Source: Indioceanicola profundi
GTDB taxonomy: Bacteria > Pseudomonadota > Alphaproteobacteria > Azospirillales > Azospirillaceae
Assembly (NCBI RefSeq): GCF_003568845.1
Contig: NZ_CP030127.1
Span: 124,001-188,000 of the forward strand
Direction of reading: 5' to 3'
Length of the DNA stretch: 64,000 bases
The notes beneath the pieces are model-generated. The model was not told the DNA's origin and did no database searches. It was given only the letters and a program-made list of their open reading frames with translations. This document shows positions 1 to 64,000 of this stretch, in pieces; the first letter of the stretch is position 1; each line of letters opens with the position of its first letter. Position numbers and translations under genes: made by a program.

Positions 1-1
1 C

Positions 2-1618
2 CGGTTCAAGACCAAGGACGCCGACGACCTGCTGGAGGCCGGTCGGCGGGTGGGCGCCCTGGCCAAGGCCGGCTGGTTCAGCAATGACGGCCACAAGCTG
101 AGCGGCACGCTCTTTGGCCGGCTGATCGGTGATTTCGGCGTTGTCGGCTCCTTCGTACATGTGGACCGCGACGACATGGAGGACGGCGCCAGGGACACGC
201 TGCGCGGCACGGCTGCGGAGCAGCAACTGGCCTTCGTCAAGCTGGGCGGCCGGATCGCCGAAGACCACCGCCTGTCGCTCAGCTATGAGCACCGCGACGA
301 GGAGGCTGCCTTCGGGCAGCGGCCCAACTGGCCCGTGCTGGAGGGCGAGCGGTTGTTCCCGGCCGAGGCGCAGCGCCGGACCGCCGTCCTGAACTATGCC
401 GCCGACCTTGGCTTGGCGGAGGTCGAGGCGACCGGTTACTGGACCGAGTCCGAATTTACCCAGGACCGCTTTGACCGTTGGGGCCTGTACGGGGCGGAGA
501 TCCGCAGCCAGGGCTTCGACCTGCGCGGCCGGACCCGACTGGCGGAGCATGCGGTGGTGGCCGGGGTGGAATACCGGGACGACCGCGTCGCCAGCGGCTA
601 TCGCGGTGACCCGGCCGTGTGGGGCGATTGGGCATGGGACCCGGAAGTCGGGCGCTTCGTCGAAACAGGGGAAGTCCTCGGCCTCTATGCCCAGGACCAT
701 TGGCAGGTCATGGAGCCGCTGCTGCTCAGCTTCGGCATCCGCTACGATGCCTACGACCTGTCCCAGGTCACCTATGGCGGCCAGACGGACAGCGACGGCC
801 TCAGCCTGAATGCAGGCTTCACCTACGACCTGCCGGCCGGCTTCGCCCTCAATGCCGGCTATGCGGAGGCCTTCCGCGGCAAGGAGGTCGGGGACGCCTT
901 CACCCTGGAGAAGCGGCCGGGCCGGATCAGCATCGCCCCGGGCCTGGAGCCGGAGCAGGTGGACAATTACGAGATCGGCCTGACCTATGGACGCAACGGA
1001 TTCAGCGCCTCCGCCGTCTACTATAATACCCGCATCAGCGACGTGATCCTGGACCAGTTGGGCAATGGTGCTCCGCCGCAGGACGCCGTCTATTACGAGA
1101 ATGTCGGCACCTACAGGACGGACGGGGTGGAGCTGCGCGCCGGCTATGTGGCGGGGCCGTTCTCGGTGGATGCTTATTTCAACCACTATGTCTCCAAGCT
1201 GAACGGCAACCGGGTGGAAGGGTACGAGCACATTGCGCTCGGCAATTCTGTTGGCGACAACTGGAACGTCACCGTCGGCTACAGCCCGCTTGTGGATCTG
1301 GAGCTGGAAGCGTCCGTCACGCGCTTTCACGACCTGAACGATATCGAGGTGCTGCAGCGTTCGGCGGAGATCGGCTGGATCGATGGGACGCGGCGCGTGG
1401 ACAAGCCGGGCTACACGGTCCTGGACCTGTTCGCCCGCTGGCAGCCGCTGGGCAACGACCGGCTGACGCTGCTTGCCGCTGTCTACAACCTGCTGGACAA
1501 GCGTTACCGTGCCCATTCCAGCGTGGCCGACTACAACGCCATTCCCGGCTGGGAGGGCATCGCGGGCGTTTACGAGCCTGGGCGCGACATCCGTCTGACC
1601 GCCGCGGTGCGGTTCTGA
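2..1618 (+). CDS. TonB-dependent outer-membrane receptor, C-terminal part
   Basis: Open reading frame already open at the window edge; about 538 residues are visible and the N-terminal signal, TonB box and plug domain lie outside. The visible part is beta-barrel: alternating aromatic strands, the segment GYAEAFRGKEVGDAF typical of TonB receptors, an EPEQVDNYEIGL strand, a YNLLDKRYRAH motif near the end and a terminal phenylalanine (AAVRF) as needed for Bam-dependent insertion. Receptors of this type import siderophores, heme or other metal chelates using TonB energy. The PepSY membrane protein begins two bases after the stop, a common arrangement for iron-chelate uptake and reduction. The substrate cannot be told from the visible part. 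Confidence 0.88.
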   Translation, partial: RFKTKDADDLLEAGRRVGALAKAGWFSNDGHKLSGTLFGRLIGDFGVVGSFVHVDRDDMEDGARDTLRGTAAEQQLAFVKLGGRIAEDHRLSLSYEHRDEEAAFGQRPNWPVLEGERLFPAEAQRRTAVLNYAADLGLAEVEATGYWTESEFTQDRFDRWGLYGAEIRSQGFDLRGRTRLAEHAVVAGVEYRDDRVASGYRGDPAVWGDWAWDPEVGRFVETGEVLGLYAQDHWQVMEPLLLSFGIRYDAYDLSQVTYGGQTDSDGLSLNAGFTYDLPAGFALNAGYAEAFRGKEVGDAFTLEKRPGRISIAPGLEPEQVDNYEIGLTYGRNGFSASAVYYNTRISDVILDQLGNGAPPQDAVYYENVGTYRTDGVELRAGYVAGPFSVDAYFNHYVSKLNGNRVEGYEHIALGNSVGDNWNVTVGYSPLVDLELEASVTRFHDLNDIEVLQRSAEIGWIDGTRRVDKPGYTVLDLFARWQPLGNDRLTLLAAVYNLLDKRYRAHSSVADYNAIPGWEGIAGVYEPGRDIRLTAAVRF

Positions 1619-1620
1619 CC

Positions 1621-2763
1621 GTGCCGCCCGTGGACAGGCAGGGGCGGCGACCGGCCGACCGGCGTTGGCGCGCCACGTTGCGGGCGCTCCATCGCTGGTT
1701 CGGCTTGGCGTCTGCGCTATGGCTGACGCTTCTGGCGCTGACCGGGTCCGCCATCGTTTTCTATGACGAGTTGGACCGATGGCTGAACCCCGATCTGCAC
1801 ATGGTCCCGGCGGCTCCGGCCGGGGCCGCCCCGGTCGCGTCGGTGCTGCACCGGGCTGCCCATGACGTTCCGGGCTTCATGCCACGCTTCATCGACCTGC
1901 CCGACAGGTCGGGGGAAACGATCCGTATGGCCGGCTCCCTCCAGTTGCCCGAGGGTGACACGGGGCCGGCGGAGGTCTTCGCCGATCCGCGGGACGGTTC
2001 CGTTCTGGGCTGGCGGCTCACGGAAACGATCTCGCTGGACCGGCGGCATCTCATGAACTTCCTCTACGGCCTGCACATGGACCTGATACTGGGGCCCGCC
2101 ATGGCCTGGTTCCTGGGGCTGGTGGCCCTGCTTTGGGTTCTGGACCACGGGGTGGCCGCGGTCCTGGCTTTCCCCGCCCTAGCCAAATGGGCGGCCTCCT
2201 TCCGGGTCGGCGGGCGCTTTCCCGGCCTGCGCTGGATGTTCGACCTGCACCGGGCGGCCGGCCTTTGGCTGTTTCCGGTTACCTTAGTCCTCGCCGTCAC
2301 CAGCCTGACACTGACCTGGCACGAGGAAACCCGCGCCGCCGTTCGCCTGATCGCGCCGGTATCGGAGCGTCTACATGAGGACTTTCCCGACAGGCCGGTG
2401 GAGACTCCCGCCCTCGACATCGACGCGGCGCTGACCGTCGCCGCGGTCCGGACAGGTGCTGCCGCGGACAGCGTGCTGCTGCTCCCCCGCAAGGGCGCCT
2501 ACGGCGTTCGCAGCTTTGATGCGCGGGACATGGACGGGTACGGGCGTCTTTGGACCTATGTGTCCATGGAAGGCGGGCAGGTGCTGGGACAGCGCCATGA
2601 TCTTGGGGAGGGGGCGGGGGATATGTTCTTTGCCTGGCAGTACCCGCTGCACTCCGGCAAGGGGCTCGGTCTGGCCGGGCGGCTGCTCGTGCTGGCCGGC
2701 GGCCTGTCGACGGCGATGCTCTGCCTGACCGGCCTGTGGCTCTGGTGGAAGCGGCGGCGCTGA
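1621..2763 (+). CDS. PepSY-associated TM helix protein
   Basis: 380 residues from a GTG start two bases after the receptor stop, so probably translationally coupled. The N-terminus (LRALHRWFGLASALWL) is the hallmark of PepSY-associated transmembrane proteins. Four hydrophobic segments are seen near residues 27-49, 156-185, 216-237 and 346-377, with a large periplasmic PepSY-like loop between the first and second. Family members often sit beside TonB receptors, and some act as inner-membrane reductases of ferric siderophores. That role is inferred here from context. The C-terminus ends in a short basic tail. Confidence 0.85.
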   Translation: MPPVDRQGRRPADRRWRATLRALHRWFGLASALWLTLLALTGSAIVFYDELDRWLNPDLHMVPAAPAGAAPVASVLHRAAHDVPGFMPRFIDLPDRSGETIRMAGSLQLPEGDTGPAEVFADPRDGSVLGWRLTETISLDRRHLMNFLYGLHMDLILGPAMAWFLGLVALLWVLDHGVAAVLAFPALAKWAASFRVGGRFPGLRWMFDLHRAAGLWLFPVTLVLAVTSLTLTWHEETRAAVRLIAPVSERLHEDFPDRPVETPALDIDAALTVAAVRTGAAADSVLLLPRKGAYGVRSFDARDMDGYGRLWTYVSMEGGQVLGQRHDLGEGAGDMFFAWQYPLHSGKGLGLAGRLLVLAGGLSTAMLCLTGLWLWWKRRR

Positions 2764-2784
2764 CTACATCGATCACTGCAGATC

Positions 2785-2835
2785 GGGAAGAACCCGTGGA
2801 AGGGACGGCAGTTCATGTCGGAACCGGATCGCTGA
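2785..2835 (+). pseudogene. Relic of IS6-family transposase N-terminus
   Basis: In one frame the 98-bp gap between the PepSY gene and dnaE2 encodes GKNPWKGRQFMSEPDR followed by a stop. This resembles the first residues of IS6-family transposases (typically K-x-P-F-K-G-R-Q-F-x-x-E/D-V-I-L). A second, better preserved relic lies at 25203-25260. The match is short, so this is a suggestion of an old insertion scar rather than a proven element. Confidence 0.35.
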
Positions 2836-2861
2836 TGATGGTTTGGTTCGGAACCAGTGGA

Positions 2862-5800
2862 CTATTTGAAATCCCGCGTCTGCGGATTGATGCCAGCCCT
2901 TAGCCGCAGGTCGCGGATATAGATGTTGCGGGCAGGGGCGGCGGAGGACGGCTGATCGCGGTCGCCCACCGATTTCAGTAAGGCGGAATGGTCCATCAGC
3001 CGGTCGGCGATCAGGTGGATCACCTCCCCTTCCTTCTGCACCCGGCCGCGCACGCCCATCATGGTGGCGTTGAAGACCACCCGCCGCTCCCGTTCGAACA
3101 GGGCGGGCCAGACGATGATGTTGGCGATCCCTGTCTCATCCTCAATCGTCACGAACAGCACACCGCTGGCGCTGCCCGGCCGCTGGCGCACCAGCACGAT
3201 GCCGGTGATGGTGGTCCAGCGCCCATCGGGCAGGATGTCCAGGTCGGCGCAAGGGCGCATACCCTGGGCCGCAAGGTCCCCCCGCAGGAAGCTGACCGGA
3301 TGGCGGCGCAGGCTCAAGCCCGTCATCTGGTAATCCTCCACCACCTCGCCACCCTCCGCCATCGGGCGCAGGGTGACGGCGGGCTCCAGGCCCATGGCGG
3401 TGTCGGCGGCTTGCGCCGCGGCGAACAGCGGCAGGGCGTCGTCGCGTAAGGCCCGGATCGCCCAGGTGGCATCGCGGCGGGACAGGCCCAGCGTGCCGAA
3501 AGCATCCGCATCGGCCAGCAGCATCAGCGTCCCCACCCCGGCGCCGGAGCGCTGGCGCACATCCGCCGGACCGGTATAGGGCCGGTCCGCCCGTGCGCCC
3601 ACGATGCGCGCCGCCTCCGCGTTGGCCAAGCCCTTGATCATGCGCAGTCCCAGCCGCACGGCGAAGCGGCCGGGGGCCGCCGGCTCCAGCGTGCAATCCC
3701 AGCGCGATGCGTTGACGCAGACCGGCCGCACCTCCACCCCATGGGCGCGGGCGTCGCGCACGATCTGGGCCGGGGCGTAGAAGCCCATGGGCTGGGAGTT
3801 CAGCAGGGCGGCACAGAACACGTCCGGGTGATGGCACTTCACCCAGGAGCTGGCATAGGCGATCAGGGCGAAGCTGGCAGCATGGCTTTCGGGGAAGCCG
3901 TAGCTGCCGAACCCTTCCAACTGGCGGAAGGTCTGGCTGGCGAAGTCGGGGCTGTAGCCGCGGGCCACCATGCCGGCCACCAGCTTGTCGCGGAAGGCGC
4001 TGACCCCGCCGGTGAATTTGAAGGTGGCCATGGCGCGGCGGAGCTGGTCCGCCTCCCCCGGCGTGAAGCCGGCGCATTCGATGGCGACCCGCATCGCCTG
4101 TTCCTGGAACAGCGGTACGCCCAGTGTCTTGCCCAGCACCCGCTCCAGCTCCGGCTTGGGATAGGTGACCTTTTCCCGCCCTTCCCGCCGGCGCAAGTAC
4201 GGGTGGACCATGTCGCCCTGGATGGGGCCGGGGCGTACGATGGCGACCTGGATCACCAGATCGTAGAAGGTGCGGGGCTTCAGCCGGGGCAGCATGCTCA
4301 TCTGCGCCCGGCTTTCGATCTGGAAGGTGCCCAGCGTGTCGGCCCGCCGGATCATGGCATAGGTGGCCGGGTCTTCCGCCGGGATGGTGGCGAGGTCGAA
4401 AGGCAGGCCCTTATAGTCCGCCAGCATCTCCAGCGCCCGGCGCATGCAGCCCAGCATGCCCAGCCCCAGCACATCCACCTTCATGAATTTCAGGACGTCG
4501 ATATCGTCCTTGTCCCATTCGATGACCTGCCGGTCCTCCATCGCCGCCGGCTCGATCGGCACCAGCTCATCCAGCCTGTGCTGCGTCAGGACGAAGCCGC
4601 CGGGATGCTGGCTGAGATGGCGGGGCGTGCCGATCAGCTGGCGGGCAAGCTCCAGTGTCAGGCGCAGACGGCGATCCTCCAGGTTCAGGTTCAGCTCCTG
4701 GACGTGGCGGTCCTCCACCCCCTCCGCTGACCATGCCCAGACCTGGCCAGCCAAGGCGCCAGTCACATCCTCGCTCAGCCCCAGCGCCTTGCCCACGTCG
4801 CGGACGGCCCCGCGGGCGCGGTAGCGGCTGACCACGGCAGTCAGGGCGGCGCGGTGGCGGCCGTACGTCTCGTAGATCCACTGGATCACGATCTCCCGCC
4901 GGTCATGTTCGAAATCGATGTCGATGTCGGGCGGCTCCCGCCGCTCCTGGCTGACGAAGCGCTCGAACAGCAGGTCGTGGCGCTCCGGATCGATGGAGGT
5001 GACGCCCAATACATAGCAGACGGCGGAGTTGGCGGCCGACCCGCGGCCCTGGCACAGGATGCCCTGACCGCGGGCGAAGGCCACGATGCTGTGGACGGTC
5101 AGGAAATAGGGTGCGTACTCCAGCTCCCCGATCAGGCGCAGCTCATGGCGCAGCGCCGCCTCCACCTTGGGCGGGATGCCGGCAGGATAGCGGCGCTGGG
5201 CTCCCTCCCAGGTCAGCCGCTCCAGCGACTGCTGGGCGGTCAGGCCGGGGGTGCAGATTTCCGACGGGTACTGGTAGCGCAGTTCGTTCAGGGAGAAACG
5301 GCAGCGGTCCGCGATTTCCAGGCTGCGCGCGACGGCCTCGCCATGGCGGTGGAACAGGCGCGCCATCTCCTCCGGCGGCTTCAGATAGCGATCGGCGAAC
5401 CGCTCCCGCCGGAAGCCGGCCTCGTCGATGGTGCAGCCCTCGCGGATGCAGGTCACCACGTCCTGCAGGATGCGCCGCTCGGGTGAGTGGTACAGCACGT
5501 CGTTGGTGGCGACGGTGGGCACGCGCTGCCCGGCCGCGATTTCCGCCAGCCGATGCAGGCGCAGAGCGTCACCCGGGCGGCGGCGCAGGGTCAGCGCCAG
5601 ATAGGTGCGGCCGGGAAAGATGCGGGACAGCCGTTGCAGCTGCTCCGTACTACGCCCATCCGCCCGCTCGGGCACCAGGATGACCAGCAGCCCCTCCGAC
5701 CATTCCTCCAGATCGGCCCAGTCCAGGGTGCAGGCGCCCTTGCCGGCGCGGCCCTTGCCCACGCTCAACATCCGGCACAGCCCGCCATAGCCGGCACGGT

Positions 5801-6041
5801 CCATGGGATAGACCAGCAGGGCGGTGCCATCGGTGAGGTCCAGTCGGCAGCCGATGACTAGCCGCACGCCCGTGGTCTTCGCCGCCTCATGCGCGCGGAC
5901 GATGCCGGCCAGGCTGTTGCGGTCGGCGATGCCCAGGGCGGGCAGCCCCAGGGCGGCGGCCGTCACGAACAGCTCCTCCGCCGAGGAGGCGCCGCGCAGG
6001 AAGCTGAAATGGGTGGTGACCTGCAGCTCCGCGTAGCTCAT
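2862..6041 (-). CDS. dnaE2: Error-prone DNA polymerase DnaE2
   Basis: 1059 residues from the ATG at 6041 ([19 protein letters not shown]). A longer upstream reading only overlaps imuB. Order: PHP domain at the N-terminus (residues about 5-200), polymerase III alpha palm with the acidic motif PDIDIDF at about 371-377, helix-hairpin-helix region, and an OB fold near 940-1020 ([14 protein letters not shown]). It is a C-family polymerase for translesion synthesis. In the ImuA-ImuB-DnaE2 mutasome it works with ImuB, which docks to the beta clamp, and causes damage-induced mutagenesis. The start codon overlaps the imuB stop (ATGA), indicating coupling. Regulation is expected through the LexA box upstream of imuA. 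Length and C-terminus ([17 protein letters not shown]) fit the family. Confidence 0.97.
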
Positions 6042-7561
6042 GCGAAGAATCCGTGCAGGAACCACCGCATCGAGCCGGTCGCGCAATCGCTGCCATCGCC
6101 GGAGCGATAGAGCCAGAATCGCTCCCCCGTCTCCGCCTCCACGGCGAAATAGTCGCGCACGGCCTGCAGCTCCGCATCCTGGCGCCACCATTCGCCATAG
6201 ATGCGCTCCGGCCCGTCGGCGCGGTGCACGCGGCGGCGCACTCCGCGCCAGGTGAAGGCGACAGGCGGATGGTCGGGCAGCAGCGCCACCGTCTCCACCG
6301 GCTCCGGCCGGGGCAGAAGGCGGGCTGGCCGCGGCCATTCGGCCGGCCAGGAGGGGACGGTGGGCAGGGCCAGCGGCGGGACCCGGCGGGTGGACCGTTC
6401 CGGCACGTCGCTGTCCACCGGCGTGGTGCGATACAGGCGGCGCAGGCCGATGCGGCTGGCCAGCGTTTCCACCAGCGGGGCCAGATTGACGTCCGGCACC
6501 TCTCCCGACAGGCCGCTGCCGATCTGGACAGCCCCCATGGGCTCCACCAGCGGGGCGGACAGGGTCATCGCCTCCACTCCCCATCCCGGCTCCACCCGGT
6601 CCAGCCGGTCGCCCAGAAGGCGGCACAGGCGGGCGGGGGCGCGGACGGGTTCGGCCGTGCCTGCCCGCATCGCCTGCAAGGTGCCGTCCACCCGGTGGAA
6701 CAGCAGGTCCAGCGTGCGCACACCGGTGCCGTCCGCCACCAGCCGGGCGCACAGCCGCTCCACCAGCCGGGCAATTGCGATGGACAGCGCCGGGGCCGTG
6801 GACAGCGGCTCCACGAAGCTTTCCCGGACCTGTAACAGCTCGGGCGGAGAGATGGGGGCCAGCGGCTCCGCAGCGCGGCCGAAGGCTTGGTCCAGGCGGC
6901 GTCCCGGCTCCGACCCGAAGCGCAGGGCCAAGGGTGCGCGCGGGGCGGCTTCCAGATCGCCGATCGTGTCGAAGCCCATCCGCTTCAGCCCGGCCACAAG
7001 CGCATCAGCCAGCCGCAGCGCCGACAGGGGCAGGGGGGCAAGAGCGAGGGCAACATCGCCCGGCGGCACCACCAGTGTGCGGCGGCAACCATGACGGGCC
7101 AGCGCATGGGCGGCGCCCGGTGTCTCCGCCACAGCGGCCGTGGCTTCCATTCCTGCTACCGCCAGCCGGTCCATCAGATTCTGCAACAGCCGCTCCTCGC
7201 CACCGACCAGATGGGCGGCGCCGGTAATATCCAGCCACAATCCGTCGGGCGGGCAGGGGGCAACCAGCGGGCTGTAGCACATGGCCCAGAAGGCCAGCCG
7301 CTCCAGCGCTCTTGCATCCGCCTCGGGATCGGCCTCCATCACCAGCAGGTTCGGCACCATGGCCTGGGCGCGCGCCAATGGCTGGCCGGGGCAAAGCCCC
7401 TGCATCGCCGCCGGCCGGTCCACCGCAGTCAGAACCTGCCGGTTCGCCTGCCGGGCCGACAGGACCAGCGGCTTATCCCGTGGTGGCGCGCCGACTCCCA
7501 AGGCCCGCCGCAGCCTGTCCGTCGGCCATGTCGGCAAGTTCACCGAGACGACCCTGCGCAT
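6038..7561 (-). CDS. imuB: ImuB, Y-family polymerase-like mutasome protein
   Basis: 507 residues, with the start chosen at [19 protein letters not shown], the usual ImuB beginning. It is related to Y-family polymerases but generally lacks the catalytic acidic residues and serves as the hub linking ImuA, DnaE2 and the beta clamp. Visible marks are the N-terminal palm-like segment, [17 protein letters not shown] near residue 105, the helix-hairpin-helix-like stretch [20 protein letters not shown], and a C-terminal region ending [10 protein letters not shown]. It lies between imuA, whose 3' end it overlaps by 89 bp, and dnaE2 (ATGA overlap). All three genes should be on one SOS-induced mRNA. Confidence 0.94.
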
Positions 7562-8240
7562 CGCAGGCCTCCACTTCCCAAGAGTTGGAATCGGCGCCGC
7601 GGCAGCGGACCAGCTCCACCCGCCAGCGCGCACGTCCGATCGTGCTCAGCAGGGCAAGGAACGGGGCTGGCGTAGAAGGCAGGGCGGTGACCTGCCAGCG
7701 GGTTGTGGAGGATGTCGGCTGCCCGAACTCCGTGGCAGCCGCCTGGGGCGTTCTCCAACGGCGCAGGGCAATGGCCGTGACGCCCGACTTCCTGGCCGCG
7801 ACTTGAAGTCGTCGCGACGCCACCATGGGCAGCCGCTCCAGCTCCGCCACCACGGCGGCCAGACCGGAATGGCGCAATCCCTCCTCCGCCAGGATCAGGG
7901 TGGTCTTGTCGTCTCCGGCCTCCGCATACAGAAGCCGGTCGGGAGTCAGCCCTGCCTGGGCCAAACCGGGGGCGAACAGGTCGGGGGCTGAAACGCACCA
8001 CAGCACCGGCCCGTCCATACGGGCCAGGATGCCGGCGGTGAACAGCGTCGCCGCAGCGCCATGAGCAGTGCCCAGGTCGCCGCCGCCCGCCACCTCATGC
8101 AAAGCCCCCAGCGCGAGCCCACCCCCAGGCAGATGCGCATCCAACGCTTCTACCCCGAAAGGCAGACAGGATCGTTGCCCAAGCTGGGGGCATTCGATCC
8201 GCTGCATCTGCTGGCGCAATTGGGCTAGGGAGACGGTCAT
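7473..8240 (-). CDS. imuA: ImuA, RecA-like mutasome protein
   Basis: 255 residues from the ATG at 8240 (MTVSLAQLRQQMQ). A longer reading from 8288 would run through the promoter and LexA box and is rejected. It has the degenerate RecA/SulA-like core of ImuA: FGVEALDAHLPGGGLALGALHEVAG near residues 30-55 and a Walker-B-like strand (GPVLWCVSAPDLF). It is the first gene of the imuA-imuB-dnaE2 cassette, which mediates SOS mutagenesis. No strong Shine-Dalgarno is seen before the start. The 3' end runs 89 bp into imuB in another frame, an unusually long overlap for this cassette. Confidence 0.9.
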   Translation of the reverse strand: MTVSLAQLRQQMQRIECPQLGQRSCLPFGVEALDAHLPGGGLALGALHEVAGGGDLGTAHGAAATLFTAGILARMDGPVLWCVSAPDLFAPGLAQAGLTPDRLLYAEAGDDKTTLILAEEGLRHSGLAAVVAELERLPMVASRRLQVAARKSGVTAIALRRWRTPQAAATEFGQPTSSTTRWQVTALPSTPAPFLALLSTIGRARWRVELVRCRGADSNSWEVEACDAQGRLGELADMADGQAAAGLGSRRATTG

Positions 8241-8269
8241 ATGGAAAAATCGAATGGAGGCAAGGACGA

Positions 8270-8299
8270 GAACATAACAGGAACACATGAACGTGACAA
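8270..8299 (-). promoter_or_regulatory. SOS promoter of imuA with LexA box
   Basis: On the minus strand a -35 hexamer TTGTCA (8294-8299) and a -10 hexamer TATGTT (8271-8276) are separated by 17 bases. Overlapping the spacer and -10 is GTTCCTGTTATGTTC (8270-8284). This is a perfect GTTC-N7-GTTC, the direct-repeat LexA operator of alphaproteobacteria. The box ends 29 bases before the imuA ATG. LexA bound here would block RNA polymerase until DNA damage triggers its cleavage. Confidence 0.85.
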
Positions 8300-8705
8300 C
8301 GATCCCGCACCGGCTTGCAAAATTTGCATCGGGTGGTTCCGGAGGGCATTGTCACAGAGGCGCCGCCGCCTCGACGAGATGGATAATGTTGCGCCAGCGC
8401 GACCACGGTGATTTGGCGTGCTGGTTGCTATCGCAGCCCAGACCCTTCAGACTCCGGCCCTGACCAACATCGCCCGGCATGTCGAGCGCCTGTACCTCGG
8501 GGCAGTGTGGCCGGCCAGGGTTGTTGAGGGCTGCTGAAGAAGCCAGCCTATGGCGTCAGCACAGGCGGCGAGTCACCTTGAATATTTCCACATCCTTTAG
8601 GTTAACCACGTTCTGGTTACGGCAGATTGGCTCCCCTCCGCCGGTTCCGAGAAAATAGAGGCAGCTTTTCTGGAAAAGCCGATCTGTCGAAGCTCTGACG
8701 AATAA
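8300..8705. other. Intergenic region with no convincing gene
   Basis: About 400 bp between the imuA promoter and the 3' end of the Spo0M-like gene. A 16-base inverted repeat (GCTTTTC-TG-GAAAAGC, 8664-8679) lies 27 bp past the Spo0M-like stop and may end that transcript, but the U-tract is weak. The middle (8440-8560) has short open frames without recognisable motifs and may be gene debris. Confidence 0.4.
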
Positions 8706-9485
8706 TCATCGCTCGTCGATCAGAAGGGGGGTCAGCAGATGGACGATGGCACGCTGGCCGGGTCCTTGCAACTTGCCCGGCAGCGGAATTCGCTGCCAGT
8801 CGTCACCCGTGCCGGTGCCTTGCACCATGGTGTCCGAAATGTTCTTGGCAGCCCGGTCGAGCTGCATCAGCAACGCGAAACCTCCATCGCCGTCCGGCTG
8901 AAAGACAAGCTCAACCTCCGGATGAGGCAGGCTGTCGGTCCCATGCGCCGGCCGGAACTCAAACTCCTGAACGAAGCCATGCGGCCCGCCCCAGTGCGGC
9001 CGGTATTCGGCGTCGGATTTCACCAGCTCATAGCCGATCTCACGCATGGCGTTCAGCGTATCGATCTGAACCGGCGCCGGATTGATGACTAGCGGGTCCT
9101 CATCCGCGGCATCCACGGCCAGGGGAAGATCCAGGAGGGTGTGCAGCCAGACCGGAGCGCACTTTCGACCCAGAGCCACCGGCGTATGCAGCGGCAGGTC
9201 GATCGCGAAGGGCAGGTCCCGCTGTTCGCCAGCGCGGAGCGCGATACGGTCCGCGAGCCTGTAATTCGCAATGCAGCGGTTTTCCCGCACCCTGGTATCG
9301 CTGCCCTCGATCTTGACCTCGGTGACAAGCTCCGCCGCGATTCCCGTCACCTCCTGGTCCACGGCTCCGGCCTGAATGATCATTCTGCCGCACAATGTGC
9401 CGCCAAGATCCGTAGCTTCATTATCCAGCAGAGTTTGGATTGTGGTTCCGCCGTAGCCGATATGGGCGAGCATCTTGCTGATCAT
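8706..9485 (-). CDS. Spo0M-like (sporulation-control) protein
   Basis: 259 residues. The N-terminus (MISKMLAHIGYGGTTIQTLL), an arrestin-like beta-sandwich pattern with GRMIIQAGAVDQEVTGIAAEL near residue 35, and a hydrophobic strand FAIDLPLHTPV near 95 match the Spo0M family. The family was named in Bacillus but is widespread in non-sporulating bacteria. Spo0M proteins have an arrestin-like fold and are linked to stress, envelope or cytoskeletal functions; the biochemical role is unknown. The gene follows a small membrane-protein gene (9700-9990) on the same strand. A decayed piece of a second spo0M-like gene lies just upstream of that one. Confidence 0.8.
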   Translation of the reverse strand: MISKMLAHIGYGGTTIQTLLDNEATDLGGTLCGRMIIQAGAVDQEVTGIAAELVTEVKIEGSDTRVRENRCIANYRLADRIALRAGEQRDLPFAIDLPLHTPVALGRKCAPVWLHTLLDLPLAVDAADEDPLVINPAPVQIDTLNAMREIGYELVKSDAEYRPHWGGPHGFVQEFEFRPAHGTDSLPHPEVELVFQPDGDGGFALLMQLDRAAKNISDTMVQGTGTGDDWQRIPLPGKLQGPGQRAIVHLLTPLLIDER

Positions 9486-9699
9486 GCGGATCGCATCCCC
9501 GTTCTACTATGCAAAGGCTTGGTCTTGCATCGATAACAGATCGATATGATCAACCATTCCGCTCCGCTTGGCAGTACGACATCGGAGCCGTTGCCGCCTT
9601 CAGTCGGCGGATGAGGCGCCCCAGGTTCAGGGATCAGCGGACTGCCCTTGCCCTGGACCCGGCACGGCGTTGCGCGGCGGGAAGGGCGTGATCAGTTCA

Positions 9700-9990
9700 T
9701 CACTCGCCGCTGGAACTCGGCTGATCCGTGGAACTGGCAGCCGGATGCTCGGGCCCAAATGCAGGCGTGAACAAGGTCACAAGCGCGAAGCCCCCGGCCC
9801 CGACTGCGCCTATCAGGATCGCCCATCGCAGAATACCAGCCAGCCGGCGGACAGCCTGCTCCACCGCAAACCAGGTCAGCATGCCGAGCACGAAGGCGAC
9901 GCGCCCATCCATGTCGGCCGCCTTGTCACTCATACTGCTGATGAAGTCGATTGCCCCGCCAACAAAGCTCTGGAAATCCACGCCGTCCAT
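9700..9990 (-). CDS. Small membrane protein, unknown function
   Basis: 96 residues from the ATG at 9990, preceded by CGGAG seven bases upstream, which decides the start over a longer reading that runs into the spo0M relic. The N-terminal half is amphipathic (MDGVDFQSFVGGAIDFISS). Hydrophobic segments follow near residues 30-43 and 55-74 (LRWAILIGAVGAGGFALVTLF), and the tail is Ser/Pro-rich. It lies upstream of and in the same direction as the Spo0M-like gene, with a 214-bp gap, so co-expression is possible but not shown. The family is not recognised. Confidence 0.6.
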   Translation of the reverse strand: MDGVDFQSFVGGAIDFISSMSDKAADMDGRVAFVLGMLTWFAVEQAVRRLAGILRWAILIGAVGAGGFALVTLFTPAFGPEHPAASSTDQPSSSGE

Positions 9991-10049
9991 AATTACTCCG
10001 ATCGCACATTGACGTACCGTGTCAGTGCAGAACGGCGAACGGGCCGAAG

Positions 10050-10118
10050 CGGTCCGCGCACCGGGGCGATGCAGCAGCTTGCCCGGCAGCGGATATTGCT
10101 GCAAGCCCTCACCCGTGC
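10050..10118 (-). pseudogene. Decayed 3' fragment of a second spo0M-like gene
   Basis: On the minus strand the DNA just upstream of the small membrane protein gene encodes TGEGLQQYPLPGKLLHRPGA. This aligns with TGDDWQRIPLPGKLQGPGQ near the C-terminus of the Spo0M-like protein, and the DNA is also similar over about 50 bases. Upstream of this the similarity ends and the frame carries no spo0M features. It is read as the remnant of a duplicated or replaced copy. Confidence 0.5.
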
Positions 10119-10303
10119 GGCCAGGGCAGGGCTGGCAGAAGGGGGCTGGCCATGAACGAATGCAGGCGTATCAGCAGAAATAGGAAGCCAAAAGTGCGTA
10201 TGGCGCGGGCTGCGCCGCCATTTGCTCAAGGCCATGGTTGCCTGCGCATTCCTTACGCGCCTTAGTCTGGCCGCTCGGTCCGGCGGGGAAGGTTCGCCGC
10301 CTC

Positions 10304-10344
10304 GGCCAACTCTGCCTCAGCAAGCTGGCGTGGCAGAGTTGGCC
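10304..10344 (-). terminator. Hairpin after the beta-barrel gene
   Basis: A perfect 13-bp inverted repeat (GGCCAACTCTGCC / GGCAGAGTTGGCC) with a 15-base loop starts nine bases past the stop of the outer-membrane protein gene. No U-tract follows, so termination may need Rho, or the stem may protect the mRNA 3' end. Confidence 0.6.
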
Positions 10345-10352
10345 GACCATGA

Positions 10353-10970
10353 TCAGAAGCGGAAGCCCAGCGTTGCCGACAGCTCATGCGCCTGCACGCG
10401 GCGTGTCAGGGGTCCGTCACTGATCGAGAGACGCGCGGTTCCATGATCCAGATAGCGGTAGCCAAAACGGGCAAAGGAGAAGTCACCGGTTTCCAAGGTC
10501 ATTCCGCCCATTAGCTGCCAACCGAACCGGTCTGCATTATTGCCTTGGGCGGTTATTGCAGGGCCTGTTTCCGTCCTGAGCACCACATTCCTGGTCTCAT
10601 GCTGCGCAAGGCCGGCACCGATGCCGAGATAGGGTATCAGACCCCGCGCCCTGCCGCGCGGCTCGTAGAAGTCCCAATACACATTCGCCATGTACGAGGC
10701 ACTGTCTACATCCGTATTGCCGAATGCGGCTGCGTCGCCATCCACATCGAAGCGGTAACCGTCCCGCCAGTCTATGGCCAGCTCCAACCGGATATTGCGG
10801 GTCATGTGACGTCCGGCGGACAGCTCCCAGATGCCTGACTGCCCAAGGCTGCTCTGCCCCCAGGAAGAGCCGACACTGCCTTGAACGTAGAAATCTCCGG
10901 CTTGTTGCGCATGGGCGGGCAAGATCAGGCCCGCAGCCGCGAACAGGGCAACGGTAATCACCTTCCTCAT
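10353..10970 (-). CDS. Outer-membrane beta-barrel protein
   Basis: 205 residues with a signal peptide of about 21 residues (MRKVITVALFAAAGLILPAHA). The mature part has about eight alternating strands, for example FYVQGSVGSSWGQSS, RNIRLELAIDWRDGYRF, YMANVYWDFYE, PYLGIGAGLAQ and FSFARFGYRYLDHG. It ends in an aromatic strand LSATLGFRF with C-terminal phenylalanine. This is the pattern of small OmpA/OmpW-like barrels (OMP_b-brl). Such proteins are surface porins or adhesins; no specific role can be given. The gene stands alone and ends in a strong hairpin. Confidence 0.8.
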   Translation of the reverse strand: MRKVITVALFAAAGLILPAHAQQAGDFYVQGSVGSSWGQSSLGQSGIWELSAGRHMTRNIRLELAIDWRDGYRFDVDGDAAAFGNTDVDSASYMANVYWDFYEPRGRARGLIPYLGIGAGLAQHETRNVVLRTETGPAITAQGNNADRFGWQLMGGMTLETGDFSFARFGYRYLDHGTARLSISDGPLTRRVQAHELSATLGFRF

Positions 10971-11152
10971 TCATTCACCTTCATATTTCATAACCTTATC
11001 AGCCTATTAAGGCTTGAGTTCGCGAGCGACCGGTTGCGTGGGCAGCTCAGCTGAACCAACGCGTGGTGATGCGAGATCATCCTTGCGTGAGGCCTGATGA
11101 TTGATCCCATTGCTTGCTGCTGCAGGACCGGCTTGGATTCCGCGTCACATCC

Positions 11153-11941
11153 TCAGGCCAGAAGCAGGATCGCTCCGCCAAAGATCAGGCGGTAGATCAC
11201 GAAGGGCGTGAAATCAGCCTGGCGCAACCAGTGCATCAGAGCGCCGATGCTGATATAGCCGGCCGCGAAGGCCAGCAGTGCAGCCGTGAAGAAAGCTGGA
11301 GCAGTGATCTGGCTGCCGGCGCTTGCCAAGGTGGCGAGCGCCAGGAGGGTTGCTGCGCAGATGGTCGGTATCGACAGCAGCATAGAGAAGCGCGCCGCCG
11401 CCTCGTGGCTTAGACCCAGGAAACGGGCGGCCGCCATTGTGACTCCCGACCGGCTGGTGCCTGGTATCAGGGCCAGAACCTGTGCTGCGCCGATCACCAT
11501 GGCGTCGCGGTAGCCGATCTCGTCGAAGCCGCGGCAGCTGTGCCGCCGGTCGGCGGCATAGAGTACCAGGGCGAAGACGATGGTGCTCACCGCCACAACA
11601 TGTTCCTGGCGCGCGCTTGTCTCCAGGAGACCTTTGGCCATGAAGCCCGCCAGCACGATCGGCAGCGTGGCCACAGTCAGCAACCGGAGCAGACGGGTAT
11701 CGGGGCTGCGGCTTCCCGTGACCATGGCACGGCCCGCCCCAATCAGGCTGCGGCAGTCTGCACGGAAATAGGCCATGACTGCTCCAAGGGTCCCGAGGTG
11801 CAGCGCGATGTCGATCAGAAGCCCCTGATCCTCCCAACCGGTTACATGGGAGACGAGAATAAGGTGCCCCGACGAACTGACAGGGAGAAACTCTGTGATG
11901 CCCTGGACAAGAGACAGCACAATAAGGGTGAAAAGGTCCAT
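11153..11941 (-). CDS. uppP: Undecaprenyl-diphosphatase UppP/BacA
   Basis: 262 residues from MDLFTLIVLSLVQGITEFLP. The two family signatures are present: EFLPVSSSGHL at residues 17-27 and GTSRSGVTMAAARFLGL near residue 160, which carry the catalytic Glu, Ser, His and Arg residues. About eight membrane helices are predicted. The enzyme removes a phosphate from undecaprenyl diphosphate at the inner membrane, recycling the lipid carrier for peptidoglycan and other envelope polymers, and can confer bacitracin tolerance. The length is typical. An SBF-like transporter gene lies 84 bp upstream on the same strand, but a functional link is not evident. Confidence 0.95.
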   Translation of the reverse strand: MDLFTLIVLSLVQGITEFLPVSSSGHLILVSHVTGWEDQGLLIDIALHLGTLGAVMAYFRADCRSLIGAGRAMVTGSRSPDTRLLRLLTVATLPIVLAGFMAKGLLETSARQEHVVAVSTIVFALVLYAADRRHSCRGFDEIGYRDAMVIGAAQVLALIPGTSRSGVTMAAARFLGLSHEAAARFSMLLSIPTICAATLLALATLASAGSQITAPAFFTAALLAFAAGYISIGALMHWLRQADFTPFVIYRLIFGGAILLLA

Positions 11942-12025
11942 GCCGGTATCCCGGTTGAGATGGAGCGGTGCCGCGCCGCACATCGGCGTGCGGCGCCAGT
12001 CGCGAGCGGGAAGAGGGAGTGGAAC

Positions 12026-13030
12026 TCAGCAGGACAGCGCAGTCGCGTCACTGTACTCGCCTTGCCGGCGATAACGGCTGGCAAGCCAAGCGCACAGGAT
12101 GAGCTGGAGCTGGTGGAAGATCATCAAGGGCAGGATGATCACGCCGACCTGTGCCGCCGGAAACAGGACGCGCGCCATCGGAACGCCTGAGACCAGACTT
12201 TTCTTCGATCCGCAGAAGACCAAGGCGATCCGATCCGGGCGGGAGAAGCCGAACTTCACCGCGATCCAGGTCGAGAAAGCTATGACGATCGCCAGGATTG
12301 CCACACTGCCCGCAATGATGGTTCCCAGATCCACCCACTCCACCTCGGTCCAGAGGCCTTCCAGCGTGGCCGCGCCAAAGGCGCTGTAGACCACAAGCAG
12401 AATGGAAAGGCGGTCTGTATAGCCCGTCCACGCCTTTGCCCGTTCCAGCACGCCGCCGATCCAGGGGCGAAGGAGATGGCCGGCCATGAATGGGACGAGG
12501 AGCTGGAGAAGGATCGACTGGATAGCTCCCAGTTGCAGGGCAGCCGAGGCCGAGCCTTCCGGCTGTAGCAGCATCGCCACGAACAGCGGGGTCAGGAACA
12601 TTCCTAGGAGATTGGAAAGCGATGCACTGCAGATCGCCGCCGGGACATTGCCGCCTGCGGTGGAGGTGAAGGCGATCGAGCTCTGAACCGTTGACGGCAG
12701 CACGCAGAGATACAGAAACCCGGCGGCAATTGCAGGGGCGACCAGCGCAGGGGACAGCAGGGTGATGGAAAGCCCCAGCAGCGGAAACACGATGAAGGTA
12801 GAACTCAATACGGTCAGATGCAGGCGCCAGTGACCGATGCCGGCCAGGATGGCGTCTCGAGACAGCTTCGCGCCATGCAGGAAGAAGAGCAGCGCAATGG
12901 CAAGGTCCGTCACGACATCAAGCGTTCGTGCCGCCTGTCCGGTCATCGGATAGAGGGCCGCAAGGCCTGCCGTCAGCAGAAGCAGCAGCAGGAAAGGATC
13001 GATGATGGAAGTGGGGAGCCGGAATCGCAA
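12026..13030 (-). CDS. Bile acid:sodium symporter-like (SBF/YfeH-like) transporter
   Basis: 334 residues, almost entirely hydrophobic with about ten helices. The motifs LDVVTDLAIALLFFLHGAKL, LCVLPSTVQSSIAFTS-x-AGGNVPAAICSASLSNLLG and LVFCGSKKSLVSGVPMARVL are characteristic of the SLC10A7/YfeH branch of the bile acid:sodium symporter superfamily. The crossover motif with Gly-Asn-Val-Pro is the expected ion and substrate site. The natural substrate is unknown; organic anions are likely. It lies on the inner membrane and shares the strand with uppP downstream. Confidence 0.88.
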   Translation of the reverse strand: MRFRLPTSIIDPFLLLLLLTAGLAALYPMTGQAARTLDVVTDLAIALLFFLHGAKLSRDAILAGIGHWRLHLTVLSSTFIVFPLLGLSITLLSPALVAPAIAAGFLYLCVLPSTVQSSIAFTSTAGGNVPAAICSASLSNLLGMFLTPLFVAMLLQPEGSASAALQLGAIQSILLQLLVPFMAGHLLRPWIGGVLERAKAWTGYTDRLSILLVVYSAFGAATLEGLWTEVEWVDLGTIIAGSVAILAIVIAFSTWIAVKFGFSRPDRIALVFCGSKKSLVSGVPMARVLFPAAQVGVIILPLMIFHQLQLILCAWLASRYRRQGEYSDATALSC

Positions 13031-13620
13031 CTCTGCCTCAAGCCGTTGTTCAATCCGTCCCTGACCGACAGAGGGGGGCCTGGTGGAAGCCGGCCAGGAG
13101 AGCAGATTCCGTAGAACATACGCGCCAGATTGCGTCCTAATCCGGGCACCACGCCTTTTACGATGCTCAAGGCCCTTGGACCTAGCATCCTTAAAGACCG
13201 CGCCTCTTCATTGAGGGGGAGTGCTGCCAGGCTTGGCCCCTGCGACAGGGGCATCGTCCCGAACAGTGTGTTTTTCCAGAGACGCCTAAGCGCGTAGAGG
13301 CACTAGCCCGATCTTTGGCGTGTGGCAAAACCGTGATCGGAAAGGGAAGCGACCACTGTGCGCACATTCGGAAGTGGCTTCCAGTCCCAACCGATTTTTC
13401 ATCTACTTCAATCGATTAGCAGCCACCTAGCCCCTGTGACAGGCGGCGCGTGGCGTGAGACCTGCCGGCGTGCTCTCCGTTACAAGCCTGTTCGCTAAGT
13501 AATCGGTTAACCTTTAGCGGCCAGCGTCAGCGCTGTTCAGAGCTTCGCACCATCGAGGTGAGAAGTAGCGCAGACCTCAGCATGTAAACCACACATGCGC
13601 CGTGACATAGGAACCGAAAC
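13031..13620. other. Long divergent intergenic region
   Basis: 590 bp between the divergent SBF-like transporter and the 877-aa hydrolase. No supported gene was found; the short open frames lack coding character. The part near 13480-13620 is less GC-rich (GTAATCGGTTAACC) and probably holds the hydrolase promoter. AGGAACCGAAAC just before the ATG provides a weak ribosome binding site. Confidence 0.4.
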
Positions 13621-16254
13621 ATGGCGAAGCCTCGCGTTCTCATCTCGACCGACATTGGCGGCAGCGACAAAGATGATGACCAGTCTTTGGTTCATGCCTT
13701 TCTCTATGCTGACAAGATCAAGATTGAAGGGATCGTATCCTCTCCGGCGCCGCACGGTGGCCGGGCCAAGGACATCCACGAGGTGATCGATGCCTACGCT
13801 AAGGATTACGCGAACCTGAAGACCTATTCTTCGGACTATCCAACGCCGAGCTATCTCAAGTCCATGACCTATCAGGGAGCCACCAGCGCCCAGCCGTCCG
13901 CGGGCTACTCCAAGGCGACGGCCGGTTCAAAGGCGATCATTGAGGCTGCCCGCGAGGGTTCGGCGTCCGATCCGCTCTACATCCTGACCTGGGGTGCCAT
14001 GACCGATGTCGCCCAGGCGCTGCACGACGCGCCGGACATCGTGAACAAGATCCGCCTGCTCTCGATCGGGTCCACCAACACCACATTCGACAAGAACGCC
14101 CGCAACTACATCTACAACAACATGGATAAGGGCGAAGCGTTCGAGAAGCTCTGGTGGATCGAAGACAACTCCACTTTCCGCGGCATGTATGTGAGTTCTT
14201 CGGGGGCGAACGATCCTTCGATCCACAATGGCTGGATTGACGCCAACGCCAAGGGCCACGGCGCGCTAGGTGCTTACTTCGACAAGATGACCACCGACCT
14301 CTACGGCCCCGGCTCTGTCGATGGCCTGAAGATGGGCGATACACCTTCGCTGCTCTATCTCCTGGACAATGCTGACAACAACAATCCCGGCGCCAACGGC
14401 TGGGGCGGCAAGTTCGTGAAGACCGGCAAGGCGTCGAACTACTGGACGGATAGCAAGGCGTCCGGAGACAAGCTCGGCTCTTACGCTGGTGCCAAGACCG
14501 TCGCTGAAGACCGCAGCGCCTATCTCAAGGACTTCGCCGCCCGCCTGGATCGCGCCAAGGCGCCCAATGGCGGTGCCAAGGACGAAGCGCCGACATCCGC
14601 GCCGTCCAAGCCTGCCTCCTCTCCGGCTCCTTCCTTCGACGCCAAGATCGGCGTCGGCACGACCGAGGCGGAAAAGCTGAAGCTGACCGGCGGGTACTCG
14701 GTCGAGAAGACCGGAACTGCCTCCGGCGGAGCCCAGATCAAGGTCGATGGAAAGGGGGAGGCCAACGGCACCTTCACTGGTGGAACCGGCACCTACAAGA
14801 TGACCGTGCGTCATGTCGACGAGTTTGATGGCAAGGCAACTTATGCAGTCAAGGTGAATGGCAAGACGGTGAACACCTTCACCGGTGACAGCATGGGCGG
14901 CAGCGACAAGATGGAGAACCACTCCTTCCAGCTAAGCCTTAAGACTGGCGACCAGATCAGCATCACCGGCGCGCAGCAGCAGGGAGAATATGCCCGGATC
15001 GACTCCCTAAAGCTGGAAAAGGCGAGCGGCACCAGCACGGCGTCGAAGCCCACCACAACCCCCGCTCCGCAGTCTACGAGCGGCCCAGTGCTCAAGGTCG
15101 GCACCACCGAGGCGGAGAAGCTGAAGCTGTCGGGCGGCTATGTGGTTGAGAGCCGGGGCGCATCGTCGGGTGATGCCAACATCAAGGTGAATGGCTCCGG
15201 TACCGCCGAAGGCATCTTCGATGGGGCGTCCGGCACCTACAAGGTCAGCGTAGGCTGGCTGAACGAGAGCGATGGGGCAGCCAGCTTCGCCGTGAAGGTC
15301 AATGGCAAAACCGTGAATTCCTGGACCGGAAACGGCGGCAGCAATAACGAGGCGGTGCGCAGCTTCACGGTCGAGCTGAAGGACGGTGACAAGATCGTGC
15401 TGTCCGGCGTGCAGCAGAACTGGGAACAGGCCCGCTTCGACTGGGTAAAGCTGGAGAACGCGAGCGGCTCCACCCCGACGCCGAAGTCCTCCATCGCTGC
15501 ACCGGTGTCCTTGCCTGCCAAGGAGGCGAAGCCCCAGACCTCCGATCTGAAGGACGCCGATTTTGACGCCTTCGCCTTTGTCGGCCAGTCCAATGCGGCC
15601 GGTCACTTCTTCAAGCGCGCTGGCGACAAGAGCGGCGGCTCGCTTGGCAACGACGTGTTCGAAAAGGCGCTGGGAGCCAAGCTCGGCGGCGCCGTCAAGG
15701 CGATCAACGGCGCAACATCGGGCAGCGCATCGAACGAGAAGGTGGATGGCTCGAATTACTGGTGGAACCTTAGCCAGGACAAGCCCGGTCCGGCATTGAA
15801 GAATGCCATCTCCCAGATCAAGGCCGGCCTCGGCAGCAAGGATCTGGACGGCTTCATCTGGGGCCAGGGTGAAACCGACGCCAAGGCCGTGAAGGACGAT
15901 TGGAGCAACCTGAACACGGTTGTGAACAACTTCAGCAAAGCCACTAAGAAGGTGTTCGCCTACCTGCAGGACCAGTTCGGGGACGATCTACCGATCTTCG
16001 TTCAGCAACTGGGCACCTTCAAGCAGGACGGCGCCTGGCTGGACGGCCCGGTGGGAGCGCTGGACAAAATACGCGAGGCTCAGGCCAAGCTGATCTCCGG
16101 CATGGACGATGTTTATCTCGGGGCGAAGACCGCAGGCTTGGCCGCCCATGACGGCATACATTTCACCAATGCCGCCTACGGCACGATCGCCAGTCGGCTG
16201 GCCGGCAGCGTCGAGGTGGAACTTGTCGGCCTGCACAACGACGGCCAGCTCTAA
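13621..16254 (+). CDS. DUF1593-like / carbohydrate-binding-like / SGNH esterase fusion protein
   Basis: 877 residues in three parts. (1) Residues 1-310 resemble the DUF1593 nucleoside-hydrolase-like domain (RVLISTDIGGSDKDDDQS, an Asp-rich metal-site motif; LYILTWGAMTDVAQAL). (2) Two homologous repeats at about 345-467 and 493-614, each starting VGTTEAEKLKL-x-GGY and ending in a lysine-leucine-glutamate strand, resemble beta-sandwich carbohydrate-binding modules; they are joined by Ala/Pro/Ser/Thr linkers. (3) Residues 645-870 are an SGNH / carbohydrate-esterase-6-like domain: FVGQSNAAG with Ser657, GQGETDAKA near 744, and HDGIHFTN with Asp844 and His847. This suggests a secreted deacetylase or glycan-degrading enzyme. 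No Sec signal peptide is seen, so export would have to be by another route. A strong terminator follows the gene. Confidence 0.8.
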   Translation: MAKPRVLISTDIGGSDKDDDQSLVHAFLYADKIKIEGIVSSPAPHGGRAKDIHEVIDAYAKDYANLKTYSSDYPTPSYLKSMTYQGATSAQPSAGYSKATAGSKAIIEAAREGSASDPLYILTWGAMTDVAQALHDAPDIVNKIRLLSIGSTNTTFDKNARNYIYNNMDKGEAFEKLWWIEDNSTFRGMYVSSSGANDPSIHNGWIDANAKGHGALGAYFDKMTTDLYGPGSVDGLKMGDTPSLLYLLDNADNNNPGANGWGGKFVKTGKASNYWTDSKASGDKLGSYAGAKTVAEDRSAYLKDFAARLDRAKAPNGGAKDEAPTSAPSKPASSPAPSFDAKIGVGTTEAEKLKLTGGYSVEKTGTASGGAQIKVDGKGEANGTFTGGTGTYKMTVRHVDEFDGKATYAVKVNGKTVNTFTGDSMGGSDKMENHSFQLSLKTGDQISITGAQQQGEYARIDSLKLEKASGTSTASKPTTTPAPQSTSGPVLKVGTTEAEKLKLSGGYVVESRGASSGDANIKVNGSGTAEGIFDGASGTYKVSVGWLNESDGAASFAVKVNGKTVNSWTGNGGSNNEAVRSFTVELKDGDKIVLSGVQQNWEQARFDWVKLENASGSTPTPKSSIAAPVSLPAKEAKPQTSDLKDADFDAFAFVGQSNAAGHFFKRAGDKSGGSLGNDVFEKALGAKLGGAVKAINGATSGSASNEKVDGSNYWWNLSQDKPGPALKNAISQIKAGLGSKDLDGFIWGQGETDAKAVKDDWSNLNTVVNNFSKATKKVFAYLQDQFGDDLPIFVQQLGTFKQDGAWLDGPVGALDKIREAQAKLISGMDDVYLGAKTAGLAAHDGIHFTNAAYGTIASRLAGSVEVELVGLHNDGQL

Positions 16255-16271
16255 CCAGGCATGATCCGGCA

Positions 16272-16299
16272 CCGGCCGCAGGGGAAACCCTGCGGCCGG
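16272..16299 (+). terminator. Rho-independent-type terminator after the fusion hydrolase
   Basis: A perfect 12-bp stem (CCGGCCGCAGGG / CCCTGCGGCCGG) closed by a GAAA tetraloop lies 17 bases past the stop codon and is followed by the moderately T-rich AATTCTATTT. Confidence 0.8.
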
Positions 16300-16465
16300 A
16301 ATTCTATTTGCGCTCGTTCACGGATCGGGATGGACATCTTGACCGTTACAGGGCGCGCAATGGCCAATGCTGCCTACCGGATCCTGGGGCAACTCCTCGT
16401 CATGGACGGCGTATCCGTCGGTAATCTTTCCCGCCTCGCCGGCTACATGGCCGAGACCAGGGGGG

Positions 16466-17364
16466 CTCAGAGTCTATTTGGAAACCCTACCTGTGGCTGG
16501 TGTGGCGTATAAGGACGGAGCCCATGGCGAGGTGGATCATGGCCTCGGAGACGTCGGTCCGCTTTTCGTAATCACGGACCAGGCGACGCCAGCGGGTCAT
16601 CCAGCCGAAGGCTCCTTCGACAACCCGGCGGCGAGGCAGGACCTTGAAGCCGGGCTCGTGATCGGTGCGGCGGACGACTTCGACGGCGAAGTCGAGGAAG
16701 CGGGCCTTGTCCATCCGCTTGCCCCGGTCGTAGGCACCATCGGCGAAGAGATGCTTCCCCCAGGGCCAGCGTTTCCGGATGGCGCCCAGGATGAGCTGCG
16801 CGCCCGCACTGTCGGAGATGTCGGCGGTGGTCAGGTTCACCATCAGCAGCCACCCGTCCGTGTCCACGGCAATGTGGCGCTTGGCAAGCGTTGATCTTCT
16901 TGCCCGCGTCGAACCCACGCTTGGCCGCAGCGGAAGCCTTGACCGACTGGCTGTCGATGACCCCAGCAGTAGGGCTCGCCTCCCGACCGGCGCGCTCGCG
17001 GTCGATCATCAGGGCCACATCGTGGATGGTGCGGAACAGCAGGCGGCGCACAAACACCCGGAACCACCAGTAGACCGTCCGCCAAGGCGGGATATCCTTG
17101 GGCAGCATCCGCCATCCCCCGCCGAACCGGGCTATGTAGCGGATCGCGTTCAGGATCGCGCAGGTCCATATCCCGCGTCCGGCCGGCTTTGCTCGGCGGC
17201 AGCAACGGCGCAATCCGCGACCGTTCCTCACAGGTCAGTTCCGTCGCGTAGCGCTTTGTCTTCTTCTCGATCTCGGACATCCGGCCACGGTTCGCTCGGG
17301 TCCTCATCCCGAGCTTGAACCACGCCGCCTGCCCGGCTTCAAGCCATTACAAACGGACTCTGAG
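16466..17364 (-). mobile_element. IS5-family insertion sequence, full length but inactivated
   Basis: 899 bp bounded by imperfect inverted repeats that begin CTCAGAGTCTATTTGGAA at the left and CTCAGAGTCCGTTTGTAA (minus strand) at the right. The interior encodes an IS5-family transposase on the minus strand that is broken by two frameshifts. No clear target duplication is visible at the edges. A nearly identical but truncated copy in the opposite orientation lies at 22474-22870, on the far side of the autotransporter and ialB-family genes. Confidence 0.85.
16487..17280 (-). pseudogene. IS5-family transposase, two frameshifts
   Basis: It starts MSEIEKKTKRYATELTCEER at 17280. The usual DDE transposase of about 270 residues is recovered only by changing frame twice. 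Near 17158-17160 two bases appear lost after GACCTGCGCG, where the protein should continue into ILNAIRYIARFGGGWRMLP. Near 16888-16893 one extra base appears in the stretch after GKKIN, before KRHIAVDTDGWLLMVNL. The segments contain VIDSQSVKA (first Asp), LFADGAYDRG (second Asp) and RRVVEGAFGWMTRWRRL (Glu), so catalytic residues are all present but not in one frame. The copy should not be able to move by itself. It ends RHTSHR. Confidence 0.85.
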
Positions 17365-17532
17365 GACTGCCGATGGGGTGCGCCGATCCGCGCAATCTCG
17401 GGCACACGACCAAAACCCAGGAACATCCGATCTGCTCCGCTCTGATCCGAAAATCACAAATACGTATTAACTACTTTGATATCGATCTGCTACAGACTAC
17501 AGCTCTGTATCCGCGATGTCCGAGTCCCACCC

Positions 17533-20500
17533 ATGCCCCGCCCCAATCTATCGCATGTGTTGTCTCTACTTCTCGCAACCACAGCAATAATATCACCTGC
17601 CTATGCGGCGGACATAACAATCACCTCGCCGGGCACCTTTATGATCGGCCCTGGACAGTCCGTCGAGTTCCAGGCGGAGAATGGGGCGACGTCCAGCAGC
17701 TCTGCGCAAGTGAACGGGGGCGTCACGATCGGCAGCATCGCCGCAACGGCGGCCGGCGTCGGCGTCCTCAACCTCACGGGCGACGGCGCCGGGGTGGACG
17801 GGTCCGTGAGCAACCTGTTTCGCACGGTGATCGCCGGCACCGGGGCCATGGGGATCACGGGAAGCGTAACCAACACCGGCGCCTTCTTCAGCCAGGCCGG
17901 AACCCTGACCGTCGGCGGGGATTTCCAGAATTCATACGTTAATTTCACCAACAACCGGGATGGAACGCTGATCCTGAACGGAGCGGTCAACGCCATCAGC
18001 ACTGTCCTGATGACGGGCAGCACCGGCAGCGTCGGCACCCTGACATTCGGCGCCGGAAGCGGCACAACGGTGACCGGCGCTGTGGGCGGCACGGCGCGGG
18101 TCAAGCTATTCAATCTCGACGGCGCCCTCGCCACCTTCAATGCCAATGTCGCGGCCGACCGCCTGAATTTCGGTGCCGACGGAACAGCATCCTTCCGCGG
18201 CGGCACCGTCAACGCCGCTTTCACCACCTCCGCCGACGGCACCGGCACCCTCAGCTTTCATCCTGGCGCGCAGACCACGGTGAACGGGACGATCGGCACC
18301 GGCACCCATGGACTGAAATTGGTGGAGTTGAAGAGCGGGACGGGCAGCATCGTCAGGTTGACCCAGGCCGTCTATGCCGACGCGGTGGCCGTCAACGGCC
18401 TGGGAACCCTGCTCCTCGACGCCGCCTCTCGGCTCGACACGGCAACCGGCAGCCCGAACGCCGCGACCGGCGCCCTGGTCAGCTTCGGCGCCGACGGGCT
18501 GCTGTCCATTTCCAGCCCGAATGTCAGGATCGGTGCCGTAACCACGACCGGCGGGACGAGCGGACAGGGCCGGATTTCGTTTTCCGGCAGCGGCGCATAC
18601 ATCCTGGGCGGCAGCCTCGGCACCGCCGACAACCGGATACGCCAGATCACCATCGGCAATGCCGCCGCCACGGTCGAAACCGCCGCGTCCTCATCGAACC
18701 ATGTCTCAAGCGTCCGCTTCTCGGCCGACGGCACGCTCTACCTCGGCGACGGGTCGAGCTTGACGGGCGACATCACGACCGCCACGCATCGGCGCGGAAC
18801 CGTCGTGTTCCGGGGGGGCTCCGGCGCGGTGATCCAGGGTGATGTCGGCTCCGGCGCGGCCGCGCTCAAGGCGCTCAACGTGGGCGGCCACGGGAGCGGG
18901 ACCATCGACGGCAGCATCTATGCCGAGACGATCTCTTTCAGCGATGATCCCGGCTACGGCCTGACGACCTCCGGCAACATCGTCGGCCAGGTGGAGGGCG
19001 CGCCCGGCGGTGGCGGCATTCTGACCTTCAGCGGCGTCACGACGACGGGCGGCCTCTTCGGCAGCGTGAACCCGCTGGGCTCCGTCGAGTTCAGGGGCGC
19101 CGGGATTTCGAGGCTGCGGCACGACATCAATGCAGGCTTCGGCGCAGGCGTCCTGATCGCCGGCCCGGACACGACTCTCAAGCTCGACGCGTCCGCGGCG
19201 ACCATTACAGGCCCATTCCGTAATCTCGGCGTCCTCGACCTGGGCGGGAACACCCTCACCGTGGCCGGCAACATGTCCGGCACCGGCAGCATCGCCTTTG
19301 CGGTGAGCGCCGCAGGCGCCGGCTACATCGTCAACACCATGAACAGCGCCAACTATGCGCCGGGCGTCGGCACGGTCGTCATCACGCCGACGGTGACCGG
19401 CACGGATGTCGCCAACGGCGCGACAGTGGCTCTGATCCGCGGCGCGGCCGGCAGCGCAGCGCCGGACTACGCGGGCACGGTCTTCACAGTGGCGGGCACC
19501 CAGACTCTGACTTGGACCGTCGCCTCGGGCGCGGCGCATATCGGATCGGTGGACCTCAACGGCTACACCATCACGGCCGCGGACACGGTCCTGGTCGCCA
19601 CCATTCCCGCCCCTCCTCCTCCTCCTCCTCCTCCGCCGCCGCCGCCGCCACCGCCACCGCCGCCACCACCACCGCCGGCCGAACCGGCCCCGACGGAGCC
19701 TGTTCCGACCACCCCGACCACGCCCACCGAACCGACCCCGACACCGCCTCCCCCTCCTCCGCCGCCGCCGGTCGCGCCGACCCCGACGGAGCCCGCACCT
19801 GCGCCGCCGACCGGCAACGGGGTGATCGACACCTCACGGCCGGTCTTCACCAATGGCGACAGGGCGGTGGAGAGCGTCACCGTCACCTTCGCCGGCGGCG
19901 TGCTGAAGCCGGTGGCCAGCCTGACACTGCCCCAGGCCATCACCGTCACGTCCGCCAACGGCTCCATCAATCCGGACGGCAACACGGTGACGCTGTCGGG
20001 TTCTGTCGGCGGGAGCGGCGTTCTCACGGTCGACGGCCCAGGAACGGTTGTCGTTTCCGGCGACCTCGCCAACACCGGCGGCCTTGTCGTCCAGCAAGGC
20101 GGGTTAGTGGTGGCCACAGGCGGTCGCGTCGAGGGACCCCTGGTCGTAGGGAATGACGGCCGGTTGGGCGGCAGCGGCACGATCCTCGGATCGAGCGTGG
20201 TTTCAGGCACCCTGGCCCCCGGCAGTTCCCCGGGCACGCTCACCTTCTCGGCCCCGCTGACCCTGACCGCGTCAAGCACCTACCAGGTCGAGATCGATGG
20301 CCCCGCCGCCGGCGCGGGAGCCGGGGCGCATGATCGCATCGTCCTGACTGGCGCGAACAGCGGCTTCAACGCCGCGGGCACGCTGACCCCGATCCTGCGC
20401 GGCATCACCGGCGATGCCGCCAACACCTACACCCCGGACATCGGCCAGACCTTCACGATCGTGCAGGCCGAAGGCGGCGTCTTCGGGGCGTTCGCAACCA

Positions 20501-21801
20501 TCGACCAGCCCGCCGACGGCCTTCCCGCCGGCGCGCGCTTCGACGTCTTGTATGGCGGTCAGACCGTTGCCCTGGTGGTGACGCCGCGCAGCTATGGCGA
20601 TCTGGCGTCCGCCGGGCAGACGCAGACGGCCGCCGGGCGCGCCGCCGGCGCTGCGCTGGATGCTGTCCGACCGGCCGCCGGCGCCCGACCCGCCGATGCG
20701 GAGAAGCAGTTCTATGACAGCCTGTATGGCTTGACAGGCGCGCAGGCTGCCGAAGCCACGGAACTGCTCGCGGGCACACTGCATGCCGACACGCTGAGCG
20801 CCGGTCTAACGAACCGCCGCCTATTCGGCCAGGTGATCGAGTCCCGGCATGCCGCGGCCCGTGGCGGCGACGCCTGGGCCGGGGGCGGGACCTTGGCCGC
20901 CGCCCGGATCGCTGGCCGGTCCGAGATGATCGCCAGCGCCACGGATCTGGGGGCCGAGGGCGGAAAGCCCGCCGCCCGCGTGGCCGGAGGGCTCAGCGTC
21001 TGGGGCAAGCCGTTGCTGTCCTGGGGGCGGACGAATTCCGACGAGACGGCCCGCGGCAGCGCCCGGCGCAGCGGCGGCGCCATGATGGGCAGCGAGCTCG
21101 CCACCGAAGACGGTGTGACCGCCGGCGTTGCCCTCGGCTACCTCCGCAGCGAGGTCGAGAGCGCCGGCGGCGAGGGCGACGTGGACAGCTACCAAGCGAC
21201 CCTCTACGCCGGCTGGGCGGTCGATGGAGCCTTTGTCGACGGGGCGCTGTCCTATGGCTTCAGCCGCTACGAGACCAGCCGTACACTCGTCATCGGCGGC
21301 GGCGCACCGTCCGACGGCGCGGCCAGCGGCGACGATGTGTCGGCCGAGATCGGCGCGGGCCGGCGGTTCGACCACGGTGCCGTCTGGATCGAACCGCGCG
21401 TCGGCCTGCGCTGGGAACAAGTCGCGCGCGACGGTTTCGCGGAGACCGATGCCGGCCTTTGGTCCCTGCGCGTCGCCCCGGAGACCATCACGGCGCTGCG
21501 CGGCTCCATCGGCGCCCGGGCGGGTGCTGCGATGCAGGCCGGCGGCCTGACGCTGGAGCCCACTGTCCTGCTCGCGTGGCAGCATGACTTCCGCGACATC
21601 GGGGGCCGCGGTGTGCATGGTTTCGCCGGGACCATCTTCCAGGTGGACGGAGCCGAACGGGGTCGAGACGCCGCGGCGGTCGGCGCCGACATTGGGGTTC
21701 GGATCACCGGCACCCTGAAGGCCACGGCCGGCTATGCCGGCGAACTGCGCGCGGACGACAGCGACCATACCGTCGCCGTCGGGTTGCGCCTGTCGTTCTG
21801 A
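17533..21801 (+). CDS. Autotransporter (type Va) with proline-rich hinge
   Basis: 1422 residues from the ATG at 17533, chosen because it opens directly into a signal peptide (MPRPNLSHVLSLLLATTAII, ending SPAYA at about residue 25). The passenger (26-690) is rich in Gly, Thr and Asn with repeating strand patterns such as GTLTFGAGSGTTVTGAVGG, typical of a beta-helix. At about 692-761 lies a hinge with a run of over 20 prolines followed by PTEP-type repeats. A second beta-helix segment (775-1000) contains GVLTVDGPGTVVVSGDLANT and a PGSSPGTLTF motif common in autotransporters. Residues about 1150-1422 form the C-terminal beta-barrel ending VGLRLSF. Such proteins thread the passenger to the cell surface for adhesion or other contact functions. 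A 16-bp-stem terminator follows. The gene lies between inverted IS copies. Confidence 0.9.
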   Translation: MPRPNLSHVLSLLLATTAIISPAYAADITITSPGTFMIGPGQSVEFQAENGATSSSSAQVNGGVTIGSIAATAAGVGVLNLTGDGAGVDGSVSNLFRTVIAGTGAMGITGSVTNTGAFFSQAGTLTVGGDFQNSYVNFTNNRDGTLILNGAVNAISTVLMTGSTGSVGTLTFGAGSGTTVTGAVGGTARVKLFNLDGALATFNANVAADRLNFGADGTASFRGGTVNAAFTTSADGTGTLSFHPGAQTTVNGTIGTGTHGLKLVELKSGTGSIVRLTQAVYADAVAVNGLGTLLLDAASRLDTATGSPNAATGALVSFGADGLLSISSPNVRIGAVTTTGGTSGQGRISFSGSGAYILGGSLGTADNRIRQITIGNAAATVETAASSSNHVSSVRFSADGTLYLGDGSSLTGDITTATHRRGTVVFRGGSGAVIQGDVGSGAAALKALNVGGHGSGTIDGSIYAETISFSDDPGYGLTTSGNIVGQVEGAPGGGGILTFSGVTTTGGLFGSVNPLGSVEFRGAGISRLRHDINAGFGAGVLIAGPDTTLKLDASAATITGPFRNLGVLDLGGNTLTVAGNMSGTGSIAFAVSAAGAGYIVNTMNSANYAPGVGTVVITPTVTGTDVANGATVALIRGAAGSAAPDYAGTVFTVAGTQTLTWTVASGAAHIGSVDLNGYTITAADTVLVATIPAPPPPPPPPPPPPPPPPPPPPPPAEPAPTEPVPTTPTTPTEPTPTPPPPPPPPPVAPTPTEPAPAPPTGNGVIDTSRPVFTNGDRAVESVTVTFAGGVLKPVASLTLPQAITVTSANGSINPDGNTVTLSGSVGGSGVLTVDGPGTVVVSGDLANTGGLVVQQGGLVVATGGRVEGPLVVGNDGRLGGSGTILGSSVVSGTLAPGSSPGTLTFSAPLTLTASSTYQVEIDGPAAGAGAGAHDRIVLTGANSGFNAAGTLTPILRGITGDAANTYTPDIGQTFTIVQAEGGVFGAFATIDQPADGLPAGARFDVLYGGQTVALVVTPRSYGDLASAGQTQTAAGRAAGAALDAVRPAAGARPADAEKQFYDSLYGLTGAQAAEATELLAGTLHADTLSAGLTNRRLFGQVIESRHAAARGGDAWAGGGTLAAARIAGRSEMIASATDLGAEGGKPAARVAGGLSVWGKPLLSWGRTNSDETARGSARRSGGAMMGSELATEDGVTAGVALGYLRSEVESAGGEGDVDSYQATLYAGWAVDGAFVDGALSYGFSRYETSRTLVIGGGAPSDGAASGDDVSAEIGAGRRFDHGAVWIEPRVGLRWEQVARDGFAETDAGLWSLRVAPETITALRGSIGARAGAAMQAGGLTLEPTVLLAWQHDFRDIGGRGVHGFAGTIFQVDGAERGRDAAAVGADIGVRITGTLKATAGYAGELRADDSDHTVAVGLRLSF
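19612..19677 (+). repeat. CCN trinucleotide repeat coding for poly-proline
   Basis: A run of CCT codons changing to CCG and CCA codons encodes about 22 consecutive prolines in the autotransporter passenger. The pure CCT and CCG parts could change length by slippage in steps of whole codons, altering hinge length without a frameshift. Confidence 0.85.
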
Positions 21802-21806
21802 ACCCC

Positions 21807-21847
21807 GCGGGCGGGCATGGCCGGGATCATCGGCCATGCCCGCCCGC
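21807..21847 (+). terminator. Strong hairpin after the autotransporter
   Basis: A perfect 16-bp stem (GCGGGCGGGCATGGCC / GGCCATGCCCGCCCGC) with a 9-base loop starts six bases past the stop. It separates the autotransporter from the ialB-family gene, which begins 11 bases later. No U-tract is present, so read-through is possible. Confidence 0.75.
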
Positions 21848-21857
21848 CAACTGTCAC

Positions 21858-22376
21858 GTGGCGGAGATGTCCTGGACTTTCATTGTGCGCGCCGCCGCTT
21901 CCGCACTTATGACCCTGTCGCTGTTCGCCGCCGGTTCCGCCCGGGCCGCACCGCCGGCCGGGACGACCTTCGACGACTGGGCGGTGGAATGCGAGACGGG
22001 GCCGGACGGGGCGACCCGCTGCTTCCTGTCCCAGGTGCAGCTGCTGCGGGAGAACAACGCGCGCTTGCTGAAAGCGTCGGTCGGCTATCCGGGACCGGCG
22101 GCGGAGCCGTTCCTGGTGTTGCTGCTGCCCCTGGGCGTCGACTTGCGCGCGGGAATCGCCCTCAAACTGGACGACGCTCCCCAGATCTCCCTCGCCTACC
22201 AGCAATGCCTGCAGGAGGGCTGCACCGCCGCCCTGCAGCTGGACGGCCAAACGCTCGCGGCGCTCCGCAAGGCCGAACGCATCCAGGTCGGGATCAAGCC
22301 CTATGGCAGTGCGCAGATCATGACAATCAAGATATCGCCCGAAGGACTGGCGCGTGGAATGGACGCGCTGCGCTGA
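21858..22376 (+). CDS. Invasion-associated locus B (IalB) family protein
   Basis: 172 residues (169 if the second Met at 21867 is used). The signal peptide covers about the first 30 residues (RAAASALMTLSLFAAGSARA). The mature part carries the IalB pattern: FDDWAVECETGPDGATRCFLSQ with its first cysteine pair, a hydrophobic strand FLVLLLPLGVDLRAGIALKLD, the second pair in YQQCLQEGCTAAL, and a C-terminal helix LRKAERIQVGIKPYG. IalB proteins are periplasmic or surface proteins of alphaproteobacteria, named for erythrocyte invasion by Bartonella, but common in free-living species where the role is unclear. Its position directly after an autotransporter suggests envelope or surface biogenesis. Confidence 0.85.
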   Translation: MAEMSWTFIVRAAASALMTLSLFAAGSARAAPPAGTTFDDWAVECETGPDGATRCFLSQVQLLRENNARLLKASVGYPGPAAEPFLVLLLPLGVDLRAGIALKLDDAPQISLAYQQCLQEGCTAALQLDGQTLAALRKAERIQVGIKPYGSAQIMTIKISPEGLARGMDALR

Positions 22377-22410
22377 AATTCACTTGCCCCTGGCGCGCAA
22401 GGCCCGGCAT

Positions 22411-22468
22411 CGCGGGTGAGGCATCAACCCGCGGCAGTCTAGTTGCCGTCGGCGTCGCAGCCGACGGC
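22411..22468 (+). terminator. Two successive hairpins after the ialB-family gene
   Basis: Stem 1 is CGCGGGT / ACCCGCG (22411-22417 with 22427-22433). Stem 2 is GCCGTCGGC / GCCGACGGC (22445-22453 with 22460-22468). Both are perfect and lie between the stop at 22376 and the truncated IS copy. Neither has a U-tract. Confidence 0.5.
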
Positions 22469-22473
22469 GCTGT

Positions 22474-22870
22474 CACGGATGGGTGGCTGCTGATGGTGAA
22501 CCTGACCACCGCCGACATCTCCGACAGTGCGGGCGCGCAGCTCATCCTGGGCGCCATCCGGAAACGCTGGCCCTGGGGGAAGCATCTCTTCGCCGATGGT
22601 GCCTACGACCGGGGCAAGCGGATGGACAAGGCCCGCTTCCTCGACTTCGCCGTCGAAGTCGTCCGCCGCACCGATCACGAGCCCGGCTTCAAGGTCCTGC
22701 CTCGCCGCCGGGTTGTCGAAGGAGCCTTCGGCTGGATGACCCGCTGGCGTCGCCTGGTCCGTGATTACGAAAAGCGGACCGACGTCTCCGAGGCCATGAT
22801 CCACCTCGCCATGGGCTCCGTCCTTATACGCCACACCAGCCACAGGTAAGGTTTCCAAATAGACTCTGAG
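22474..22870 (+). mobile_element. Truncated inverted copy of the IS5-family element
   Basis: This 397-bp segment is almost identical to the transposase 3' half plus terminal repeat of the element at 16466-17364, but on the opposite strand. Similarity begins abruptly at about 22474 in the sequence CACGGA and ends at the terminal GACTCTGAG. It contains the transposase C-terminus (from DGWLLMVNLTTADISDS to RHTSHR, stop at 22849) without a start. Differences noticed are TAA instead of TAG as stop, and GATGGG instead of GACGGG. The other end is missing, so the copy is dead. Confidence 0.85.
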
Positions 22871-23111
22871 CCTACCAGATGAAGCCGCCGGGTTCTCGGT
22901 CCAGGTGGGGAAAGGCCGGGGCAGGGCCGGAAACATGATGAAGTAACGCGCAATCTCAGACGCGATAAGAAGACACGCGCTCAATAATCCAGGTCTTCTA
23001 ATATAAGAAGGCGCCGCCTTACTATTTTGGTCTTGTTGCGTGCCTTGCTCTTGTGATGGCTGTTGGCGGTCGGGAAATAAATACGCCGAGCTGGCTGAAG
23101 GAGGCATTCAA

Positions 23112-23921
23112 ATGCCTGATCAGCGCGAGAGGAGCGGACGGGGTCCGTACAATTTCAAAGCGCTTGTTCAATATGCGGCATCGGAACTCGACGAATGGGC
23201 GCTGCTCGACCAACGCGCCGAGGACGGCGTGTTTGCGATGGTCCACCCGACCCGGGGTATTGCCCTGATCCAGATCGGCCCAACGGCTTCGCTGCTGGAG
23301 GAGATCGGCCAAGCGATCAGCCATGACCGGCGTCTGCGCGATGTTCCGGTTGCCCGCCGCCATCTCCGCATGGCCGGAATGCTCGCACTGGGACGCGAAC
23401 TTGACGAGATGCTCCCTGGCGAATGTTCCGGGCTTTCTCCCCGGCACATCGAAGCGGTGCTTTCAGGAAAGCTGATCAGCGTACAATCACCGGCTGGTCG
23501 GAAAGGTCCTGTGACACGAGCGATTTTCGCCGCGGTCGTCATGGTAGTTTGCTCTCTTGGAGCACTGGGGATCATGCCGGAGTGGCGCACGCAGGAGCGC
23601 CCGTTTTCTGCGAAACCGGCACCTGCCTTGGCGCTCAGAACCGCGGTCGATCTTCCACAGATCCCGATAGGGTCGGCCACCGCTGTCCCGGTGTGGACTG
23701 CAATCCAGTCGGCAATTCCGTTTCCTGTGGCGATGCTGGAGCCGCCCCGACCATCCGTGCAGCACCTCGTTCCCGCGTCTTCCGCGGCCCGCTCCGCAGC
23801 ACCGGCCTTCCAGTCAGCCGCGGCTGCCCCGGACAGGAGATGTCAGGACATTCTACAGCGCGCCCAGCTTGGAGAAGGTCTTTCTGATGAACACCGCCAA
23901 TTTCTGCGCAGCATGTGCTGA
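23112..23921 (+). CDS. Membrane-anchored protein of unknown family
   Basis: 269 residues from the ATG at 23112, preceded by GAAGGAGG, a strong ribosome binding site that rules out the longer reading from 23040. The N-terminal domain (residues 1-135) is soluble, with ALLDQRAEDGVFAMVHPTRG then IALIQIGPTASLLEEIGQAI. One hydrophobic segment lies near 140-157 (AIFAAVVMVVCSLGALGIM). The C-terminal part is Ala/Pro-rich and ends in a short domain with two cysteines (RRCQDILQRAQ and a final Cys). It thus looks like a cytoplasmic domain, a single membrane span and a periplasmic tail. The stop overlaps the start of the OmpA-domain lipoprotein by 35 bp, so the two are probably co-translated and may work together in the envelope. 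The family is not recognised. Confidence 0.7.
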   Translation: MPDQRERSGRGPYNFKALVQYAASELDEWALLDQRAEDGVFAMVHPTRGIALIQIGPTASLLEEIGQAISHDRRLRDVPVARRHLRMAGMLALGRELDEMLPGECSGLSPRHIEAVLSGKLISVQSPAGRKGPVTRAIFAAVVMVVCSLGALGIMPEWRTQERPFSAKPAPALALRTAVDLPQIPIGSATAVPVWTAIQSAIPFPVAMLEPPRPSVQHLVPASSAARSAAPAFQSAAAAPDRRCQDILQRAQLGEGLSDEHRQFLRSMC

Positions 23922-25200
23922 TCATGCCGGACGGCGGATCGGCTACGCGGCCCTGCCCGGCCTCCTCATTATCCTGATGCTTCTCAGCGGTTGCATGCGG
24001 GGCGACCTGCCCCGGCAAGGCGCCATGGCCATGCAGACCCTGTCCGACATGTCGGCGCTTCCGCAACCCGCGGGAGCAGTTTCCCCGCCTCCGGCAGGTG
24101 AGGTGTTGCCGTTGCAAGTGGCTGTGGAGCAGGCAGCGGAGGAGCTCTTCGCCAATGTGCCGGCCCGATACCGTACGGCTTCCCGCGTCGTTGCGGTCGA
24201 CCCGCTGGTCGATGGCGTAACCGGGGCACAGACCGTGGCGACCCGCACGATGCAGGACCTTCTTGAGGAGCATATCCGGCAGAAGCAGCCGGCCTATGAA
24301 CTCCGTCCCCTGAATGCGGATACGCTGGCGTCCTCCCCGGTGGTTCTTGTCGGGAGTATTCGCGGCGTAACCCCGAATGGGTTAGAACCGGGGCAGCCTG
24401 TTGCCCACCGCATCTGGTTCTCGCTGGCGGATCTTCGGACGGGCAAGGTGATCGGCCACAGCATGGCCTGGGCTGATGCTGCGCAGGTGGATGCGACCCC
24501 GACCGGCTTTTTCCGGGAGAGCCCTGTCTGGGTAGCGGATCGGGGGATGAGCGCTTATCTGCAGACCTGCCTGACCGGAATCGGCGGCCCTGTGCCGACC
24601 TCCTATCTGGACGGAATTCTCGCTGCAGCGCTGGTGGCTGAGGCGATCACGGCCTATGAGGCTGGAGCGTTCGACGATGCCCTGTCCCTTTATGAATCCG
24701 CACGGCGCACAGCCATGGGCAATCAGCTGAGGGTGCATAACGGACTGTATCTGGCTCAGCTCAAGCTGGGCCGGCTGGAGGAAGCCGAATTCGCGTTCAC
24801 CGGGCTCGTCGACTTCGGCCTCAGCCATAAGCGATTGGCGATGCAGATGCTGTTCCAGCCAAGCTCCACGGCCTTTCTCGAGGATGCGGCGGTGACCGGG
24901 CAATATCCCATGTGGGTCCGTCAACTTGCCCGGGGAACCGATCTGTCAGGGAAGTGTCTAGGCCTCATCGGACACACCAGCGCCACAGGCCCTGTTGCCT
25001 TGAATGAGCGTTTGTCCCTGGCACGCGCCGAGCGGGTGCGAGCCGAATTGATCGAGGAGGTCCCGCTTCTACAATCCCGGACTTTCGCCCGCGGCGCCGG
25101 ATCGAACCATCTGATCATCGGCACCGGCCGGGATGATTCGTCCGACGCCCTGGACCGGAGAGTCGAGTTCCAGCCCTTCGCATGCGGCCTCACCGCTTAG
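23887..25200 (+). CDS. OmpA-domain lipoprotein
   Basis: 437 residues from the ATG at 23887, preceded by GGAGAAGG eight bases upstream. A hydrophobic stretch (LPGLLIILMLLSGC) with lipobox LLSGC places the lipidated cysteine at residue 36. Residues about 80-225 may form an assembly-factor-like fold (SRVVAVDPLVDGVTGAQT; VLVGSIRGVTPNG). About 245-320 look like TPR helices (AITAYEAGAFDDALSLYESA; GLYLAQLKLGRLEEAEF). The C-terminus is an OmpA-like peptidoglycan-binding domain (LIGHTSATGPVALNERLSLA followed by RAERVRAELIEE). It is likely anchored in the outer membrane and attached to peptidoglycan. It overlaps the preceding membrane-protein gene and probably forms a complex with that product. Confidence 0.78.
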   Translation: MNTANFCAACADHAGRRIGYAALPGLLIILMLLSGCMRGDLPRQGAMAMQTLSDMSALPQPAGAVSPPPAGEVLPLQVAVEQAAEELFANVPARYRTASRVVAVDPLVDGVTGAQTVATRTMQDLLEEHIRQKQPAYELRPLNADTLASSPVVLVGSIRGVTPNGLEPGQPVAHRIWFSLADLRTGKVIGHSMAWADAAQVDATPTGFFRESPVWVADRGMSAYLQTCLTGIGGPVPTSYLDGILAAALVAEAITAYEAGAFDDALSLYESARRTAMGNQLRVHNGLYLAQLKLGRLEEAEFAFTGLVDFGLSHKRLAMQMLFQPSSTAFLEDAAVTGQYPMWVRQLARGTDLSGKCLGLIGHTSATGPVALNERLSLARAERVRAELIEEVPLLQSRTFARGAGSNHLIIGTGRDDSSDALDRRVEFQPFACGLTA

Positions 25201-25202
25201 CA

Positions 25203-25260
25203 GGAAGAGCCCGTTCAAGGGCCGGCAGTTCACGTCCGACGTGATCCTCCGGGGTCGTGA
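25203..25260 (+). pseudogene. Relic of IS6-family transposase N-terminus
   Basis: Immediately after the lipoprotein stop one frame reads RKSPFKGRQFTSDVIL, which matches the conserved start of IS6-family transposases. It then diverges into unrelated sequence (RGRDAGRSDLLSDEP, stop). Only about 16 codons survive. A similar, weaker relic is at 2785-2835. Confidence 0.5.
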
Positions 25261-25309
25261 TGCAGGCCGATCGGACCTGTTGTCTGACGAACCTTAACTG
25301 GAGGCCGAA

Positions 25310-25501
25310 ATGAGCAAGAACCAGGGCGAATGGACGAAGCAGGACCAGTCCGAGGCGGCGAAGCGGGGCCAGGGGGCGGAAATCGGTCCAGAACATGGGG
25401 CCGACAAGACGTCGGAAAGCTCCAAGCCCACGGCCGGGAAGGGCGACGCAGGAGACCGGGGGACGTCGGCGCCTGAAGGGATCGTGCCCCCGAAGAGCTG
25501 A
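25310..25501 (+). CDS. Small hydrophilic protein, unknown function
   Basis: 63 residues, very polar and glycine-rich (MSKNQGEWTKQDQSEAAKRG), with no hydrophobic core and likely disordered. ACTGGAGG seven bases before the ATG is a good ribosome binding site and supports a real gene. The composition resembles small stress-associated proteins of soil bacteria, but no family is recognised. An inverted repeat (AACCTGCTG / CAGCAGGTT with a long loop, 25502-25558) follows and may form part of a terminator shared with the convergent FAH-family gene. Confidence 0.6.
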   Translation: MSKNQGEWTKQDQSEAAKRGQGAEIGPEHGADKTSESSKPTAGKGDAGDRGTSAPEGIVPPKS

Positions 25502-25586
25502 AACCTGCTGATGTCAGCGCCCATCCAGGCGCCGACGCCAAAAGGGTGCCAGCAGGTTGCACGCTCCGATCAGGCTCCGGGCACTG

Positions 25587-26273
25587 TCACTCCACGCGCG
25601 TGACCAGCCGGCCGATGCCCTCGATCTCCGCCACCATCTCGTCGCCTGCGGTCACCGCTCCGACGCCGGCCGGGGTACCGGTGAAGATCAGGTCGCCAGG
25701 GCGCAGCTCGAACAGGCGGGACAGGTGCGCGATGACCTCCGCCACGTTCCAGGTCATGTCGGACAGGTCGCCCTGCTGCCGCACCGCGCCGTTGACGGAC
25801 AGGCGGATGGCGCCCTTGGCCGGATGCTCGGCCTCAGCCACGGGGATCAGGGCGGAAACCGGGGCGGAATGGTCGAAGGCCTTGCCCACTTCCCAGGGCT
25901 GGCCCTTGCCCTTGGCCGCACCTTGCAGGTCGCGCCGGGTCAGGTCGTTGCCGACGGCATAGCCCCAGATATGGTCCAGCGCCCGCTCCACCGCGATGTC
26001 GCGGCCGGCCGTGCCGATGGCGGCCACCAGCTCCACCTCATGATGCAGGTTGCTGGTGCCGGGCGGGTAGGGCACCGGGGCGTCGCCGGTGACCAGCGCA
26101 TGGGCCGGCTTCATGAAGAAGAAGGGCGGCTCCCGCGTCGGATCCCCGCCCATCTCCCGCGCATGGTCGGCATAGTTGCGGCCGACGCAGAAGATGCGCC
26201 GGACGGGAAAGCGCGCCGTCGCGCCCTTCACGGGAATGCCGGGCTGCTCGGGGGCGGGAATGACGAACTGCAT
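25587..26273 (-). CDS. Fumarylacetoacetate hydrolase (FAH) family protein
   Basis: 228 residues from MQFVIPAPEQPGIPVKG, preceded by AGAGG; a longer start at 26324 is less likely. Family motifs are all present: IFCVGRNYADHAREMGG, the metal-binding HHEVELVAAIG, GYAVGNDLTRRDLQ, GKAFDHSAPVSALIP and DLIFTGTPAGVGAV. FAH-family enzymes hydrolyse C-C bonds of acylpyruvates, decarboxylate oxaloacetate or hydrate/isomerise related beta-keto acids, with a divalent metal bound by acidic residues. It is the last gene of a minus-strand group that includes a 2-hydroxyacid dehydrogenase and two 3-hydroxyacyl-CoA-dehydrogenase-like enzymes, so a role in breaking down a keto acid is likely. Confidence 0.9.
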   Translation of the reverse strand: MQFVIPAPEQPGIPVKGATARFPVRRIFCVGRNYADHAREMGGDPTREPPFFFMKPAHALVTGDAPVPYPPGTSNLHHEVELVAAIGTAGRDIAVERALDHIWGYAVGNDLTRRDLQGAAKGKGQPWEVGKAFDHSAPVSALIPVAEAEHPAKGAIRLSVNGAVRQQGDLSDMTWNVAEVIAHLSRLFELRPGDLIFTGTPAGVGAVTAGDEMVAEIEGIGRLVTRVE

Positions 26274-26360
26274 GGGCTTTGCCTCTTTGCTTACGGTCGG
26301 GCCGACGAACGACTTGAGATCCAACCGGGGGAGTGGCGGAACCGCCTTGCCGGCGTCTGT

Positions 26361-27338
26361 CTAGGGACGCGACGGTCCTTGCCACGGTGTTTCCGGCACC
26401 GGCGTGATCGGGCCGTTTCCGCTGAACCAGGAGATCAGGTTGTCCACCACCAGCTGTCCCATGCGTCCGCGGGTATGGTGCGTGGCCGAGCCGATGTGGG
26501 GCAGGAGTACGGTATTGTCGAGCGCGATCAGCTCGGCGGGAACATGCGGCTCATTGGCGAAGACATCCAGGCCTGCAGCCAAAATGGTGCGGTTTTGCAG
26601 CGCCGCGATGAGCGCGCTTTCATCCACGACGGACCCGCGCGCGACATTAATCAAGATGCCGTTCGGGCCGAGCGCGGAAAGGATTTCGGCATTGATGATA
26701 TGCCGCGTCGCAGCTCCGCCCGGCACGATGGCAATCAGGGTGTCGACCTCCTGCGCCATGGCGAGAAGCGTCGGGTAGTAGCGGTACGGAAGGCCCTCCT
26801 GTTCGCGCCGCGCATGATAGACGACCGGCACGTCGAAGGCGGAGATGCGCTGCGCCACAGCCTTGCCGATACGGCCCATGCCCAGAATTCCGACCGTGCG
26901 CCCCCGCAGGGTGGGGCTGAGAGGAAAAGCGCTCTCCAACCAGCGACCGGTGCGCACATGCCGGTCAGCCTGCGGTAGCCGCCTGATGGTGGATAGAAGG
27001 AGGGCAAGGGTGAAATCCGCGACCTCGTCGTTGAGCACGTCCGGTGTGTTCGTGACAACAATGCCGCGCTCCGCGGCCGCCGCAAGGTCGATGGAGTCGT
27101 ATCCGACGCCGAAATTCGCCACGACTTCCAGGGCGGGTAGGCGGGCGATCAGATCGGCAGTCGTCGGCTCCCGACCACGGGTCGCGATGCCGCGGATCAG
27201 CGGTCCATAGGCGTCGACGATCTGCTGCAGGCCGGATTTTGCTGAGCGATGAACATGGAAACGCCGGTCGAGCTGTTCTTCGACGTCCGGCATCATTTCG
27301 CCCATGCTCAGGATATGCGCGCGCTCGGTTTCAATCAT
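26361..27338 (-). CDS. D-2-hydroxyacid dehydrogenase (glyoxylate/hydroxypyruvate reductase-like)
   Basis: 325 residues from the ATG at 27338 with AGAGGG upstream. The Rossmann motif is GILGMGRIGKAVAQRI, and the catalytic triad is visible as Arg in NVARGSVVDE, Glu in AGLDVFANEPHVP and His in LLPHIGSATHHT. The substrate-side motif VANFGVGYDSIDL is typical of the glyoxylate/hydroxypyruvate reductase branch. It interconverts a D-2-hydroxy acid and the 2-keto acid using NAD(P)H in the cytoplasm. Its neighbours (FAH family, permease, hydroxyacyl-CoA-dehydrogenase-like enzymes) point to a hydroxy-acid pathway. It starts 42 bp after the permease stop. Confidence 0.92.
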   Translation of the reverse strand: MIETERAHILSMGEMMPDVEEQLDRRFHVHRSAKSGLQQIVDAYGPLIRGIATRGREPTTADLIARLPALEVVANFGVGYDSIDLAAAAERGIVVTNTPDVLNDEVADFTLALLLSTIRRLPQADRHVRTGRWLESAFPLSPTLRGRTVGILGMGRIGKAVAQRISAFDVPVVYHARREQEGLPYRYYPTLLAMAQEVDTLIAIVPGGAATRHIINAEILSALGPNGILINVARGSVVDESALIAALQNRTILAAGLDVFANEPHVPAELIALDNTVLLPHIGSATHHTRGRMGQLVVDNLISWFSGNGPITPVPETPWQGPSRP

Positions 27339-27380
27339 GGATGCACCCTCTGGCAAGCTTCGATGTACGACTTCCGCGCG

Positions 27381-28751
27381 TCACCCGCCCAATACTCGAC
27401 GTAATCCCATCAAAGCCAGCGAGACCAGGATCGTGGCGCCGAGCCCATACGACGCATTCCAGCGCCAAGCTACGGTCCAGACCGGCGTCTGGAGTAAGCG
27501 GCCAACATAAAGGGTCGTGCCGGAGAAGGGCGAGATCAATGTGGCCAGGCCGAAACTGGCCATCATGGTGTTTGCGACCACCTGCGGAGAGAGGTCCAGC
27601 ACGGCTGGCGGGGTAATTTGGCAGAGAATGATGATCGGGATCACCGGATGCAGCCCGATCAGGCCGAACAAGGCCACGATGGCCACGATGGCGGCTATGG
27701 CGGCGTCCCCGGTAGGGGGCGCAAAGGGAAGGCTTTCGCCCGCGGCGGCGGCGGCAACACCGGTTCCGAACAGGCTGGCCGCCGTGAACAGCAGAACCTC
27801 GCTACGCAACGCGGGGAGCTGTGCACGCATCTGGCATACCAAGGTGCTGCTAATTGCTCGACCACTGCCGTCCTTGCCGTTGATCGTGCGCAGCCAGAAG
27901 GCAGCATGGACTGGGCCGACCAATCCGATGGCAATCGGAATCGCAAGCCCCGCGCCTTCCACAAGGGCGAGAACCGGCAAGCACAGCCCGAGGAAGATCA
28001 GCCCCATGCCGCCCCAGTCGCGACCGGCGGCGGTGGGGCCTGCCGGCGTCGATGCGGACGTCGAGGCCCGGCTGCGGGTCAAACGGTCCATCGTCCAGGC
28101 GGAAAGGATCAGCAGGGCCGCGATGGCAAGGCCTGTGGGTGCGACATCCAGCCAGGTTAGGCCCGGCAGGACGGAGAGGACGACGGCGGTGGAAACGAAC
28201 AGGGGCGACCAGCTGGTTCCCGCACAGAAGCCGCGCAACATGGCCAAAGACAGGCGCTGGCGCAGCTTGGGGCTGCTGCTGCCCGACAGCATCGATGCTA
28301 CCAGCTGAAGACCGGCCAGGTTCAAGAAGGAGCCGAACAGGTGGGAGCCGGCCGCCAGCGCCAAGAATCGGCGGCCCGGCGGCTGGCTGATCAGATGGCG
28401 GCCGACTGCCATTAGGGACGGGCTCTGTAGGGCCGGCATCCGCAGGCAGGCAACGGCCGAGAACAGGACCAGAAACTGCAAGGACCTTTGGACGGCTTCG
28501 GCGACCACCCCGGTGAGAACATTGTTGAGCGCGCCGAGCAGAAGCCCGGCGCAGGCCAACAGGACGCCGACCCAGCGCTGCGCCGCTGGAATGCGGGGCA
28601 ACTCCAGGACCAGATAGGTGGCGAGAAGCAGGATCGCGAGCGGCAGCATGGCGTCGCTACCCGCAAGCGCCATTCCCATGGTGAGGATCACGAAACCGGC
28701 ATAGAGGCCGGCCGACCAGGGGTCGCGCGCGTCCGGTCGTTCGGCCGTCAT
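27381..28751 (-). CDS. Polytopic membrane transporter, probably organic anion
   Basis: 456 residues with about 10-12 hydrophobic helices (GLYAGFVILTMGMALAGSDA; VLLACAGLLLGALNNVL; AIVAIVALFGLIGLHPVIPI). The glycine-serine stretch LRGFCAGTSWSPLFVSTAVV and the C-terminal TMMASFGLATLISPFSGTTL resemble the two substrate-binding hairpins of DASS/ion-transporter-superfamily permeases, but the exact family is not certain. It overlaps the upstream dehydrogenase by ATGA and lies inside a hydroxy-acid gene set, so it probably imports that substrate. Confidence 0.75.
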   Translation of the reverse strand: MTAERPDARDPWSAGLYAGFVILTMGMALAGSDAMLPLAILLLATYLVLELPRIPAAQRWVGVLLACAGLLLGALNNVLTGVVAEAVQRSLQFLVLFSAVACLRMPALQSPSLMAVGRHLISQPPGRRFLALAAGSHLFGSFLNLAGLQLVASMLSGSSSPKLRQRLSLAMLRGFCAGTSWSPLFVSTAVVLSVLPGLTWLDVAPTGLAIAALLILSAWTMDRLTRSRASTSASTPAGPTAAGRDWGGMGLIFLGLCLPVLALVEGAGLAIPIAIGLVGPVHAAFWLRTINGKDGSGRAISSTLVCQMRAQLPALRSEVLLFTAASLFGTGVAAAAAGESLPFAPPTGDAAIAAIVAIVALFGLIGLHPVIPIIILCQITPPAVLDLSPQVVANTMMASFGLATLISPFSGTTLYVGRLLQTPVWTVAWRWNASYGLGATILVSLALMGLRRVLGG

Positions 28752-29680
28752 GGATCGAGGGCGTTCAGGGCCTTCTGCACGGCCACCAGAGCGCGGTCTC
28801 GCTGCCGCGCCAGAGCTTCGGGCGTCCTCCCGGCAGCCTCGTCCTCCACGCCGCGCACCAGCGCGTCGCAGACTTCAGGGGTCAGGCTCGGATTGCCGAG
28901 ATCGGCCCAGCGGCGTTCCTGACTGGGGCCGAGATGGTCGAGATAATGGCGCATTCCTCCGGCCCCGCCGCCGAGATGGAAGGTCATGTGGGGGCCCATG
29001 CTGGCCCAGCGCAGGCCGGGGCCATACACCATGGCCATGTCGACATCGGCGACGTCGCAGATGCCTTCAGCCACCAGATGAACGGCCTCCCGCCAGGCCG
29101 CAGCGCCCAGGCGACCGGCGATGTGTCCTTGCACCTCACGGCGGAGGCGGACGGGTTTCTTGCCGATGGTCCGGTAGAACTCCATGGCCCGATCCAACGC
29201 TTCGGGCGCGGTGCGCTCGCTGCCGGACACCTCGACCAGCGGCATCAGATGCGGCGGGTTGAAAGGATGACCCAGAATGCAGCGCTGCGGAGCCCGGCGG
29301 CACTCGACCTGGATCTGGGCCATCAGCAGGGAGGAGGTGCTGGAGGCGATGACCACCTGCGCGTCGGTTGCGGCATCCAGCCGGGCCAGTAGCCGGGCTT
29401 TCAGCTCAACCTTTTCCGGTGCATTCTCCTGAACGAAATCTGCGCCCTCGCAAGCCTCTTCGGCCGTGGCGGCGAAGCGGAGCCGGGTCGGGTCGGCCGT
29501 GGGAGCGAGGCCGAGCTGTTCGACATCCGTCCAGGCCACGTCGATGAAGCGGCGAAGACGATTTTCAGCGTCCTGGCCAGGGTCCCAGGCCACGACCTCC
29601 AGTCCGCGGGACAGCAGCCACGTGGCCCAGCCGGCGCCAATGGTCCCGGTGCCGATCACGGCAATACGATTGAAGCTCAT
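28748..29680 (-). CDS. 3-hydroxyacyl-CoA dehydrogenase-family NAD-dependent dehydrogenase
   Basis: 310 residues from MSFNRIAVIGTGTIGAGWAT; a 30-residue upstream extension overlaps the previous gene and is rejected. The NAD motif is GTGTIGAGW. The catalytic region has VIASSTSSLLMAQIQ and LGHPFNPPHLMPLVEVSG with the conserved His and Asn. The C-terminal domain is helical. The branch resembles L-carnitine, L-gulonate or hydroxybutyryl-CoA dehydrogenases, so the true substrate may be a free hydroxy acid. It overlaps both neighbours by four bases (ATGA), in a tight operon with a second member of the same family upstream and a permease downstream. Confidence 0.88.
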   Translation of the reverse strand: MSFNRIAVIGTGTIGAGWATWLLSRGLEVVAWDPGQDAENRLRRFIDVAWTDVEQLGLAPTADPTRLRFAATAEEACEGADFVQENAPEKVELKARLLARLDAATDAQVVIASSTSSLLMAQIQVECRRAPQRCILGHPFNPPHLMPLVEVSGSERTAPEALDRAMEFYRTIGKKPVRLRREVQGHIAGRLGAAAWREAVHLVAEGICDVADVDMAMVYGPGLRWASMGPHMTFHLGGGAGGMRHYLDHLGPSQERRWADLGNPSLTPEVCDALVRGVEDEAAGRTPEALARQRDRALVAVQKALNALDP

Positions 29681-30537
29681 TGCTCTTCCTCTTGCTTGAG
29701 CAGGTTCAGGACGCGGGTCAGCGTCTGCTGCTTCTTGCGGACATAGGCCTGCGCATCCCGCTGGCTCCAATCGTAAAAGCCGCGTCCGGTCTTAAGTCCG
29801 AGATCACCCTGCTTCACGATGTCCTGCAGCACGGGCGAGGGCGTGTCGCCGTGATGGAGAGCGGGAACGATGTTCCGCTGCGAGGAGGCGGCGATATCGA
29901 GCCCACTGATATCTTTCTGCTCGATCAGGCCGGTCACCGACATGCGGGGGCCGAGCACCCACTTCGCCGCTTCGTCTATCTCTTCTGCCGTCGCGATCCC
30001 CTGCTCGATCAGGTGGAAGGCCTCATGCAGGATGGCGTGCTGGAGGCGGTTGATCAGGAAGCCTGTCAGCGGCCTGCGCACCACGGCCGAGCGGCGGCCG
30101 GTCCGCAGCAGCGCCTCGCGCGTCCTCTCCAGCACGTCGGCCGAGGTCTGGGCCACCAGAGTCACCTCCACCATCGGCAGCAGGTGGGCGGGCTGGAAAT
30201 AGTGGATGCCAAGGAAGCGGTGCGGCGCGCTTAGTCTGTCCGCCATCTCCTGCAAGGGCAGGGCGGAGGTGTTGGTGGCAAGCACCGGGCCCTCGCCATA
30301 GGCCGCCTCCAGCCTGGCGAACAGCTCCATTTTCAAGTCCATCTGCTCCGGGATGGCCTCGATCACCAGGTCGGGGGCAGTTGGCGGCAAGGCCTCGACC
30401 ACCTGTACTCCGGGCGCCGCGCGAACCTTCGACGGCGTACGGCTGAGCAGGGTCGTTGGGAAGTCGGCATCGGCGAACCCGGCCGCGATCTCTGGCCCCA
30501 TGACGCCGCCGCCCACCACCAGAACAGTTTGAATCAT
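29677..30537 (-). CDS. 3-hydroxyacyl-CoA dehydrogenase-family protein, second member
   Basis: 286 residues from an ATG with GAGGAAA upstream; first gene of the minus-strand operon. It has the NAD motif VLVVGGGVMGPEIAAGF, VLATNTSALPLQEMADRL, FLGIHYFQPAHLLPMVEV with the catalytic His, and the C-terminal LGLKTGRGFYDWS typical of 3-hydroxybutyryl-CoA dehydrogenases. It differs from its neighbour, so the two are paralogues or sequential enzymes rather than a recent duplication. The start lies 60 bp from a 16-bp palindrome shared with both tctC promoters, so the operon may be co-regulated with the TTT transporter. Confidence 0.88.
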   Translation of the reverse strand: MIQTVLVVGGGVMGPEIAAGFADADFPTTLLSRTPSKVRAAPGVQVVEALPPTAPDLVIEAIPEQMDLKMELFARLEAAYGEGPVLATNTSALPLQEMADRLSAPHRFLGIHYFQPAHLLPMVEVTLVAQTSADVLERTREALLRTGRRSAVVRRPLTGFLINRLQHAILHEAFHLIEQGIATAEEIDEAAKWVLGPRMSVTGLIEQKDISGLDIAASSQRNIVPALHHGDTPSPVLQDIVKQGDLGLKTGRGFYDWSQRDAQAYVRKKQQTLTRVLNLLKQEEEQ

Positions 30538-30599
30538 GGCGTTTCCTCATTTTGGGCGTATTCCGCCCGTCCGGCGTCTTGCCGTCAAGCCGGTTAAAA

Positions 30600-30615
30600 G
30601 GATTATTGATAATCC
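30600..30615. promoter_or_regulatory. 16-bp palindromic operator candidate upstream of tctC copy 1
   Basis: GGATTAT-TG-ATAATCC lies in the divergent region between the minus-strand dehydrogenase operon (start 30537) and tctC (start 30677). The same palindrome with the centre reversed is at 42537-42552, before the second tctC. It has the size and symmetry of operators used by GntR/FCD regulators; a gene of that type lies at 38732-39433. Confidence 0.6.
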
Positions 30616-30676
30616 TGGGCGATGGGTCTAGGCTCGGGTTCATTAACCAAGAATCAACGAACCTGGAGGAAGCGCT

Positions 30677-31657
30677 GTGAGAGTGAGCAAGATCATCTAT
30701 GCCGCAGCGGCAGTTGCTCTGGCCCTTGGTGGGCAGGCTGCCCAGGCCGAGTACAAGCAGGGCGACAAGGTCACGGTGCTGCAGGGCTTCAAGCCCGGCG
30801 GCGGTTCGGACGTGCTGGCCCAGCTGACCCAGCCGCATCTGCAAAAGGAGCTGGGCGTCACCTTCGTGAACCAGTATGTGCCCGGCGCCACCGGTGCCAT
30901 CGCCTGGACCCAGCTGGCGCATCAGAGCAAGTCGGACGGGTCGGTGATCAGCATCACGAACACGCCGATGCTGATGACCAACTACATCATGAACGAGGAC
31001 ATCCGCTACACGATCGACGATCTGGAGCCGCTGGTGAACGTGGTCACCGATCCCGGAGTGATCGTGGTAGGCAAGGACAGCCCCTTCAAGACCGCGCAGG
31101 AGTTCCTGGACCATGCCAAGGCCAATCCGGGCCGGATCCGGGTCGGCAATTCCGGTGTGGGCGGGGATGATTTCTTCACCACGTTGATGTTGCAGCGCGC
31201 CTCGGACATGAAGTTCACCATGGTGCCGTTCCAGGGCGACGGCCCCTCCTGGCAGGCCGCCATGGCCGGCAAGATCGACGCCAGCTTCAATAATCTGGGC
31301 AATGTCTATTCCCAGGTTGAGTCCGGCAATCTGCGCATGCTGGCGATCTTCACCGAGGAGCGTCACCCCAAGCTGCCCGATGTGCCGACCCTGAAGGAGC
31401 TGGGCTACGACGTGGTGGCCGGCTCGTCGCGGGGTTACAGCGGGCCCAAGGGCATGCCGGAGGACAAGAAGCAGCAGTTCATCGCGGCCATGCAGAAGGT
31501 TGCCGCTGATCCGAAGTTCAAGAAGGATGCGGAGGCGCAGGCGCTCGATATCGACATCATCACCGGCGACGAGTACCGGACCTTCATGAAGGAGCAGGAA
31601 ACCGAGTTCAAGGAGATCTGGAACGAGGTCAAGGACACGATCGGCAACGGCCAGTAA
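30677..31657 (+). CDS. tctC: TTT-family periplasmic solute-binding protein (TctC/Bug), copy 1
   Basis: 326 residues from a GTG start with GGAGGA six bases upstream. It has a signal peptide (SKIIYAAAAVALALGGQAAQA, cleaved before EYKQG). The mature protein has the Bug-family hallmarks VLQGFKPGGGSDVLAQLTQP, YVPGATGAIAWTQLAHQ and IRVGNSGVGGDDFFTTLM. It captures a carboxylate in the periplasm and delivers it to TctA/TctB. There is no tctAB beside this copy; an FAD oxidase follows. The second copy at 41495-42475 is identical except for five substitutions in the last 35 residues (for example Ile to Val in ALDIDII, and EYRTFM to EYAAFL). That suggests recent duplication or gene conversion. Confidence 0.93.
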   Translation: MRVSKIIYAAAAVALALGGQAAQAEYKQGDKVTVLQGFKPGGGSDVLAQLTQPHLQKELGVTFVNQYVPGATGAIAWTQLAHQSKSDGSVISITNTPMLMTNYIMNEDIRYTIDDLEPLVNVVTDPGVIVVGKDSPFKTAQEFLDHAKANPGRIRVGNSGVGGDDFFTTLMLQRASDMKFTMVPFQGDGPSWQAAMAGKIDASFNNLGNVYSQVESGNLRMLAIFTEERHPKLPDVPTLKELGYDVVAGSSRGYSGPKGMPEDKKQQFIAAMQKVAADPKFKKDAEAQALDIDIITGDEYRTFMKEQETEFKEIWNEVKDTIGNGQ

Positions 31658-31784
31658 CGTCGCTGCGGTCGTGGAAGTCCCGCACCGCCCCGTCCAGCCG
31701 GTTTTGAAGGCGGGCGATGCGGGAGCGGGTTCCACAGGCGCGGAAATCCAAATCCGACCTGACAAGAAGGGATCAGGACCCACG

Positions 31785-32903
31785 ATGGAAAGGGTGGATT
31801 GCGTTGTCGTCGGCGCCGGTGTGGTTGGCTTGGCTGTTGGGCGGGCGTTGGCTCTGGGCGGCCGGGAAGTGCTGGTGCTGGAGCAGGGGCCCGGCATCGG
31901 CCAGGAGACCAGCAGCCGCAATTCCGAAGTCATCCATGCCGGTATTTACTATCAGCCCGGCAGCCTGAAGGCGCGCCTGTGCGTCCGGGGCAAAGAGCAG
32001 CTCTACACCTACTGCCGGGAACGCGGGATCGCCCATCGACGTTGCGGAAAAATCATCGTCGGGACGCGGCCTGAGCATCAGGCCGTCCTCGAACGCTACA
32101 GCGCGACCGCAGCCGAAAATGGCGTGCTGGATCTCTCCATGCTGGACCGCTCGGCGATCCGCGACATGGAGCCGGAAGTCGATGCCGTTGTCGGCGTTCT
32201 TTCTCCTTCATCCGGCATCGTCGACAGCCATGCACTGATGCTGAGCCTTCAAGGCGACATCGAAAATGCCGGCGGAGCGGTCCTGCTGCACACGCCGGTA
32301 TTGGGCGGACGTCCGGGTGCGGACGGGTTGGAGTTGGAGATCGGAGGGGCGGAGCCGATGCGGCTCGGCTGCCGCACCCTGGTGAATGCAGCGGGGCTGG
32401 GCGCGCAGGACCTGGCCTTGAAGGTGGGGGCGGCGCCGGAGAATGTGCCAACGCGGTATCTGGCGATCGGCCATTACTACGTCCTGAGCGGTCGCAGCCC
32501 TTTTCACCGGCTGGTCTACCCGATCCCGGAAGATGGCGGGCTTGGCGTCCACGTCACCGTGGATCTGGGCGGCCAGGCCAAGTTCGGGCCCGATGTTCGT
32601 TGGATCGACAAGGCGGATTACGCCTTCGATGACAGCCGTCGCGGACAATTCGTCGAGGCTATCCGCAACTATTACCCTGGCCTGGACGAGAATCGCCTGC
32701 AGCCCGGCTACACCGGAATTCGTCCCAAGCTGTCGGGACCTGGCGCCGGATTTTCGGATTTCAGGATCGATTTTCCTCAGAGCACGGGGGTGCCGGGTCT
32801 GGTCAGTCTTTATGGCATGGAATCGCCGGGGCTGACCTCCTGCCTTGCGATTGGGGACTATGTGGCACAGGGGGTGGCCACGTCACAAACAGATCTGGCC
32901 TAG
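31785..32903 (+). CDS. FAD-dependent oxidoreductase, L-2-hydroxyglutarate oxidase-like
   Basis: 372 residues from MERVDCVVVGAGVVGLAVGR, which opens with the dinucleotide-binding motif; the start at 31785 is preceded by AAGAAGGGATCAGG. LhgO-type motifs are NSEVIHAGIYYQPGSLKARL, SSGIVDSHALMLSLQ, TLVNAAGLGAQDLAL and GYTGIRPKLSGPGAGFSDF. The family oxidises L-2-hydroxy acids to 2-keto acids and passes electrons to FAD, then to oxygen or quinone. Located between tctC and the dehydratase genes, it probably acts on the imported hydroxy acid or an intermediate. It has not lost any visible family motif. Confidence 0.88.
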   Translation: MERVDCVVVGAGVVGLAVGRALALGGREVLVLEQGPGIGQETSSRNSEVIHAGIYYQPGSLKARLCVRGKEQLYTYCRERGIAHRRCGKIIVGTRPEHQAVLERYSATAAENGVLDLSMLDRSAIRDMEPEVDAVVGVLSPSSGIVDSHALMLSLQGDIENAGGAVLLHTPVLGGRPGADGLELEIGGAEPMRLGCRTLVNAAGLGAQDLALKVGAAPENVPTRYLAIGHYYVLSGRSPFHRLVYPIPEDGGLGVHVTVDLGGQAKFGPDVRWIDKADYAFDDSRRGQFVEAIRNYYPGLDENRLQPGYTGIRPKLSGPGAGFSDFRIDFPQSTGVPGLVSLYGMESPGLTSCLAIGDYVAQGVATSQTDLA

Positions 32904-32941
32904 CCCGTATCGGCGTAACAGCGGAGGCGGCCGGCGCCCCA

Positions 32942-32955
32942 GGTAAGCGCTTACC
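32942..32955. promoter_or_regulatory. LacI-type operator, upstream site
   Basis: GGTAAGCGCTTACC, a perfect 14-base palindrome with the central CG typical of LacI/GalR-family operators. It lies 93 bases before the enolase-superfamily start codon. A second copy of its 12-base core is inside that gene. Confidence 0.72.
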
Positions 32956-33047
32956 GCGCAAGGCGGCCAGAATTTCGTAGCAGTCCGTTTTCGGGCTCGG
33001 AAGACCCGGAACCTAATCATCCACACATATCTTGAAAGGGAAGAAAC

Positions 33048-34208
33048 GTGAGCAATACCCAAGACCGCACTGTAAGCGCTTACGCGCCAGCGAAGATCGT
33101 GTCCGTTGAAGCGGCCACCGTGCGTGTTCCCCTGGACAATCCTACGTCCTTCTCGACCCGTCAGGTTCTTGCCCGCGACTATGCAATCGTGCGCATCCGC
33201 ACCGACGATGGGGCGGAGGGCATCGGCTTCTGCTACGGCGGCTCCACCAACGGCGACATCGTCACCAAGGCGGTGCGCGAGATGTTCGCGCCGAAGCTGA
33301 TCGGCCAGGACCCGACCCGCGTGGAAGGCATCTGGCAAGAGATGTATCAGGACGCGCTGCTGCAGGGCCGCGCCGGCGCCGTGATCCGCGCCATTTCCAT
33401 CATCGACATCGCTCTCTGGGACCGTAACGCCCGCGCCGTCGGCCTGCCGCTCTACCGGCTGCTTGGCGCGGTCCGCACCGACCGCGTCCCGGCCTATGCC
33501 AGCGGCGGCTATTATCTGGATGGCAAGACGCCCGCAAAGCTCGGCGAGGAGCTGGCTGGCTACGTCGCGCAGGGCTTCAAGGCCGTCAAAATGAAGGTCG
33601 GCCGCCTCGACCCGCGCGGGGAGGAAGAACGTATCCGCGCGGCCCGCGAGGCTATCGGTCCCGATGTCCTTCTGATGCTGGACGCCAACAACGCCTGGAA
33701 GGACCTGCCCACGGCCATGCGCTACATGGACCGGTACGAGCCTTATGATCCGTACTGGATCGAGGAGCCGTTCAGCCCGGACGACATCGATAATCATGCC
33801 CGTTTGGCTGCCAACACCCATGTGTCGGTCGCGACCGGCGAGATCGAGGTCGGGCGCTGGCGGCATAAGGAGCTGATGGACAAGGGCGGCGCCATCATCC
33901 TGCAGACCGATGCGGCGGTGTGCGGCGGCATCAGCGAGTTCCGCCGCATCGCGGCCACGGCCGCCTCTTACGGCATCAACATGTGCCCGCACTGGTTCCA
34001 CGACCTGCATGTCCACCTGGTCGCCTCTTCGGTGAACGGGCAGTTCGTGGAATTCTTCTCCGACGACCAGGTGCTGAACTTCCGTCGCCTGATTACCCGT
34101 CAGTTGGAGATCGAGGATGGCGAGCTGAAGCTGCCGCAGCAGCCGGGCCTGGGCTTCGATTTCGACGAGGAAGCTATCGGCCGCTGGGCTCTGGACGGCT
34201 GGAAATAA
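33048..34208 (+). CDS. Enolase-superfamily sugar-acid dehydratase (mandelate racemase/MLE type)
   Basis: 386 residues from a GTG start with GAAAGGGAAG upstream. The capping domain is N-terminal. The barrel holds the catalytic KxK motif (FKAVKMKVG), metal ligands Asp in LLMLDANNAW, Glu in YWIEEPFSPDD and Glu in VATGEIEVGRW, and the acid/base His region MCPHWFHDLHVHL. It belongs to the mandelate-racemase subgroup, where most members dehydrate aldonic or aldaric acids to 2-keto-3-deoxy acids using magnesium. A LacI-type operator sits inside codons 9-12. It is followed by an IlvD/Edd dehydratase and a DapA-family aldolase, consistent with a sugar-acid route. The substrate cannot be assigned from sequence alone. 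Confidence 0.9.
   Translation: MSNTQDRTVSAYAPAKIVSVEAATVRVPLDNPTSFSTRQVLARDYAIVRIRTDDGAEGIGFCYGGSTNGDIVTKAVREMFAPKLIGQDPTRVEGIWQEMYQDALLQGRAGAVIRAISIIDIALWDRNARAVGLPLYRLLGAVRTDRVPAYASGGYYLDGKTPAKLGEELAGYVAQGFKAVKMKVGRLDPRGEEERIRAAREAIGPDVLLMLDANNAWKDLPTAMRYMDRYEPYDPYWIEEPFSPDDIDNHARLAANTHVSVATGEIEVGRWRHKELMDKGGAIILQTDAAVCGGISEFRRIAATAASYGINMCPHWFHDLHVHLVASSVNGQFVEFFSDDQVLNFRRLITRQLEIEDGELKLPQQPGLGFDFDEEAIGRWALDGWK
33072..33083. promoter_or_regulatory. LacI-type operator, intragenic site
   Basis: GTAAGCGCTTAC, the same 12-base palindrome as the upstream site, lies within codons 9-12 (Val-Ser-Ala-Tyr) of the enolase-superfamily gene. The centres of the two sites are 129 bp apart, close to a whole number of helical turns, so repression by DNA looping is possible. 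The LacI-family gene at 36104-37156 is the obvious regulator. Confidence 0.7.
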
Positions 34209-34298
34209 GAAGTTTATCCGGCGGGGCGCCGGGTGCGCCTCGCCGGATCGTATGCACTACAGGCTTGCCGCAACCTTTCCAACAGAGATGCCGCAGAC

Positions 34299-36020
34299 AT
34301 GACGGACGATACCAACAGCAAGGCCAAAGGCCTCGGACGGGGACTCACCAACTATGGCGACCCCGATTTCTCCCTTTATCTGCGCCGCTCCTTCGCCAAG
34401 TCGATGGGACTGTCGAACGAGGCTCTGCGCAAGCCGGTGATTGGCATTGCCACCTCGCCCTCCGGTTTCAACAACTGTCACCGCCATTTTCCGGAGCTGA
34501 CGGATGCGGTAAAGCGCGGAGTGCTGGCGGCTGGCGGCCTGCCGCTGGAATTCCCGACCATCTCGCTGGGCGAGGTGTTCCTTAACCCGACCAGCATGAT
34601 GTACCGCAACCTGATGGCGATGGATGCGGAAGAAATGATCCGCGCCCAGCCGATGGATGCGGTGGTGATGCTCGGCGCGTGCGACAAGACCGTGCCGGCC
34701 CTGCTGATGGGGGCTTTCTCGGCGAATGTACCCGCCATCATGCTGATCGGGGGGCCCATGCTGCCGATGCCCTATCGCGGGGAACGGTTGGGGGCCTGCA
34801 CCGACTGCCGTCGCTTCTGGGGCAAGTATCGGGCCGGCGAAATCGATTCCCAAGGTATCTCCGAGATTGAAGGCAATCTGGCGACCACGGCCGGCTCCTG
34901 CGCCGTTATGGGCACGGCCAGCACCATGGCCTCCATTGCCGAGGCCTTGGGGATGACACTGCCGGGCACCGCCGCCATCCCGGCCGTGCATGCCGACCGT
35001 CTTCGGGCGGCGGAAGCGTCGGGCGCCGAAGCCGTGCGCATGGCGGTGACTGGCGGCCCGCGGCCGCTGGAGATCGTCGATGACAAGGCCGTGGAAAACG
35101 CCCTACGGGTTCTGCTGGCCATCGGCGGCTCCACGAACGGCATCGTCCACCTCACTGCCATGGCGGGCCGGGCCGGGGTCAAGATCTCGCTGGACCGGCT
35201 CAACGAGCTGTCCGACACCACCCCGGTGCTCGTCGATCTCAAGCCGACCGGCCAATATTATATGAGCGACCTGCATGCTGCCGGCGGCATCGGTGCGGTC
35301 ATGCGGGAGATCAAGCCGCTGCTGCATCTTGACGCTAGGACGGTCACCGGCGAAACGCTGGGCGAGCGGCTGGAAGGCGAGGTCTGGGTGGCCCGCAACG
35401 TGATCCGCAGCGCGGACACGCCGATCAACGCGCAGGGCGGGCTGGTCGCTCTGTTCGGGTCCCTGGCCCCGAACGGCGCCATTCTGAAGCGGTCAGCCGC
35501 CGATCCCAACCTGTTCGAGCGGGAGGGGCGTGCTGTTGTGTTCTCGTCGCTCAACGATCTGGCCGAGCGGATCGACCAGCCCGATCTGGACGTCAATGCT
35601 GATGATTTCCTGATCCTGCAGAATGCCGGCCCGAAGAGCGGAACCGGCATGCCGGAGGCCGGCTATCTGCCGATCCCGTCCAAGCTGGCCCGTGCCGGCG
35701 TCAAGGACATGGTTCGTATCTCCGACGCGCGCATGAGCGGCACGGCCTTCGGCACTGTCGTGCTGCATGTTTCTCCCGAAGCGGCGATCGGGGGACCGCT
35801 GGCCCTGGTGCGGACCGGCGATCGTATTCGGCTCAGCGTCAAGGAGCGCAGGATCGACCTGTTGGTGGAGGAGGCAGAGTTGGCCAAGCGGCGCGAAGGA
35901 TGGAAGCCTCCGGTGGAGACGCCGCCGCGCGGTTACGGAAAGCTGTTCTTCGATCATGTGCTGCAGGCCGAGGAAGGCTGCGATTTTGACTTCCTGCAAG
36001 CCGTCCCGGCCAAAAAGTAG
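34299..36020 (+). CDS. IlvD/Edd-family dehydratase (sugar-acid dehydratase)
   Basis: 573 residues from MTDDTNSKAKGLGRGLTNYG. Cysteines for the iron-sulfur cluster are in VVMLGACDKTVPALLMG, LGACTDCRRFWGKY and TTAGSCAVMGTASTMAS. Other family motifs are GSTNGIVHLTAMAGRAG and RISDARMSGTAFGTVVLHVS. Members include dihydroxy-acid, phosphogluconate and pentonate/hexonate dehydratases. The GRGLTNYGDPDFS N-terminus and the context favour the aldonate-dehydratase group. It removes water from a sugar acid to give a 2-keto-3-deoxy acid. It lies 90 bp after the enolase-superfamily gene; two unrelated dehydratases in one operon suggest two substrates or stereoisomers. Confidence 0.9.
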   Translation: MTDDTNSKAKGLGRGLTNYGDPDFSLYLRRSFAKSMGLSNEALRKPVIGIATSPSGFNNCHRHFPELTDAVKRGVLAAGGLPLEFPTISLGEVFLNPTSMMYRNLMAMDAEEMIRAQPMDAVVMLGACDKTVPALLMGAFSANVPAIMLIGGPMLPMPYRGERLGACTDCRRFWGKYRAGEIDSQGISEIEGNLATTAGSCAVMGTASTMASIAEALGMTLPGTAAIPAVHADRLRAAEASGAEAVRMAVTGGPRPLEIVDDKAVENALRVLLAIGGSTNGIVHLTAMAGRAGVKISLDRLNELSDTTPVLVDLKPTGQYYMSDLHAAGGIGAVMREIKPLLHLDARTVTGETLGERLEGEVWVARNVIRSADTPINAQGGLVALFGSLAPNGAILKRSAADPNLFEREGRAVVFSSLNDLAERIDQPDLDVNADDFLILQNAGPKSGTGMPEAGYLPIPSKLARAGVKDMVRISDARMSGTAFGTVVLHVSPEAAIGGPLALVRTGDRIRLSVKERRIDLLVEEAELAKRREGWKPPVETPPRGYGKLFFDHVLQAEEGCDFDFLQAVPAKK

Positions 36021-36103
36021 AGATGATGCGGTCGCCGTCGCCATTCGGTCGTCCAATCCCGACCCCGGACGATTCGTCCCGTGGGGAGGGGGAGAATGGA
36101 CGG

Positions 36104-37156
36104 ATGTCGGAACGGCGGCAGCGTCGGCGACCCAAGGCTGGCGGCGTCACTGCAGTTGACGTCGCCGCATTGGCCGGGGTCTCCGTCGCTTCCGTGTCGC
36201 GGGTTCTGAATGGCAGCGGCAATGTCGGTTCCGCCGTGCGCCAAAGCGTGCTCGACGCGTCGGAGGAACTCGGCTACCAGCCCCATGCGGCGGCACGGGC
36301 GCTGGCGTCGCGGCGGTCCCGCATCATCGGCGTCGTGGTTCCGACCATCGAAAATCCCAACTTCGCAAAGGGCGTGGAAACGTTGCAGCGGCACCTTGCG
36401 GCCGCCGGCTACACCACGCTGCTGGCCAGTTCCGGCTACGATGCCGGGCGGGAGGCGGCGCATGTCAGGACCCTGGTCGCGCATGGCGTCGATGGGGTCA
36501 TGCTGATCGGCGGCAAGCACCAGCCGGATCTGCTGGCCTTTCTCGACGCCAAGAACATTCCACATGTGAATGCCTGGGTGCTGGACGGCCGGATGCCTTC
36601 TGTTGGGTTCGACAATCAGCAGGCTGCCTATCGTGCGGCCAGCTATCTCCTCGATCTCGGGCACCGGGATATCGGGGTTATTGCCGGCCTCACCAAAGGC
36701 AACGATCGGGCAGCCGCGCGCGTTGCCGGGATCAGGCAGGCACTGAGCGAGCGGGGGCTGGGGTTGCCGCAGGAGCGTTTGATCGAGCGCTCCTACCGCA
36801 TCGTAGATGGCCAGATCGGGCTGCGAGCGCTCCTGGAACAGCCGCAGCGGCCGACCGCCATCATCTGCGGGAACGATGTCCTGGCATTCGGGGCTTTGCT
36901 CGAATGTCAGGCTCGTGGCATCACCGTACCGCAGTCCCTCTCCATTTGCGGCTTCGACGATCTCGAATTTGCATCCCAATTACAGCCGCCACTGACCACG
37001 ATCCGCATCCCGGCGGATGAGATCGGGACGCGGGCAGCCGAATGTCTGCTCAGCGCGATCGATGGCAGGACGGTGCCCAGAAATGTAGAAGTCCCGATCA
37101 GCCTGGTTGTGCGCGGCAGTACCGCGCCGCCTGCCGAAAGAGCGGCAAACCTGTAA
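36104..37156 (+). CDS. LacI-family transcriptional regulator
   Basis: 350 residues, with the start chosen at MSERRQRRRPKAGG behind GGGAGGGGGAG. The helix-turn-helix is VTAVDVAALAGVSVASVSRV followed by LNGSGNVG and the hinge helix AARALASRRSRIIGVVV. The rest is a periplasmic-binding-protein-like effector domain (GVDGVMLIGGKHQP; AIICGNDVLAFGALL; SICGFDDLEFASQLQPPLTT). It lies between the IlvD-family dehydratase and the aldolase and probably represses this operon from the GTAAGCGCTTAC operators. The inducer is expected to be a pathway intermediate. Confidence 0.93.
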   Translation: MSERRQRRRPKAGGVTAVDVAALAGVSVASVSRVLNGSGNVGSAVRQSVLDASEELGYQPHAAARALASRRSRIIGVVVPTIENPNFAKGVETLQRHLAAAGYTTLLASSGYDAGREAAHVRTLVAHGVDGVMLIGGKHQPDLLAFLDAKNIPHVNAWVLDGRMPSVGFDNQQAAYRAASYLLDLGHRDIGVIAGLTKGNDRAAARVAGIRQALSERGLGLPQERLIERSYRIVDGQIGLRALLEQPQRPTAIICGNDVLAFGALLECQARGITVPQSLSICGFDDLEFASQLQPPLTTIRIPADEIGTRAAECLLSAIDGRTVPRNVEVPISLVVRGSTAPPAERAANL

Positions 37157-37174
37157 GCAGAAGGAAACGCGCCA

Positions 37175-38098
37175 ATGAATGTTCAGCCGATGCGGGGGGT
37201 TCTCGCCCCAGTCACTACCCCCTTCAAAGCCGATCTGTCGCCGGATGCCGATAAGCTGGTGCGCCAGTGCCGCTGGCTGCTGTCGCAGGATTGCGGCCTG
37301 GCCGTGTTCGGCACCAACAGCGAGGCCAACTCCATGTCGGTGGAGGAGAAGATCGAGCTGCTCGACGCGCTGGTCGATGCAGGACTCGACACCTCCCGCA
37401 TGATGCCTGGGACTGGCGCCTCTGCGCTTACCGATACTGTGCGACTGACCGCCCATGCCGTGAAGCGAGGCGTCGCCGGCGTCCTGATGTTGCCGCCCTT
37501 CTATTACAAAGGCGTATCGGATGAGGGGCTGTTCCGCAGTTTCGCGGAGGTGATCGAGCGTGTCGGTGATCCCCGGCTCCGCGTCTATCTGTACCATATC
37601 CCGCCTGTGGCCCAGGTGCCCATCTCCCTCGACCTGATCGAGCGCTTGATCAAGGCCTATCCGGATACTGTCGTGGGTATCAAGGACAGCTCCGGCGATT
37701 GGAACAACACCAAGGCCATGCTGGATCGCTTCCCCGGCTGGGGCGTCTTCGCCGGCAATGAGAATTTCTTGTTGCAGACGTTGCAGCATGGCGGGGTCGG
37801 GTGCATCTCGGCCACCTGCAACGTCAATGCTGGCGCCATCAGCCGCCTGTTCCGCGAATGGCAATCGCCGGAGGCTGAGCGTCTTCAGGCGGAGTGCGAC
37901 GAAGTCCGCCGGACCATCTCGCAGTTTCCGATGATCCCGGCGCTCAAGGCCACCATCGCGGATTTCTCGGGAGATTCCGAATGGGCAAGGCTGCGCCCGC
38001 CGCTCGTCGAATTGAGCGCAGACCAGCGGCAAGCCCTCAAGGCAGAGCTGGCCAAGCGGAACTTCCGGATGCCCGAGCTCGCGACGGCCAACGCCTAG
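37175..38098 (+). CDS. DapA-family aldolase (2-keto-3-deoxy sugar-acid aldolase-like)
   Basis: 307 residues with GAAGGAAA upstream of the ATG. It has the DHDPS/NAL-family barrel: VLAPVTTPFKADLSPD, LAVFGTNSEANSMSVEEK (in place of the usual G-T-T-G-E motif), the active-site Tyr in VYLYHIPPVAQ, and the Schiff-base Lys in VVGIKDSSGDW. Such enzymes cleave 2-keto-3-deoxy acids to pyruvate and an aldehyde, or dehydrate them. After two sugar-acid dehydratases, cleavage of the 2-keto-3-deoxy product is the natural role. It is the last gene of the operon, followed by a strong hairpin. Confidence 0.88.
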   Translation: MNVQPMRGVLAPVTTPFKADLSPDADKLVRQCRWLLSQDCGLAVFGTNSEANSMSVEEKIELLDALVDAGLDTSRMMPGTGASALTDTVRLTAHAVKRGVAGVLMLPPFYYKGVSDEGLFRSFAEVIERVGDPRLRVYLYHIPPVAQVPISLDLIERLIKAYPDTVVGIKDSSGDWNNTKAMLDRFPGWGVFAGNENFLLQTLQHGGVGCISATCNVNAGAISRLFREWQSPEAERLQAECDEVRRTISQFPMIPALKATIADFSGDSEWARLRPPLVELSADQRQALKAELAKRNFRMPELATANA

Positions 38099-38162
38099 AG
38101 CAGATCTTGGTCGGGTCGACATACCCGATCGGGCTGAGATGCTCGCTTGTGAAAGAAATCTG

Positions 38163-38198
38163 GACCGGTTTCTGATCCCAGTTGATCGGAAACCGGTC
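38163..38198 (+). terminator. Hairpin ending the sugar-acid operon
   Basis: GACCGGTTTCTGATC pairs with GATCGGAAACCGGTC (15 bp, one mismatch) across a 6-base loop, 64 bases after the aldolase stop. No U-tract follows. Confidence 0.6.
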
Positions 38199-38448
38199 TG
38201 AGACCGGGAGGGGAAGTGCCGGAGCGGCGGCTGTTCTCGATCTGTGTCCGGACGCATCGGGTCGGGATGTGGGGGGCGTCTTCCGGCCAATTTTCATCTG
38301 GTCCATTTGGCTGCCCGCTTCGCAAGCCGAAGGCATGGGAATGACGCAAGCCAGATGCGCATGCTGCAATGCACCATGCCACTTTGCGGCTGCGAAAAAA
38401 TGCGCCATTTAAAAGGGGTATGAGCGACTCCGAATTGGTGCATCCAAG
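38199..38448. other. Intergenic region before the DUF1127 gene
   Basis: 250 bp without a supported gene. The last 60 bases are AT-richer (GCGAAAAAATGCGCCATTTA) and probably contain the promoter of the DUF1127-like gene. Confidence 0.35.
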
Positions 38449-38682
38449 ATGACTCACATTACTTTCGACAAGGGCTCCCACGGCCTCGCCACCACGGCTA
38501 CCCGCTTTCTTGCCGCCTTTGCCGGCGTCGTGCAGAGCTGGAAGACGGGGACTGCCGCGGCTCGCCGCTATCAGGATCTCAGCATGCTTGGCGTGCAGGA
38601 GCTGGAGCAGGCCGGGCTGACGAAAGGGGATCTGGCGCGCGAGGCCATGTTCCCGACGCGCACCATCCCCGGCGTGCGCTGA
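38449..38682 (+). CDS. DUF1127-like small protein
   Basis: 77 residues. The second half, SWKTGTAAARRYQDLSMLGV followed by QELEQAGLTKGDLAREA, matches the DUF1127 pattern (a basic helix, then a Leu-x-x-x-x-Leu-x-x-x-Gly-Leu-Thr-x-x-Asp segment). DUF1127 proteins are abundant in alphaproteobacteria. Some bind RNA or affect phosphate and carbon metabolism and sRNA turnover. No strong ribosome binding site is seen. It stands between the convergent sugar-acid operon and the gntR-tct operon. Confidence 0.7.
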   Translation: MTHITFDKGSHGLATTATRFLAAFAGVVQSWKTGTAAARRYQDLSMLGVQELEQAGLTKGDLAREAMFPTRTIPGVR

Positions 38683-38731
38683 TCATCGCCGCGACCGCCG
38701 GGGATGGTGCGCGTCGGTCCCAAGTTTCAGG

Positions 38732-39433
38732 TCAGGCTTCCGGGAAGATCTGACGGTAAGCCTGGATATAGGCGTCCTTGGAATGGACAAGATGGCTGGT
38801 GCACAGCGCGACCAGCCGCTCCCGGTCACCTTCGGACAGTGCCGCGATCATTGCGGCATGTTCGTCACGCGCCCGCGTGAGGAGATTGGGCCTGGCAATG
38901 GCATAAGACCGGATGCCATGGGTCTTCTGGGCATAGACCTCGATCGCTTCTGCCAGATAGGGGTTGCCGCATCCGGCAAAGAGAACCCGGTGGAACTCCA
39001 AGTTCAGGCGAAAAACCTGGACAAGTGCGCCTGCCTTGACCGCTTCCGTATGAAGCTGATGAATCCGTTCGAGCTCGCCGGCCAAGTGAGGGGCCGGTAA
39101 GGGAATCATCTGGGCAGCCTGCCGCTCCAGCAGGGTTCTGACGAGATAAATCTGCTCAACCTCATTGGGATTCAGGTCTCGTACGGTGGCCCCGCGGTTG
39201 CGCCGACGCACAACAACGCCCATACGCTCCAACTGGATCAAGGCCTCACGCACTATGTGACGTTTGGTTTTGAAACGCTGGATCAGATCGTCTTCGACAA
39301 GTCTTTCCCGGGGCCGCAGGCGACCGAGTGCAATATCCTCTTCGAGCTGGGCAAGAACAAGCGGAAGGGCGGAGGAAGCGCTCTCCTCCGCCTCCTCCTG
39401 CAGCTCTGGATGTGCCGTAACAATGCTGTCCAT
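38732..39433 (-). CDS. GntR-family (FCD) transcriptional regulator
   Basis: 233 residues. The winged helix at the N-terminus is LAQLEEDIALGRLRPRERLV then EDDLIQRFKTKRHIVREALI; the FCD effector domain follows (YLVRTLLERQAAQMI; FRLNLEFHRVLFAGCGN; DEHAAMIAALSEGDRERLV) with metal-type histidines. FCD regulators sense carboxylates and sugar acids. The gene starts two bases after tctA ends and is thus the last gene of the tctC-tctB-tctA-gntR operon. It is the best candidate to bind the GGATTAT-ATAATCC palindromes before both tctC copies. Confidence 0.92.
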   Translation of the reverse strand: MDSIVTAHPELQEEAEESASSALPLVLAQLEEDIALGRLRPRERLVEDDLIQRFKTKRHIVREALIQLERMGVVVRRRNRGATVRDLNPNEVEQIYLVRTLLERQAAQMIPLPAPHLAGELERIHQLHTEAVKAGALVQVFRLNLEFHRVLFAGCGNPYLAEAIEVYAQKTHGIRSYAIARPNLLTRARDEHAAMIAALSEGDRERLVALCTSHLVHSKDAYIQAYRQIFPEA

Positions 39434-39435
39434 GA

Positions 39436-40947
39436 TCAGATCCTACGGGCCCGTCCTGACCGGGTCACCAATCCCACAAGCCAGCGTGAAACGAAGGTGC
39501 CCTGGATCAGGGAAAGTATGGCCAATGCGAAGAAGAACAAGGCCAGCGGGCTTTCAAGGAAAACGGTCCAGCTTCCATAGCCGATCAGCAAGGACTGGCC
39601 TAGCGTGTTGTCCATCAGCGGACCCAGGATCAGACCGAGCACGAGCGGTGGGGTTGGGATCTTCAACCGGTCGAAGACATAGCCAAGGAAGCCGAAGGCC
39701 AGCATCAGATAAACATCGAACATGCTGTTATTGATGGCGAATGAGCCGATCACGCAGAGCACGATGATGATGGGGCCAAGCACCAGATTGGGCACCCGCG
39801 TGACATGAACGCAGAGACGGGTGAACCAGATACCGGTGAGGAACAGGGCGATATTGGCAAAGACCACGGCCCAGATCAGGGTGTAGGTGATGTCGGCATG
39901 TTCCGTCATCAGGTTCGGTCCCGGCATGACGCCGTGCACCATCAAGCCGCCCATCATCACTGCTGTAGAAGAGCTGCCGGGAATACCGAGCGCGATAGTC
40001 GGAATCAGGGAGCCGCCGACCACGGCATTATTGGCGGCTTCAGGAGCGGCAATGCCGTCCTCGACGCCGGTCCCGAACTTGTCTTTTTGTTTAGAGAAGC
40101 GCTTAGCCTCGTTATAGGCGAACCAGCAGGCGGTGTCGCCGCCGCTGCCGGGGATCAAGCCGGTAATCACGCCGATACCGGAGGAGCGCAGCACATTAGG
40201 CAGCAGGCGCCGCATCAACGCCCCGGTCAGGATCAGACTGTCGTTGATCTTGCGAATGCCCTCGCCGATCGCATTGCCCTGTTCGATCAGTCGGATAGCC
40301 TGTGGCACCGAAAACAAACCGATCAGGGCTACGGTGAAGGGGATGCCCTGATAGAGTTCCAGCTGGCCGAAGGTAAAGCGCGGTGTTCCCGTCACCATGT
40401 CCATGCCCACCGTGGCGAGCAACAATCCCAATGCTCCGGAGAAAAGCCCGCGGACCGTGGATTCTTGCGACAGGGAGGCGATGATGGTAATGCCCAGGAT
40501 AGCCACGGCGAACACTTCGACGGGACCGAACTCGAGCACGATGCGCCCCAGCATGGGAGCGATGGTGAGCAGTGCAATGCCGCTGATAATGCCGCCAATC
40601 AGGGAGGCATAGAGCGACACGCCCAAAGCATGACCGGGACGGCCGGCGGCAGCCATGGGATAGCCGTCCATCACGGTGGCCGCTGCTGCTGGCGTCCCGG
40701 GCGTCCGGAGTAGGATCGCGGCGATCGATCCGCCATACATGGCCGCAAGATAGAGGGCTGCCATCATGGAAATTCCGGTCTCCGCCGGCATGGCGAAGGT
40801 CAAGGGCAGCAGGAGCGCAATGGCCATGGTGGCCGAGAGCCCTGGCATCGCTCCAACGACTAGGCCAATCATCACACCAGCGAAAATTGCGATAATGTTC
40901 CAGACGCTGAGAACGTGGTTCAGGCCGAGCAGAATATTGTCGAACAT
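39436..40947 (-). CDS. tctA: TTT-family transporter large membrane subunit TctA
   Basis: 503 residues with about 12 membrane helices. Conserved TctA motifs are FAGVMIGLVVGAMPGLSATM, GSIAAILLRTPGTPAAAATV (the substrate-site loop), MLGRIVLEFGPVEVFAV, GVITGLIPGSGGDTACWFAY and LGIPGSSSTAVMMGGLM. It is the channel-forming subunit that uses an ion gradient to import the carboxylate delivered by TctC. It lies between tctB (13-bp gap) and gntR (2-bp gap). Length and motifs are normal. Confidence 0.96.
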   Translation of the reverse strand: MFDNILLGLNHVLSVWNIIAIFAGVMIGLVVGAMPGLSATMAIALLLPLTFAMPAETGISMMAALYLAAMYGGSIAAILLRTPGTPAAAATVMDGYPMAAAGRPGHALGVSLYASLIGGIISGIALLTIAPMLGRIVLEFGPVEVFAVAILGITIIASLSQESTVRGLFSGALGLLLATVGMDMVTGTPRFTFGQLELYQGIPFTVALIGLFSVPQAIRLIEQGNAIGEGIRKINDSLILTGALMRRLLPNVLRSSGIGVITGLIPGSGGDTACWFAYNEAKRFSKQKDKFGTGVEDGIAAPEAANNAVVGGSLIPTIALGIPGSSSTAVMMGGLMVHGVMPGPNLMTEHADITYTLIWAVVFANIALFLTGIWFTRLCVHVTRVPNLVLGPIIIVLCVIGSFAINNSMFDVYLMLAFGFLGYVFDRLKIPTPPLVLGLILGPLMDNTLGQSLLIGYGSWTVFLESPLALFFFALAILSLIQGTFVSRWLVGLVTRSGRARRI

Positions 40948-40960
40948 GCGTGGAGACCTC

Positions 40961-41389
40961 TTATTCCAGCGGCCCCATGGGCACGGGCAGACTTAGGAAC
41001 CAGACGAACAGGGCCCAGACGAAGGCCGATACGCCCACTGCCAGAAGAATTGCCTTGAGCGGGGAAAGGGTCCGTAGGAAGAGCATCGTGCCTACGATGA
41101 AAATTGGCGTCGCGACGAAGTAGCCTAGGAACTTTAGTACTGCGACATAGGCGATGGTCGCCAGGCTGAAGGCGACGGCCGGACCGGCCCGGCCGGGCCG
41201 CTCGATCTTCTCGTGATGATGGGTACGGGCCCACCAAGCCTGCACGATCATGCCGACAGCCAGGAGCGAGACAACAATGGCTAGGCCCTGAGGCAGCTGC
41301 GCGGCGGTGTCCGGCAGGGACATCGCGCTTATAAAGAAGGTTGCGGCTAGGGCAATACCCGCGCCGGCGAGGGCGGCGATGGCGATCAT
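40961..41389 (-). CDS. tctB: TTT-family transporter small membrane subunit TctB
   Basis: 142 residues from MIAIAALAGAGIALAATFFI, with CAGGAG upstream; a longer reading from 41449 lacks a ribosome site. Four hydrophobic helices are seen (residues about 1-20, 34-50, 74-92 and 95-135), the usual TctB layout, with a polar loop WWARTHHHEKIERPGRAG after the second. It is the poorly conserved partner of TctA. Position between tctC and tctA confirms the call. Confidence 0.88.
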   Translation of the reverse strand: MIAIAALAGAGIALAATFFISAMSLPDTAAQLPQGLAIVVSLLAVGMIVQAWWARTHHHEKIERPGRAGPAVAFSLATIAYVAVLKFLGYFVATPIFIVGTMLFLRTLSPLKAILLAVGVSAFVWALFVWFLSLPVPMGPLE

Positions 41390-41494
41390 CCAAGGAACTC
41401 CTGAAAGGGCGTGGTGCGCCCGCTCATTCAGACAGGAGAGCGGGCGCACGCGGCTTGCGAGCCGCAGAGTCCTGCTGGACTCTGTCGGCGCGGT

Positions 41495-42475
41495 TTACTG
41501 GCCGTTGCCAATCGTGTCCTTGACCTCGTTCCAGATCTCCTTGAAGTCGGTTTCCTGCTCTTTCAGGAAAGCCGCGTACTCGTCGCCGGTGATGATGTCG
41601 ACATCGAGCGCCTGCGCCTCCGCATCCTTCTTGAACTTCGGATCGGCGGCAACCTTCTGCATGGCCGCGATGAACTGCTGCTTCTTGTCCTCCGGCATGC
41701 CCTTGGGCCCGCTGTAACCCCGCGACGAGCCGGCCACCACATCATAGCCCAGCTCCTTCAGGGTCGGCACGTCGGGCAGCTTGGGGTGACGCTCCTCGGT
41801 GAAGATCGCCAGCATGCGCAGATTGCCGGACTCAACCTGGGAATAGACATTGCCCAGATTATTGAAGCTGGCGTCGATCTTGCCGGCCATGGCGGCCTGC
41901 CAGGAGGGGCCGTCGCCCTGGAACGGCACCATGGTGAACTTCATGTCCGAGGCGCGCTGCAACATCAACGTGGTGAAGAAATCATCCCCGCCCACACCGG
42001 AATTGCCGACCCGGATCCGGCCCGGATTGGCCTTGGCATGGTCCAGGAACTCCTGCGCGGTCTTGAAGGGGCTGTCCTTGCCTACCACGATCACTCCGGG
42101 ATCGGTGACCACGTTCACCAGCGGCTCCAGATCGTCGATCGTGTAGCGGATGTCCTCGTTCATGATGTAGTTGGTCATCAGCATCGGCGTGTTCGTGATG
42201 CTGATCACCGACCCGTCCGACTTGCTCTGATGCGCCAGCTGGGTCCAGGCGATGGCACCGGTGGCGCCGGGCACATACTGGTTCACGAAGGTGACGCCCA
42301 GCTCCTTTTGCAGATGCGGCTGGGTCAGCTGGGCCAGCACGTCCGAACCGCCGCCGGGCTTGAAGCCCTGCAGCACCGTGACCTTGTCGCCCTGCTTGTA
42401 CTCGGCCTGGGCAGCCTGCCCGCCAAGGGCCAGAGCAACTGCCGCTGCGGCATAGATGATCTTGCTCACTCTCAC
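41495..42475 (-). CDS. tctC: TTT-family periplasmic solute-binding protein (TctC/Bug), copy 2
   Basis: 326 residues from a GTG start; first gene of the tctC-tctB-tctA-gntR operon. The signal peptide, ligand-site loops and the first 290 or so residues are the same as in copy 1 (30677-31657). The last 35 residues differ at five positions: DVDII for DIDII, EYAAFLKEQETDF for EYRTFMKEQETEF. It is the expected partner of the adjacent TctA and TctB. Both copies probably serve this single TctAB. A leader of about 80 bases, including the 16-bp palindrome, is also shared. Confidence 0.95.
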   Translation of the reverse strand: MRVSKIIYAAAAVALALGGQAAQAEYKQGDKVTVLQGFKPGGGSDVLAQLTQPHLQKELGVTFVNQYVPGATGAIAWTQLAHQSKSDGSVISITNTPMLMTNYIMNEDIRYTIDDLEPLVNVVTDPGVIVVGKDSPFKTAQEFLDHAKANPGRIRVGNSGVGGDDFFTTLMLQRASDMKFTMVPFQGDGPSWQAAMAGKIDASFNNLGNVYSQVESGNLRMLAIFTEERHPKLPDVPTLKELGYDVVAGSSRGYSGPKGMPEDKKQQFIAAMQKVAADPKFKKDAEAQALDVDIITGDEYAAFLKEQETDFKEIWNEVKDTIGNGQ

Positions 42476-42536
42476 AGCGCTTCCTCCGGGTTCGTTGATT
42501 CTTGGTTAATGAACCCAACCCTAGACCCATTGCCCA

Positions 42537-42552
42537 GGATTATCAATAATCC
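42537..42552. promoter_or_regulatory. 16-bp palindromic operator candidate upstream of tctC copy 2
   Basis: GGATTAT-CA-ATAATCC, the same palindrome as at 30600-30615, lies 62 bases before the GTG start of tctC copy 2. It is the likely site for autoregulation of the tct-gntR operon by its own GntR protein. Confidence 0.6.
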
Positions 42553-42814
42553 TTATGACGGCTTTGAGGAAAATCCGACTTCGCTTCGTTCACTGGCGAG
42601 ACCGGAAGGCATGAGATTGCGCAAAACAGTATTTTGCCCCAGGAAGCTTCTGCAAAGGTCAAAGGCATAGTGGAACGGGGATTCCGCTACGCGCTGGAAG
42701 GTGCTGTGTTGTTATGCAAAGCAGCACAGATTTCCTTCCGGTCATGGTAGTCCAACGTTGAGGCGCCTATTTTTTGGTACATTTACTAAATGCTAGCAAT
42801 CGGCATCCCGTCGG

Positions 42815-44191
42815 TTATTCCCCGTGCAGCAAATCCCACAGCGTTCCCGCTGCGGCGGCAGCTTCGATGATCTTTTTTGCCGGACAAGCCTGCCGATAGC
42901 TCCAGGGCATCATTGCGTGCCGCGCCGCCGACTCCCTTGGTGTCATGCCATCCAGTAAATCCAGCTCCGTGTCGAGCAACGCGATAGCAGCCTCTTGCCC
43001 CAACACCGGCGCCGCAATCGCCAGCATGGCATCCATCTCGCGCTGAATCAGGGCAGCAGTCCTGAGTGGTTCGAGCTGCCCGGCACCGCCGCAAACTGCC
43101 GGGCCTTTCCTCACCGCCGCTTGGCGTCGGGCTGCAAGCGCGAGCCATTCGGCGCGAGTAAGGCGGTGCGCCGAGGCGGGGGGAGGGGACTTCGGGCGCC
43201 AGCCTGGACGAAAACCAATCAGCCGACGGGCGTCCGTGGTGCCGTCGATGGGGTCGGCGGGATGCAGCGCAAGATCCTCGATGGCCAAGCTGTCCGGCTG
43301 CTCATCGCAGCGGCAATACGGGCAGGCCCGATGATCGTCATATCCCATGCCCAGCACCGGGAGACCTCGGACAATCGCGCTGCCGCGAACCCCCTGCCGC
43401 CGTTCATAGTCCTTGATGAGGCTTTCTGCCCTCGGGGCATTCACGATGTCCACAAAGGCCGGCTTCAGATCACCACGCACCGTATCCAGATGCAGCACGA
43501 TCCCACTGATGCGATGGTAACTCTGGCCACATCTTCCGCACAGAATGGGCGCGCCGGCGACAGTAAACGGAACCCGGTCCAGCCCCTGTCCACGATCATA
43601 TTTCCAGCGTCCGGTCAGGACGCCCTCCATTTGCCGACGTAGGGAAATCTGCTGAGCCTCGGGCGCTCCGGATCGGATGGTGAAGACCGCCATTTCCTTC
43701 AGGTCGCGGGGAAGGGCGTCATAATCCCGGTGGCGCAGGAAAAACCACATGCTCTTTAGCCCCGCGGCTCGGTATCTGCTGATTCGTGCACGCGTGACGA
43801 AAACTTCCTGCGGTGAACGCTGGATCTCCACAGCGATCTGGTAGCCCCTGGTCGGGTGCGTTAATAGAACATCGGCCCGCCAGCCTTCTCCCGCGGCTTC
43901 GAGTTCAACCCCAAACCCAAGCTCTTGGGCAACTCGGTAGGCTTCGACTTTGAGCCGTTCGTGGACGATACTTTCACCGCCTGCGCCGGCGCAGGGACTG
44001 CCTATGTGGGAGAAGAAGAAAAGGCCGGAGCTTGATGTCTTCGCGATCCCCCGCCCGCCACAGCATGCCATGCGGATGTCGCCAGCCTTGCTGCGCTGGC
44101 GCACCGCGGACCAAGCGGCTTCGTCATGATCGATCGCCAGGATCACCCTGTCATCAAGCAAGGCCTTTTGAGGCATGGGCAAGTCGCTCAT
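42815..44191 (-). CDS. CoiA-like nuclease-domain protein
   Basis: 458 residues if started at MSDLPMPQKALLDDRVILAI; the start is uncertain because no good ribosome site is seen. Residues about 80-125 contain ESIVHERLKVEAYRVAQELG, then RADVLLTHP and IAVEIQRSPQ. This is the His, Asp, Glu-x-Gln signature of the CoiA/restriction-endonuclease-like fold. Cysteine pairs CGRCGQSYHR (near 215) and CPYCRCDEQ (near 290) may bind zinc. The C-terminal 70 residues (LDTELDLLDGMTPRESAA) resemble the antitoxin/Xre-associated DUF2384 region, but weakly. CoiA in Gram-positive bacteria promotes recombination during transformation; the role of alphaproteobacterial relatives is unknown. It is neighboured by a DUF2934 gene on the same strand. 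Confidence 0.7.
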   Translation of the reverse strand: MSDLPMPQKALLDDRVILAIDHDEAAWSAVRQRSKAGDIRMACCGGRGIAKTSSSGLFFFSHIGSPCAGAGGESIVHERLKVEAYRVAQELGFGVELEAAGEGWRADVLLTHPTRGYQIAVEIQRSPQEVFVTRARISRYRAAGLKSMWFFLRHRDYDALPRDLKEMAVFTIRSGAPEAQQISLRRQMEGVLTGRWKYDRGQGLDRVPFTVAGAPILCGRCGQSYHRISGIVLHLDTVRGDLKPAFVDIVNAPRAESLIKDYERRQGVRGSAIVRGLPVLGMGYDDHRACPYCRCDEQPDSLAIEDLALHPADPIDGTTDARRLIGFRPGWRPKSPPPASAHRLTRAEWLALAARRQAAVRKGPAVCGGAGQLEPLRTAALIQREMDAMLAIAAPVLGQEAAIALLDTELDLLDGMTPRESAARHAMMPWSYRQACPAKKIIEAAAAAGTLWDLLHGE

Positions 44192-44386
44192 CCGCAAAGT
44201 GAGGGCAGCCTGTAGCCGCCTGCAAGGCGATCCTGCGGAATGTCGGCTGCACCGGAGCACATCCGGACCTGCCGGGGCATTGCCCTTCAGCACGATACAG
44301 CCATGGAGCGGGGCTTGATGAGCAACCCGCCCCATGGCTTTGGCGAGACAGATCAGTGCTGGATCATAACCGGTACTGACGCCAGA

Positions 44387-44965
44387 TCAGTGAATAGACG
44401 GCGCCGGTTCGCCGCCCTTTCTGCGCCCCCTCGGCTTTGCGCCATTTGCCGCGGTGGCGATGTCGGCAGGAGACCAGACGTCCGGTGTAGCCTTGCGCCC
44501 GCGCGGCTTCGCCTGCCGGTCCTCTGGCTCAGCCGACACAGCCTGCGGCACTTCCTGCGCTGCTTTGCGGCTCCGCCGTTTCGGTGTCGCGCTTCCGCCG
44601 GCCGTTGCCGGTTCGGAGGCCGCCGGCTCACAAGCGGTTGCCGTTGATACCACCTTGCGGGGCTGGCGCTTAGGTTTCAGGACTGCTACCGCCCCGGCCA
44701 CCGCGGCGTCGATCACCTCTCCCGCAACTTCCCTAACGGACTTGCCGGAAGCCTTCCGCTTCGAATTAGGGGTGGTGTCGTCAGCCGAGACGTCCAATTC
44801 CTGTTTTGATGCCCTCTTGCCGGAACGGCGCTTGGGGGTCTGCGTCTCTGCTTGTTCGGCCGCAATCTCGGCAGCAGCCATGCGCCAGTGCTCTTCGGCG
44901 CGGCCATGCGGCCGTCCTTCGCGTTCCCAAATGGTGTAGGCACGTTGCTGGATAAGGTCTTCCAT
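44387..44965 (-). CDS. DUF2934 protein with long basic disordered tail
   Basis: 192 residues. The first 30 (QRAYTIWEREGRPHGRAEEH) are a DUF2934 domain, a short helical motif common in rhizobia and Azospirillum. The rest is low complexity, rich in Lys, Arg, Ala and Pro, with repeated KRRSGKRASK, PKRRSRKAAQ and KPRGRKATP motifs like histone-H1-type or nucleoid-binding tails. DNA binding or an assembly role is possible but inferred only from composition. Confidence 0.75.
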   Translation of the reverse strand: MEDLIQQRAYTIWEREGRPHGRAEEHWRMAAAEIAAEQAETQTPKRRSGKRASKQELDVSADDTTPNSKRKASGKSVREVAGEVIDAAVAGAVAVLKPKRQPRKVVSTATACEPAASEPATAGGSATPKRRSRKAAQEVPQAVSAEPEDRQAKPRGRKATPDVWSPADIATAANGAKPRGRRKGGEPAPSIH

Positions 44966-45322
44966 TATCAGGTCCCCCGATTGGTTGTTTTATCCGAGGG
45001 AAACGCCCGGTTGTCATGTGAAGGCAATCTGTGCAGGAGAGTTAATCCAAGCAGAATAGTTTGAGAGACAGCCAACCAATAAGCACTGGTGAGCTGGAAA
45101 TGGGTTCCGGCCAAATGCGGGGCTGTTCCCTTTCTATACGGGCTGTTGCCCTCATCTGAACCCGACGACAGGAAAATCCCACGCCCAAATCGTTGCAGGC
45201 TTGGACAGCCTCACTGACCGCCAAGACCAGGATGGAACGGCGGATATACCAACTGGTTCATGGATTATGAGCCGCGATGCCAAGGGCAGGGTGGCTGCAA
45301 TCATGACAGGGAGACGATGCGG
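44966..45322. other. Divergent intergenic region
   Basis: 357 bp between the DUF2934 gene and the 6-phosphogluconate dehydrogenase gene. No supported gene or strong structure was seen. Promoters for both directions are expected here. An open frame leads in-phase into the dehydrogenase from 45260, but without a ribosome site. Confidence 0.35.
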
Positions 45323-46309
45323 ATGCAGCTTGGGATTGTCGGCCTCGGCCGCATGGGCGGCAACATTGCCCTCCGGCTCCTGCGTGCCGGCCATCGGTGC
45401 GTTGTATTCGACCTGGACCCGAGCGCTGTCGCCTCCCTGGTTGGCCAGGGCGCAACTGGCGCGCATGACCTGAGCAGCTTGGTCGAAGCTTTGACACCGC
45501 CGCGGGCGATCTGGCTCATGCTGCCGGCCGGAGACGTCACGGAGCATTGTTTGATGGCTGTTGCCGATCTGCTGTCCCCTGGCGACATCCTCATCGACGG
45601 TGGCAACACCTATTACAAGGACGATGTCCGCCGCGCCCGGATACTCGCGCCAAAAGGCCTTCATCTCGTCGATGTCGGTACGTCCGGCGGTGTCTGGGGT
45701 TTAGAGCGCGGTTACTGTCTAATGATCGGCGGCGACCGCGAGATCGTGGACAGCTTGGATCCCATCTTCAATTCTTTAGCGCCCGGTATCGGCGACATCC
45801 CGCGCACCGCGGGACGGGAGGGGCGGGACCCGCGTGTCGAGCAGGGGTATATGCATACCGGCCCGACAGGTTCCGGCCATTTTGCCAAGATGGTCCACAA
45901 TGCGATCGAGTACGGGATGATGCAGGCCTACGCCGAGGGCTTCGATCTTTTGAAAAACGCCCCTGGCCTGGCGATACCTGATAAGCAGCCCTTCGCCTTC
46001 GATTTGGCGGACATGGCGGAGGTCTGGCGGCGCGGCAGCGTCATACCGTCCTGGCTGCTTGATCTTGCGGCGGCTGCCTTGGCGGAGAACAAGGATCTGA
46101 GCGGGCATGAGGGGTTCGTGGAGGATTCCGGTGAGGGACGTTGGGCGGCCATGACGGCGGTGGAAGCGGCCGTGCCCGCACCTGTCATCGCAGCGGCACT
46201 CTTTGCACGGTTCCGATCCCGCCAGGAGCATACTTTCGCCGAGAAACTGCTCTCGGCCATGCGGAAGGGGTTCGGTGGCCATGTCGAACCAGACCAGGGC
46301 GGAAAGTGA
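45323..46309 (+). CDS. gnd: 6-phosphogluconate dehydrogenase, decarboxylating (short form)
   Basis: 328 residues starting [26 protein letters not shown] lies nine bases upstream, while the ATG at 45317 would be too close. It has the NAD motif [26 protein letters not shown], the substrate loop [20 protein letters not shown], and the catalytic [19 protein letters not shown] with Lys and His. Short-form enzymes of about 330 residues are usually NAD-dependent. It converts 6-phosphogluconate to ribulose 5-phosphate and carbon dioxide. Gluconokinase overlaps its 3' end by 29 bp, so the pair takes gluconate into the pentose phosphate pathway. Confidence 0.95.
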
Positions 46310-46865
46310 CGAGTTGGGCGGCACGCATGGGCAAATAGCCCCTCTGTCCGTGCTGGTCCTGATGGGCGTCTCCGGGAGCGGTAAATCCCGGATCGGGGCC
46401 TTGTTGGCCTCACGCCTGGGATGGGCGTTCAAGGACGCTGACGACATCCATCCAATGGTCAATCTGGAGAAGATGCGCACCGGCATTCCACTTGACGAGG
46501 CCGACCGTCTGCCCTGGCTGCGGGATGTCGCAAGCTGGATCGACGTGGTGCGTTGGAAAGGGCAGCGCGCGGTTGTTGCCTGTTCCGCTCTGAAGCGCGC
46601 CTACCGGACCATCCTTCTTGGCGGCCGCCCGGACGTTCACCTAGTTTATCTCAAGGCCGATGAAGCCCTGGTCTCGCAACGGCTCGCCAACCGCACCGGC
46701 CACTTCATGCCAGGCAGCCTCCTCCGGACCCAATTCGAGGCTCTGGAGGAGCCCGGCCCGGAGGAAAACCCGATCGTGGTTTCCGTCATCCCTGGCCCTG
46801 AGTCCATCGTGCAGGAGATTGTTCAGCAGCTTGAGGCGCGCACCGGGCGTGAAGCTCTCGGATAG
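46281..46865 (+). CDS. gntK: Gluconokinase
   Basis: 194 residues from [14 protein letters not shown] with GGAAGGGG upstream. The Walker A motif is [20 protein letters not shown]; GluK family motifs are [32 protein letters not shown] and [15 protein letters not shown]. It phosphorylates gluconate to 6-phosphogluconate for the enzyme encoded just upstream, whose gene it overlaps by 29 bp. The N-terminus is about 15 residues longer than usual, so a start closer to the P-loop cannot be excluded. Confidence 0.94.
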
Positions 46866-46918
46866 CTCACCTTCCGCACGGAAAATGCTATACCAAGCCT
46901 TTCTGTGAGGAGCATTCC

Positions 46919-47350
46919 ATGCGCCGTGCCACCCTGTTCCGTTCGAAGCTTCTGGCAATCAGTGCACTTGCCCTGCTTCACGCGACGCCCGCGCCCGCCC
47001 AGCAACCAGCCGAGGCTCCGCTGTCGGAAGAGACGCTGCAGCGCTTCGCAGACCTCTGCCAGGAGGTCCATGAGGCCCGGAGCGGCAAGCAACAGTCGAT
47101 GACGGCCCTGGCCGAGGTTGACATGGACGAACTGGCGAAGAAGCATGGATTTACCGGCCAGGAGGAGACTTCAGCCATCTCCATGCGCATCGCCATGGTG
47201 AATATGTACACGCCCGATGACCCCGACGCCCAAGCCATGCTGAACGCCGTTGAGGACCCGGACATGAAGGCCATGATCGCCCGTGCCAAAGCCGACGCGC
47301 CAGCCGTGAAGTCGAAGGCGGAGGCGCTTGCGGTCTGCACTGCGCGCTGA
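46919..47350 (+). CDS. Small secreted protein, unknown function
   Basis: 143 residues with GAGGAG before the ATG. The signal peptide is LLAISALALLHATPAPA, cleaved near residue 27. The mature part is helical and acidic with two cysteines (ADLCQEVHEARS near the start and AVCTAR at the end), which could form a disulfide. No family is recognised. It stands 54 bp after gluconokinase and upstream of the transglutaminase-like gene; a hairpin structure separates it from the latter. Confidence 0.65.
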   Translation: MRRATLFRSKLLAISALALLHATPAPAQQPAEAPLSEETLQRFADLCQEVHEARSGKQQSMTALAEVDMDELAKKHGFTGQEETSAISMRIAMVNMYTPDDPDAQAMLNAVEDPDMKAMIARAKADAPAVKSKAEALAVCTAR

Positions 47351-47427
47351 GCCGCATCGGCCCGCGGGGGCTGCCCCTTTCCGGGTAGTGCTTGAAATCA
47401 CGAAGACGGGCAGTGGAAACCCGCTGC

Positions 47428-47492
47428 GGTGAAATCCGACGGAAACAGAAGGGCGGCATACCGCCCTGGCTTTTCGTTGTGAGGATTTCACC
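47428..47492 (+). promoter_or_regulatory. Nested RNA hairpin sequestering the translation start
   Basis: Two nested perfect inverted repeats lie directly before the transglutaminase-like gene. The outer is GGTGAAATCC (47428-47437) with GGATTTCACC (47483-47492); its 3' arm abuts the ATG at 47493 and includes part of the GAGG ribosome site. The inner is AGGGCGG-CATA-CCGCCCT (47450-47467) followed by GGCTTTTCG, which looks like a terminator. The leader could thus control both termination and translation of the two-gene operon. Confidence 0.6.
47450..47474 (+). terminator. Terminator-like inner hairpin
   Basis: Perfect 7-bp GC-rich stem (AGGGCGG / CCGCCCT) with a CATA loop and a short T-run (CTTTTC). 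It may end the transcript of the small secreted protein gene, or act as an attenuator for the following operon. Confidence 0.6.
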
Positions 47493-49781
47493 ATGGGATC
47501 GCTGGCGCCATCGGTATCAAGTGTGCGGAGAGCGGCAGCTGTGCTGCTGGGCGGGGTTGTGCTGCTGCTGTCGGCCCCCGCCGCCGCGAATGAGCCTGGG
47601 CAACAGCGTGCGGCGCTGGAACAGGCTGTGGCGGTCCCGCTGGGGGCAGGCCGGCTGCAAGCGCACCGGACCGGCTCCTTGGATGAGATCTTTGCCTCGG
47701 TGGCCGTTGGCATCCGCTGGGAGCCCTATGTGGGCATCCTGCGCGGCGCGCGCGGAACGGCGCTGGCCCGGGGCGGCAATGCGGCCGATCAGGCTCTGCT
47801 GCTGGCCGATGCCCTGCGCGCCCAGGGATACCGCGTGCGGTTCGTGCGCGGCGAACTGAAGGGCGAAAACCTCGATACGCTGATACGCGGCCTGTTTCCG
47901 CCGGAGCTGCCGGCGGAGCCGGTCGCAGGGGATATGAAGCCTTATGATCCGGCCAAGGATGAAGGGCTGCGGCGGTTGGCTGCCGACCATATCTGGCTGG
48001 AGGTCGAACAGGGAGCCGGGTCCTGGCTGCCGCTAGACCCGTCCTTCCCCCGCGCCCGGATCGGGGAGGCCTATGCGGAGGCTGCCGCCCGGATGGATTC
48101 GCTGCCCGACGATCTGCATCAACGGGTCGCCCTGGTCCTGAAGGAGGAGACTGCAGCCGGAGCCGTGCGCGAGCTGGGCCGGTTGGAGGAGCGCACGGCG
48201 GAGATCGGGCTGATGCCCGTGTCCCTTGCCATCCAGGGCGTGTCACAGCTTCCGGCGGAGGAGGAGAAAGGCGGGGGCGGTGCGGCCGCCCTGTTCGGCA
48301 GCGCCCTGTCCGGCGGCCCGGCGGAGCCCGAGACCAAGGAAGCGCCGCCGCAAGGACCGCTCGGAAACAGCTACCGGCGGGAGTTGCGGGTCGGCGACCG
48401 GTCATTCGCCTGGGCCGACAGCCTTGTGCTGGACGCCGATCCCGGCACCCGCATCCGGCGCGAATGGCTGGAGATCACGGTGCAGGCGCCGGGCCAGGAT
48501 GCGCGCACTGTCACCCGCGACCTGTATGTGGCCGATGCGCCGGGCAGCGTTGCCGGAGCCCCTTCCGCTTATCGCCGCTATGCGGTCGCCATCGTTCCCG
48601 GTCCGCTGAATGACGAGGATTTGCAGACTCAGCGCCGGACCATCGCCGGCCGCATCAACCTGGACAAGCTGAAAGCCGAAGCCGCCGAGCTGACCGACGC
48701 CGCCGAGGCTGCCGCGATGGATGCGGCCGTGGCGCCGCTGGCCGGGCATCTGGCGGCGCTTGCCTTCGCCGCCGAGTCCGACGCGATCGCCGCCGGGATG
48801 GCCTACAGCAACAGCGTGGCGGTCTCGCAGGTGCTTCCGCGCGTGCTGATTGTCTCGGTCGAGGGGGATGCGGAGGAGGGCGGCTACCGCACGGCCCTGG
48901 ATCTGCGGCTGGACGAGGTGGCGGCCTGGCCCTATCCGGGCGCACCCGCGCGCGCCGCATCCAACTACCAGCGCGGTCGCGGCATCCAGAACGCATTACT
49001 GGAGGGCCGCTTCCTGGAGCAGTTGCTGGGCACGGCGCAGTCCGCCAACACGGTGAACCTGATGGCCCTGGTCCCCGGCGGGGTGGAGGGGCTCTATTCC
49101 ATCGATCCCGGACAGGAGGCGGAGCTGGACCGGCTGGCGGGCCTGTCCCCCTATGCCCGCCGCCTGATCGAGGGCACGCTGGCGCAGGGCCGGTCCATCG
49201 TCATCCCGAAGCAGGCGGTGGAGCTGGGCGGGCGCGCCCGCTATGGCTGGTGGGACATCGACCCGGTGTCGGGCCGCATGATCGGCGTCATGGATGACGG
49301 TTTGCACCAGGCGCTGGTAGACCACTCCATCACCCAGGAGAAGATCGGCCTCAGCGACGATATGGGCAAGGCGGTGGGCGTCATCGTCGGCGGCACGTCC
49401 ACCCAGTTCCTGCTGATGAGCGGCATCCTGCTGGAAGGCCGGGTCACCCGGGAAATGGTGGATGAGATCCTGACGGTCATCAAATATCTGAAATGCTTCT
49501 CCTGCCCGACGCTGGAGGCCAAGGCGCACCTGAAGGCGCAGAGCGGCGACTCCTGCTTCTATGAAAGCGCCGGCGTCGGCTACACCAATTCCGGCATCGG
49601 CTTCTGCCAGAAATACACGGACGGCTTCAGCTGCGCCGCCACCGCCATCCTGTCTGGGGTAACCGACCTTCTGCGCAAGGACGAGCAGCAGCGCGGCGTG
49701 CCGAAACAGGGGCAGACGCCGCAGATCAAGCGGAACCTGACCGGCCTGTACCGAGACATCAAGCTGATCTGCGAGCAGTGA
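47493..49781 (+). CDS. Secreted transglutaminase-like protein lacking the catalytic cysteine
   Basis: 762 residues with a signal peptide of about 33 residues (AAAVLLGGVVLLLSAPAAA). Residues about 60-190 resemble a bacterial transglutaminase-like domain: RGGNAADQALLLADALRAQG, where the usual Gly-x-Cys position is Ala97, then DHIWLEVEQGAGSWLPLDPS with His166 and Asp182. With no cysteine the domain is probably not an active protease or transglutaminase. The middle is beta-rich (FAWADSLVLDADPGTRIRRE), and the C-terminus has a cysteine-rich segment (KCFSCPTL; DSCFYES; FCQKYTDGFSC). The stop overlaps the next gene's first possible start, so it is coupled with the giant vWA protein and probably forms a periplasmic or surface complex with it. 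Confidence 0.75.
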   Translation: MGSLAPSVSSVRRAAAVLLGGVVLLLSAPAAANEPGQQRAALEQAVAVPLGAGRLQAHRTGSLDEIFASVAVGIRWEPYVGILRGARGTALARGGNAADQALLLADALRAQGYRVRFVRGELKGENLDTLIRGLFPPELPAEPVAGDMKPYDPAKDEGLRRLAADHIWLEVEQGAGSWLPLDPSFPRARIGEAYAEAAARMDSLPDDLHQRVALVLKEETAAGAVRELGRLEERTAEIGLMPVSLAIQGVSQLPAEEEKGGGGAAALFGSALSGGPAEPETKEAPPQGPLGNSYRRELRVGDRSFAWADSLVLDADPGTRIRREWLEITVQAPGQDARTVTRDLYVADAPGSVAGAPSAYRRYAVAIVPGPLNDEDLQTQRRTIAGRINLDKLKAEAAELTDAAEAAAMDAAVAPLAGHLAALAFAAESDAIAAGMAYSNSVAVSQVLPRVLIVSVEGDAEEGGYRTALDLRLDEVAAWPYPGAPARAASNYQRGRGIQNALLEGRFLEQLLGTAQSANTVNLMALVPGGVEGLYSIDPGQEAELDRLAGLSPYARRLIEGTLAQGRSIVIPKQAVELGGRARYGWWDIDPVSGRMIGVMDDGLHQALVDHSITQEKIGLSDDMGKAVGVIVGGTSTQFLLMSGILLEGRVTREMVDEILTVIKYLKCFSCPTLEAKAHLKAQSGDSCFYESAGVGYTNSGIGFCQKYTDGFSCAATAILSGVTDLLRKDEQQRGVPKQGQTPQIKRNLTGLYRDIKLICEQ

Positions 49782-49789
49782 GGTCCATC

Positions 49790-52700
49790 ATGATCATGCG
49801 CCGTTGCCGGCTTCCGGCCGCCTCCATGCTTGCCCTTATCCTGACCGCCGCGGGTTCCATCGCCGCCGCCGAGGGGTTCGGAGACGATCCCTATGCCGGC
49901 GATCCGGCGGGCTATCCGCAACCGGTGCCTGTCGAGACGGTCGGCCGCAAGGCGGACCCGGTCCGGCATCCTTCCCTGGCCGCGGCCCCGCTGTATGCAC
50001 CGGCCTTGGCGGCGGATGCCAGCCGCTCGGTCCGGATCGAACTTCTGTCCGTCGCCCGGGGAGCCGAGATTGCCGGCACCCCCGTGCCGGAGGGGATGGA
50101 GGCCGTGGTCCTGGTGACCCGCTGGACCAACCTCACCCCGCGTCAGTCGGTGGAGAAAAGCCAGTTGGAGGGCAAGGCCGACCGCAGCATGGGGGCGGGC
50201 GCCCTTCTGGGCGGCGGCGGAAAGGGAAAGGCCGAGCGGGTGGAGGTGGATGTCGCCTACAAGGTTCCGGCCCCATCCCGGCATGCCTTCCTGGCCGCCG
50301 ACGGCTTGGCCTATGAAATGGCCGAGGCGGGCGCAGGCCTGCCGAATGCGTTGCCGCTGAGCGAGGATTTCATCCTGGCCCGGCACGGGGAGAGCCGGGA
50401 GGCGCGGATGGCCTTCCTGGTGCCCAAGGGCGCCAAGGACCTAGCCCTACGCTATTTCGACAATATAGCGGGCCACGTCACCTTGGCGGTGGCGGGCAGC
50501 GGGGAAACGGCGCTCGCCCCGCCGAAGGGGATCGGGCAGATCGGGCGGCTGGGGCCGCTGGAGGTCGCGGTCCGGGGCATCACCTGGCGCGACCGGCACG
50601 GCGACACGGCTGCGCCGAAGGGCTGGCGCATAGCCGTTGTCGATCTGGTCGGCCGCGGCAAGGGCGGGGCGGAGGACGCACAGGCCTTCGCCCGCCTGGA
50701 CCCGACCCGGTTCACCTGGCTGGCGGGCGACAAGGGGCAGGTGGCCTTCGGGTTGCCGCAGTTGAACGGCGTGTCCGCCCTGTCCTTCGCACCTGAAATC
50801 TTCCAGCGGCGCGAGCTGGCCTTCCTGGTGCCCGCAGCGGCGGAGCGGTTCAGGCTCGGCATCCAGGGTCCGGACGGGGCGGTCAGCCTGCCCGCAACCC
50901 CGGGCGCACCCGCGCCCCTGCCCGATGCGGCCGTCCGCCATGCCGACGGTTCGGTTCTGGCCCTGCATGTCTTCGGACGGCGTTGGGAGGGGGAGCATCT
51001 GGTGGTGGATATCGGCGTCCTGCCCAAGGACCCGGCGCGCGGCGTTGATTTTTCCCTGGATCAGCAGTTCCGGTTGATCGCGGGCGGCAAGGAGCTGGCG
51101 CCCGACATGGCGATGACGGGCCGGCTGACCCGCCGCCCCCCGAGTCCAGCCACCGCGCCGCCGACGACCGCGCTGCGCTTTGAACTGGCCTATGCCGTGC
51201 CCAAGGATGCCGCGGCCGATCGTCTGGCCTACAAGGGATTTGCCGGGGACAAGCAGCTCGACCTGTCCGCCCTGTCCGTTGCGGGCAGCCGTGGCACGGC
51301 CACGCCCGAGGGCACGACGGATTTCCCGGTCTTCGCTGAACCTGCAGCCCCGCCCACCCCTGTAGCCTCCCCGGCCGCTGCGCCCGCCTCGCCGGCGGAG
51401 CGCCGGCCCGTGGAACTGCCGCGCTATGATTTCGCCAAGGCCGGGCAGGAGCAGGAGCCGAACAACAAATTCGAAATGGCCGGGCCGCTGGGGCCGGACC
51501 TGACGGTCAAGGGCACCCTGACGCCCAACGACACCGACCTGTTCTTCTTCGATGTGGAGGGGGAGCCGCAGCTTTGGGTGTTCGAGGCGGAGGGGGAGGG
51601 CGTCGGCGAGCTGGCCTATCTGGACGCCAGCGGCTGGGCGGCGGAGCAGCGGCCCCGCGACAACGCAACCGGTCCGATATGGTTGGACAATTTGTATCTG
51701 GCGCCGGGCCGGCATTGGATTTCCCTGCGCAGCTACAGCAAGGGCAGCGACTATACCCTGCGCGCGGTTCCGCTGGGCGCGCCGACCGCGGCGGATGAGC
51801 AGGAGCCCAATGGGCGTCCCAACCGTGCCCATCCGCTGACCCTTGCCGGGATGCAACGCGGCCTGATCGCCCATCCGCGCGATGTGGACCATTACAGCTT
51901 TGCGCTGGAGGTTCCGTCCTATGTGCGGCTGACGCTGGACTCGCCGCCGGACCTCAAGCTGGACATGCGGCTAGAGGGTGGCCGGATAGCCCTGTATGGC
52001 GGCGGCCCGAGCGCCCCGGACGGAAAGCCGGTCGTCTACGAGGCCTTGCTGGGTCCGGGCGACTTCGCGGTCCAGGTCTCCTCCGGCGGCCGCGGTGCGA
52101 GCCGCACGCACTACCATCTCTCCCTCGAACTGCTGGACCCGTTCGAACTGCCAGCGGACCTTGAGCCCAACGATATGGCCGCAGCCGCCCGGCCCATCGA
52201 TGGCAGGCAGATCGTCAATGGCCAGCTCGGCACGTTCCAGGATGAGGACTGGTTCCTGCTGCCCGAGGTGGGGGCGGAGACGGAGCTGACCGTGACGGTG
52301 GAGGCGGAAACGGCCCCCTATGTCACCTTGCGCCAAGCCGATGGCCGCAATGCTAAGTCCGAACGGCTGGCTCCGGACCCGAAGCGCAAATCGGACGCGG
52401 CACAGATCCTGACGGCAACCCTGCAGCCCGGCGCCCGCTACATGCTGGGCCTCAATGGCCGTACCAGCTATCGCCTGACCACCGCCTTCTCTCCCGAACT
52501 GCCCGCGTCCGCCGCGGTTCCTAAGGGGGAAGCGCCGGTGATCGCGATGGCAGGCGAGGTGCCCACCTTCGCCGCCTGGCGGGCGGAGGCACAGACGGCG
52601 GAGCTGCCGGTCACCCTGTCCAATCCCGGAAAGCAGCCGCAGACGGTGGAGTTGCAGGCCTCGACCGGTCGGGCCGGCTGGCAGGTGACGCCGCCATCGG

Positions 52701-55651
52701 GGCCGATCACCCTTGCCCCCGGTGAGAGCCGGAACGTCCCGGTGCGCGTCACGGCGGATGCCGACCTGTCCGATCTGGGACCCACCGCCCTGTTCCTGCG
52801 TGCCCGGGCGGCGGGCGGTGCGGGCCGTACCTTGCGGGCGGAGATTCCAGCCGCTTGCGCGGCCCCGCCGCAATCTCCCCATCCCTTCCGGCGCGTTCCC
52901 GACGCGTTGCGCGGCGGCCTGAATCTGGCGTCCCTGGCGCTGGGCGCGGTGCCGGCCGGTGAAAGTGCCGTGGCGCAGCTGTTCGACGGCGTGGCGCCGC
53001 TGGGCGGGGAATGGTCCGTCGCCAGCGGCGGCATGCCCGCGGACATCACGGTGCAGCTTGCGGGCGACGGCACGCTGCCCCTTGCGGGTATCGCCATCCT
53101 GCCGCAGAGCCAGGACGGCGACCAGGACCAGCTTGGCCCCTTCACCGTTCTGGTCTCCGATGACGGGCAACAGTTCCGGGAGATCCACCGGGGCGTGCTG
53201 ACCCCGGCGGAGCAGGAGCAGTTCTTCGTCTTCGACCGGCCGGTCGCCGCCAGGCATCTGCGCCTGCGGCTGGAGCCGAACAGTCCGCTCAGCACCTATG
53301 GCCGCGCCGCCCTGGCGGAGGTGAAGGCGATTGCCGTGCCGGACGCCCGGCTGCCGGGCGCCACCGGACCGAATCTGGCCAACCCGGCACTGGGCGGCCA
53401 CATCGTCCGGGCCGTTCCGCGCGCCTACAACTATGACATCCTGGAAGGTATGCTGGCAGGAAGCGGCGAGCGCCCGGCCCTGCACCAGACCAGGGAAGAC
53501 CGCGGCCCGGTCGAATGGGTGGTGGGTTTCCAGGATAATCGTGCGGCGCGGATCACGGAACTGCGCTGGCGCGAGCAGGCGCAAGCTCCCGCCAGTCATG
53601 AGAAGCAGTTCAGGACGGTGGAGGTTGCGGCAAGCCTGGAGGGGCCGCTGGGCCCGTGGGTGGAGCTGGGCGACTGGACTTTGGGTCTGGAGCCAGACGG
53701 CACCTCCGCCCTGCCGTTCGAAACGCCGCAATGGGCGCGGTTCCTGCGCTTCCGTCAGGCGACGCCCAGTGGGGAGACCGCTTCCTGGCTGCTCCCCGAA
53801 AAGCTGGAGGTGATCGAGCAGGCGGCGGGCGGCGATTACCGCTCCATCCTCGGCGAATGGGGCCTCTACGCCCGCGACGCCATCCGGGAGGAGCTGGCTG
53901 CTGGCGCGAACATGGCAATCCTGCCTGCCGCCGGCCCGGACGCCGGCGCCGCGGCGGCAGAGGCGCTGGTGCTTGCCGCCGGCACGACCCATGCCGACCA
54001 GGTCAGCGTCGGGGAGGATGAGGACTGGTATGCCGTCGATGTGCCAAAGGATGCCAATCGCCTGGAGTTCCTGCTGGGCGGTGCCGGCTCCTCCCGCGTT
54101 GCGGCGGTACTGCTTGGGCCGGACGGTGCGGAGATCGCGCTGACGGAGGTGCGCCGACCCGACGGCAGCCGCGAAGTCTATGCCGATGTGGCGGGCGGCG
54201 CCCGCTACCTGCTGCGCGTGGCGGAGCCGCCGCGTTCCATCATGGTTGCGTGGGACAACAGCTCCAGCGTCGGGCCGTACCATCCCACCATGTACAGGGC
54301 GTTGCAGGGCTTCTTCGATGCGCTGCAGCCGGGGCGGGAATGGGCGAATCTGCTGCCTTTCCAGGAGCGCGGCGCCAAGCCCCTGCTGGATAGCTGGAGC
54401 GATGATGATCTTACGCTGAAACGGGCGCTTGCCGCCTATAACCGGCGCGATTCCAGTAGCAACGCGGAGAATACCCTGGTGGGCGCGCTGGCAGCACTGG
54501 AACAGCAGCCCGGCAACCATGCGGTCGTGGTACTGACGGATGCCATTTCCAACGGCTTCGACAGCTCACAAGAGCTTTGGAACCGGCTGGAGGCGCTGCG
54601 GCCGGCCATCTTCCCGCTGGAACTGCACCTGCGCGACAGCTCCGTGACACATGCGCAGGACCTGATGCAGGACTGGGCCGCGGTGAACCGGGGCCATTAC
54701 GCCTCCTTCCGCAGCTCCGGCGATCTGGACGGTGCGTTCGCCCGGGCCGCCTGCCTGATGCGCCGCCCGGTCGAATACAGCGTTGCCGCTGCGACCCGCT
54801 ATGTGGAACCGCCCAAGCCGGGTGAGCTGGCGGTTCGTTGGGAGAAAGGGCAGGAGATGGCCGGTGCGGCCGTGGAGCTGGTGTTCGATGCCTCCGGTTC
54901 CATGCGGTCCAAGAAGCATCTGGTCGATGGGAAGCTGCGTATCGACGTTGCGAAGCAGGTGATGCGGGAGGTGGTATCCGGGCTTCCCGAGGATGTGAAT
55001 GTGGGCCTGCGTGTCTATGGCCACCGCATAAAGGAAGGCCAGAAGGGCGATTGCCAGGACACCGAGCTGATGGTCCCCGTGGGCAAGCTGGACCGCAAGG
55101 CCATGCTGAACCGGATCGAAGGCGTCAAGGCGCTGGGCACCACGCCCATTGCCTACGCCCTGCGGCAGGCCGGCGCCGACCTGGCGAAGACGGACGGGCG
55201 CAAGATGATCCTGCTGGTCACCGACGGAGAGGAGGAGTGCAAAGGCGATCCGGCCGCGGTGATCAAGGAGCTGCGCGCCGGGGGAATGGATTTGCAGGTG
55301 AATGTGGCCGGCTTCACGCTGATCGGCGATGCCGTCAAGAACAGCATGCGCGCTGCGGCGGCGGCAGGCGGCGGCACCTTCTTCGATGCCCAGGACCGCC
55401 AAGGCCTTCTCGAGGCGATCGGGACGGCGCTGGCCGTACCGTATGATCTTGTGGATGCGGGCGGCGTCGTGACCGCCAGCGGCGTGGTGGGGAGCGGATC
55501 GGTATCCGCGCCGCCGGGCACTTACAATCTGGTGGTCCACACTGCCAAGGGCGCTGTCACGGTCGGCCAGATCGAGCTGCGCGACGGCGAAACAGGCCAG
55601 ATCGAATTGTCCGGCAAGGACGGGCAGCTCACCTACAGGGCGGGGTCCTGA
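49790..55651 (+). CDS. Giant secreted protein with PPC, discoidin-like and two vWA domains
   Basis: 1953 residues from the ATG at 49790 with GAGG eight bases upstream; GTG at 49778 is an alternative. The signal peptide is about 27 residues. Order: two N-terminal beta domains (30-530); three pre-peptidase-C-like domains, each opening with an E-P-N motif (QEQEPNNKFEMAGPL near 554, DEQEPNGRPNRAHPL near 669, DLEPNDMAAAARPID near 790); two discoidin/F5-8C-like domains (about 1087-1184 and 1254-1350); another PPC-like domain (SVGEDEDWYAVDVP near 1403); a first vWA domain (IMVAWDNSSSVG near 1484); a second vWA domain with intact MIDAS (VELVFDASGSM near 1695; LLVTDGEEECKGDP); and a C-terminal beta domain. 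It looks like a large metal-dependent adhesion or scaffold protein. Its only operon partner is the transglutaminase-like gene. A hairpin follows. Confidence 0.82.
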   Translation: MIMRRCRLPAASMLALILTAAGSIAAAEGFGDDPYAGDPAGYPQPVPVETVGRKADPVRHPSLAAAPLYAPALAADASRSVRIELLSVARGAEIAGTPVPEGMEAVVLVTRWTNLTPRQSVEKSQLEGKADRSMGAGALLGGGGKGKAERVEVDVAYKVPAPSRHAFLAADGLAYEMAEAGAGLPNALPLSEDFILARHGESREARMAFLVPKGAKDLALRYFDNIAGHVTLAVAGSGETALAPPKGIGQIGRLGPLEVAVRGITWRDRHGDTAAPKGWRIAVVDLVGRGKGGAEDAQAFARLDPTRFTWLAGDKGQVAFGLPQLNGVSALSFAPEIFQRRELAFLVPAAAERFRLGIQGPDGAVSLPATPGAPAPLPDAAVRHADGSVLALHVFGRRWEGEHLVVDIGVLPKDPARGVDFSLDQQFRLIAGGKELAPDMAMTGRLTRRPPSPATAPPTTALRFELAYAVPKDAAADRLAYKGFAGDKQLDLSALSVAGSRGTATPEGTTDFPVFAEPAAPPTPVASPAAAPASPAERRPVELPRYDFAKAGQEQEPNNKFEMAGPLGPDLTVKGTLTPNDTDLFFFDVEGEPQLWVFEAEGEGVGELAYLDASGWAAEQRPRDNATGPIWLDNLYLAPGRHWISLRSYSKGSDYTLRAVPLGAPTAADEQEPNGRPNRAHPLTLAGMQRGLIAHPRDVDHYSFALEVPSYVRLTLDSPPDLKLDMRLEGGRIALYGGGPSAPDGKPVVYEALLGPGDFAVQVSSGGRGASRTHYHLSLELLDPFELPADLEPNDMAAAARPIDGRQIVNGQLGTFQDEDWFLLPEVGAETELTVTVEAETAPYVTLRQADGRNAKSERLAPDPKRKSDAAQILTATLQPGARYMLGLNGRTSYRLTTAFSPELPASAAVPKGEAPVIAMAGEVPTFAAWRAEAQTAELPVTLSNPGKQPQTVELQASTGRAGWQVTPPSGPITLAPGESRNVPVRVTADADLSDLGPTALFLRARAAGGAGRTLRAEIPAACAAPPQSPHPFRRVPDALRGGLNLASLALGAVPAGESAVAQLFDGVAPLGGEWSVASGGMPADITVQLAGDGTLPLAGIAILPQSQDGDQDQLGPFTVLVSDDGQQFREIHRGVLTPAEQEQFFVFDRPVAARHLRLRLEPNSPLSTYGRAALAEVKAIAVPDARLPGATGPNLANPALGGHIVRAVPRAYNYDILEGMLAGSGERPALHQTREDRGPVEWVVGFQDNRAARITELRWREQAQAPASHEKQFRTVEVAASLEGPLGPWVELGDWTLGLEPDGTSALPFETPQWARFLRFRQATPSGETASWLLPEKLEVIEQAAGGDYRSILGEWGLYARDAIREELAAGANMAILPAAGPDAGAAAAEALVLAAGTTHADQVSVGEDEDWYAVDVPKDANRLEFLLGGAGSSRVAAVLLGPDGAEIALTEVRRPDGSREVYADVAGGARYLLRVAEPPRSIMVAWDNSSSVGPYHPTMYRALQGFFDALQPGREWANLLPFQERGAKPLLDSWSDDDLTLKRALAAYNRRDSSSNAENTLVGALAALEQQPGNHAVVVLTDAISNGFDSSQELWNRLEALRPAIFPLELHLRDSSVTHAQDLMQDWAAVNRGHYASFRSSGDLDGAFARAACLMRRPVEYSVAAATRYVEPPKPGELAVRWEKGQEMAGAAVELVFDASGSMRSKKHLVDGKLRIDVAKQVMREVVSGLPEDVNVGLRVYGHRIKEGQKGDCQDTELMVPVGKLDRKAMLNRIEGVKALGTTPIAYALRQAGADLAKTDGRKMILLVTDGEEECKGDPAAVIKELRAGGMDLQVNVAGFTLIGDAVKNSMRAAAAAGGGTFFDAQDRQGLLEAIGTALAVPYDLVDAGGVVTASGVVGSGSVSAPPGTYNLVVHTAKGAVTVGQIELRDGETGQIELSGKDGQLTYRAGS

Positions 55652-55667
55652 CCGGGGGAGACAATAA

Positions 55668-55682
55668 GGCTCTGTTGCAGAG
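55668..55682 (+). other. Possible IS6-family terminal repeat scar
   Basis: GGCTCTGTTGCAGAG just after the vWA gene closely resembles the terminal inverted repeat of IS6-family elements (GGCTCTGTTGCAAA). No transposase follows. It may be a chance match; CTCTG-TTG-CAGAG can also form a small hairpin. Confidence 0.3.
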
Positions 55683-55693
55683 CTGAGGATATG

Positions 55694-55721
55694 CCCTGGG
55701 GGCTCCAGCTGGCCCCCAGGG
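55694..55721 (+). terminator. Hairpin after the vWA gene
   Basis: Perfect 10-bp stem (CCCTGGGGGC / GCCCCCAGGG) with an 8-base loop, 42 bases past the vWA stop. It lies between convergent genes and has no U-tract. Confidence 0.65.
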
Positions 55722-55982
55722 TTCCGGCCGGTCAATTGCGGTGTATGGATCGAAACATCCTGAGCCCGAGCCGCATGCCGGCTGGCCGGTGACGGCGTCG
55801 TGGATGCAGCCGAATTGGTCCATACACCCTGGAGGCATCGATCCTGGCCACCATCTGCCCGCATCTTGAGAGGCTGCATATCGCCGCGCCTTGTAGCGGA
55901 AGCGGATGGCGCATCTCCTCGGCGCAAAATCCCCTGGTCCCGGCCGCTGCCGAGAGCTGCGGAACAGGCGGATGGCTGGTGT
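55722..55982. other. Convergent intergenic region
   Basis: 260 bp between the vWA operon and the histidine kinase gene. A spaced inverted repeat GTGTATGGA (55741-55749) and TCCATACAC (55819-55827) brackets about 70 bases. No gene is supported. Confidence 0.35.
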
Positions 55983-57182
55983 CTAATTCCCGAGCTGATG
56001 AGCCTGCGACATCTGCGGCATACAGAATGTGAAGCGCGTCTCCTCCCGCGTGGATACGGCCTGCAACGAACCGAAGTGGGCGCGCGCGATTTCCGAGGCG
56101 ATGTAGAGTCCAAGCCCGAGCCCGTGCTGGCCGGGTTTGGCCGAGGCGCGGGCGAAGGGCTGGAAAAGGCGGGCGAGGCTGTCCGGTGGGATCGGCTCAC
56201 ACTGGTTCACGACGGAGAGTCGGAACCCGTTCTCATCGTATCGCACATGTAGCCGGATCGGCCCTGCCGGATCGCCGTGTGTCAGCGCGTTGGCAAGCAG
56301 GTTGGACAGAAGCTGTGCCACGCGCGGCCCGTCACAGTACACCGGACCGTCCAGTATGAGATCGCACTGGATGATCCGGTCCGGCCAAGAGGACCGCAGC
56401 TCGGCGACAACCTGCTCCAGCATACCGCCCAGCTCGTTCTCGAAGCAGCGGGTGCATTGCAGACCGCCGCCAAGCCGGCCACGTGCGAAGTCGAGCACAT
56501 TGTCGATCAGCTCGGACATACGGGCGGTGCTCTTCCGCATCTGGCCGAGCACTTGGCCGGCCTGGGCGCTCAAGGGAGACTTCTGCAGCAGCATCATGCC
56601 GGCTTCGACCGACGCCAGCGGATTGCGCAGATCATGGCCCAGAACCGCAATGAACTGCTCACGCAGCTCCCCCGTCCGGCGTTCATCCAGCAGGGCCGCC
56701 TTGTCTGACGCCATGCGGTCCAGCACGTCGAGATGGAAGCCGATAAGGTCAGCGAACAGTTTGAACATGCCAAGCGTCGCGGGCGTGTTCAGCCGGGCTG
56801 GCCGCGGGTCGATGGCACAAAGCGTACCGAAGAACTCCCCGTTGCGCCGAAAAACCGGCATTGAAAGATAGCTCTGGAACCCGTAGATCTTCGGCGTATG
56901 GTGGTTGAAAAAGGCCCCGTTCTCAGCAACGTGGTCGATCACCACATGACGACCGCTGCTGCGGATCTCGTTACAGATGGTGCTCTCCACGGGCAGTTCG
57001 CCGCCGGGCTTGAGCCCGAAGGCGATCTCGTCGCGCACAGCGCAGGCAATCCAGCGATCCTCAGTTACCCGCGCAACAGCCGCGAAGCGCAGGCCTGTCG
57101 TTTGGCAGACGACATCCAGGATTGTCGGAATAACGTCGATTTCCGCGACAGTAGCCAGATCCCTGACGAAGTTATCCATCAT
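55983..57182 (-). CDS. GAF-domain sensor histidine kinase
   Basis: 399 residues from MMDNFVRDLATVAEIDVIPT. A GAF domain covers about 10-160 (CQTTGLRFAAVARVTEDRWI; SYLSMPVFRRNGEFFGTLCA). A dimerisation helix has the phospho-acceptor His in AVLGHDLRNPLASVE, and an HATPase domain has the N-box LSNLLANALTHG and G-boxes QHGLGLGLYIASEIA. No transmembrane segment is seen, so it senses a cytoplasmic signal; GAF domains often bind small ligands or chromophores. No response regulator is adjacent, but a single-domain regulator lies 2.1 kb away. A DNA-binding partner is not visible. Confidence 0.92.
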   Translation of the reverse strand: MMDNFVRDLATVAEIDVIPTILDVVCQTTGLRFAAVARVTEDRWIACAVRDEIAFGLKPGGELPVESTICNEIRSSGRHVVIDHVAENGAFFNHHTPKIYGFQSYLSMPVFRRNGEFFGTLCAIDPRPARLNTPATLGMFKLFADLIGFHLDVLDRMASDKAALLDERRTGELREQFIAVLGHDLRNPLASVEAGMMLLQKSPLSAQAGQVLGQMRKSTARMSELIDNVLDFARGRLGGGLQCTRCFENELGGMLEQVVAELRSSWPDRIIQCDLILDGPVYCDGPRVAQLLSNLLANALTHGDPAGPIRLHVRYDENGFRLSVVNQCEPIPPDSLARLFQPFARASAKPGQHGLGLGLYIASEIARAHFGSLQAVSTREETRFTFCMPQMSQAHQLGN

Positions 57183-57282
57183 GTCAGTAACTTGCCACCA
57201 GCCGCAGAATATCGCCGAGCTTAAGCCCACTGGCTGACCGTGTCATCTACAAGTGAGCTGGCCCGGTTCTTGGACCAGGATA

Positions 57283-58395
57283 TCAGGCGCTGAGCCGTGC
57301 GGGAGCTTGCACGGAGGCAAACCCGACCAACTTGCGCGCGTCCTCATCCCAGAGCGCCAGCTTTGCGCAGCGAAAGCTCTTCCAGAGAGTAAGACGACCC
57401 AGCTGGCCCAACATTTCATGGCCTTCGAGACATTCCTGAAGGCGGTAGTTCGGAATCCGGCTATTCAGATGATGGATGTGGTGGAGGCCGACATTGCCGG
57501 TGACCCATTGCAGCGGCTTTGGCAGCAGGTAATAGGAGCTACCGGCCAGTGCTGCCCGGTGGAAATTCCAGTCGTCCCCGCTCTCCCATACCGCGCCCTC
57601 GTGCTGATGCTGCACGAAGAACAGCCAGCCTCCGATCCATGCCGCGACGGAGACCGTGGGCACGATGACCAGGATGACGGTGCCAATCCCGCCGACGATA
57701 TAGCCGAGCGCGGCATAGCTCGCGGCCAGCAGAAGATTGAGTGCTGACACCTCCCGCCAAGCCGTGCGCCAGGGCAAACCCATGCCCATGGGGAGACGCT
57801 GTAGAACCAGGAAGTTCAACGGGGACCCAAGCAGAATGAGCGCCAGCGGATTTCGATAAATCCGGTAACGTAGGCGGCCCCAGCGGGATAGGGCCAGATA
57901 CTCCCGCACCGTCAGGGTATGTATGTCGCCGGTGCCCCGTCGGTTCAGATTGCCGGTCGTCGCGTGATGTAGCGCGTGCGCCCGCTTCCAACTTTCATAG
58001 GGCGTTACCGTCATCAGGCTGAGGACCTGCCCGAGGCGGTCATTGGCGGTACGGGACCGGAAGAAGGAGCCATGGCCGCAATCATGCTGGATGATGAACA
58101 GGCGAACCAATAACGCTCCGGCCGGTACCGACAGCAGCAGCATTGGCCACCAACCCTGCGCCATCCCCCAAAGCATCAGGCCGCACAGGAGCAGAAAAGG
58201 CGGCAATGTATTGGCAAGCTGCATCAGCGCTGTTATCGGCCGCGGATCTCGATACCTCAGACAATGCTTGGTGAGCTGCCGGAGCGCTGTCGCCGTCAGG
58301 GAAGGCTCGCCGACCATGTCGCCGTTGCTGACATCCTTCCCCGGCCCGCTGAAGTATCGTACCTGCGGGAGATCGGTGTTTCTCACATCGTCCAC
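57283..58395 (-). CDS. Membrane fatty acid desaturase
   Basis: 370 residues from a GTG start preceded by CGGAG. The three histidine boxes of di-iron desaturases are present: HDCGHGSFF, HALHHATTGN and HIHHLNSRIPN, with FVQHQHEGAVW before the last. Four or more membrane helices lie between the boxes. It introduces a double bond into membrane lipid acyl chains using oxygen and an electron carrier, often in response to cold. It shares the strand with the kinase downstream, which starts 101 bp after its stop. Confidence 0.92.
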   Translation of the reverse strand: MDDVRNTDLPQVRYFSGPGKDVSNGDMVGEPSLTATALRQLTKHCLRYRDPRPITALMQLANTLPPFLLLCGLMLWGMAQGWWPMLLLSVPAGALLVRLFIIQHDCGHGSFFRSRTANDRLGQVLSLMTVTPYESWKRAHALHHATTGNLNRRGTGDIHTLTVREYLALSRWGRLRYRIYRNPLALILLGSPLNFLVLQRLPMGMGLPWRTAWREVSALNLLLAASYAALGYIVGGIGTVILVIVPTVSVAAWIGGWLFFVQHQHEGAVWESGDDWNFHRAALAGSSYYLLPKPLQWVTGNVGLHHIHHLNSRIPNYRLQECLEGHEMLGQLGRLTLWKSFRCAKLALWDEDARKLVGFASVQAPARLSA

Positions 58396-58524
58396 TCAAT
58401 TACGCTCCGCCGTTGACCTACTGGCAAGAAAAGAGAAGTTCCTGTGGGGAGCGGACCCGACGCAGGACATCCGGTCGGCTCTGCGCGCCATCGCCCCCAG
58501 GTCCGGGCCAGGACCGCGCGGCAT

Positions 58525-58851
58525 CTAGCGCCGGCTGCCATCGTCCTTATGCTCATGCAGGAACCGGGCAATCCGCGCCGGCAGCTCACCTGCAGTCTCC
58601 GCATTTTCCGTCGTGGATGCCAGTTTGAAGAGAGTCCGCTGTACATCGGTCGGCAGCTTGTTCCACCCGATGACAACGGCAGCTCCCAAACAGTGCAGGA
58701 TGCGGCGCTCCAATGGCGGCAGTGTCTCGATTTCGGCAACCAGCGCTTCAGACACCAGGGGTGGTGGCGATCCCCTGTCATTGCTCTGGGCGTCGAGCTG
58801 TGCGCCTGCCTGCGGATCGGCCCCATCGGGCGTCGTATGGTTGGAAGGCAT
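58525..58851 (-). CDS. Small hypothetical protein
   Basis: 108 residues from MPSNHTTPDGADPQAGAQLD; AGAAGGA eight bases before this ATG is better than any site for the longer readings. The N-terminal third is polar and probably flexible. The rest is helical (LVSEALVAEIETLPPLERRI; LHCLGAAVVIGWNKLPTDVQ; RTLFKLASTTENAETAGELP) and ends in charged residues. No family is recognised. It lies 129 bp upstream of the desaturase on the same strand. Confidence 0.55.
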   Translation of the reverse strand: MPSNHTTPDGADPQAGAQLDAQSNDRGSPPPLVSEALVAEIETLPPLERRILHCLGAAVVIGWNKLPTDVQRTLFKLASTTENAETAGELPARIARFLHEHKDDGSRR

Positions 58852-59302
58852 GTCCAATTCCTTCTGCGCCAAGGCGCCGTGCTCGGGTTCTCGGTCCATG
58901 CCCCGGGCGCCTGGACCATCAAGTAGACGCTCGATAGCTGGCCGGCACCCCTCCAGCTTCCTTCTAGCCGGAATAGTCAGGTGGGGCACATCTGCCCAGG
59001 GGAGAGCTGGGGTGTCCGCCCCGCGTCTGGCGGAGGTCGATCGTGTTGAGCGGCGCATTCATGACCAAGCTCTGCCTGACGGCAAAATGCGCAGGCGCTT
59101 TCGAGTGGGGCGGGCTCGAGCCTGCTTCGGAAGGCACGAACCAACGGACCCGCCCCGAAGAACCGTTCAGTGGAACCGCATCTACAAGGAGGCTTGCCGT
59201 CAGAATGCATGGACGCGCCATCTTAAGCGAAACCAGCTGCCAGGCAAGTCGTGACGGCTATGCATGCCGGCTGTGGCCGCGTCGTGGCCTGATCACAGCC
59301 GG
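58852..59302. other. Intergenic region with no supported gene
   Basis: 450 bp containing several short open frames on both strands, none with a good start and recognisable sequence together. AAGGAGG near 59189 precedes an ATG, but the frame is short and without motifs. Nothing more can be supported. Confidence 0.35.
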
Positions 59303-59719
59303 TCAGTTTGCCTCCTGCCGGAACAGCTCCAGTCCCGGGGGAAGACACCGTGGCACCCGGCCCTCTATGATCTGCTGCACGGCGGCGATGCTTGCCAACA
59401 GGGTCGGAGCCTCCCAGGGCTTTGCCAGATAGCCAAGGGCGGCATCCCTGTTGGTCCGGGCCTCCTCACACTGGCCGGAGAGAAACAAGGACCGCACGCC
59501 GCAGTGCTGCTGGATATGACGCGCCAACGTTATGCCGACCCCATGCCCGTCGGACAGGTTGATGTCCATCAGCACCAGCTCCGGACGACCTCTCTCCGCC
59601 AGGGCCATGGCCTCCGCCTGACTCTGCGCCAGACCGATGACCGTGTGACCAGCCTCTTGCAGAATAGCATGTGTCCACATGGCGATGAGCGGCTCGTCCT
59701 CAACGACCAGAATGCGCAT
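59303..59719 (-). CDS. Single-domain response regulator (CheY-like)
   Basis: 138 residues from MRILVVEDEPLIAMWTHAIL. Receiver-domain residues are complete: acidic pair in VVEDEP, phospho-acceptor Asp in LVLMDINLSDGHG, Ser in SLFLSGQCEE and Lys in LGYLAKPWEAP. There is no output domain, so it would act by protein contact or as a phosphate sink, possibly for the GAF kinase at 55983. The longer start at 59743 adds eight residues without a ribosome site. Confidence 0.9.
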   Translation of the reverse strand: MRILVVEDEPLIAMWTHAILQEAGHTVIGLAQSQAEAMALAERGRPELVLMDINLSDGHGVGITLARHIQQHCGVRSLFLSGQCEEARTNRDAALGYLAKPWEAPTLLASIAAVQQIIEGRVPRCLPPGLELFRQEAN

Positions 59720-60080
59720 CTCCACACCTCTGTTACGGGCCACGCCTCAACCCGCTGCTCCGACCTTCGTTCTGCTTTCGTGTAATTTTTTTGTACGGAA
59801 TCGTACTTAAGCTCAAGCCGGGCGATGGGATGGTCAGCTCTACCTTCGTGTCGGGCTCGCCGGCGGAGAGGTCGGGCCGGCAATGGCCAGTCGTTCTGGT
59901 GCCTCCTGGAAGCCGCTCCGACCTGTTGAGGCGCGCTCTTTTTCGGGCTGGACCGGCAATCTCTATACGCTGGCGTACAGACGGGATTGATCGGTTTCGG
60001 CATCTTGCCTGCTCTTGCCGCGGCCTGGCCCAGGCCGCGCGGTTTGTTGTCCGGTCCTCGCTTAAGATATCCGCACCTAC
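59720..60080. other. Divergent intergenic region
   Basis: 361 bp between the response regulator and the Crp/Fnr gene. The stretch TTCGTGTAATTTTTTTGTACGG near 59777-59798 is AT-rich and probably belongs to a promoter. No gene or strong structure is seen. Confidence 0.35.
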
Positions 60081-60791
60081 ATGAGCTGCTCTGTCATCCC
60101 GCCGGCGAACAGCCTGCTTCAGGCCTTGCCCGCAGAGGACTGTGCCCACCTGCTGGCACGGCTTGAACCGGTGGAACTCCCGCTCCGCATGGTTCTGCAC
60201 CGCCCCGGTGATCCCATCGAGCATGTCTACTTTATTGAAGAGGGCATCGTTTCCCTGATCATGATCCTGGGAGATGGCCAGGAGGCAGAGGTCGGCCTGA
60301 TCGGACGACAGGATGGCGCGGTCGGGCTGGCTGCGGCCCTGGGCAGCTTCAGGGCGACAACCGAGGCCCTGGTCCAGGTGCCGGGCCGGGCCTTGCGTCT
60401 GCCCCTGGAGGTGCTGCGGGCGGAGATGGTGCGCAGCCCGGCCCTGACTGCTGAACTGCAACGTTTCCTGCTGGTGCAGTACCTTCATGTGATGCAGACG
60501 GCCGCCTGCAATGGCCGTCACTCGCTCGAAGAACGGTTGGCCCGTTGGCTGCTCATGATGCATGACCGGGTCGGTCGGGACGAGTTGCCCACGACCCATG
60601 AGTTCGTGGCCAAGATGCTGAGCGTGCGCCGGGCCGGCGTTACAGTGGCAGTCGCCATGCTGGAGCAGGCGGGCGCTATCAGTCATGCACGCGGCAGTGT
60701 GACTGTCCTGGATCGTGACCGTCTCGAGGGGGCCTCGTGCGAGTGCTATGCTGCCGCGCAGCGGGCCATCGAGCCACTGTTGCCCAGATGA
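60081..60791 (+). CDS. Crp/Fnr-family transcriptional regulator
   Basis: 236 residues. The cyclic-nucleotide-binding-like beta-roll is at about 25-115 (LHRPGDPIEHVYFIEEGIVS; EVGLIGRQDGAVGLAAALG). A long dimerisation helix and a winged helix-turn-helix follow (ERLARWLLMMHD; THEFVAKMLSVRRAGVTVAV). No Fnr-type N-terminal cysteine cluster is seen, so it is not an iron-sulfur oxygen sensor. The group is common in alphaproteobacteria beside two-component genes. Its target genes cannot be identified here. Confidence 0.9.
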   Translation: MSCSVIPPANSLLQALPAEDCAHLLARLEPVELPLRMVLHRPGDPIEHVYFIEEGIVSLIMILGDGQEAEVGLIGRQDGAVGLAAALGSFRATTEALVQVPGRALRLPLEVLRAEMVRSPALTAELQRFLLVQYLHVMQTAACNGRHSLEERLARWLLMMHDRVGRDELPTTHEFVAKMLSVRRAGVTVAVAMLEQAGAISHARGSVTVLDRDRLEGASCECYAAAQRAIEPLLPR

Positions 60792-60953
60792 TCCCTCATA
60801 GGCGAAAAGCAGGTGCGTTGGCTGCCGGACGGATAATGGGTCCGGATGACTCCTTGAGTTCGCACCTGACCGGCATGCCTGGCGTCCCGGTCCTTGTACC
60901 TGTCCCTCTGCTTCGAGACAGTATTCTCAAGGAGAAATGCAGGCGACGGAGCG

Positions 60954-61151
60954 TCAGCGCCGCGCCTGATCGCGCCACTTCACGCCCATCATGGTTTGCC
61001 GCACAGCGGATTCCGCTTTGCGCAAGTTGGGAAAGGTGCGGCCGTCCAGTTTGGCCGCCTCAAGCCCGGCGGCGAAAAATCGATAAGCTGACCCATCCCG
61101 AACCAGCACGCCTGCCTCCTCGCCTTCAATCTCAAGAATGCATCGCTCCAT
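60954..61151 (-). CDS. Small conserved-looking hypothetical protein
   Basis: 65 residues (MERCILEIEGEEAGVLVRDG). The pattern of a short acidic start, GVLVRDGSAYRFFAAG, and then KLDGRTFPNLRKAESAVR resembles tiny one-domain proteins of Azospirillum and relatives thought to fold as a small beta-alpha unit. Function unknown. It is supported by codon-like composition only; the ribosome site is weak. Confidence 0.5.
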   Translation of the reverse strand: MERCILEIEGEEAGVLVRDGSAYRFFAAGLEAAKLDGRTFPNLRKAESAVRQTMMGVKWRDQARR

Positions 61152-61488
61152 GGCTCAACCATATTGCTGGGGTTGTGTGGTCAGTGAGTTAGCACCTTGG
61201 AAGCACCGCTGATCGGTACGGCCGCGCACCAACTCGCCTTTTGAGCCGCGACACTACTTTCGCGTGGGCTTTGGTAGGTTGCGCGGCGCACCTAAGCGCG
61301 GCTGCCGGACGCCAGCGCTGCAAAAAAGTAATTTTGTACGCCGCCGGACAGACCAGATCCCCGTAAATGGTCAAGTTGCCGGTCATTGGGGCTCCTAGCA
61401 CTCGGCCGGAATACGTAATATCCCGGCCTTCTTCTCTTGCATGGCCTGAGAGGACGGATGCGGAATGGAACCGTCGGGAGATGCAACC
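61152..61488. other. Divergent intergenic region
   Basis: 337 bp between the 65-aa gene and the second receiver gene. It includes GCAAAAAAGTAATTTTGTACG near 61319 and short frames without motifs; promoters in both directions are likely. No gene is supported. Confidence 0.35.
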
Positions 61489-61872
61489 ATGTCCAAGGCG
61501 CCTGCGCGAAAGCGTCTGCTTCTCGTCGAAGATGAGGCCATCATCGCGTTGGCCATCCAGGCCCATATCCAAGACATGGGCCTGGAGACAATCGGCCCTG
61601 TCTGCTCGACCCGAGCTGCCCGTGACGTTCTGAACCAGGAACGGCCTGATTACGTATTGCTGGATTACCTGCTTACTGATGGTTCGACGGAAAGCTTGGC
61701 CGAGATGCTTCGCGCCCACGGCATTCCTTTCGCCTGGATGACGGGCTGTTCCCGATGGGACATGCCGGCCGGACACGAGCCGATCCTGCAGAAACCATGG
61801 GACCCCCAGACCTTGCGGCAGCTTCTGGCCTCCATTGCCCAGCCCGCCATGTCCCCAGCCGGTGCGGAATAG
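61489..61872 (+). CDS. Single-domain response regulator
   Basis: 127 residues from MSKAPARKRLLLVEDEAII with GGGAG eight bases upstream; a start at 61465 would add eight residues. Receiver residues are complete: LLVEDEA, phospho-acceptor Asp in YVLLDYLLTDGS, Thr in FAWMTGCSRWD and Lys in ILQKPWDPQ. It lacks an output domain. It resembles the regulator at 59303, and both probably belong to a phosphorelay without a dedicated DNA-binding partner. Confidence 0.88.
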   Translation: MSKAPARKRLLLVEDEAIIALAIQAHIQDMGLETIGPVCSTRAARDVLNQERPDYVLLDYLLTDGSTESLAEMLRAHGIPFAWMTGCSRWDMPAGHEPILQKPWDPQTLRQLLASIAQPAMSPAGAE

Positions 61873-62040
61873 CCTCTGGCTTCAGCACCGTCAGGCAGCG
61901 ACACCCAACAGGGTGATAATCGTGGCGACGTGAATAGGCGTGTTGTCGGCGGGGTCGGCCGGCGGCCGGGCCTCTTCGGATCACCGTCCCGGCTCCGCCC
62001 CCGCGGCGCGGTGCGACCTGGAACCGGTTTCCTTCGCCGC

Positions 62041-62697
62041 CTAACGCTTCACCATCATGGCGACGTCCTTTGTCGGTATGCTGCACGTCCAGCCGCGCTG
62101 TTCGGCAATCAGCCGCAATGTGGAATCGCGGTAGAAGACCACATGGGTGGGGTCCCGCCGGTAATGCCAGTTGGCGAAGCGCGCATCGTCGGTCTGAAAG
62201 CAGGTCATCAGGCCCAGCCATCCCCCCGGCTTCAGCATCCGGTCCAACCGGTCGAACTCGTCAGCCGGCGCATGGAAATGCTCGATCACCTCTGTACAGG
62301 TAATGAAATCGTACATCCGGCTCAAGGGCTCCGGGTCCGGGTAGAAGAGGGGGTCGTACAGTGCCATCCGGTGGCCCGCCTGCTCAAGCATGGCCGCCAG
62401 CGCCGGCCCCGGCCCGCAACCGTAATCCAGCCCGCTGCGAGACGCTCCTAAGGTGGCGAGCAGGGGCTCGGCCAGTCTGGACAGGAAGGCGCGGTAGCGC
62501 GGATCGTCCGGATCATTCTCATGGCGGCGGTAATAGGCGTGCTCGTCAGGCAGGGACGGATGTTGACGCGGATCAAGGAACCGCGCCTCGCAGGTGCCGC
62601 AGCGCCAATATGCCGATCCGCCGACCTGCATGAAGAATGCTGGCGCTGGCGCGCGGCACACCGGGCAGTCATCGGGACTGATCCTGTCAACGCCCAT
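62041..62697 (-). CDS. SAM-dependent methyltransferase with zinc-ribbon-like N-terminus
   Basis: 218 residues. Cysteines 11 and 14 (CPVC) and 33 and 36 (CGTC) form a probable zinc site. The class I methyltransferase fold follows: motif I LDYGCGPGPALAAML near 90, then ITCTEVIEHFHAPADEF and LKPGGWLGLMTCF. Proteins of this layout methylate small molecules or cell-surface sugars, but the substrate here is unknown. It is convergent with the response regulator gene. Confidence 0.85.
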   Translation of the reverse strand: MGVDRISPDDCPVCRAPAPAFFMQVGGSAYWRCGTCEARFLDPRQHPSLPDEHAYYRRHENDPDDPRYRAFLSRLAEPLLATLGASRSGLDYGCGPGPALAAMLEQAGHRMALYDPLFYPDPEPLSRMYDFITCTEVIEHFHAPADEFDRLDRMLKPGGWLGLMTCFQTDDARFANWHYRRDPTHVVFYRDSTLRLIAEQRGWTCSIPTKDVAMMVKR

Positions 62698-62855
62698 GTC
62701 GACCCTTCATCTGCAATGGAAGGGATATGTGCCGTCTCAGCGCGCCCAGGTCCATCCCTTGTGGGACGGATTGCAGATGAAAGTGGATTCCCGCGGCCCG
62801 GGCAACGGCGTCGACCTGCCGCCGCCCGGGCCGCGAAGAACAAAAGCAGCGGCAG

Positions 62856-64000
62856 TCAGGCGTCCTGCCCCAGGCGGTGGAGCCGCTCCCAAGCGCCCGT
62901 AACGGCCAGGGTCAGGCCGGGGCGCTGGATGTTGACGAACAGGGTCGATCCGTCGGGGGAGAAACAGGCGCCCGCGAATTCACCGTTCGCCGCATCCATA
63001 TTACGGGCAAAGGGGAACGGCACACCGCCGGGCGGCAGCACGACCAGATGGTTGCGGACATCCCGCCCGGACACGGGCCGGTCCTCACAGATGAAAAGAT
63101 CGCCCCAGGGGGAGACGACCAGGTTGTCGCAGCTTTCCAGCAGGGCCGTATCGCTGCTTTCATAGACCAGGGTCAGGCGTCCTGGTTCCTGCGACTCTCC
63201 CGGTCGCCCCTCGAAGCGGCTGGGCCGGTAACGCCAGACCTGACCGATCTGGGCAGCGCCGCCATCGGTGCAGGTGAAGAAGATTTCCGGACGCCCGTGA
63301 ACGTCGCGCCCGACCGCCAGCCCCTCCCCGCGGCTGAACAGGGCCGCACCGGCCGCGGCCCCCCGGCTGTGCAGGTCGGCATCGGGAGACTCCACATGGT
63401 CCAGGTCGATCCACTCGACCAGCATTTCAGCGCCGGGCCGGACCGTCCCAGCGCCCCAGCCGGGTTCGGCATCGACGGGCCAGTTGCGCAGGTCGGCCCC
63501 GCGATGACCGTGGACTGCCAGCGCTTGCAGGCGGCCGCCTTTGCGCAGCTCGCCGCGGCTGTCCGGCAGGAAGCGGTAGAACAGGCACCGCCCTTCATCC
63601 TGTGTCAGGTACAGCGCGCCGCTGTCCGGATCGACGGCGACGGCCTCATGCATGAAGCGGCCCATGGCGGTCAGCGGCACCGGTTCCGCCAAGCCGCGGT
63701 CGGTGGCCGGCACCTCGAAGACGAAGCCATGCCATTTGCTGCCCCCGTCGCCAGGCGCTTCCAACGCTTCCTCGCAGCTCAGCCACGATTCCCAGGGCGT
63801 CGGCCCGCCGCAGCAGTTCTTGGAGGTGCCGACCAGGCTCAGATGATCCTCCACGATGCGCCCCTCCCGTAGGTCGTAAAGGAAGGTGCTGGTACCGCCC
63901 AGCAGGGGCCGCCCGTCCAGGGCGAAGTCGTAAATGGCTCCCGCCGGCACCGCTTTCGCCAGGGCATGGTCCGGTCCGAAGGCGCCGCGGTCGGTGACCC
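62856..64000 (-). CDS. PhoX-like (DUF839) phosphatase, N-terminus outside the window
   Basis: At least 380 residues, still open at the window edge (the frame continues upstream of the GTG at 63950 as VTDRGAFGPDHALAKA). PhoX/DUF839 motifs are SKNCCGGPTPWESWLSCEEA, MHEAVAVDPDSGALYLTQDE, ESCDNLVVSPWGDLFICEDR and FAGACFSPDGSTLFVNIQRPG. PhoX enzymes are calcium/iron-dependent alkaline phosphatases exported by Tat, but many DUF839 proteins have unknown substrates. The signal region is outside the window, so export cannot be checked. Confidence 0.88.
   Translation of the reverse strand, partial: VTDRGAFGPDHALAKAVPAGAIYDFALDGRPLLGGTSTFLYDLREGRIVEDHLSLVGTSKNCCGGPTPWESWLSCEEALEAPGDGGSKWHGFVFEVPATDRGLAEPVPLTAMGRFMHEAVAVDPDSGALYLTQDEGRCLFYRFLPDSRGELRKGGRLQALAVHGHRGADLRNWPVDAEPGWGAGTVRPGAEMLVEWIDLDHVESPDADLHSRGAAAGAALFSRGEGLAVGRDVHGRPEIFFTCTDGGAAQIGQVWRYRPSRFEGRPGESQEPGRLTLVYESSDTALLESCDNLVVSPWGDLFICEDRPVSGRDVRNHLVVLPPGGVPFPFARNMDAANGEFAGACFSPDGSTLFVNIQRPGLTLAVTGAWERLHRLGQDA

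What the first reader, a model, noticed from the sequence alone, without database searches (positions are those of the whole stretch)
47428..55651. Coupled vWA/PPC giant and cysteine-less transglutaminase-like protein behind a structured leader
A 762-aa secreted transglutaminase-like protein (Ala97 where the Cys is expected; His166 and Asp182 kept) is coupled to a 1953-aa secreted protein with PPC-like, discoidin-like and two vWA domains. The pair forms an operon with no known enzyme or transport genes. A noncatalytic transglutaminase fold together with a large MIDAS-bearing scaffold suggests a protein-binding or surface system without a described function. The combination is not one I can name from known pathways.
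Basis: partly seen in the sequence, partly recalled or inferred. Interest (0 to 1): 0.68.

Follow-up and report, generated by a model that had tools for sequence, protein, structure and literature searches.

The report
Secreted pseudo-transglutaminase with giant adhesin-like partner
Two probably secreted proteins, one an enzyme-shaped protein that has lost its catalytic cysteine and the other a giant chain of adhesion-type domains, are encoded side by side in this bacterium and in a few other alphaproteobacteria, and probably form a surface-binding pair of still unproven function.

Summary
A 762-aa transglutaminase-fold protein (Ala97 at the Cys site, His166 and Asp182 kept) is followed directly by a 1953/1957-aa protein with DUF4352-like, PPC, F5/8C and two MIDAS-bearing vWA domains, behind a strong hairpin over the ribosome-binding region (z -3.4 to -4.9). 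The pair is rare but no orphan: three other alphaproteobacterial MAGs carry the TG protein (52-54% identity), each with the giant's homologue directly downstream (one complete, two cut short by contig end or gap); two Myxococcales TG loci show no giant. The missing Cys is a family trait: 0 of 34 sequences have it, while His and Asp stay in 33 of 34. Most relatives found are RHS proteins; such 'inactive transglutaminases' of polymorphic toxins were described in 2012 (PMC3482391). New here is a stand-alone form without RHS, in a conserved pair with a vWA/PPC/discoidin giant. Most likely it is a noncatalytic peptide-binding docking or retention protein for an adhesin-like partner; its fold's best PDB matches include LapG, the protease of giant adhesins. 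Secretion, binding, location and function are inferred.

The parts
47428..47492 (+). Hairpin leader: 10-bp outer stem GGTGAAATCC/GGATTTCACC that takes in part of the Shine-Dalgarno region, and inner terminator-like stem 47450-47467
   Evidence: z -3.4 to -4.9, 0 of 200 shuffles as stable; terminator-like scan (7 found in the region, 3.9 expected); unique in genome. Regulation is inferred
47493..49781 (+). Stand-alone pseudo-transglutaminase, probably secreted, 762 aa (P0001)
   Evidence: Pfam PF01841 E 2.3e-4; relatives
47637..48206 (+). Transglutaminase/LapG-like fold, residues 49-238; Ala97 at the Cys site, His166, Trp168, Asp182
   Evidence: model pLDDT 81-95 per block over residues 61-130 and 161-240, lower at 49-60 and 131-160; PDB matches LapG Z 10.4 and, tied, PeiW 9.8; residue counts
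49188..49310 (+). W-W-x-x-(D/E/N)-P-x-x-G motif kept in the six compared subfamily members; L017 and L020 have a D-P-x-T-G motif in the same alignment columns
   Evidence: alignments (no significance given)
49485..49649 (+). C-terminal Cys-rich segment; with the last Cys of the protein, six Cys in each of the six compared subfamily members, five of them in the same columns throughout
   Evidence: alignment; model confidence is low here
49778..55651 (+). Giant multidomain protein, probably secreted, 1957 aa from GTG 49778, or 1953 aa from ATG 49790 (P0002)
   Evidence: homologue in L027 46% identical over residues 7-1957
49997..50905 (+). Two N-terminal Ig-like domains (about residues 74-376), the first YcdA/YjhA-like (DUF4352 label recalled), the second MPT63-like; perhaps a third after them (low confidence)
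   Evidence: model with mean pLDDT 55, about 70-89 in these domains apart from loops; PDB matches 4r4g Z 11.8, 3cfu Z 10.6, 1lmi Z 9.5; Pfam DUF4352 only E 0.066
51440..52492 (+). PPC-like domains (about residues 555-905)
   Evidence: Pfam PPC 702-769 E 1.6e-4; phmmer to a collagenase chain, residues 557-732, E 3.3e-4; the third copy by eye
52895..53812 (+). F5/8 type C (discoidin-like) domain and perhaps a second one
   Evidence: Pfam 1066-1167 E 7.8e-6; two stretches in L027, only the better one located
54200..54787 (+). First vWA domain (by eye), MIDAS D-x-S-x-S/T/D kept in window and L027
   Evidence: VWA_2 has two stretches in L027, only the better one located; alignment; motif recalled
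54845..55447 (+). Second vWA domain, DASGS/T/TDG MIDAS, holding the best-conserved block of the giant (72% identity in one 50-residue block)
   Evidence: plasmid-borne relatives at 31-39% in the 20 rows listed

Best explanation
The locus encodes a two-protein surface-adhesion or scaffold module. Both proteins are exported by Sec (inferred from N-termini). The first is a transglutaminase/LapG-fold pseudoenzyme that cannot do Cys chemistry but keeps the His, Trp and Asp of the pocket; it most likely binds a peptide segment noncovalently and so docks, retains or presents the giant partner made by the next gene. The giant is a chain of Ig-like, PPC, discoidin-like and two metal-dependent vWA domains that would bind extracellular ligands. 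A strong hairpin over the first ribosome-binding site probably limits translation of the pair. Shown: genes, domains, Cys loss across the family sample, conservation of the pair in four loci, hairpin strength in silico. Inferred: secretion route, binding of the two proteins to each other, surface location, adhesion, regulation.
For: Pair kept in 4 of 4 alphaproteobacterial loci with the full-length TG protein, same order and strand, 8 to 28 bases apart; the giant is complete in the window and L027, seen over residues 15-351 in L026 (contig end) and 18-254 in L028 (assembly gap). Between window and L027 the giant keeps 34-70% identity per 50 residues over residues 1-650 and 50-72% over 1451-1900, 26-48% between, and both MIDAS sites. 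0 of 34 family sequences have Cys at site 97, while His166, Trp168 and Asp182 are each kept in 33. The top fold matches include LapG (Z 10.4, 124 residues, rmsd 2.9; tied with pseudomurein endoisopeptidases and TglA); LapG-type proteases act on giant adhesins, one of which, DvhA, has a vWA domain (PMC13090378, passages read). Zhang et al. 2012 suggested anchoring by peptide binding for the RHS-linked members; menin, a papain-like-fold protein without the Cys, is a known scaffold (PMC10318531, passages read). Two other Cys-less members lie beside large Ig-rich proteins: G546 (at least 3024 aa, frames overlap by 4 bases) and G565 (1221 and 927 aa).
Against: No complex was modelled; no experiment. 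The neighbour giants in G546 and G565 were not compared with P0002. Of the 26 loci other than L027 examined, only L033 has a same-strand ORF over 600 aa within 400 bases, and that one looks like RHS sequence; so most relatives have no such partner. In Myxococcales L029 the TG protein has no giant beside it, so it can act alone or with other partners. The giant's last 57 residues are only 26-29% identical to L027. No membrane anchor was recognised in either protein (by eye only). The genome's LapG-family gene (Peptidase_C93) lies on another contig, and P0001 was not listed for that family.
Confidence: 0.42

Rival explanations
1. It is an offshoot of a polymorphic RHS toxin system: the N-terminal inactive transglutaminase region survives without the RHS shaft and toxin tip, and the giant is an adhesion helper of a contact-dependent weapon.
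For: Of 10 further relatives scanned, 7 have RHS repeats and one of these a nuclease-toxin tip; of 17 plasmid records matched by L017's protein, 9 are annotated as RHS. In the three annotated RHS loci L021, L022 and L025 a small hypothetical gene follows directly, as immunity genes do. Significant pairwise similarity of P0001 to these proteins covers about residues 62-202.
Against: No RHS family match in P0001 or P0002 at E up to 10; no toxin or immunity gene recognised after the pair. The stand-alone form is itself kept in 7 loci (window, L026-L030, L048), all with the transglutaminase match only (plus one chance-level hit in L028), so it is no recent wreck. The giant's vWA end is well conserved up to about residue 1900, though its last 57 residues vary.
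Confidence: 0.2
2. The vWA giant and TG-fold protein work in the envelope as an assembly or quality-control device and not in adhesion.
For: vWA domains with MIDAS also serve in complex assembly (recalled); the genes lie 8 bases apart or overlap.
Against: PPC and F5/8C domains related by sequence to collagenase and hyaluronidase domains point outwards (the hyaluronidase match is weak, E 0.17); no MoxR-like gene was recognised next to the pair (by eye).
Confidence: 0.2
3. P0001 is an enzyme with non-Cys chemistry, using the strictly kept His/Asp and the acidic residue at 99, perhaps with a metal.
For: His166 and Asp182 are each kept in 33 of 34 sequences although none has the Cys, and residue 99 is Asp or Glu in all 34.
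Against: The acidic residue two after the Cys site is also present in the three Cys-bearing transglutaminase-family domains of the genome (C-x-D), so it is no replacement; kept residues may serve folding or peptide binding.
Confidence: 0.06
4. The two genes are neighbours without a functional tie.
For: Myxococcales relatives have the TG gene without a giant match in the locus.
Against: 4 of 4 alphaproteobacterial loci keep the order although the genes further out differ between window, L027 and L028; the three relatives do share one small upstream gene.
Confidence: 0.07

Closest known systems
Inactive transglutaminase domains of RHS polymorphic toxins (Zhang et al. 2012, PMC3482391, passages read)
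   Same: N-terminal signal sequence followed by a transglutaminase domain without the full C-H-D set; significant similarity to RHS-linked domains over about residues 62-202; Cys missing in all examined
   Different: No RHS repeats or toxin tip; stand-alone protein with a conserved separate vWA/PPC/discoidin giant. The paper says that the domains are followed by RHS repeats; its held text (first 300,000 of 357,715 characters) has no match for vWA, von Willebrand or PPC
LapG / BTLCP (Peptidase_C93) adhesin protease of the Lap system (PMC13090378, passages read)
   Same: Fold (Z 10.4 over 124 residues); encoded with giant adhesins
   Different: Catalytic Cys absent; PF06035 not listed at E up to 10; the giant has a Sec-type N-terminus by eye, and no type 1 secretion or LapD gene was recognised among the neighbours (by eye)
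Inactive transglutaminase with seven TM helices (HM2192, Shewanella vesiculosa, PMC12096838, passages read)
   Same: Transglutaminase domain annotated as inactive, in the cell envelope; its loss raised vesicle production
   Different: Predicted inner-membrane protein with TM helices; not compared by sequence here
vWA, PPC and F5/8C multidomain proteins in general
   Same: Same domain types; second vWA 31-39% identical to plasmid-borne VWA proteins in the rows listed
   Different: The full architecture was met only in L027 and, as N-terminal parts, in L026 and L028; no plasmid record held 80% of it and none of 39 related genomes besides the own matched residues 1-1341

Membership tests
Transglutaminase-like superfamily (PF01841), as a fold | Transglutaminase-core profile match and fold | tested here: met
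   21.8 bits, just under the cut-off of 23, in hmmscan; 24.5 bits, over it, in the genome search; close relatives 16.8 to 36.6 bits, L017 55.9 bits; fold matches
Transglutaminase-like superfamily (PF01841), as an enzyme | Cys-His-Asp catalytic triad | tested here: not met
   Ala97; His and Asp kept
Inactive transglutaminase of RHS polymorphic toxins | Signal sequence, then transglutaminase domain lacking triad residues | tested here: met
   signal sequence by eye
Inactive transglutaminase of RHS polymorphic toxins | Followed by RHS repeats and a variable toxin tip | tested here: not met
   762-aa protein; no RHS family listed at E up to 10
LapG / BTLCP (PF06035) | Profile match to PF06035 | tested here: not met
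   not listed at E up to 10; the genome's one match lies on contig C1
LapG / BTLCP (PF06035) | C-H-D triad | tested here: not met
   Cys absent
LapG / BTLCP (PF06035) | Active-site-adjacent calcium site | not tested
   named in PMC13090378; not examined in P0001
vWA domain with MIDAS | D-x-S-x-S, T and D of the metal site | tested here: met
   both vWA domains, window and L027 (read by eye); motif recalled
Known anti-phage defence proteins | PADLOC profile match | tested here: not met
   0 families at E up to 0.1 for P0001, P0002 and the L027 giant

The most novel reading that the evidence does not exclude
A LapG-like fold has been turned into a cysteine-free, noncovalent receptor that clamps a giant, metal-dependent adhesin on the surface: a retention system working by binding where the Lap system works by cutting, and the same clamp is what the very long RHS proteins carry at their N-termini.
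Probability: 0.18. Interest if true: 0.68.

Novelty: new variant of a known kind. Interest (0 to 1): 0.45.

Why it matters
A family sample in which the catalytic Cys is lost throughout but His, Trp and Asp stay nearly invariant is a good case for asking what a dead protease/transglutaminase pocket does. The stand-alone, paired version here is smaller than the RHS proteins and could show how inactive transglutaminase domains anchor large secreted proteins, a proposal of 2012.

Tried and rejected
Considered and rejected: that the missing Cys is a sequencing error or a loss in this protein alone (0 of 34); that the pair is an orphan of one genome; that it matches a listed anti-phage system or phage family; that the leader is a known RNA family or a repeated element.

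Led nowhere: the TG protein in plasmids (no match); both proteins in viral contigs; first genome-contig scan with the single protein; TG protein in 385 class genomes at E 1e-6 and 398 phylum genomes at E 1e-3, where only 2 candidates per genome were scored (besides the own genome 0 and 2 matches, the latter G565 and G546); TG protein in 59 relatives (own, G028, and weak partial matches in G004 and G020). NCBIfam: none for P0001, only weak matches far under the cut-offs for P0002. Solved structures by sequence: none for P0001, for its profile two Rhs-family chains in the part beyond the domain and a weak NAD synthetase match. The conserved small gene upstream of the pair in L026-L028 has no Pfam match (L027 copy) and none in the host genome (L027 copy).

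Literature: six answered searches listed no paper that I recognised as being on this pair; and one search listed nothing. Only listings and passages were seen; no paper was read whole, and only the held open-licence library was searched.

Bias to tell: one of the two peptide patterns demands Ala or Pro at site 97. Of the 34 sequences, 19 do not match that pattern, and none of the 19 has Cys (13 Ala, 3 Asp, 1 Gly, 1 Val, 1 Ser). The other pattern demands His and Trp; of the 17 sequences that do not match it, 16 have His and 16 have Trp. Left out: G004 and G020 (weak partial matches, homology not shown), G028 (taken as the same as L050), and 11 of the 17 plasmid records, which were not fetched.

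RHS content was then checked by profile.
Full report
What is there. Two same-strand genes at 47493-49781 and 49778-55651 encode a 762-aa and a 1957-aa protein (1953 aa if the giant starts at the ATG at 49790, 8 bases after the first stop codon, with a GAGG before it). Both start with signal-peptide-like sequence (by eye). The first matches Transglut_core weakly (E 2.3e-4), the second F5_F8_type_C, PPC and VWA models weakly; a homologue of the giant passes the VWA_2 and F5/8C cut-offs. The residue at the Cys position is Ala97; the three strong transglutaminase-family matches elsewhere in this genome have Cys in the corresponding G-x-C-x-D-x-A motif.

The leader. The 65 bases 47428-47492 form one long hairpin with a 10-bp perfect outer stem and a terminator-like inner stem; z is -4.9 for 47420-47500, -4.8 for 47351-47495 and -3.4 for 47380-47510, with 0 of 200 shuffles as stable each time. 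The outer stem takes in part of the Shine-Dalgarno region. The hairpin is single-copy in the genome and matches no Rfam family. In L027 and L028 a small gene ends 26 and 28 bases before the TG start codon, which leaves no room for it there. Translation control or attenuation is inferred only.

Relatives. In the host's family (Azospirillaceae, inferred because G028's contig has the length and the 2137-aa protein of the named Nitrospirillum iridis record L050), 1 of 82 genomes, the window's own, has a full-length TG match; G028 (an RHS protein) and G020 (unexplained, residues 19-100) match in part. The first 1341 residues of the giant matched only the own genome among 39. In 385 class and 398 phylum genomes no other full-length TG match was found, with 2 candidates scored per genome. 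A scan of GTDB contigs with a three-sequence alignment returned 25 loci: three alphaproteobacterial MAGs with the nearly full-length protein (52-54% identity), two Myxococcales (26-27%, residues 65-604), one further stand-alone form (L048, 35% over residues 76-225) and 19 others matching only around the transglutaminase domain. In all three alphaproteobacterial loci the giant's homologue follows directly: complete in L027 (46% over residues 7-1957), cut by the contig end in L026 (residues 15-351, 54%) and by an assembly gap in L028 (18-254, 48%). L029 and L030 have no giant match; L030's contig starts inside the TG gene. L048 ends 46 bases after its TG gene, so it tells nothing on the downstream side. 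The three alphaproteobacterial relatives also share a small gene upstream (in L026 only its end, E 1.4e-5), which was not found in the host genome.

RHS link. Of ten further relatives scanned by profile, seven have RHS repeats (L031, L032, L033, L036, L042, L044, L047), one of them with a nuclease-toxin tip; L034 and L048 show only the transglutaminase match, L020 no match. The subfamily of the window protein (window, L026-L030, L048) shows no RHS match. Significant pairwise similarity of P0001 to RHS-linked proteins covers about residues 62-202 only; the longer multiple alignments suggest more but carry no significance.

The cysteine. In an alignment of the window protein with 33 relatives, site 97 is Ala in 26, Asp in 3, Pro in 2, Gly, Val and Ser in 1 each, and Cys in none; His166, Trp168 and Asp182 are each kept in 33 of 34. 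One search pattern favoured Ala/Pro at that site; among the 19 sequences free of that pattern there is still no Cys. So the pocket is without its nucleophile throughout the sample, while the other residues are held.

Structure. The model of P0001 (20-row alignment, mean pLDDT 64) is confident in the transglutaminase domain, fair in the middle and poor after residue 610. Its best PDB matches are LapG (Z 10.4, 2.9 A over 124 residues), tied with pseudomurein endoisopeptidases (9.8, 9.7) and TglA (9.7); Foldseek alone gave no match with E below 0.001. The model of the giant's residues 31-560 (four rows, mean pLDDT 55) supports two Ig-like domains, the first like YcdA and YjhA (Z 11.8 and 10.6), the second like MPT63 (Z 9.5). 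MIDAS residues are complete in both vWA domains of the window and L027.

Reading. The TG domain belongs with the inactive transglutaminase domains that Zhang et al. described at the N-terminus of RHS polymorphic toxins and took for surface anchors. Here the protein stands alone and its conserved partner is a separate adhesin-like giant. Two other Cys-less members also lie beside large Ig-rich proteins (G546, G565), but of the 26 other loci examined only L033 has a same-strand ORF over 600 aa within 400 bases, and that looks like RHS sequence. I propose a docking or retention role for P0001 towards P0002, with adhesion through the giant's PPC, discoidin-like and vWA domains. The comparison with LapG concerns what it may work like; by profile and by the missing Cys it is not a LapG. 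No binding or location has been shown.

Score. The pair is real, conserved in four loci and rare, and no paper on this combination was recognised in the listings of the held library, but both the pseudoenzyme family and the giant's domain types are known. New variant of a known kind; interest 0.45.

Noticed in passing
L017 (G565) 8530-18183: Three consecutive minus-strand genes: a 927-aa protein with CarboxypepD_reg and toroid-repeat matches, a 1221-aa He_PIG/MG2 protein, and a 1043-aa Cys-less transglutaminase-like protein; type VI secretion-like genes lie further on (by eye). A prenyltransferase-repeat protein also precedes the RHS-linked member in Spartinivicinus.
   Followed up: partly
L026-L028, just upstream of the TG gene: A conserved small protein (about 180 aa), secreted-looking by eye, without Pfam match, accompanies the pair in all three relatives but was not found in the host genome.
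   Followed up: partly
L018 (G546) 2-9076 and 9073 onward: An Ig-repeat protein of at least 3024 aa overlaps by 4 bases with the start of a very long Cys-less transglutaminase protein that looks RHS-linked by eye.
   Followed up: partly
window 46919-47350: A 143-aa secreted-looking protein without clear family match lies between a kinase gene (shikimate/gluconate-kinase-like) and the hairpin.
   Followed up: partly
L053 (G000 contig C1): The host has one Peptidase_C93 (LapG family) match elsewhere; whether it has its own giant adhesin was not examined.
   Followed up: no
window 49485-49649 and the last codons of the TG gene: The C-terminus of the TG protein has six Cys, matched by six in each of five relatives from Alphaproteobacteria to Myxococcales, which suggests a disulfide-bonded module.
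   Followed up: no
window 42815-44335 (-): A 506-aa ORF matches the CoiA nuclease-like competence family (E 4.6e-5).
   Followed up: no
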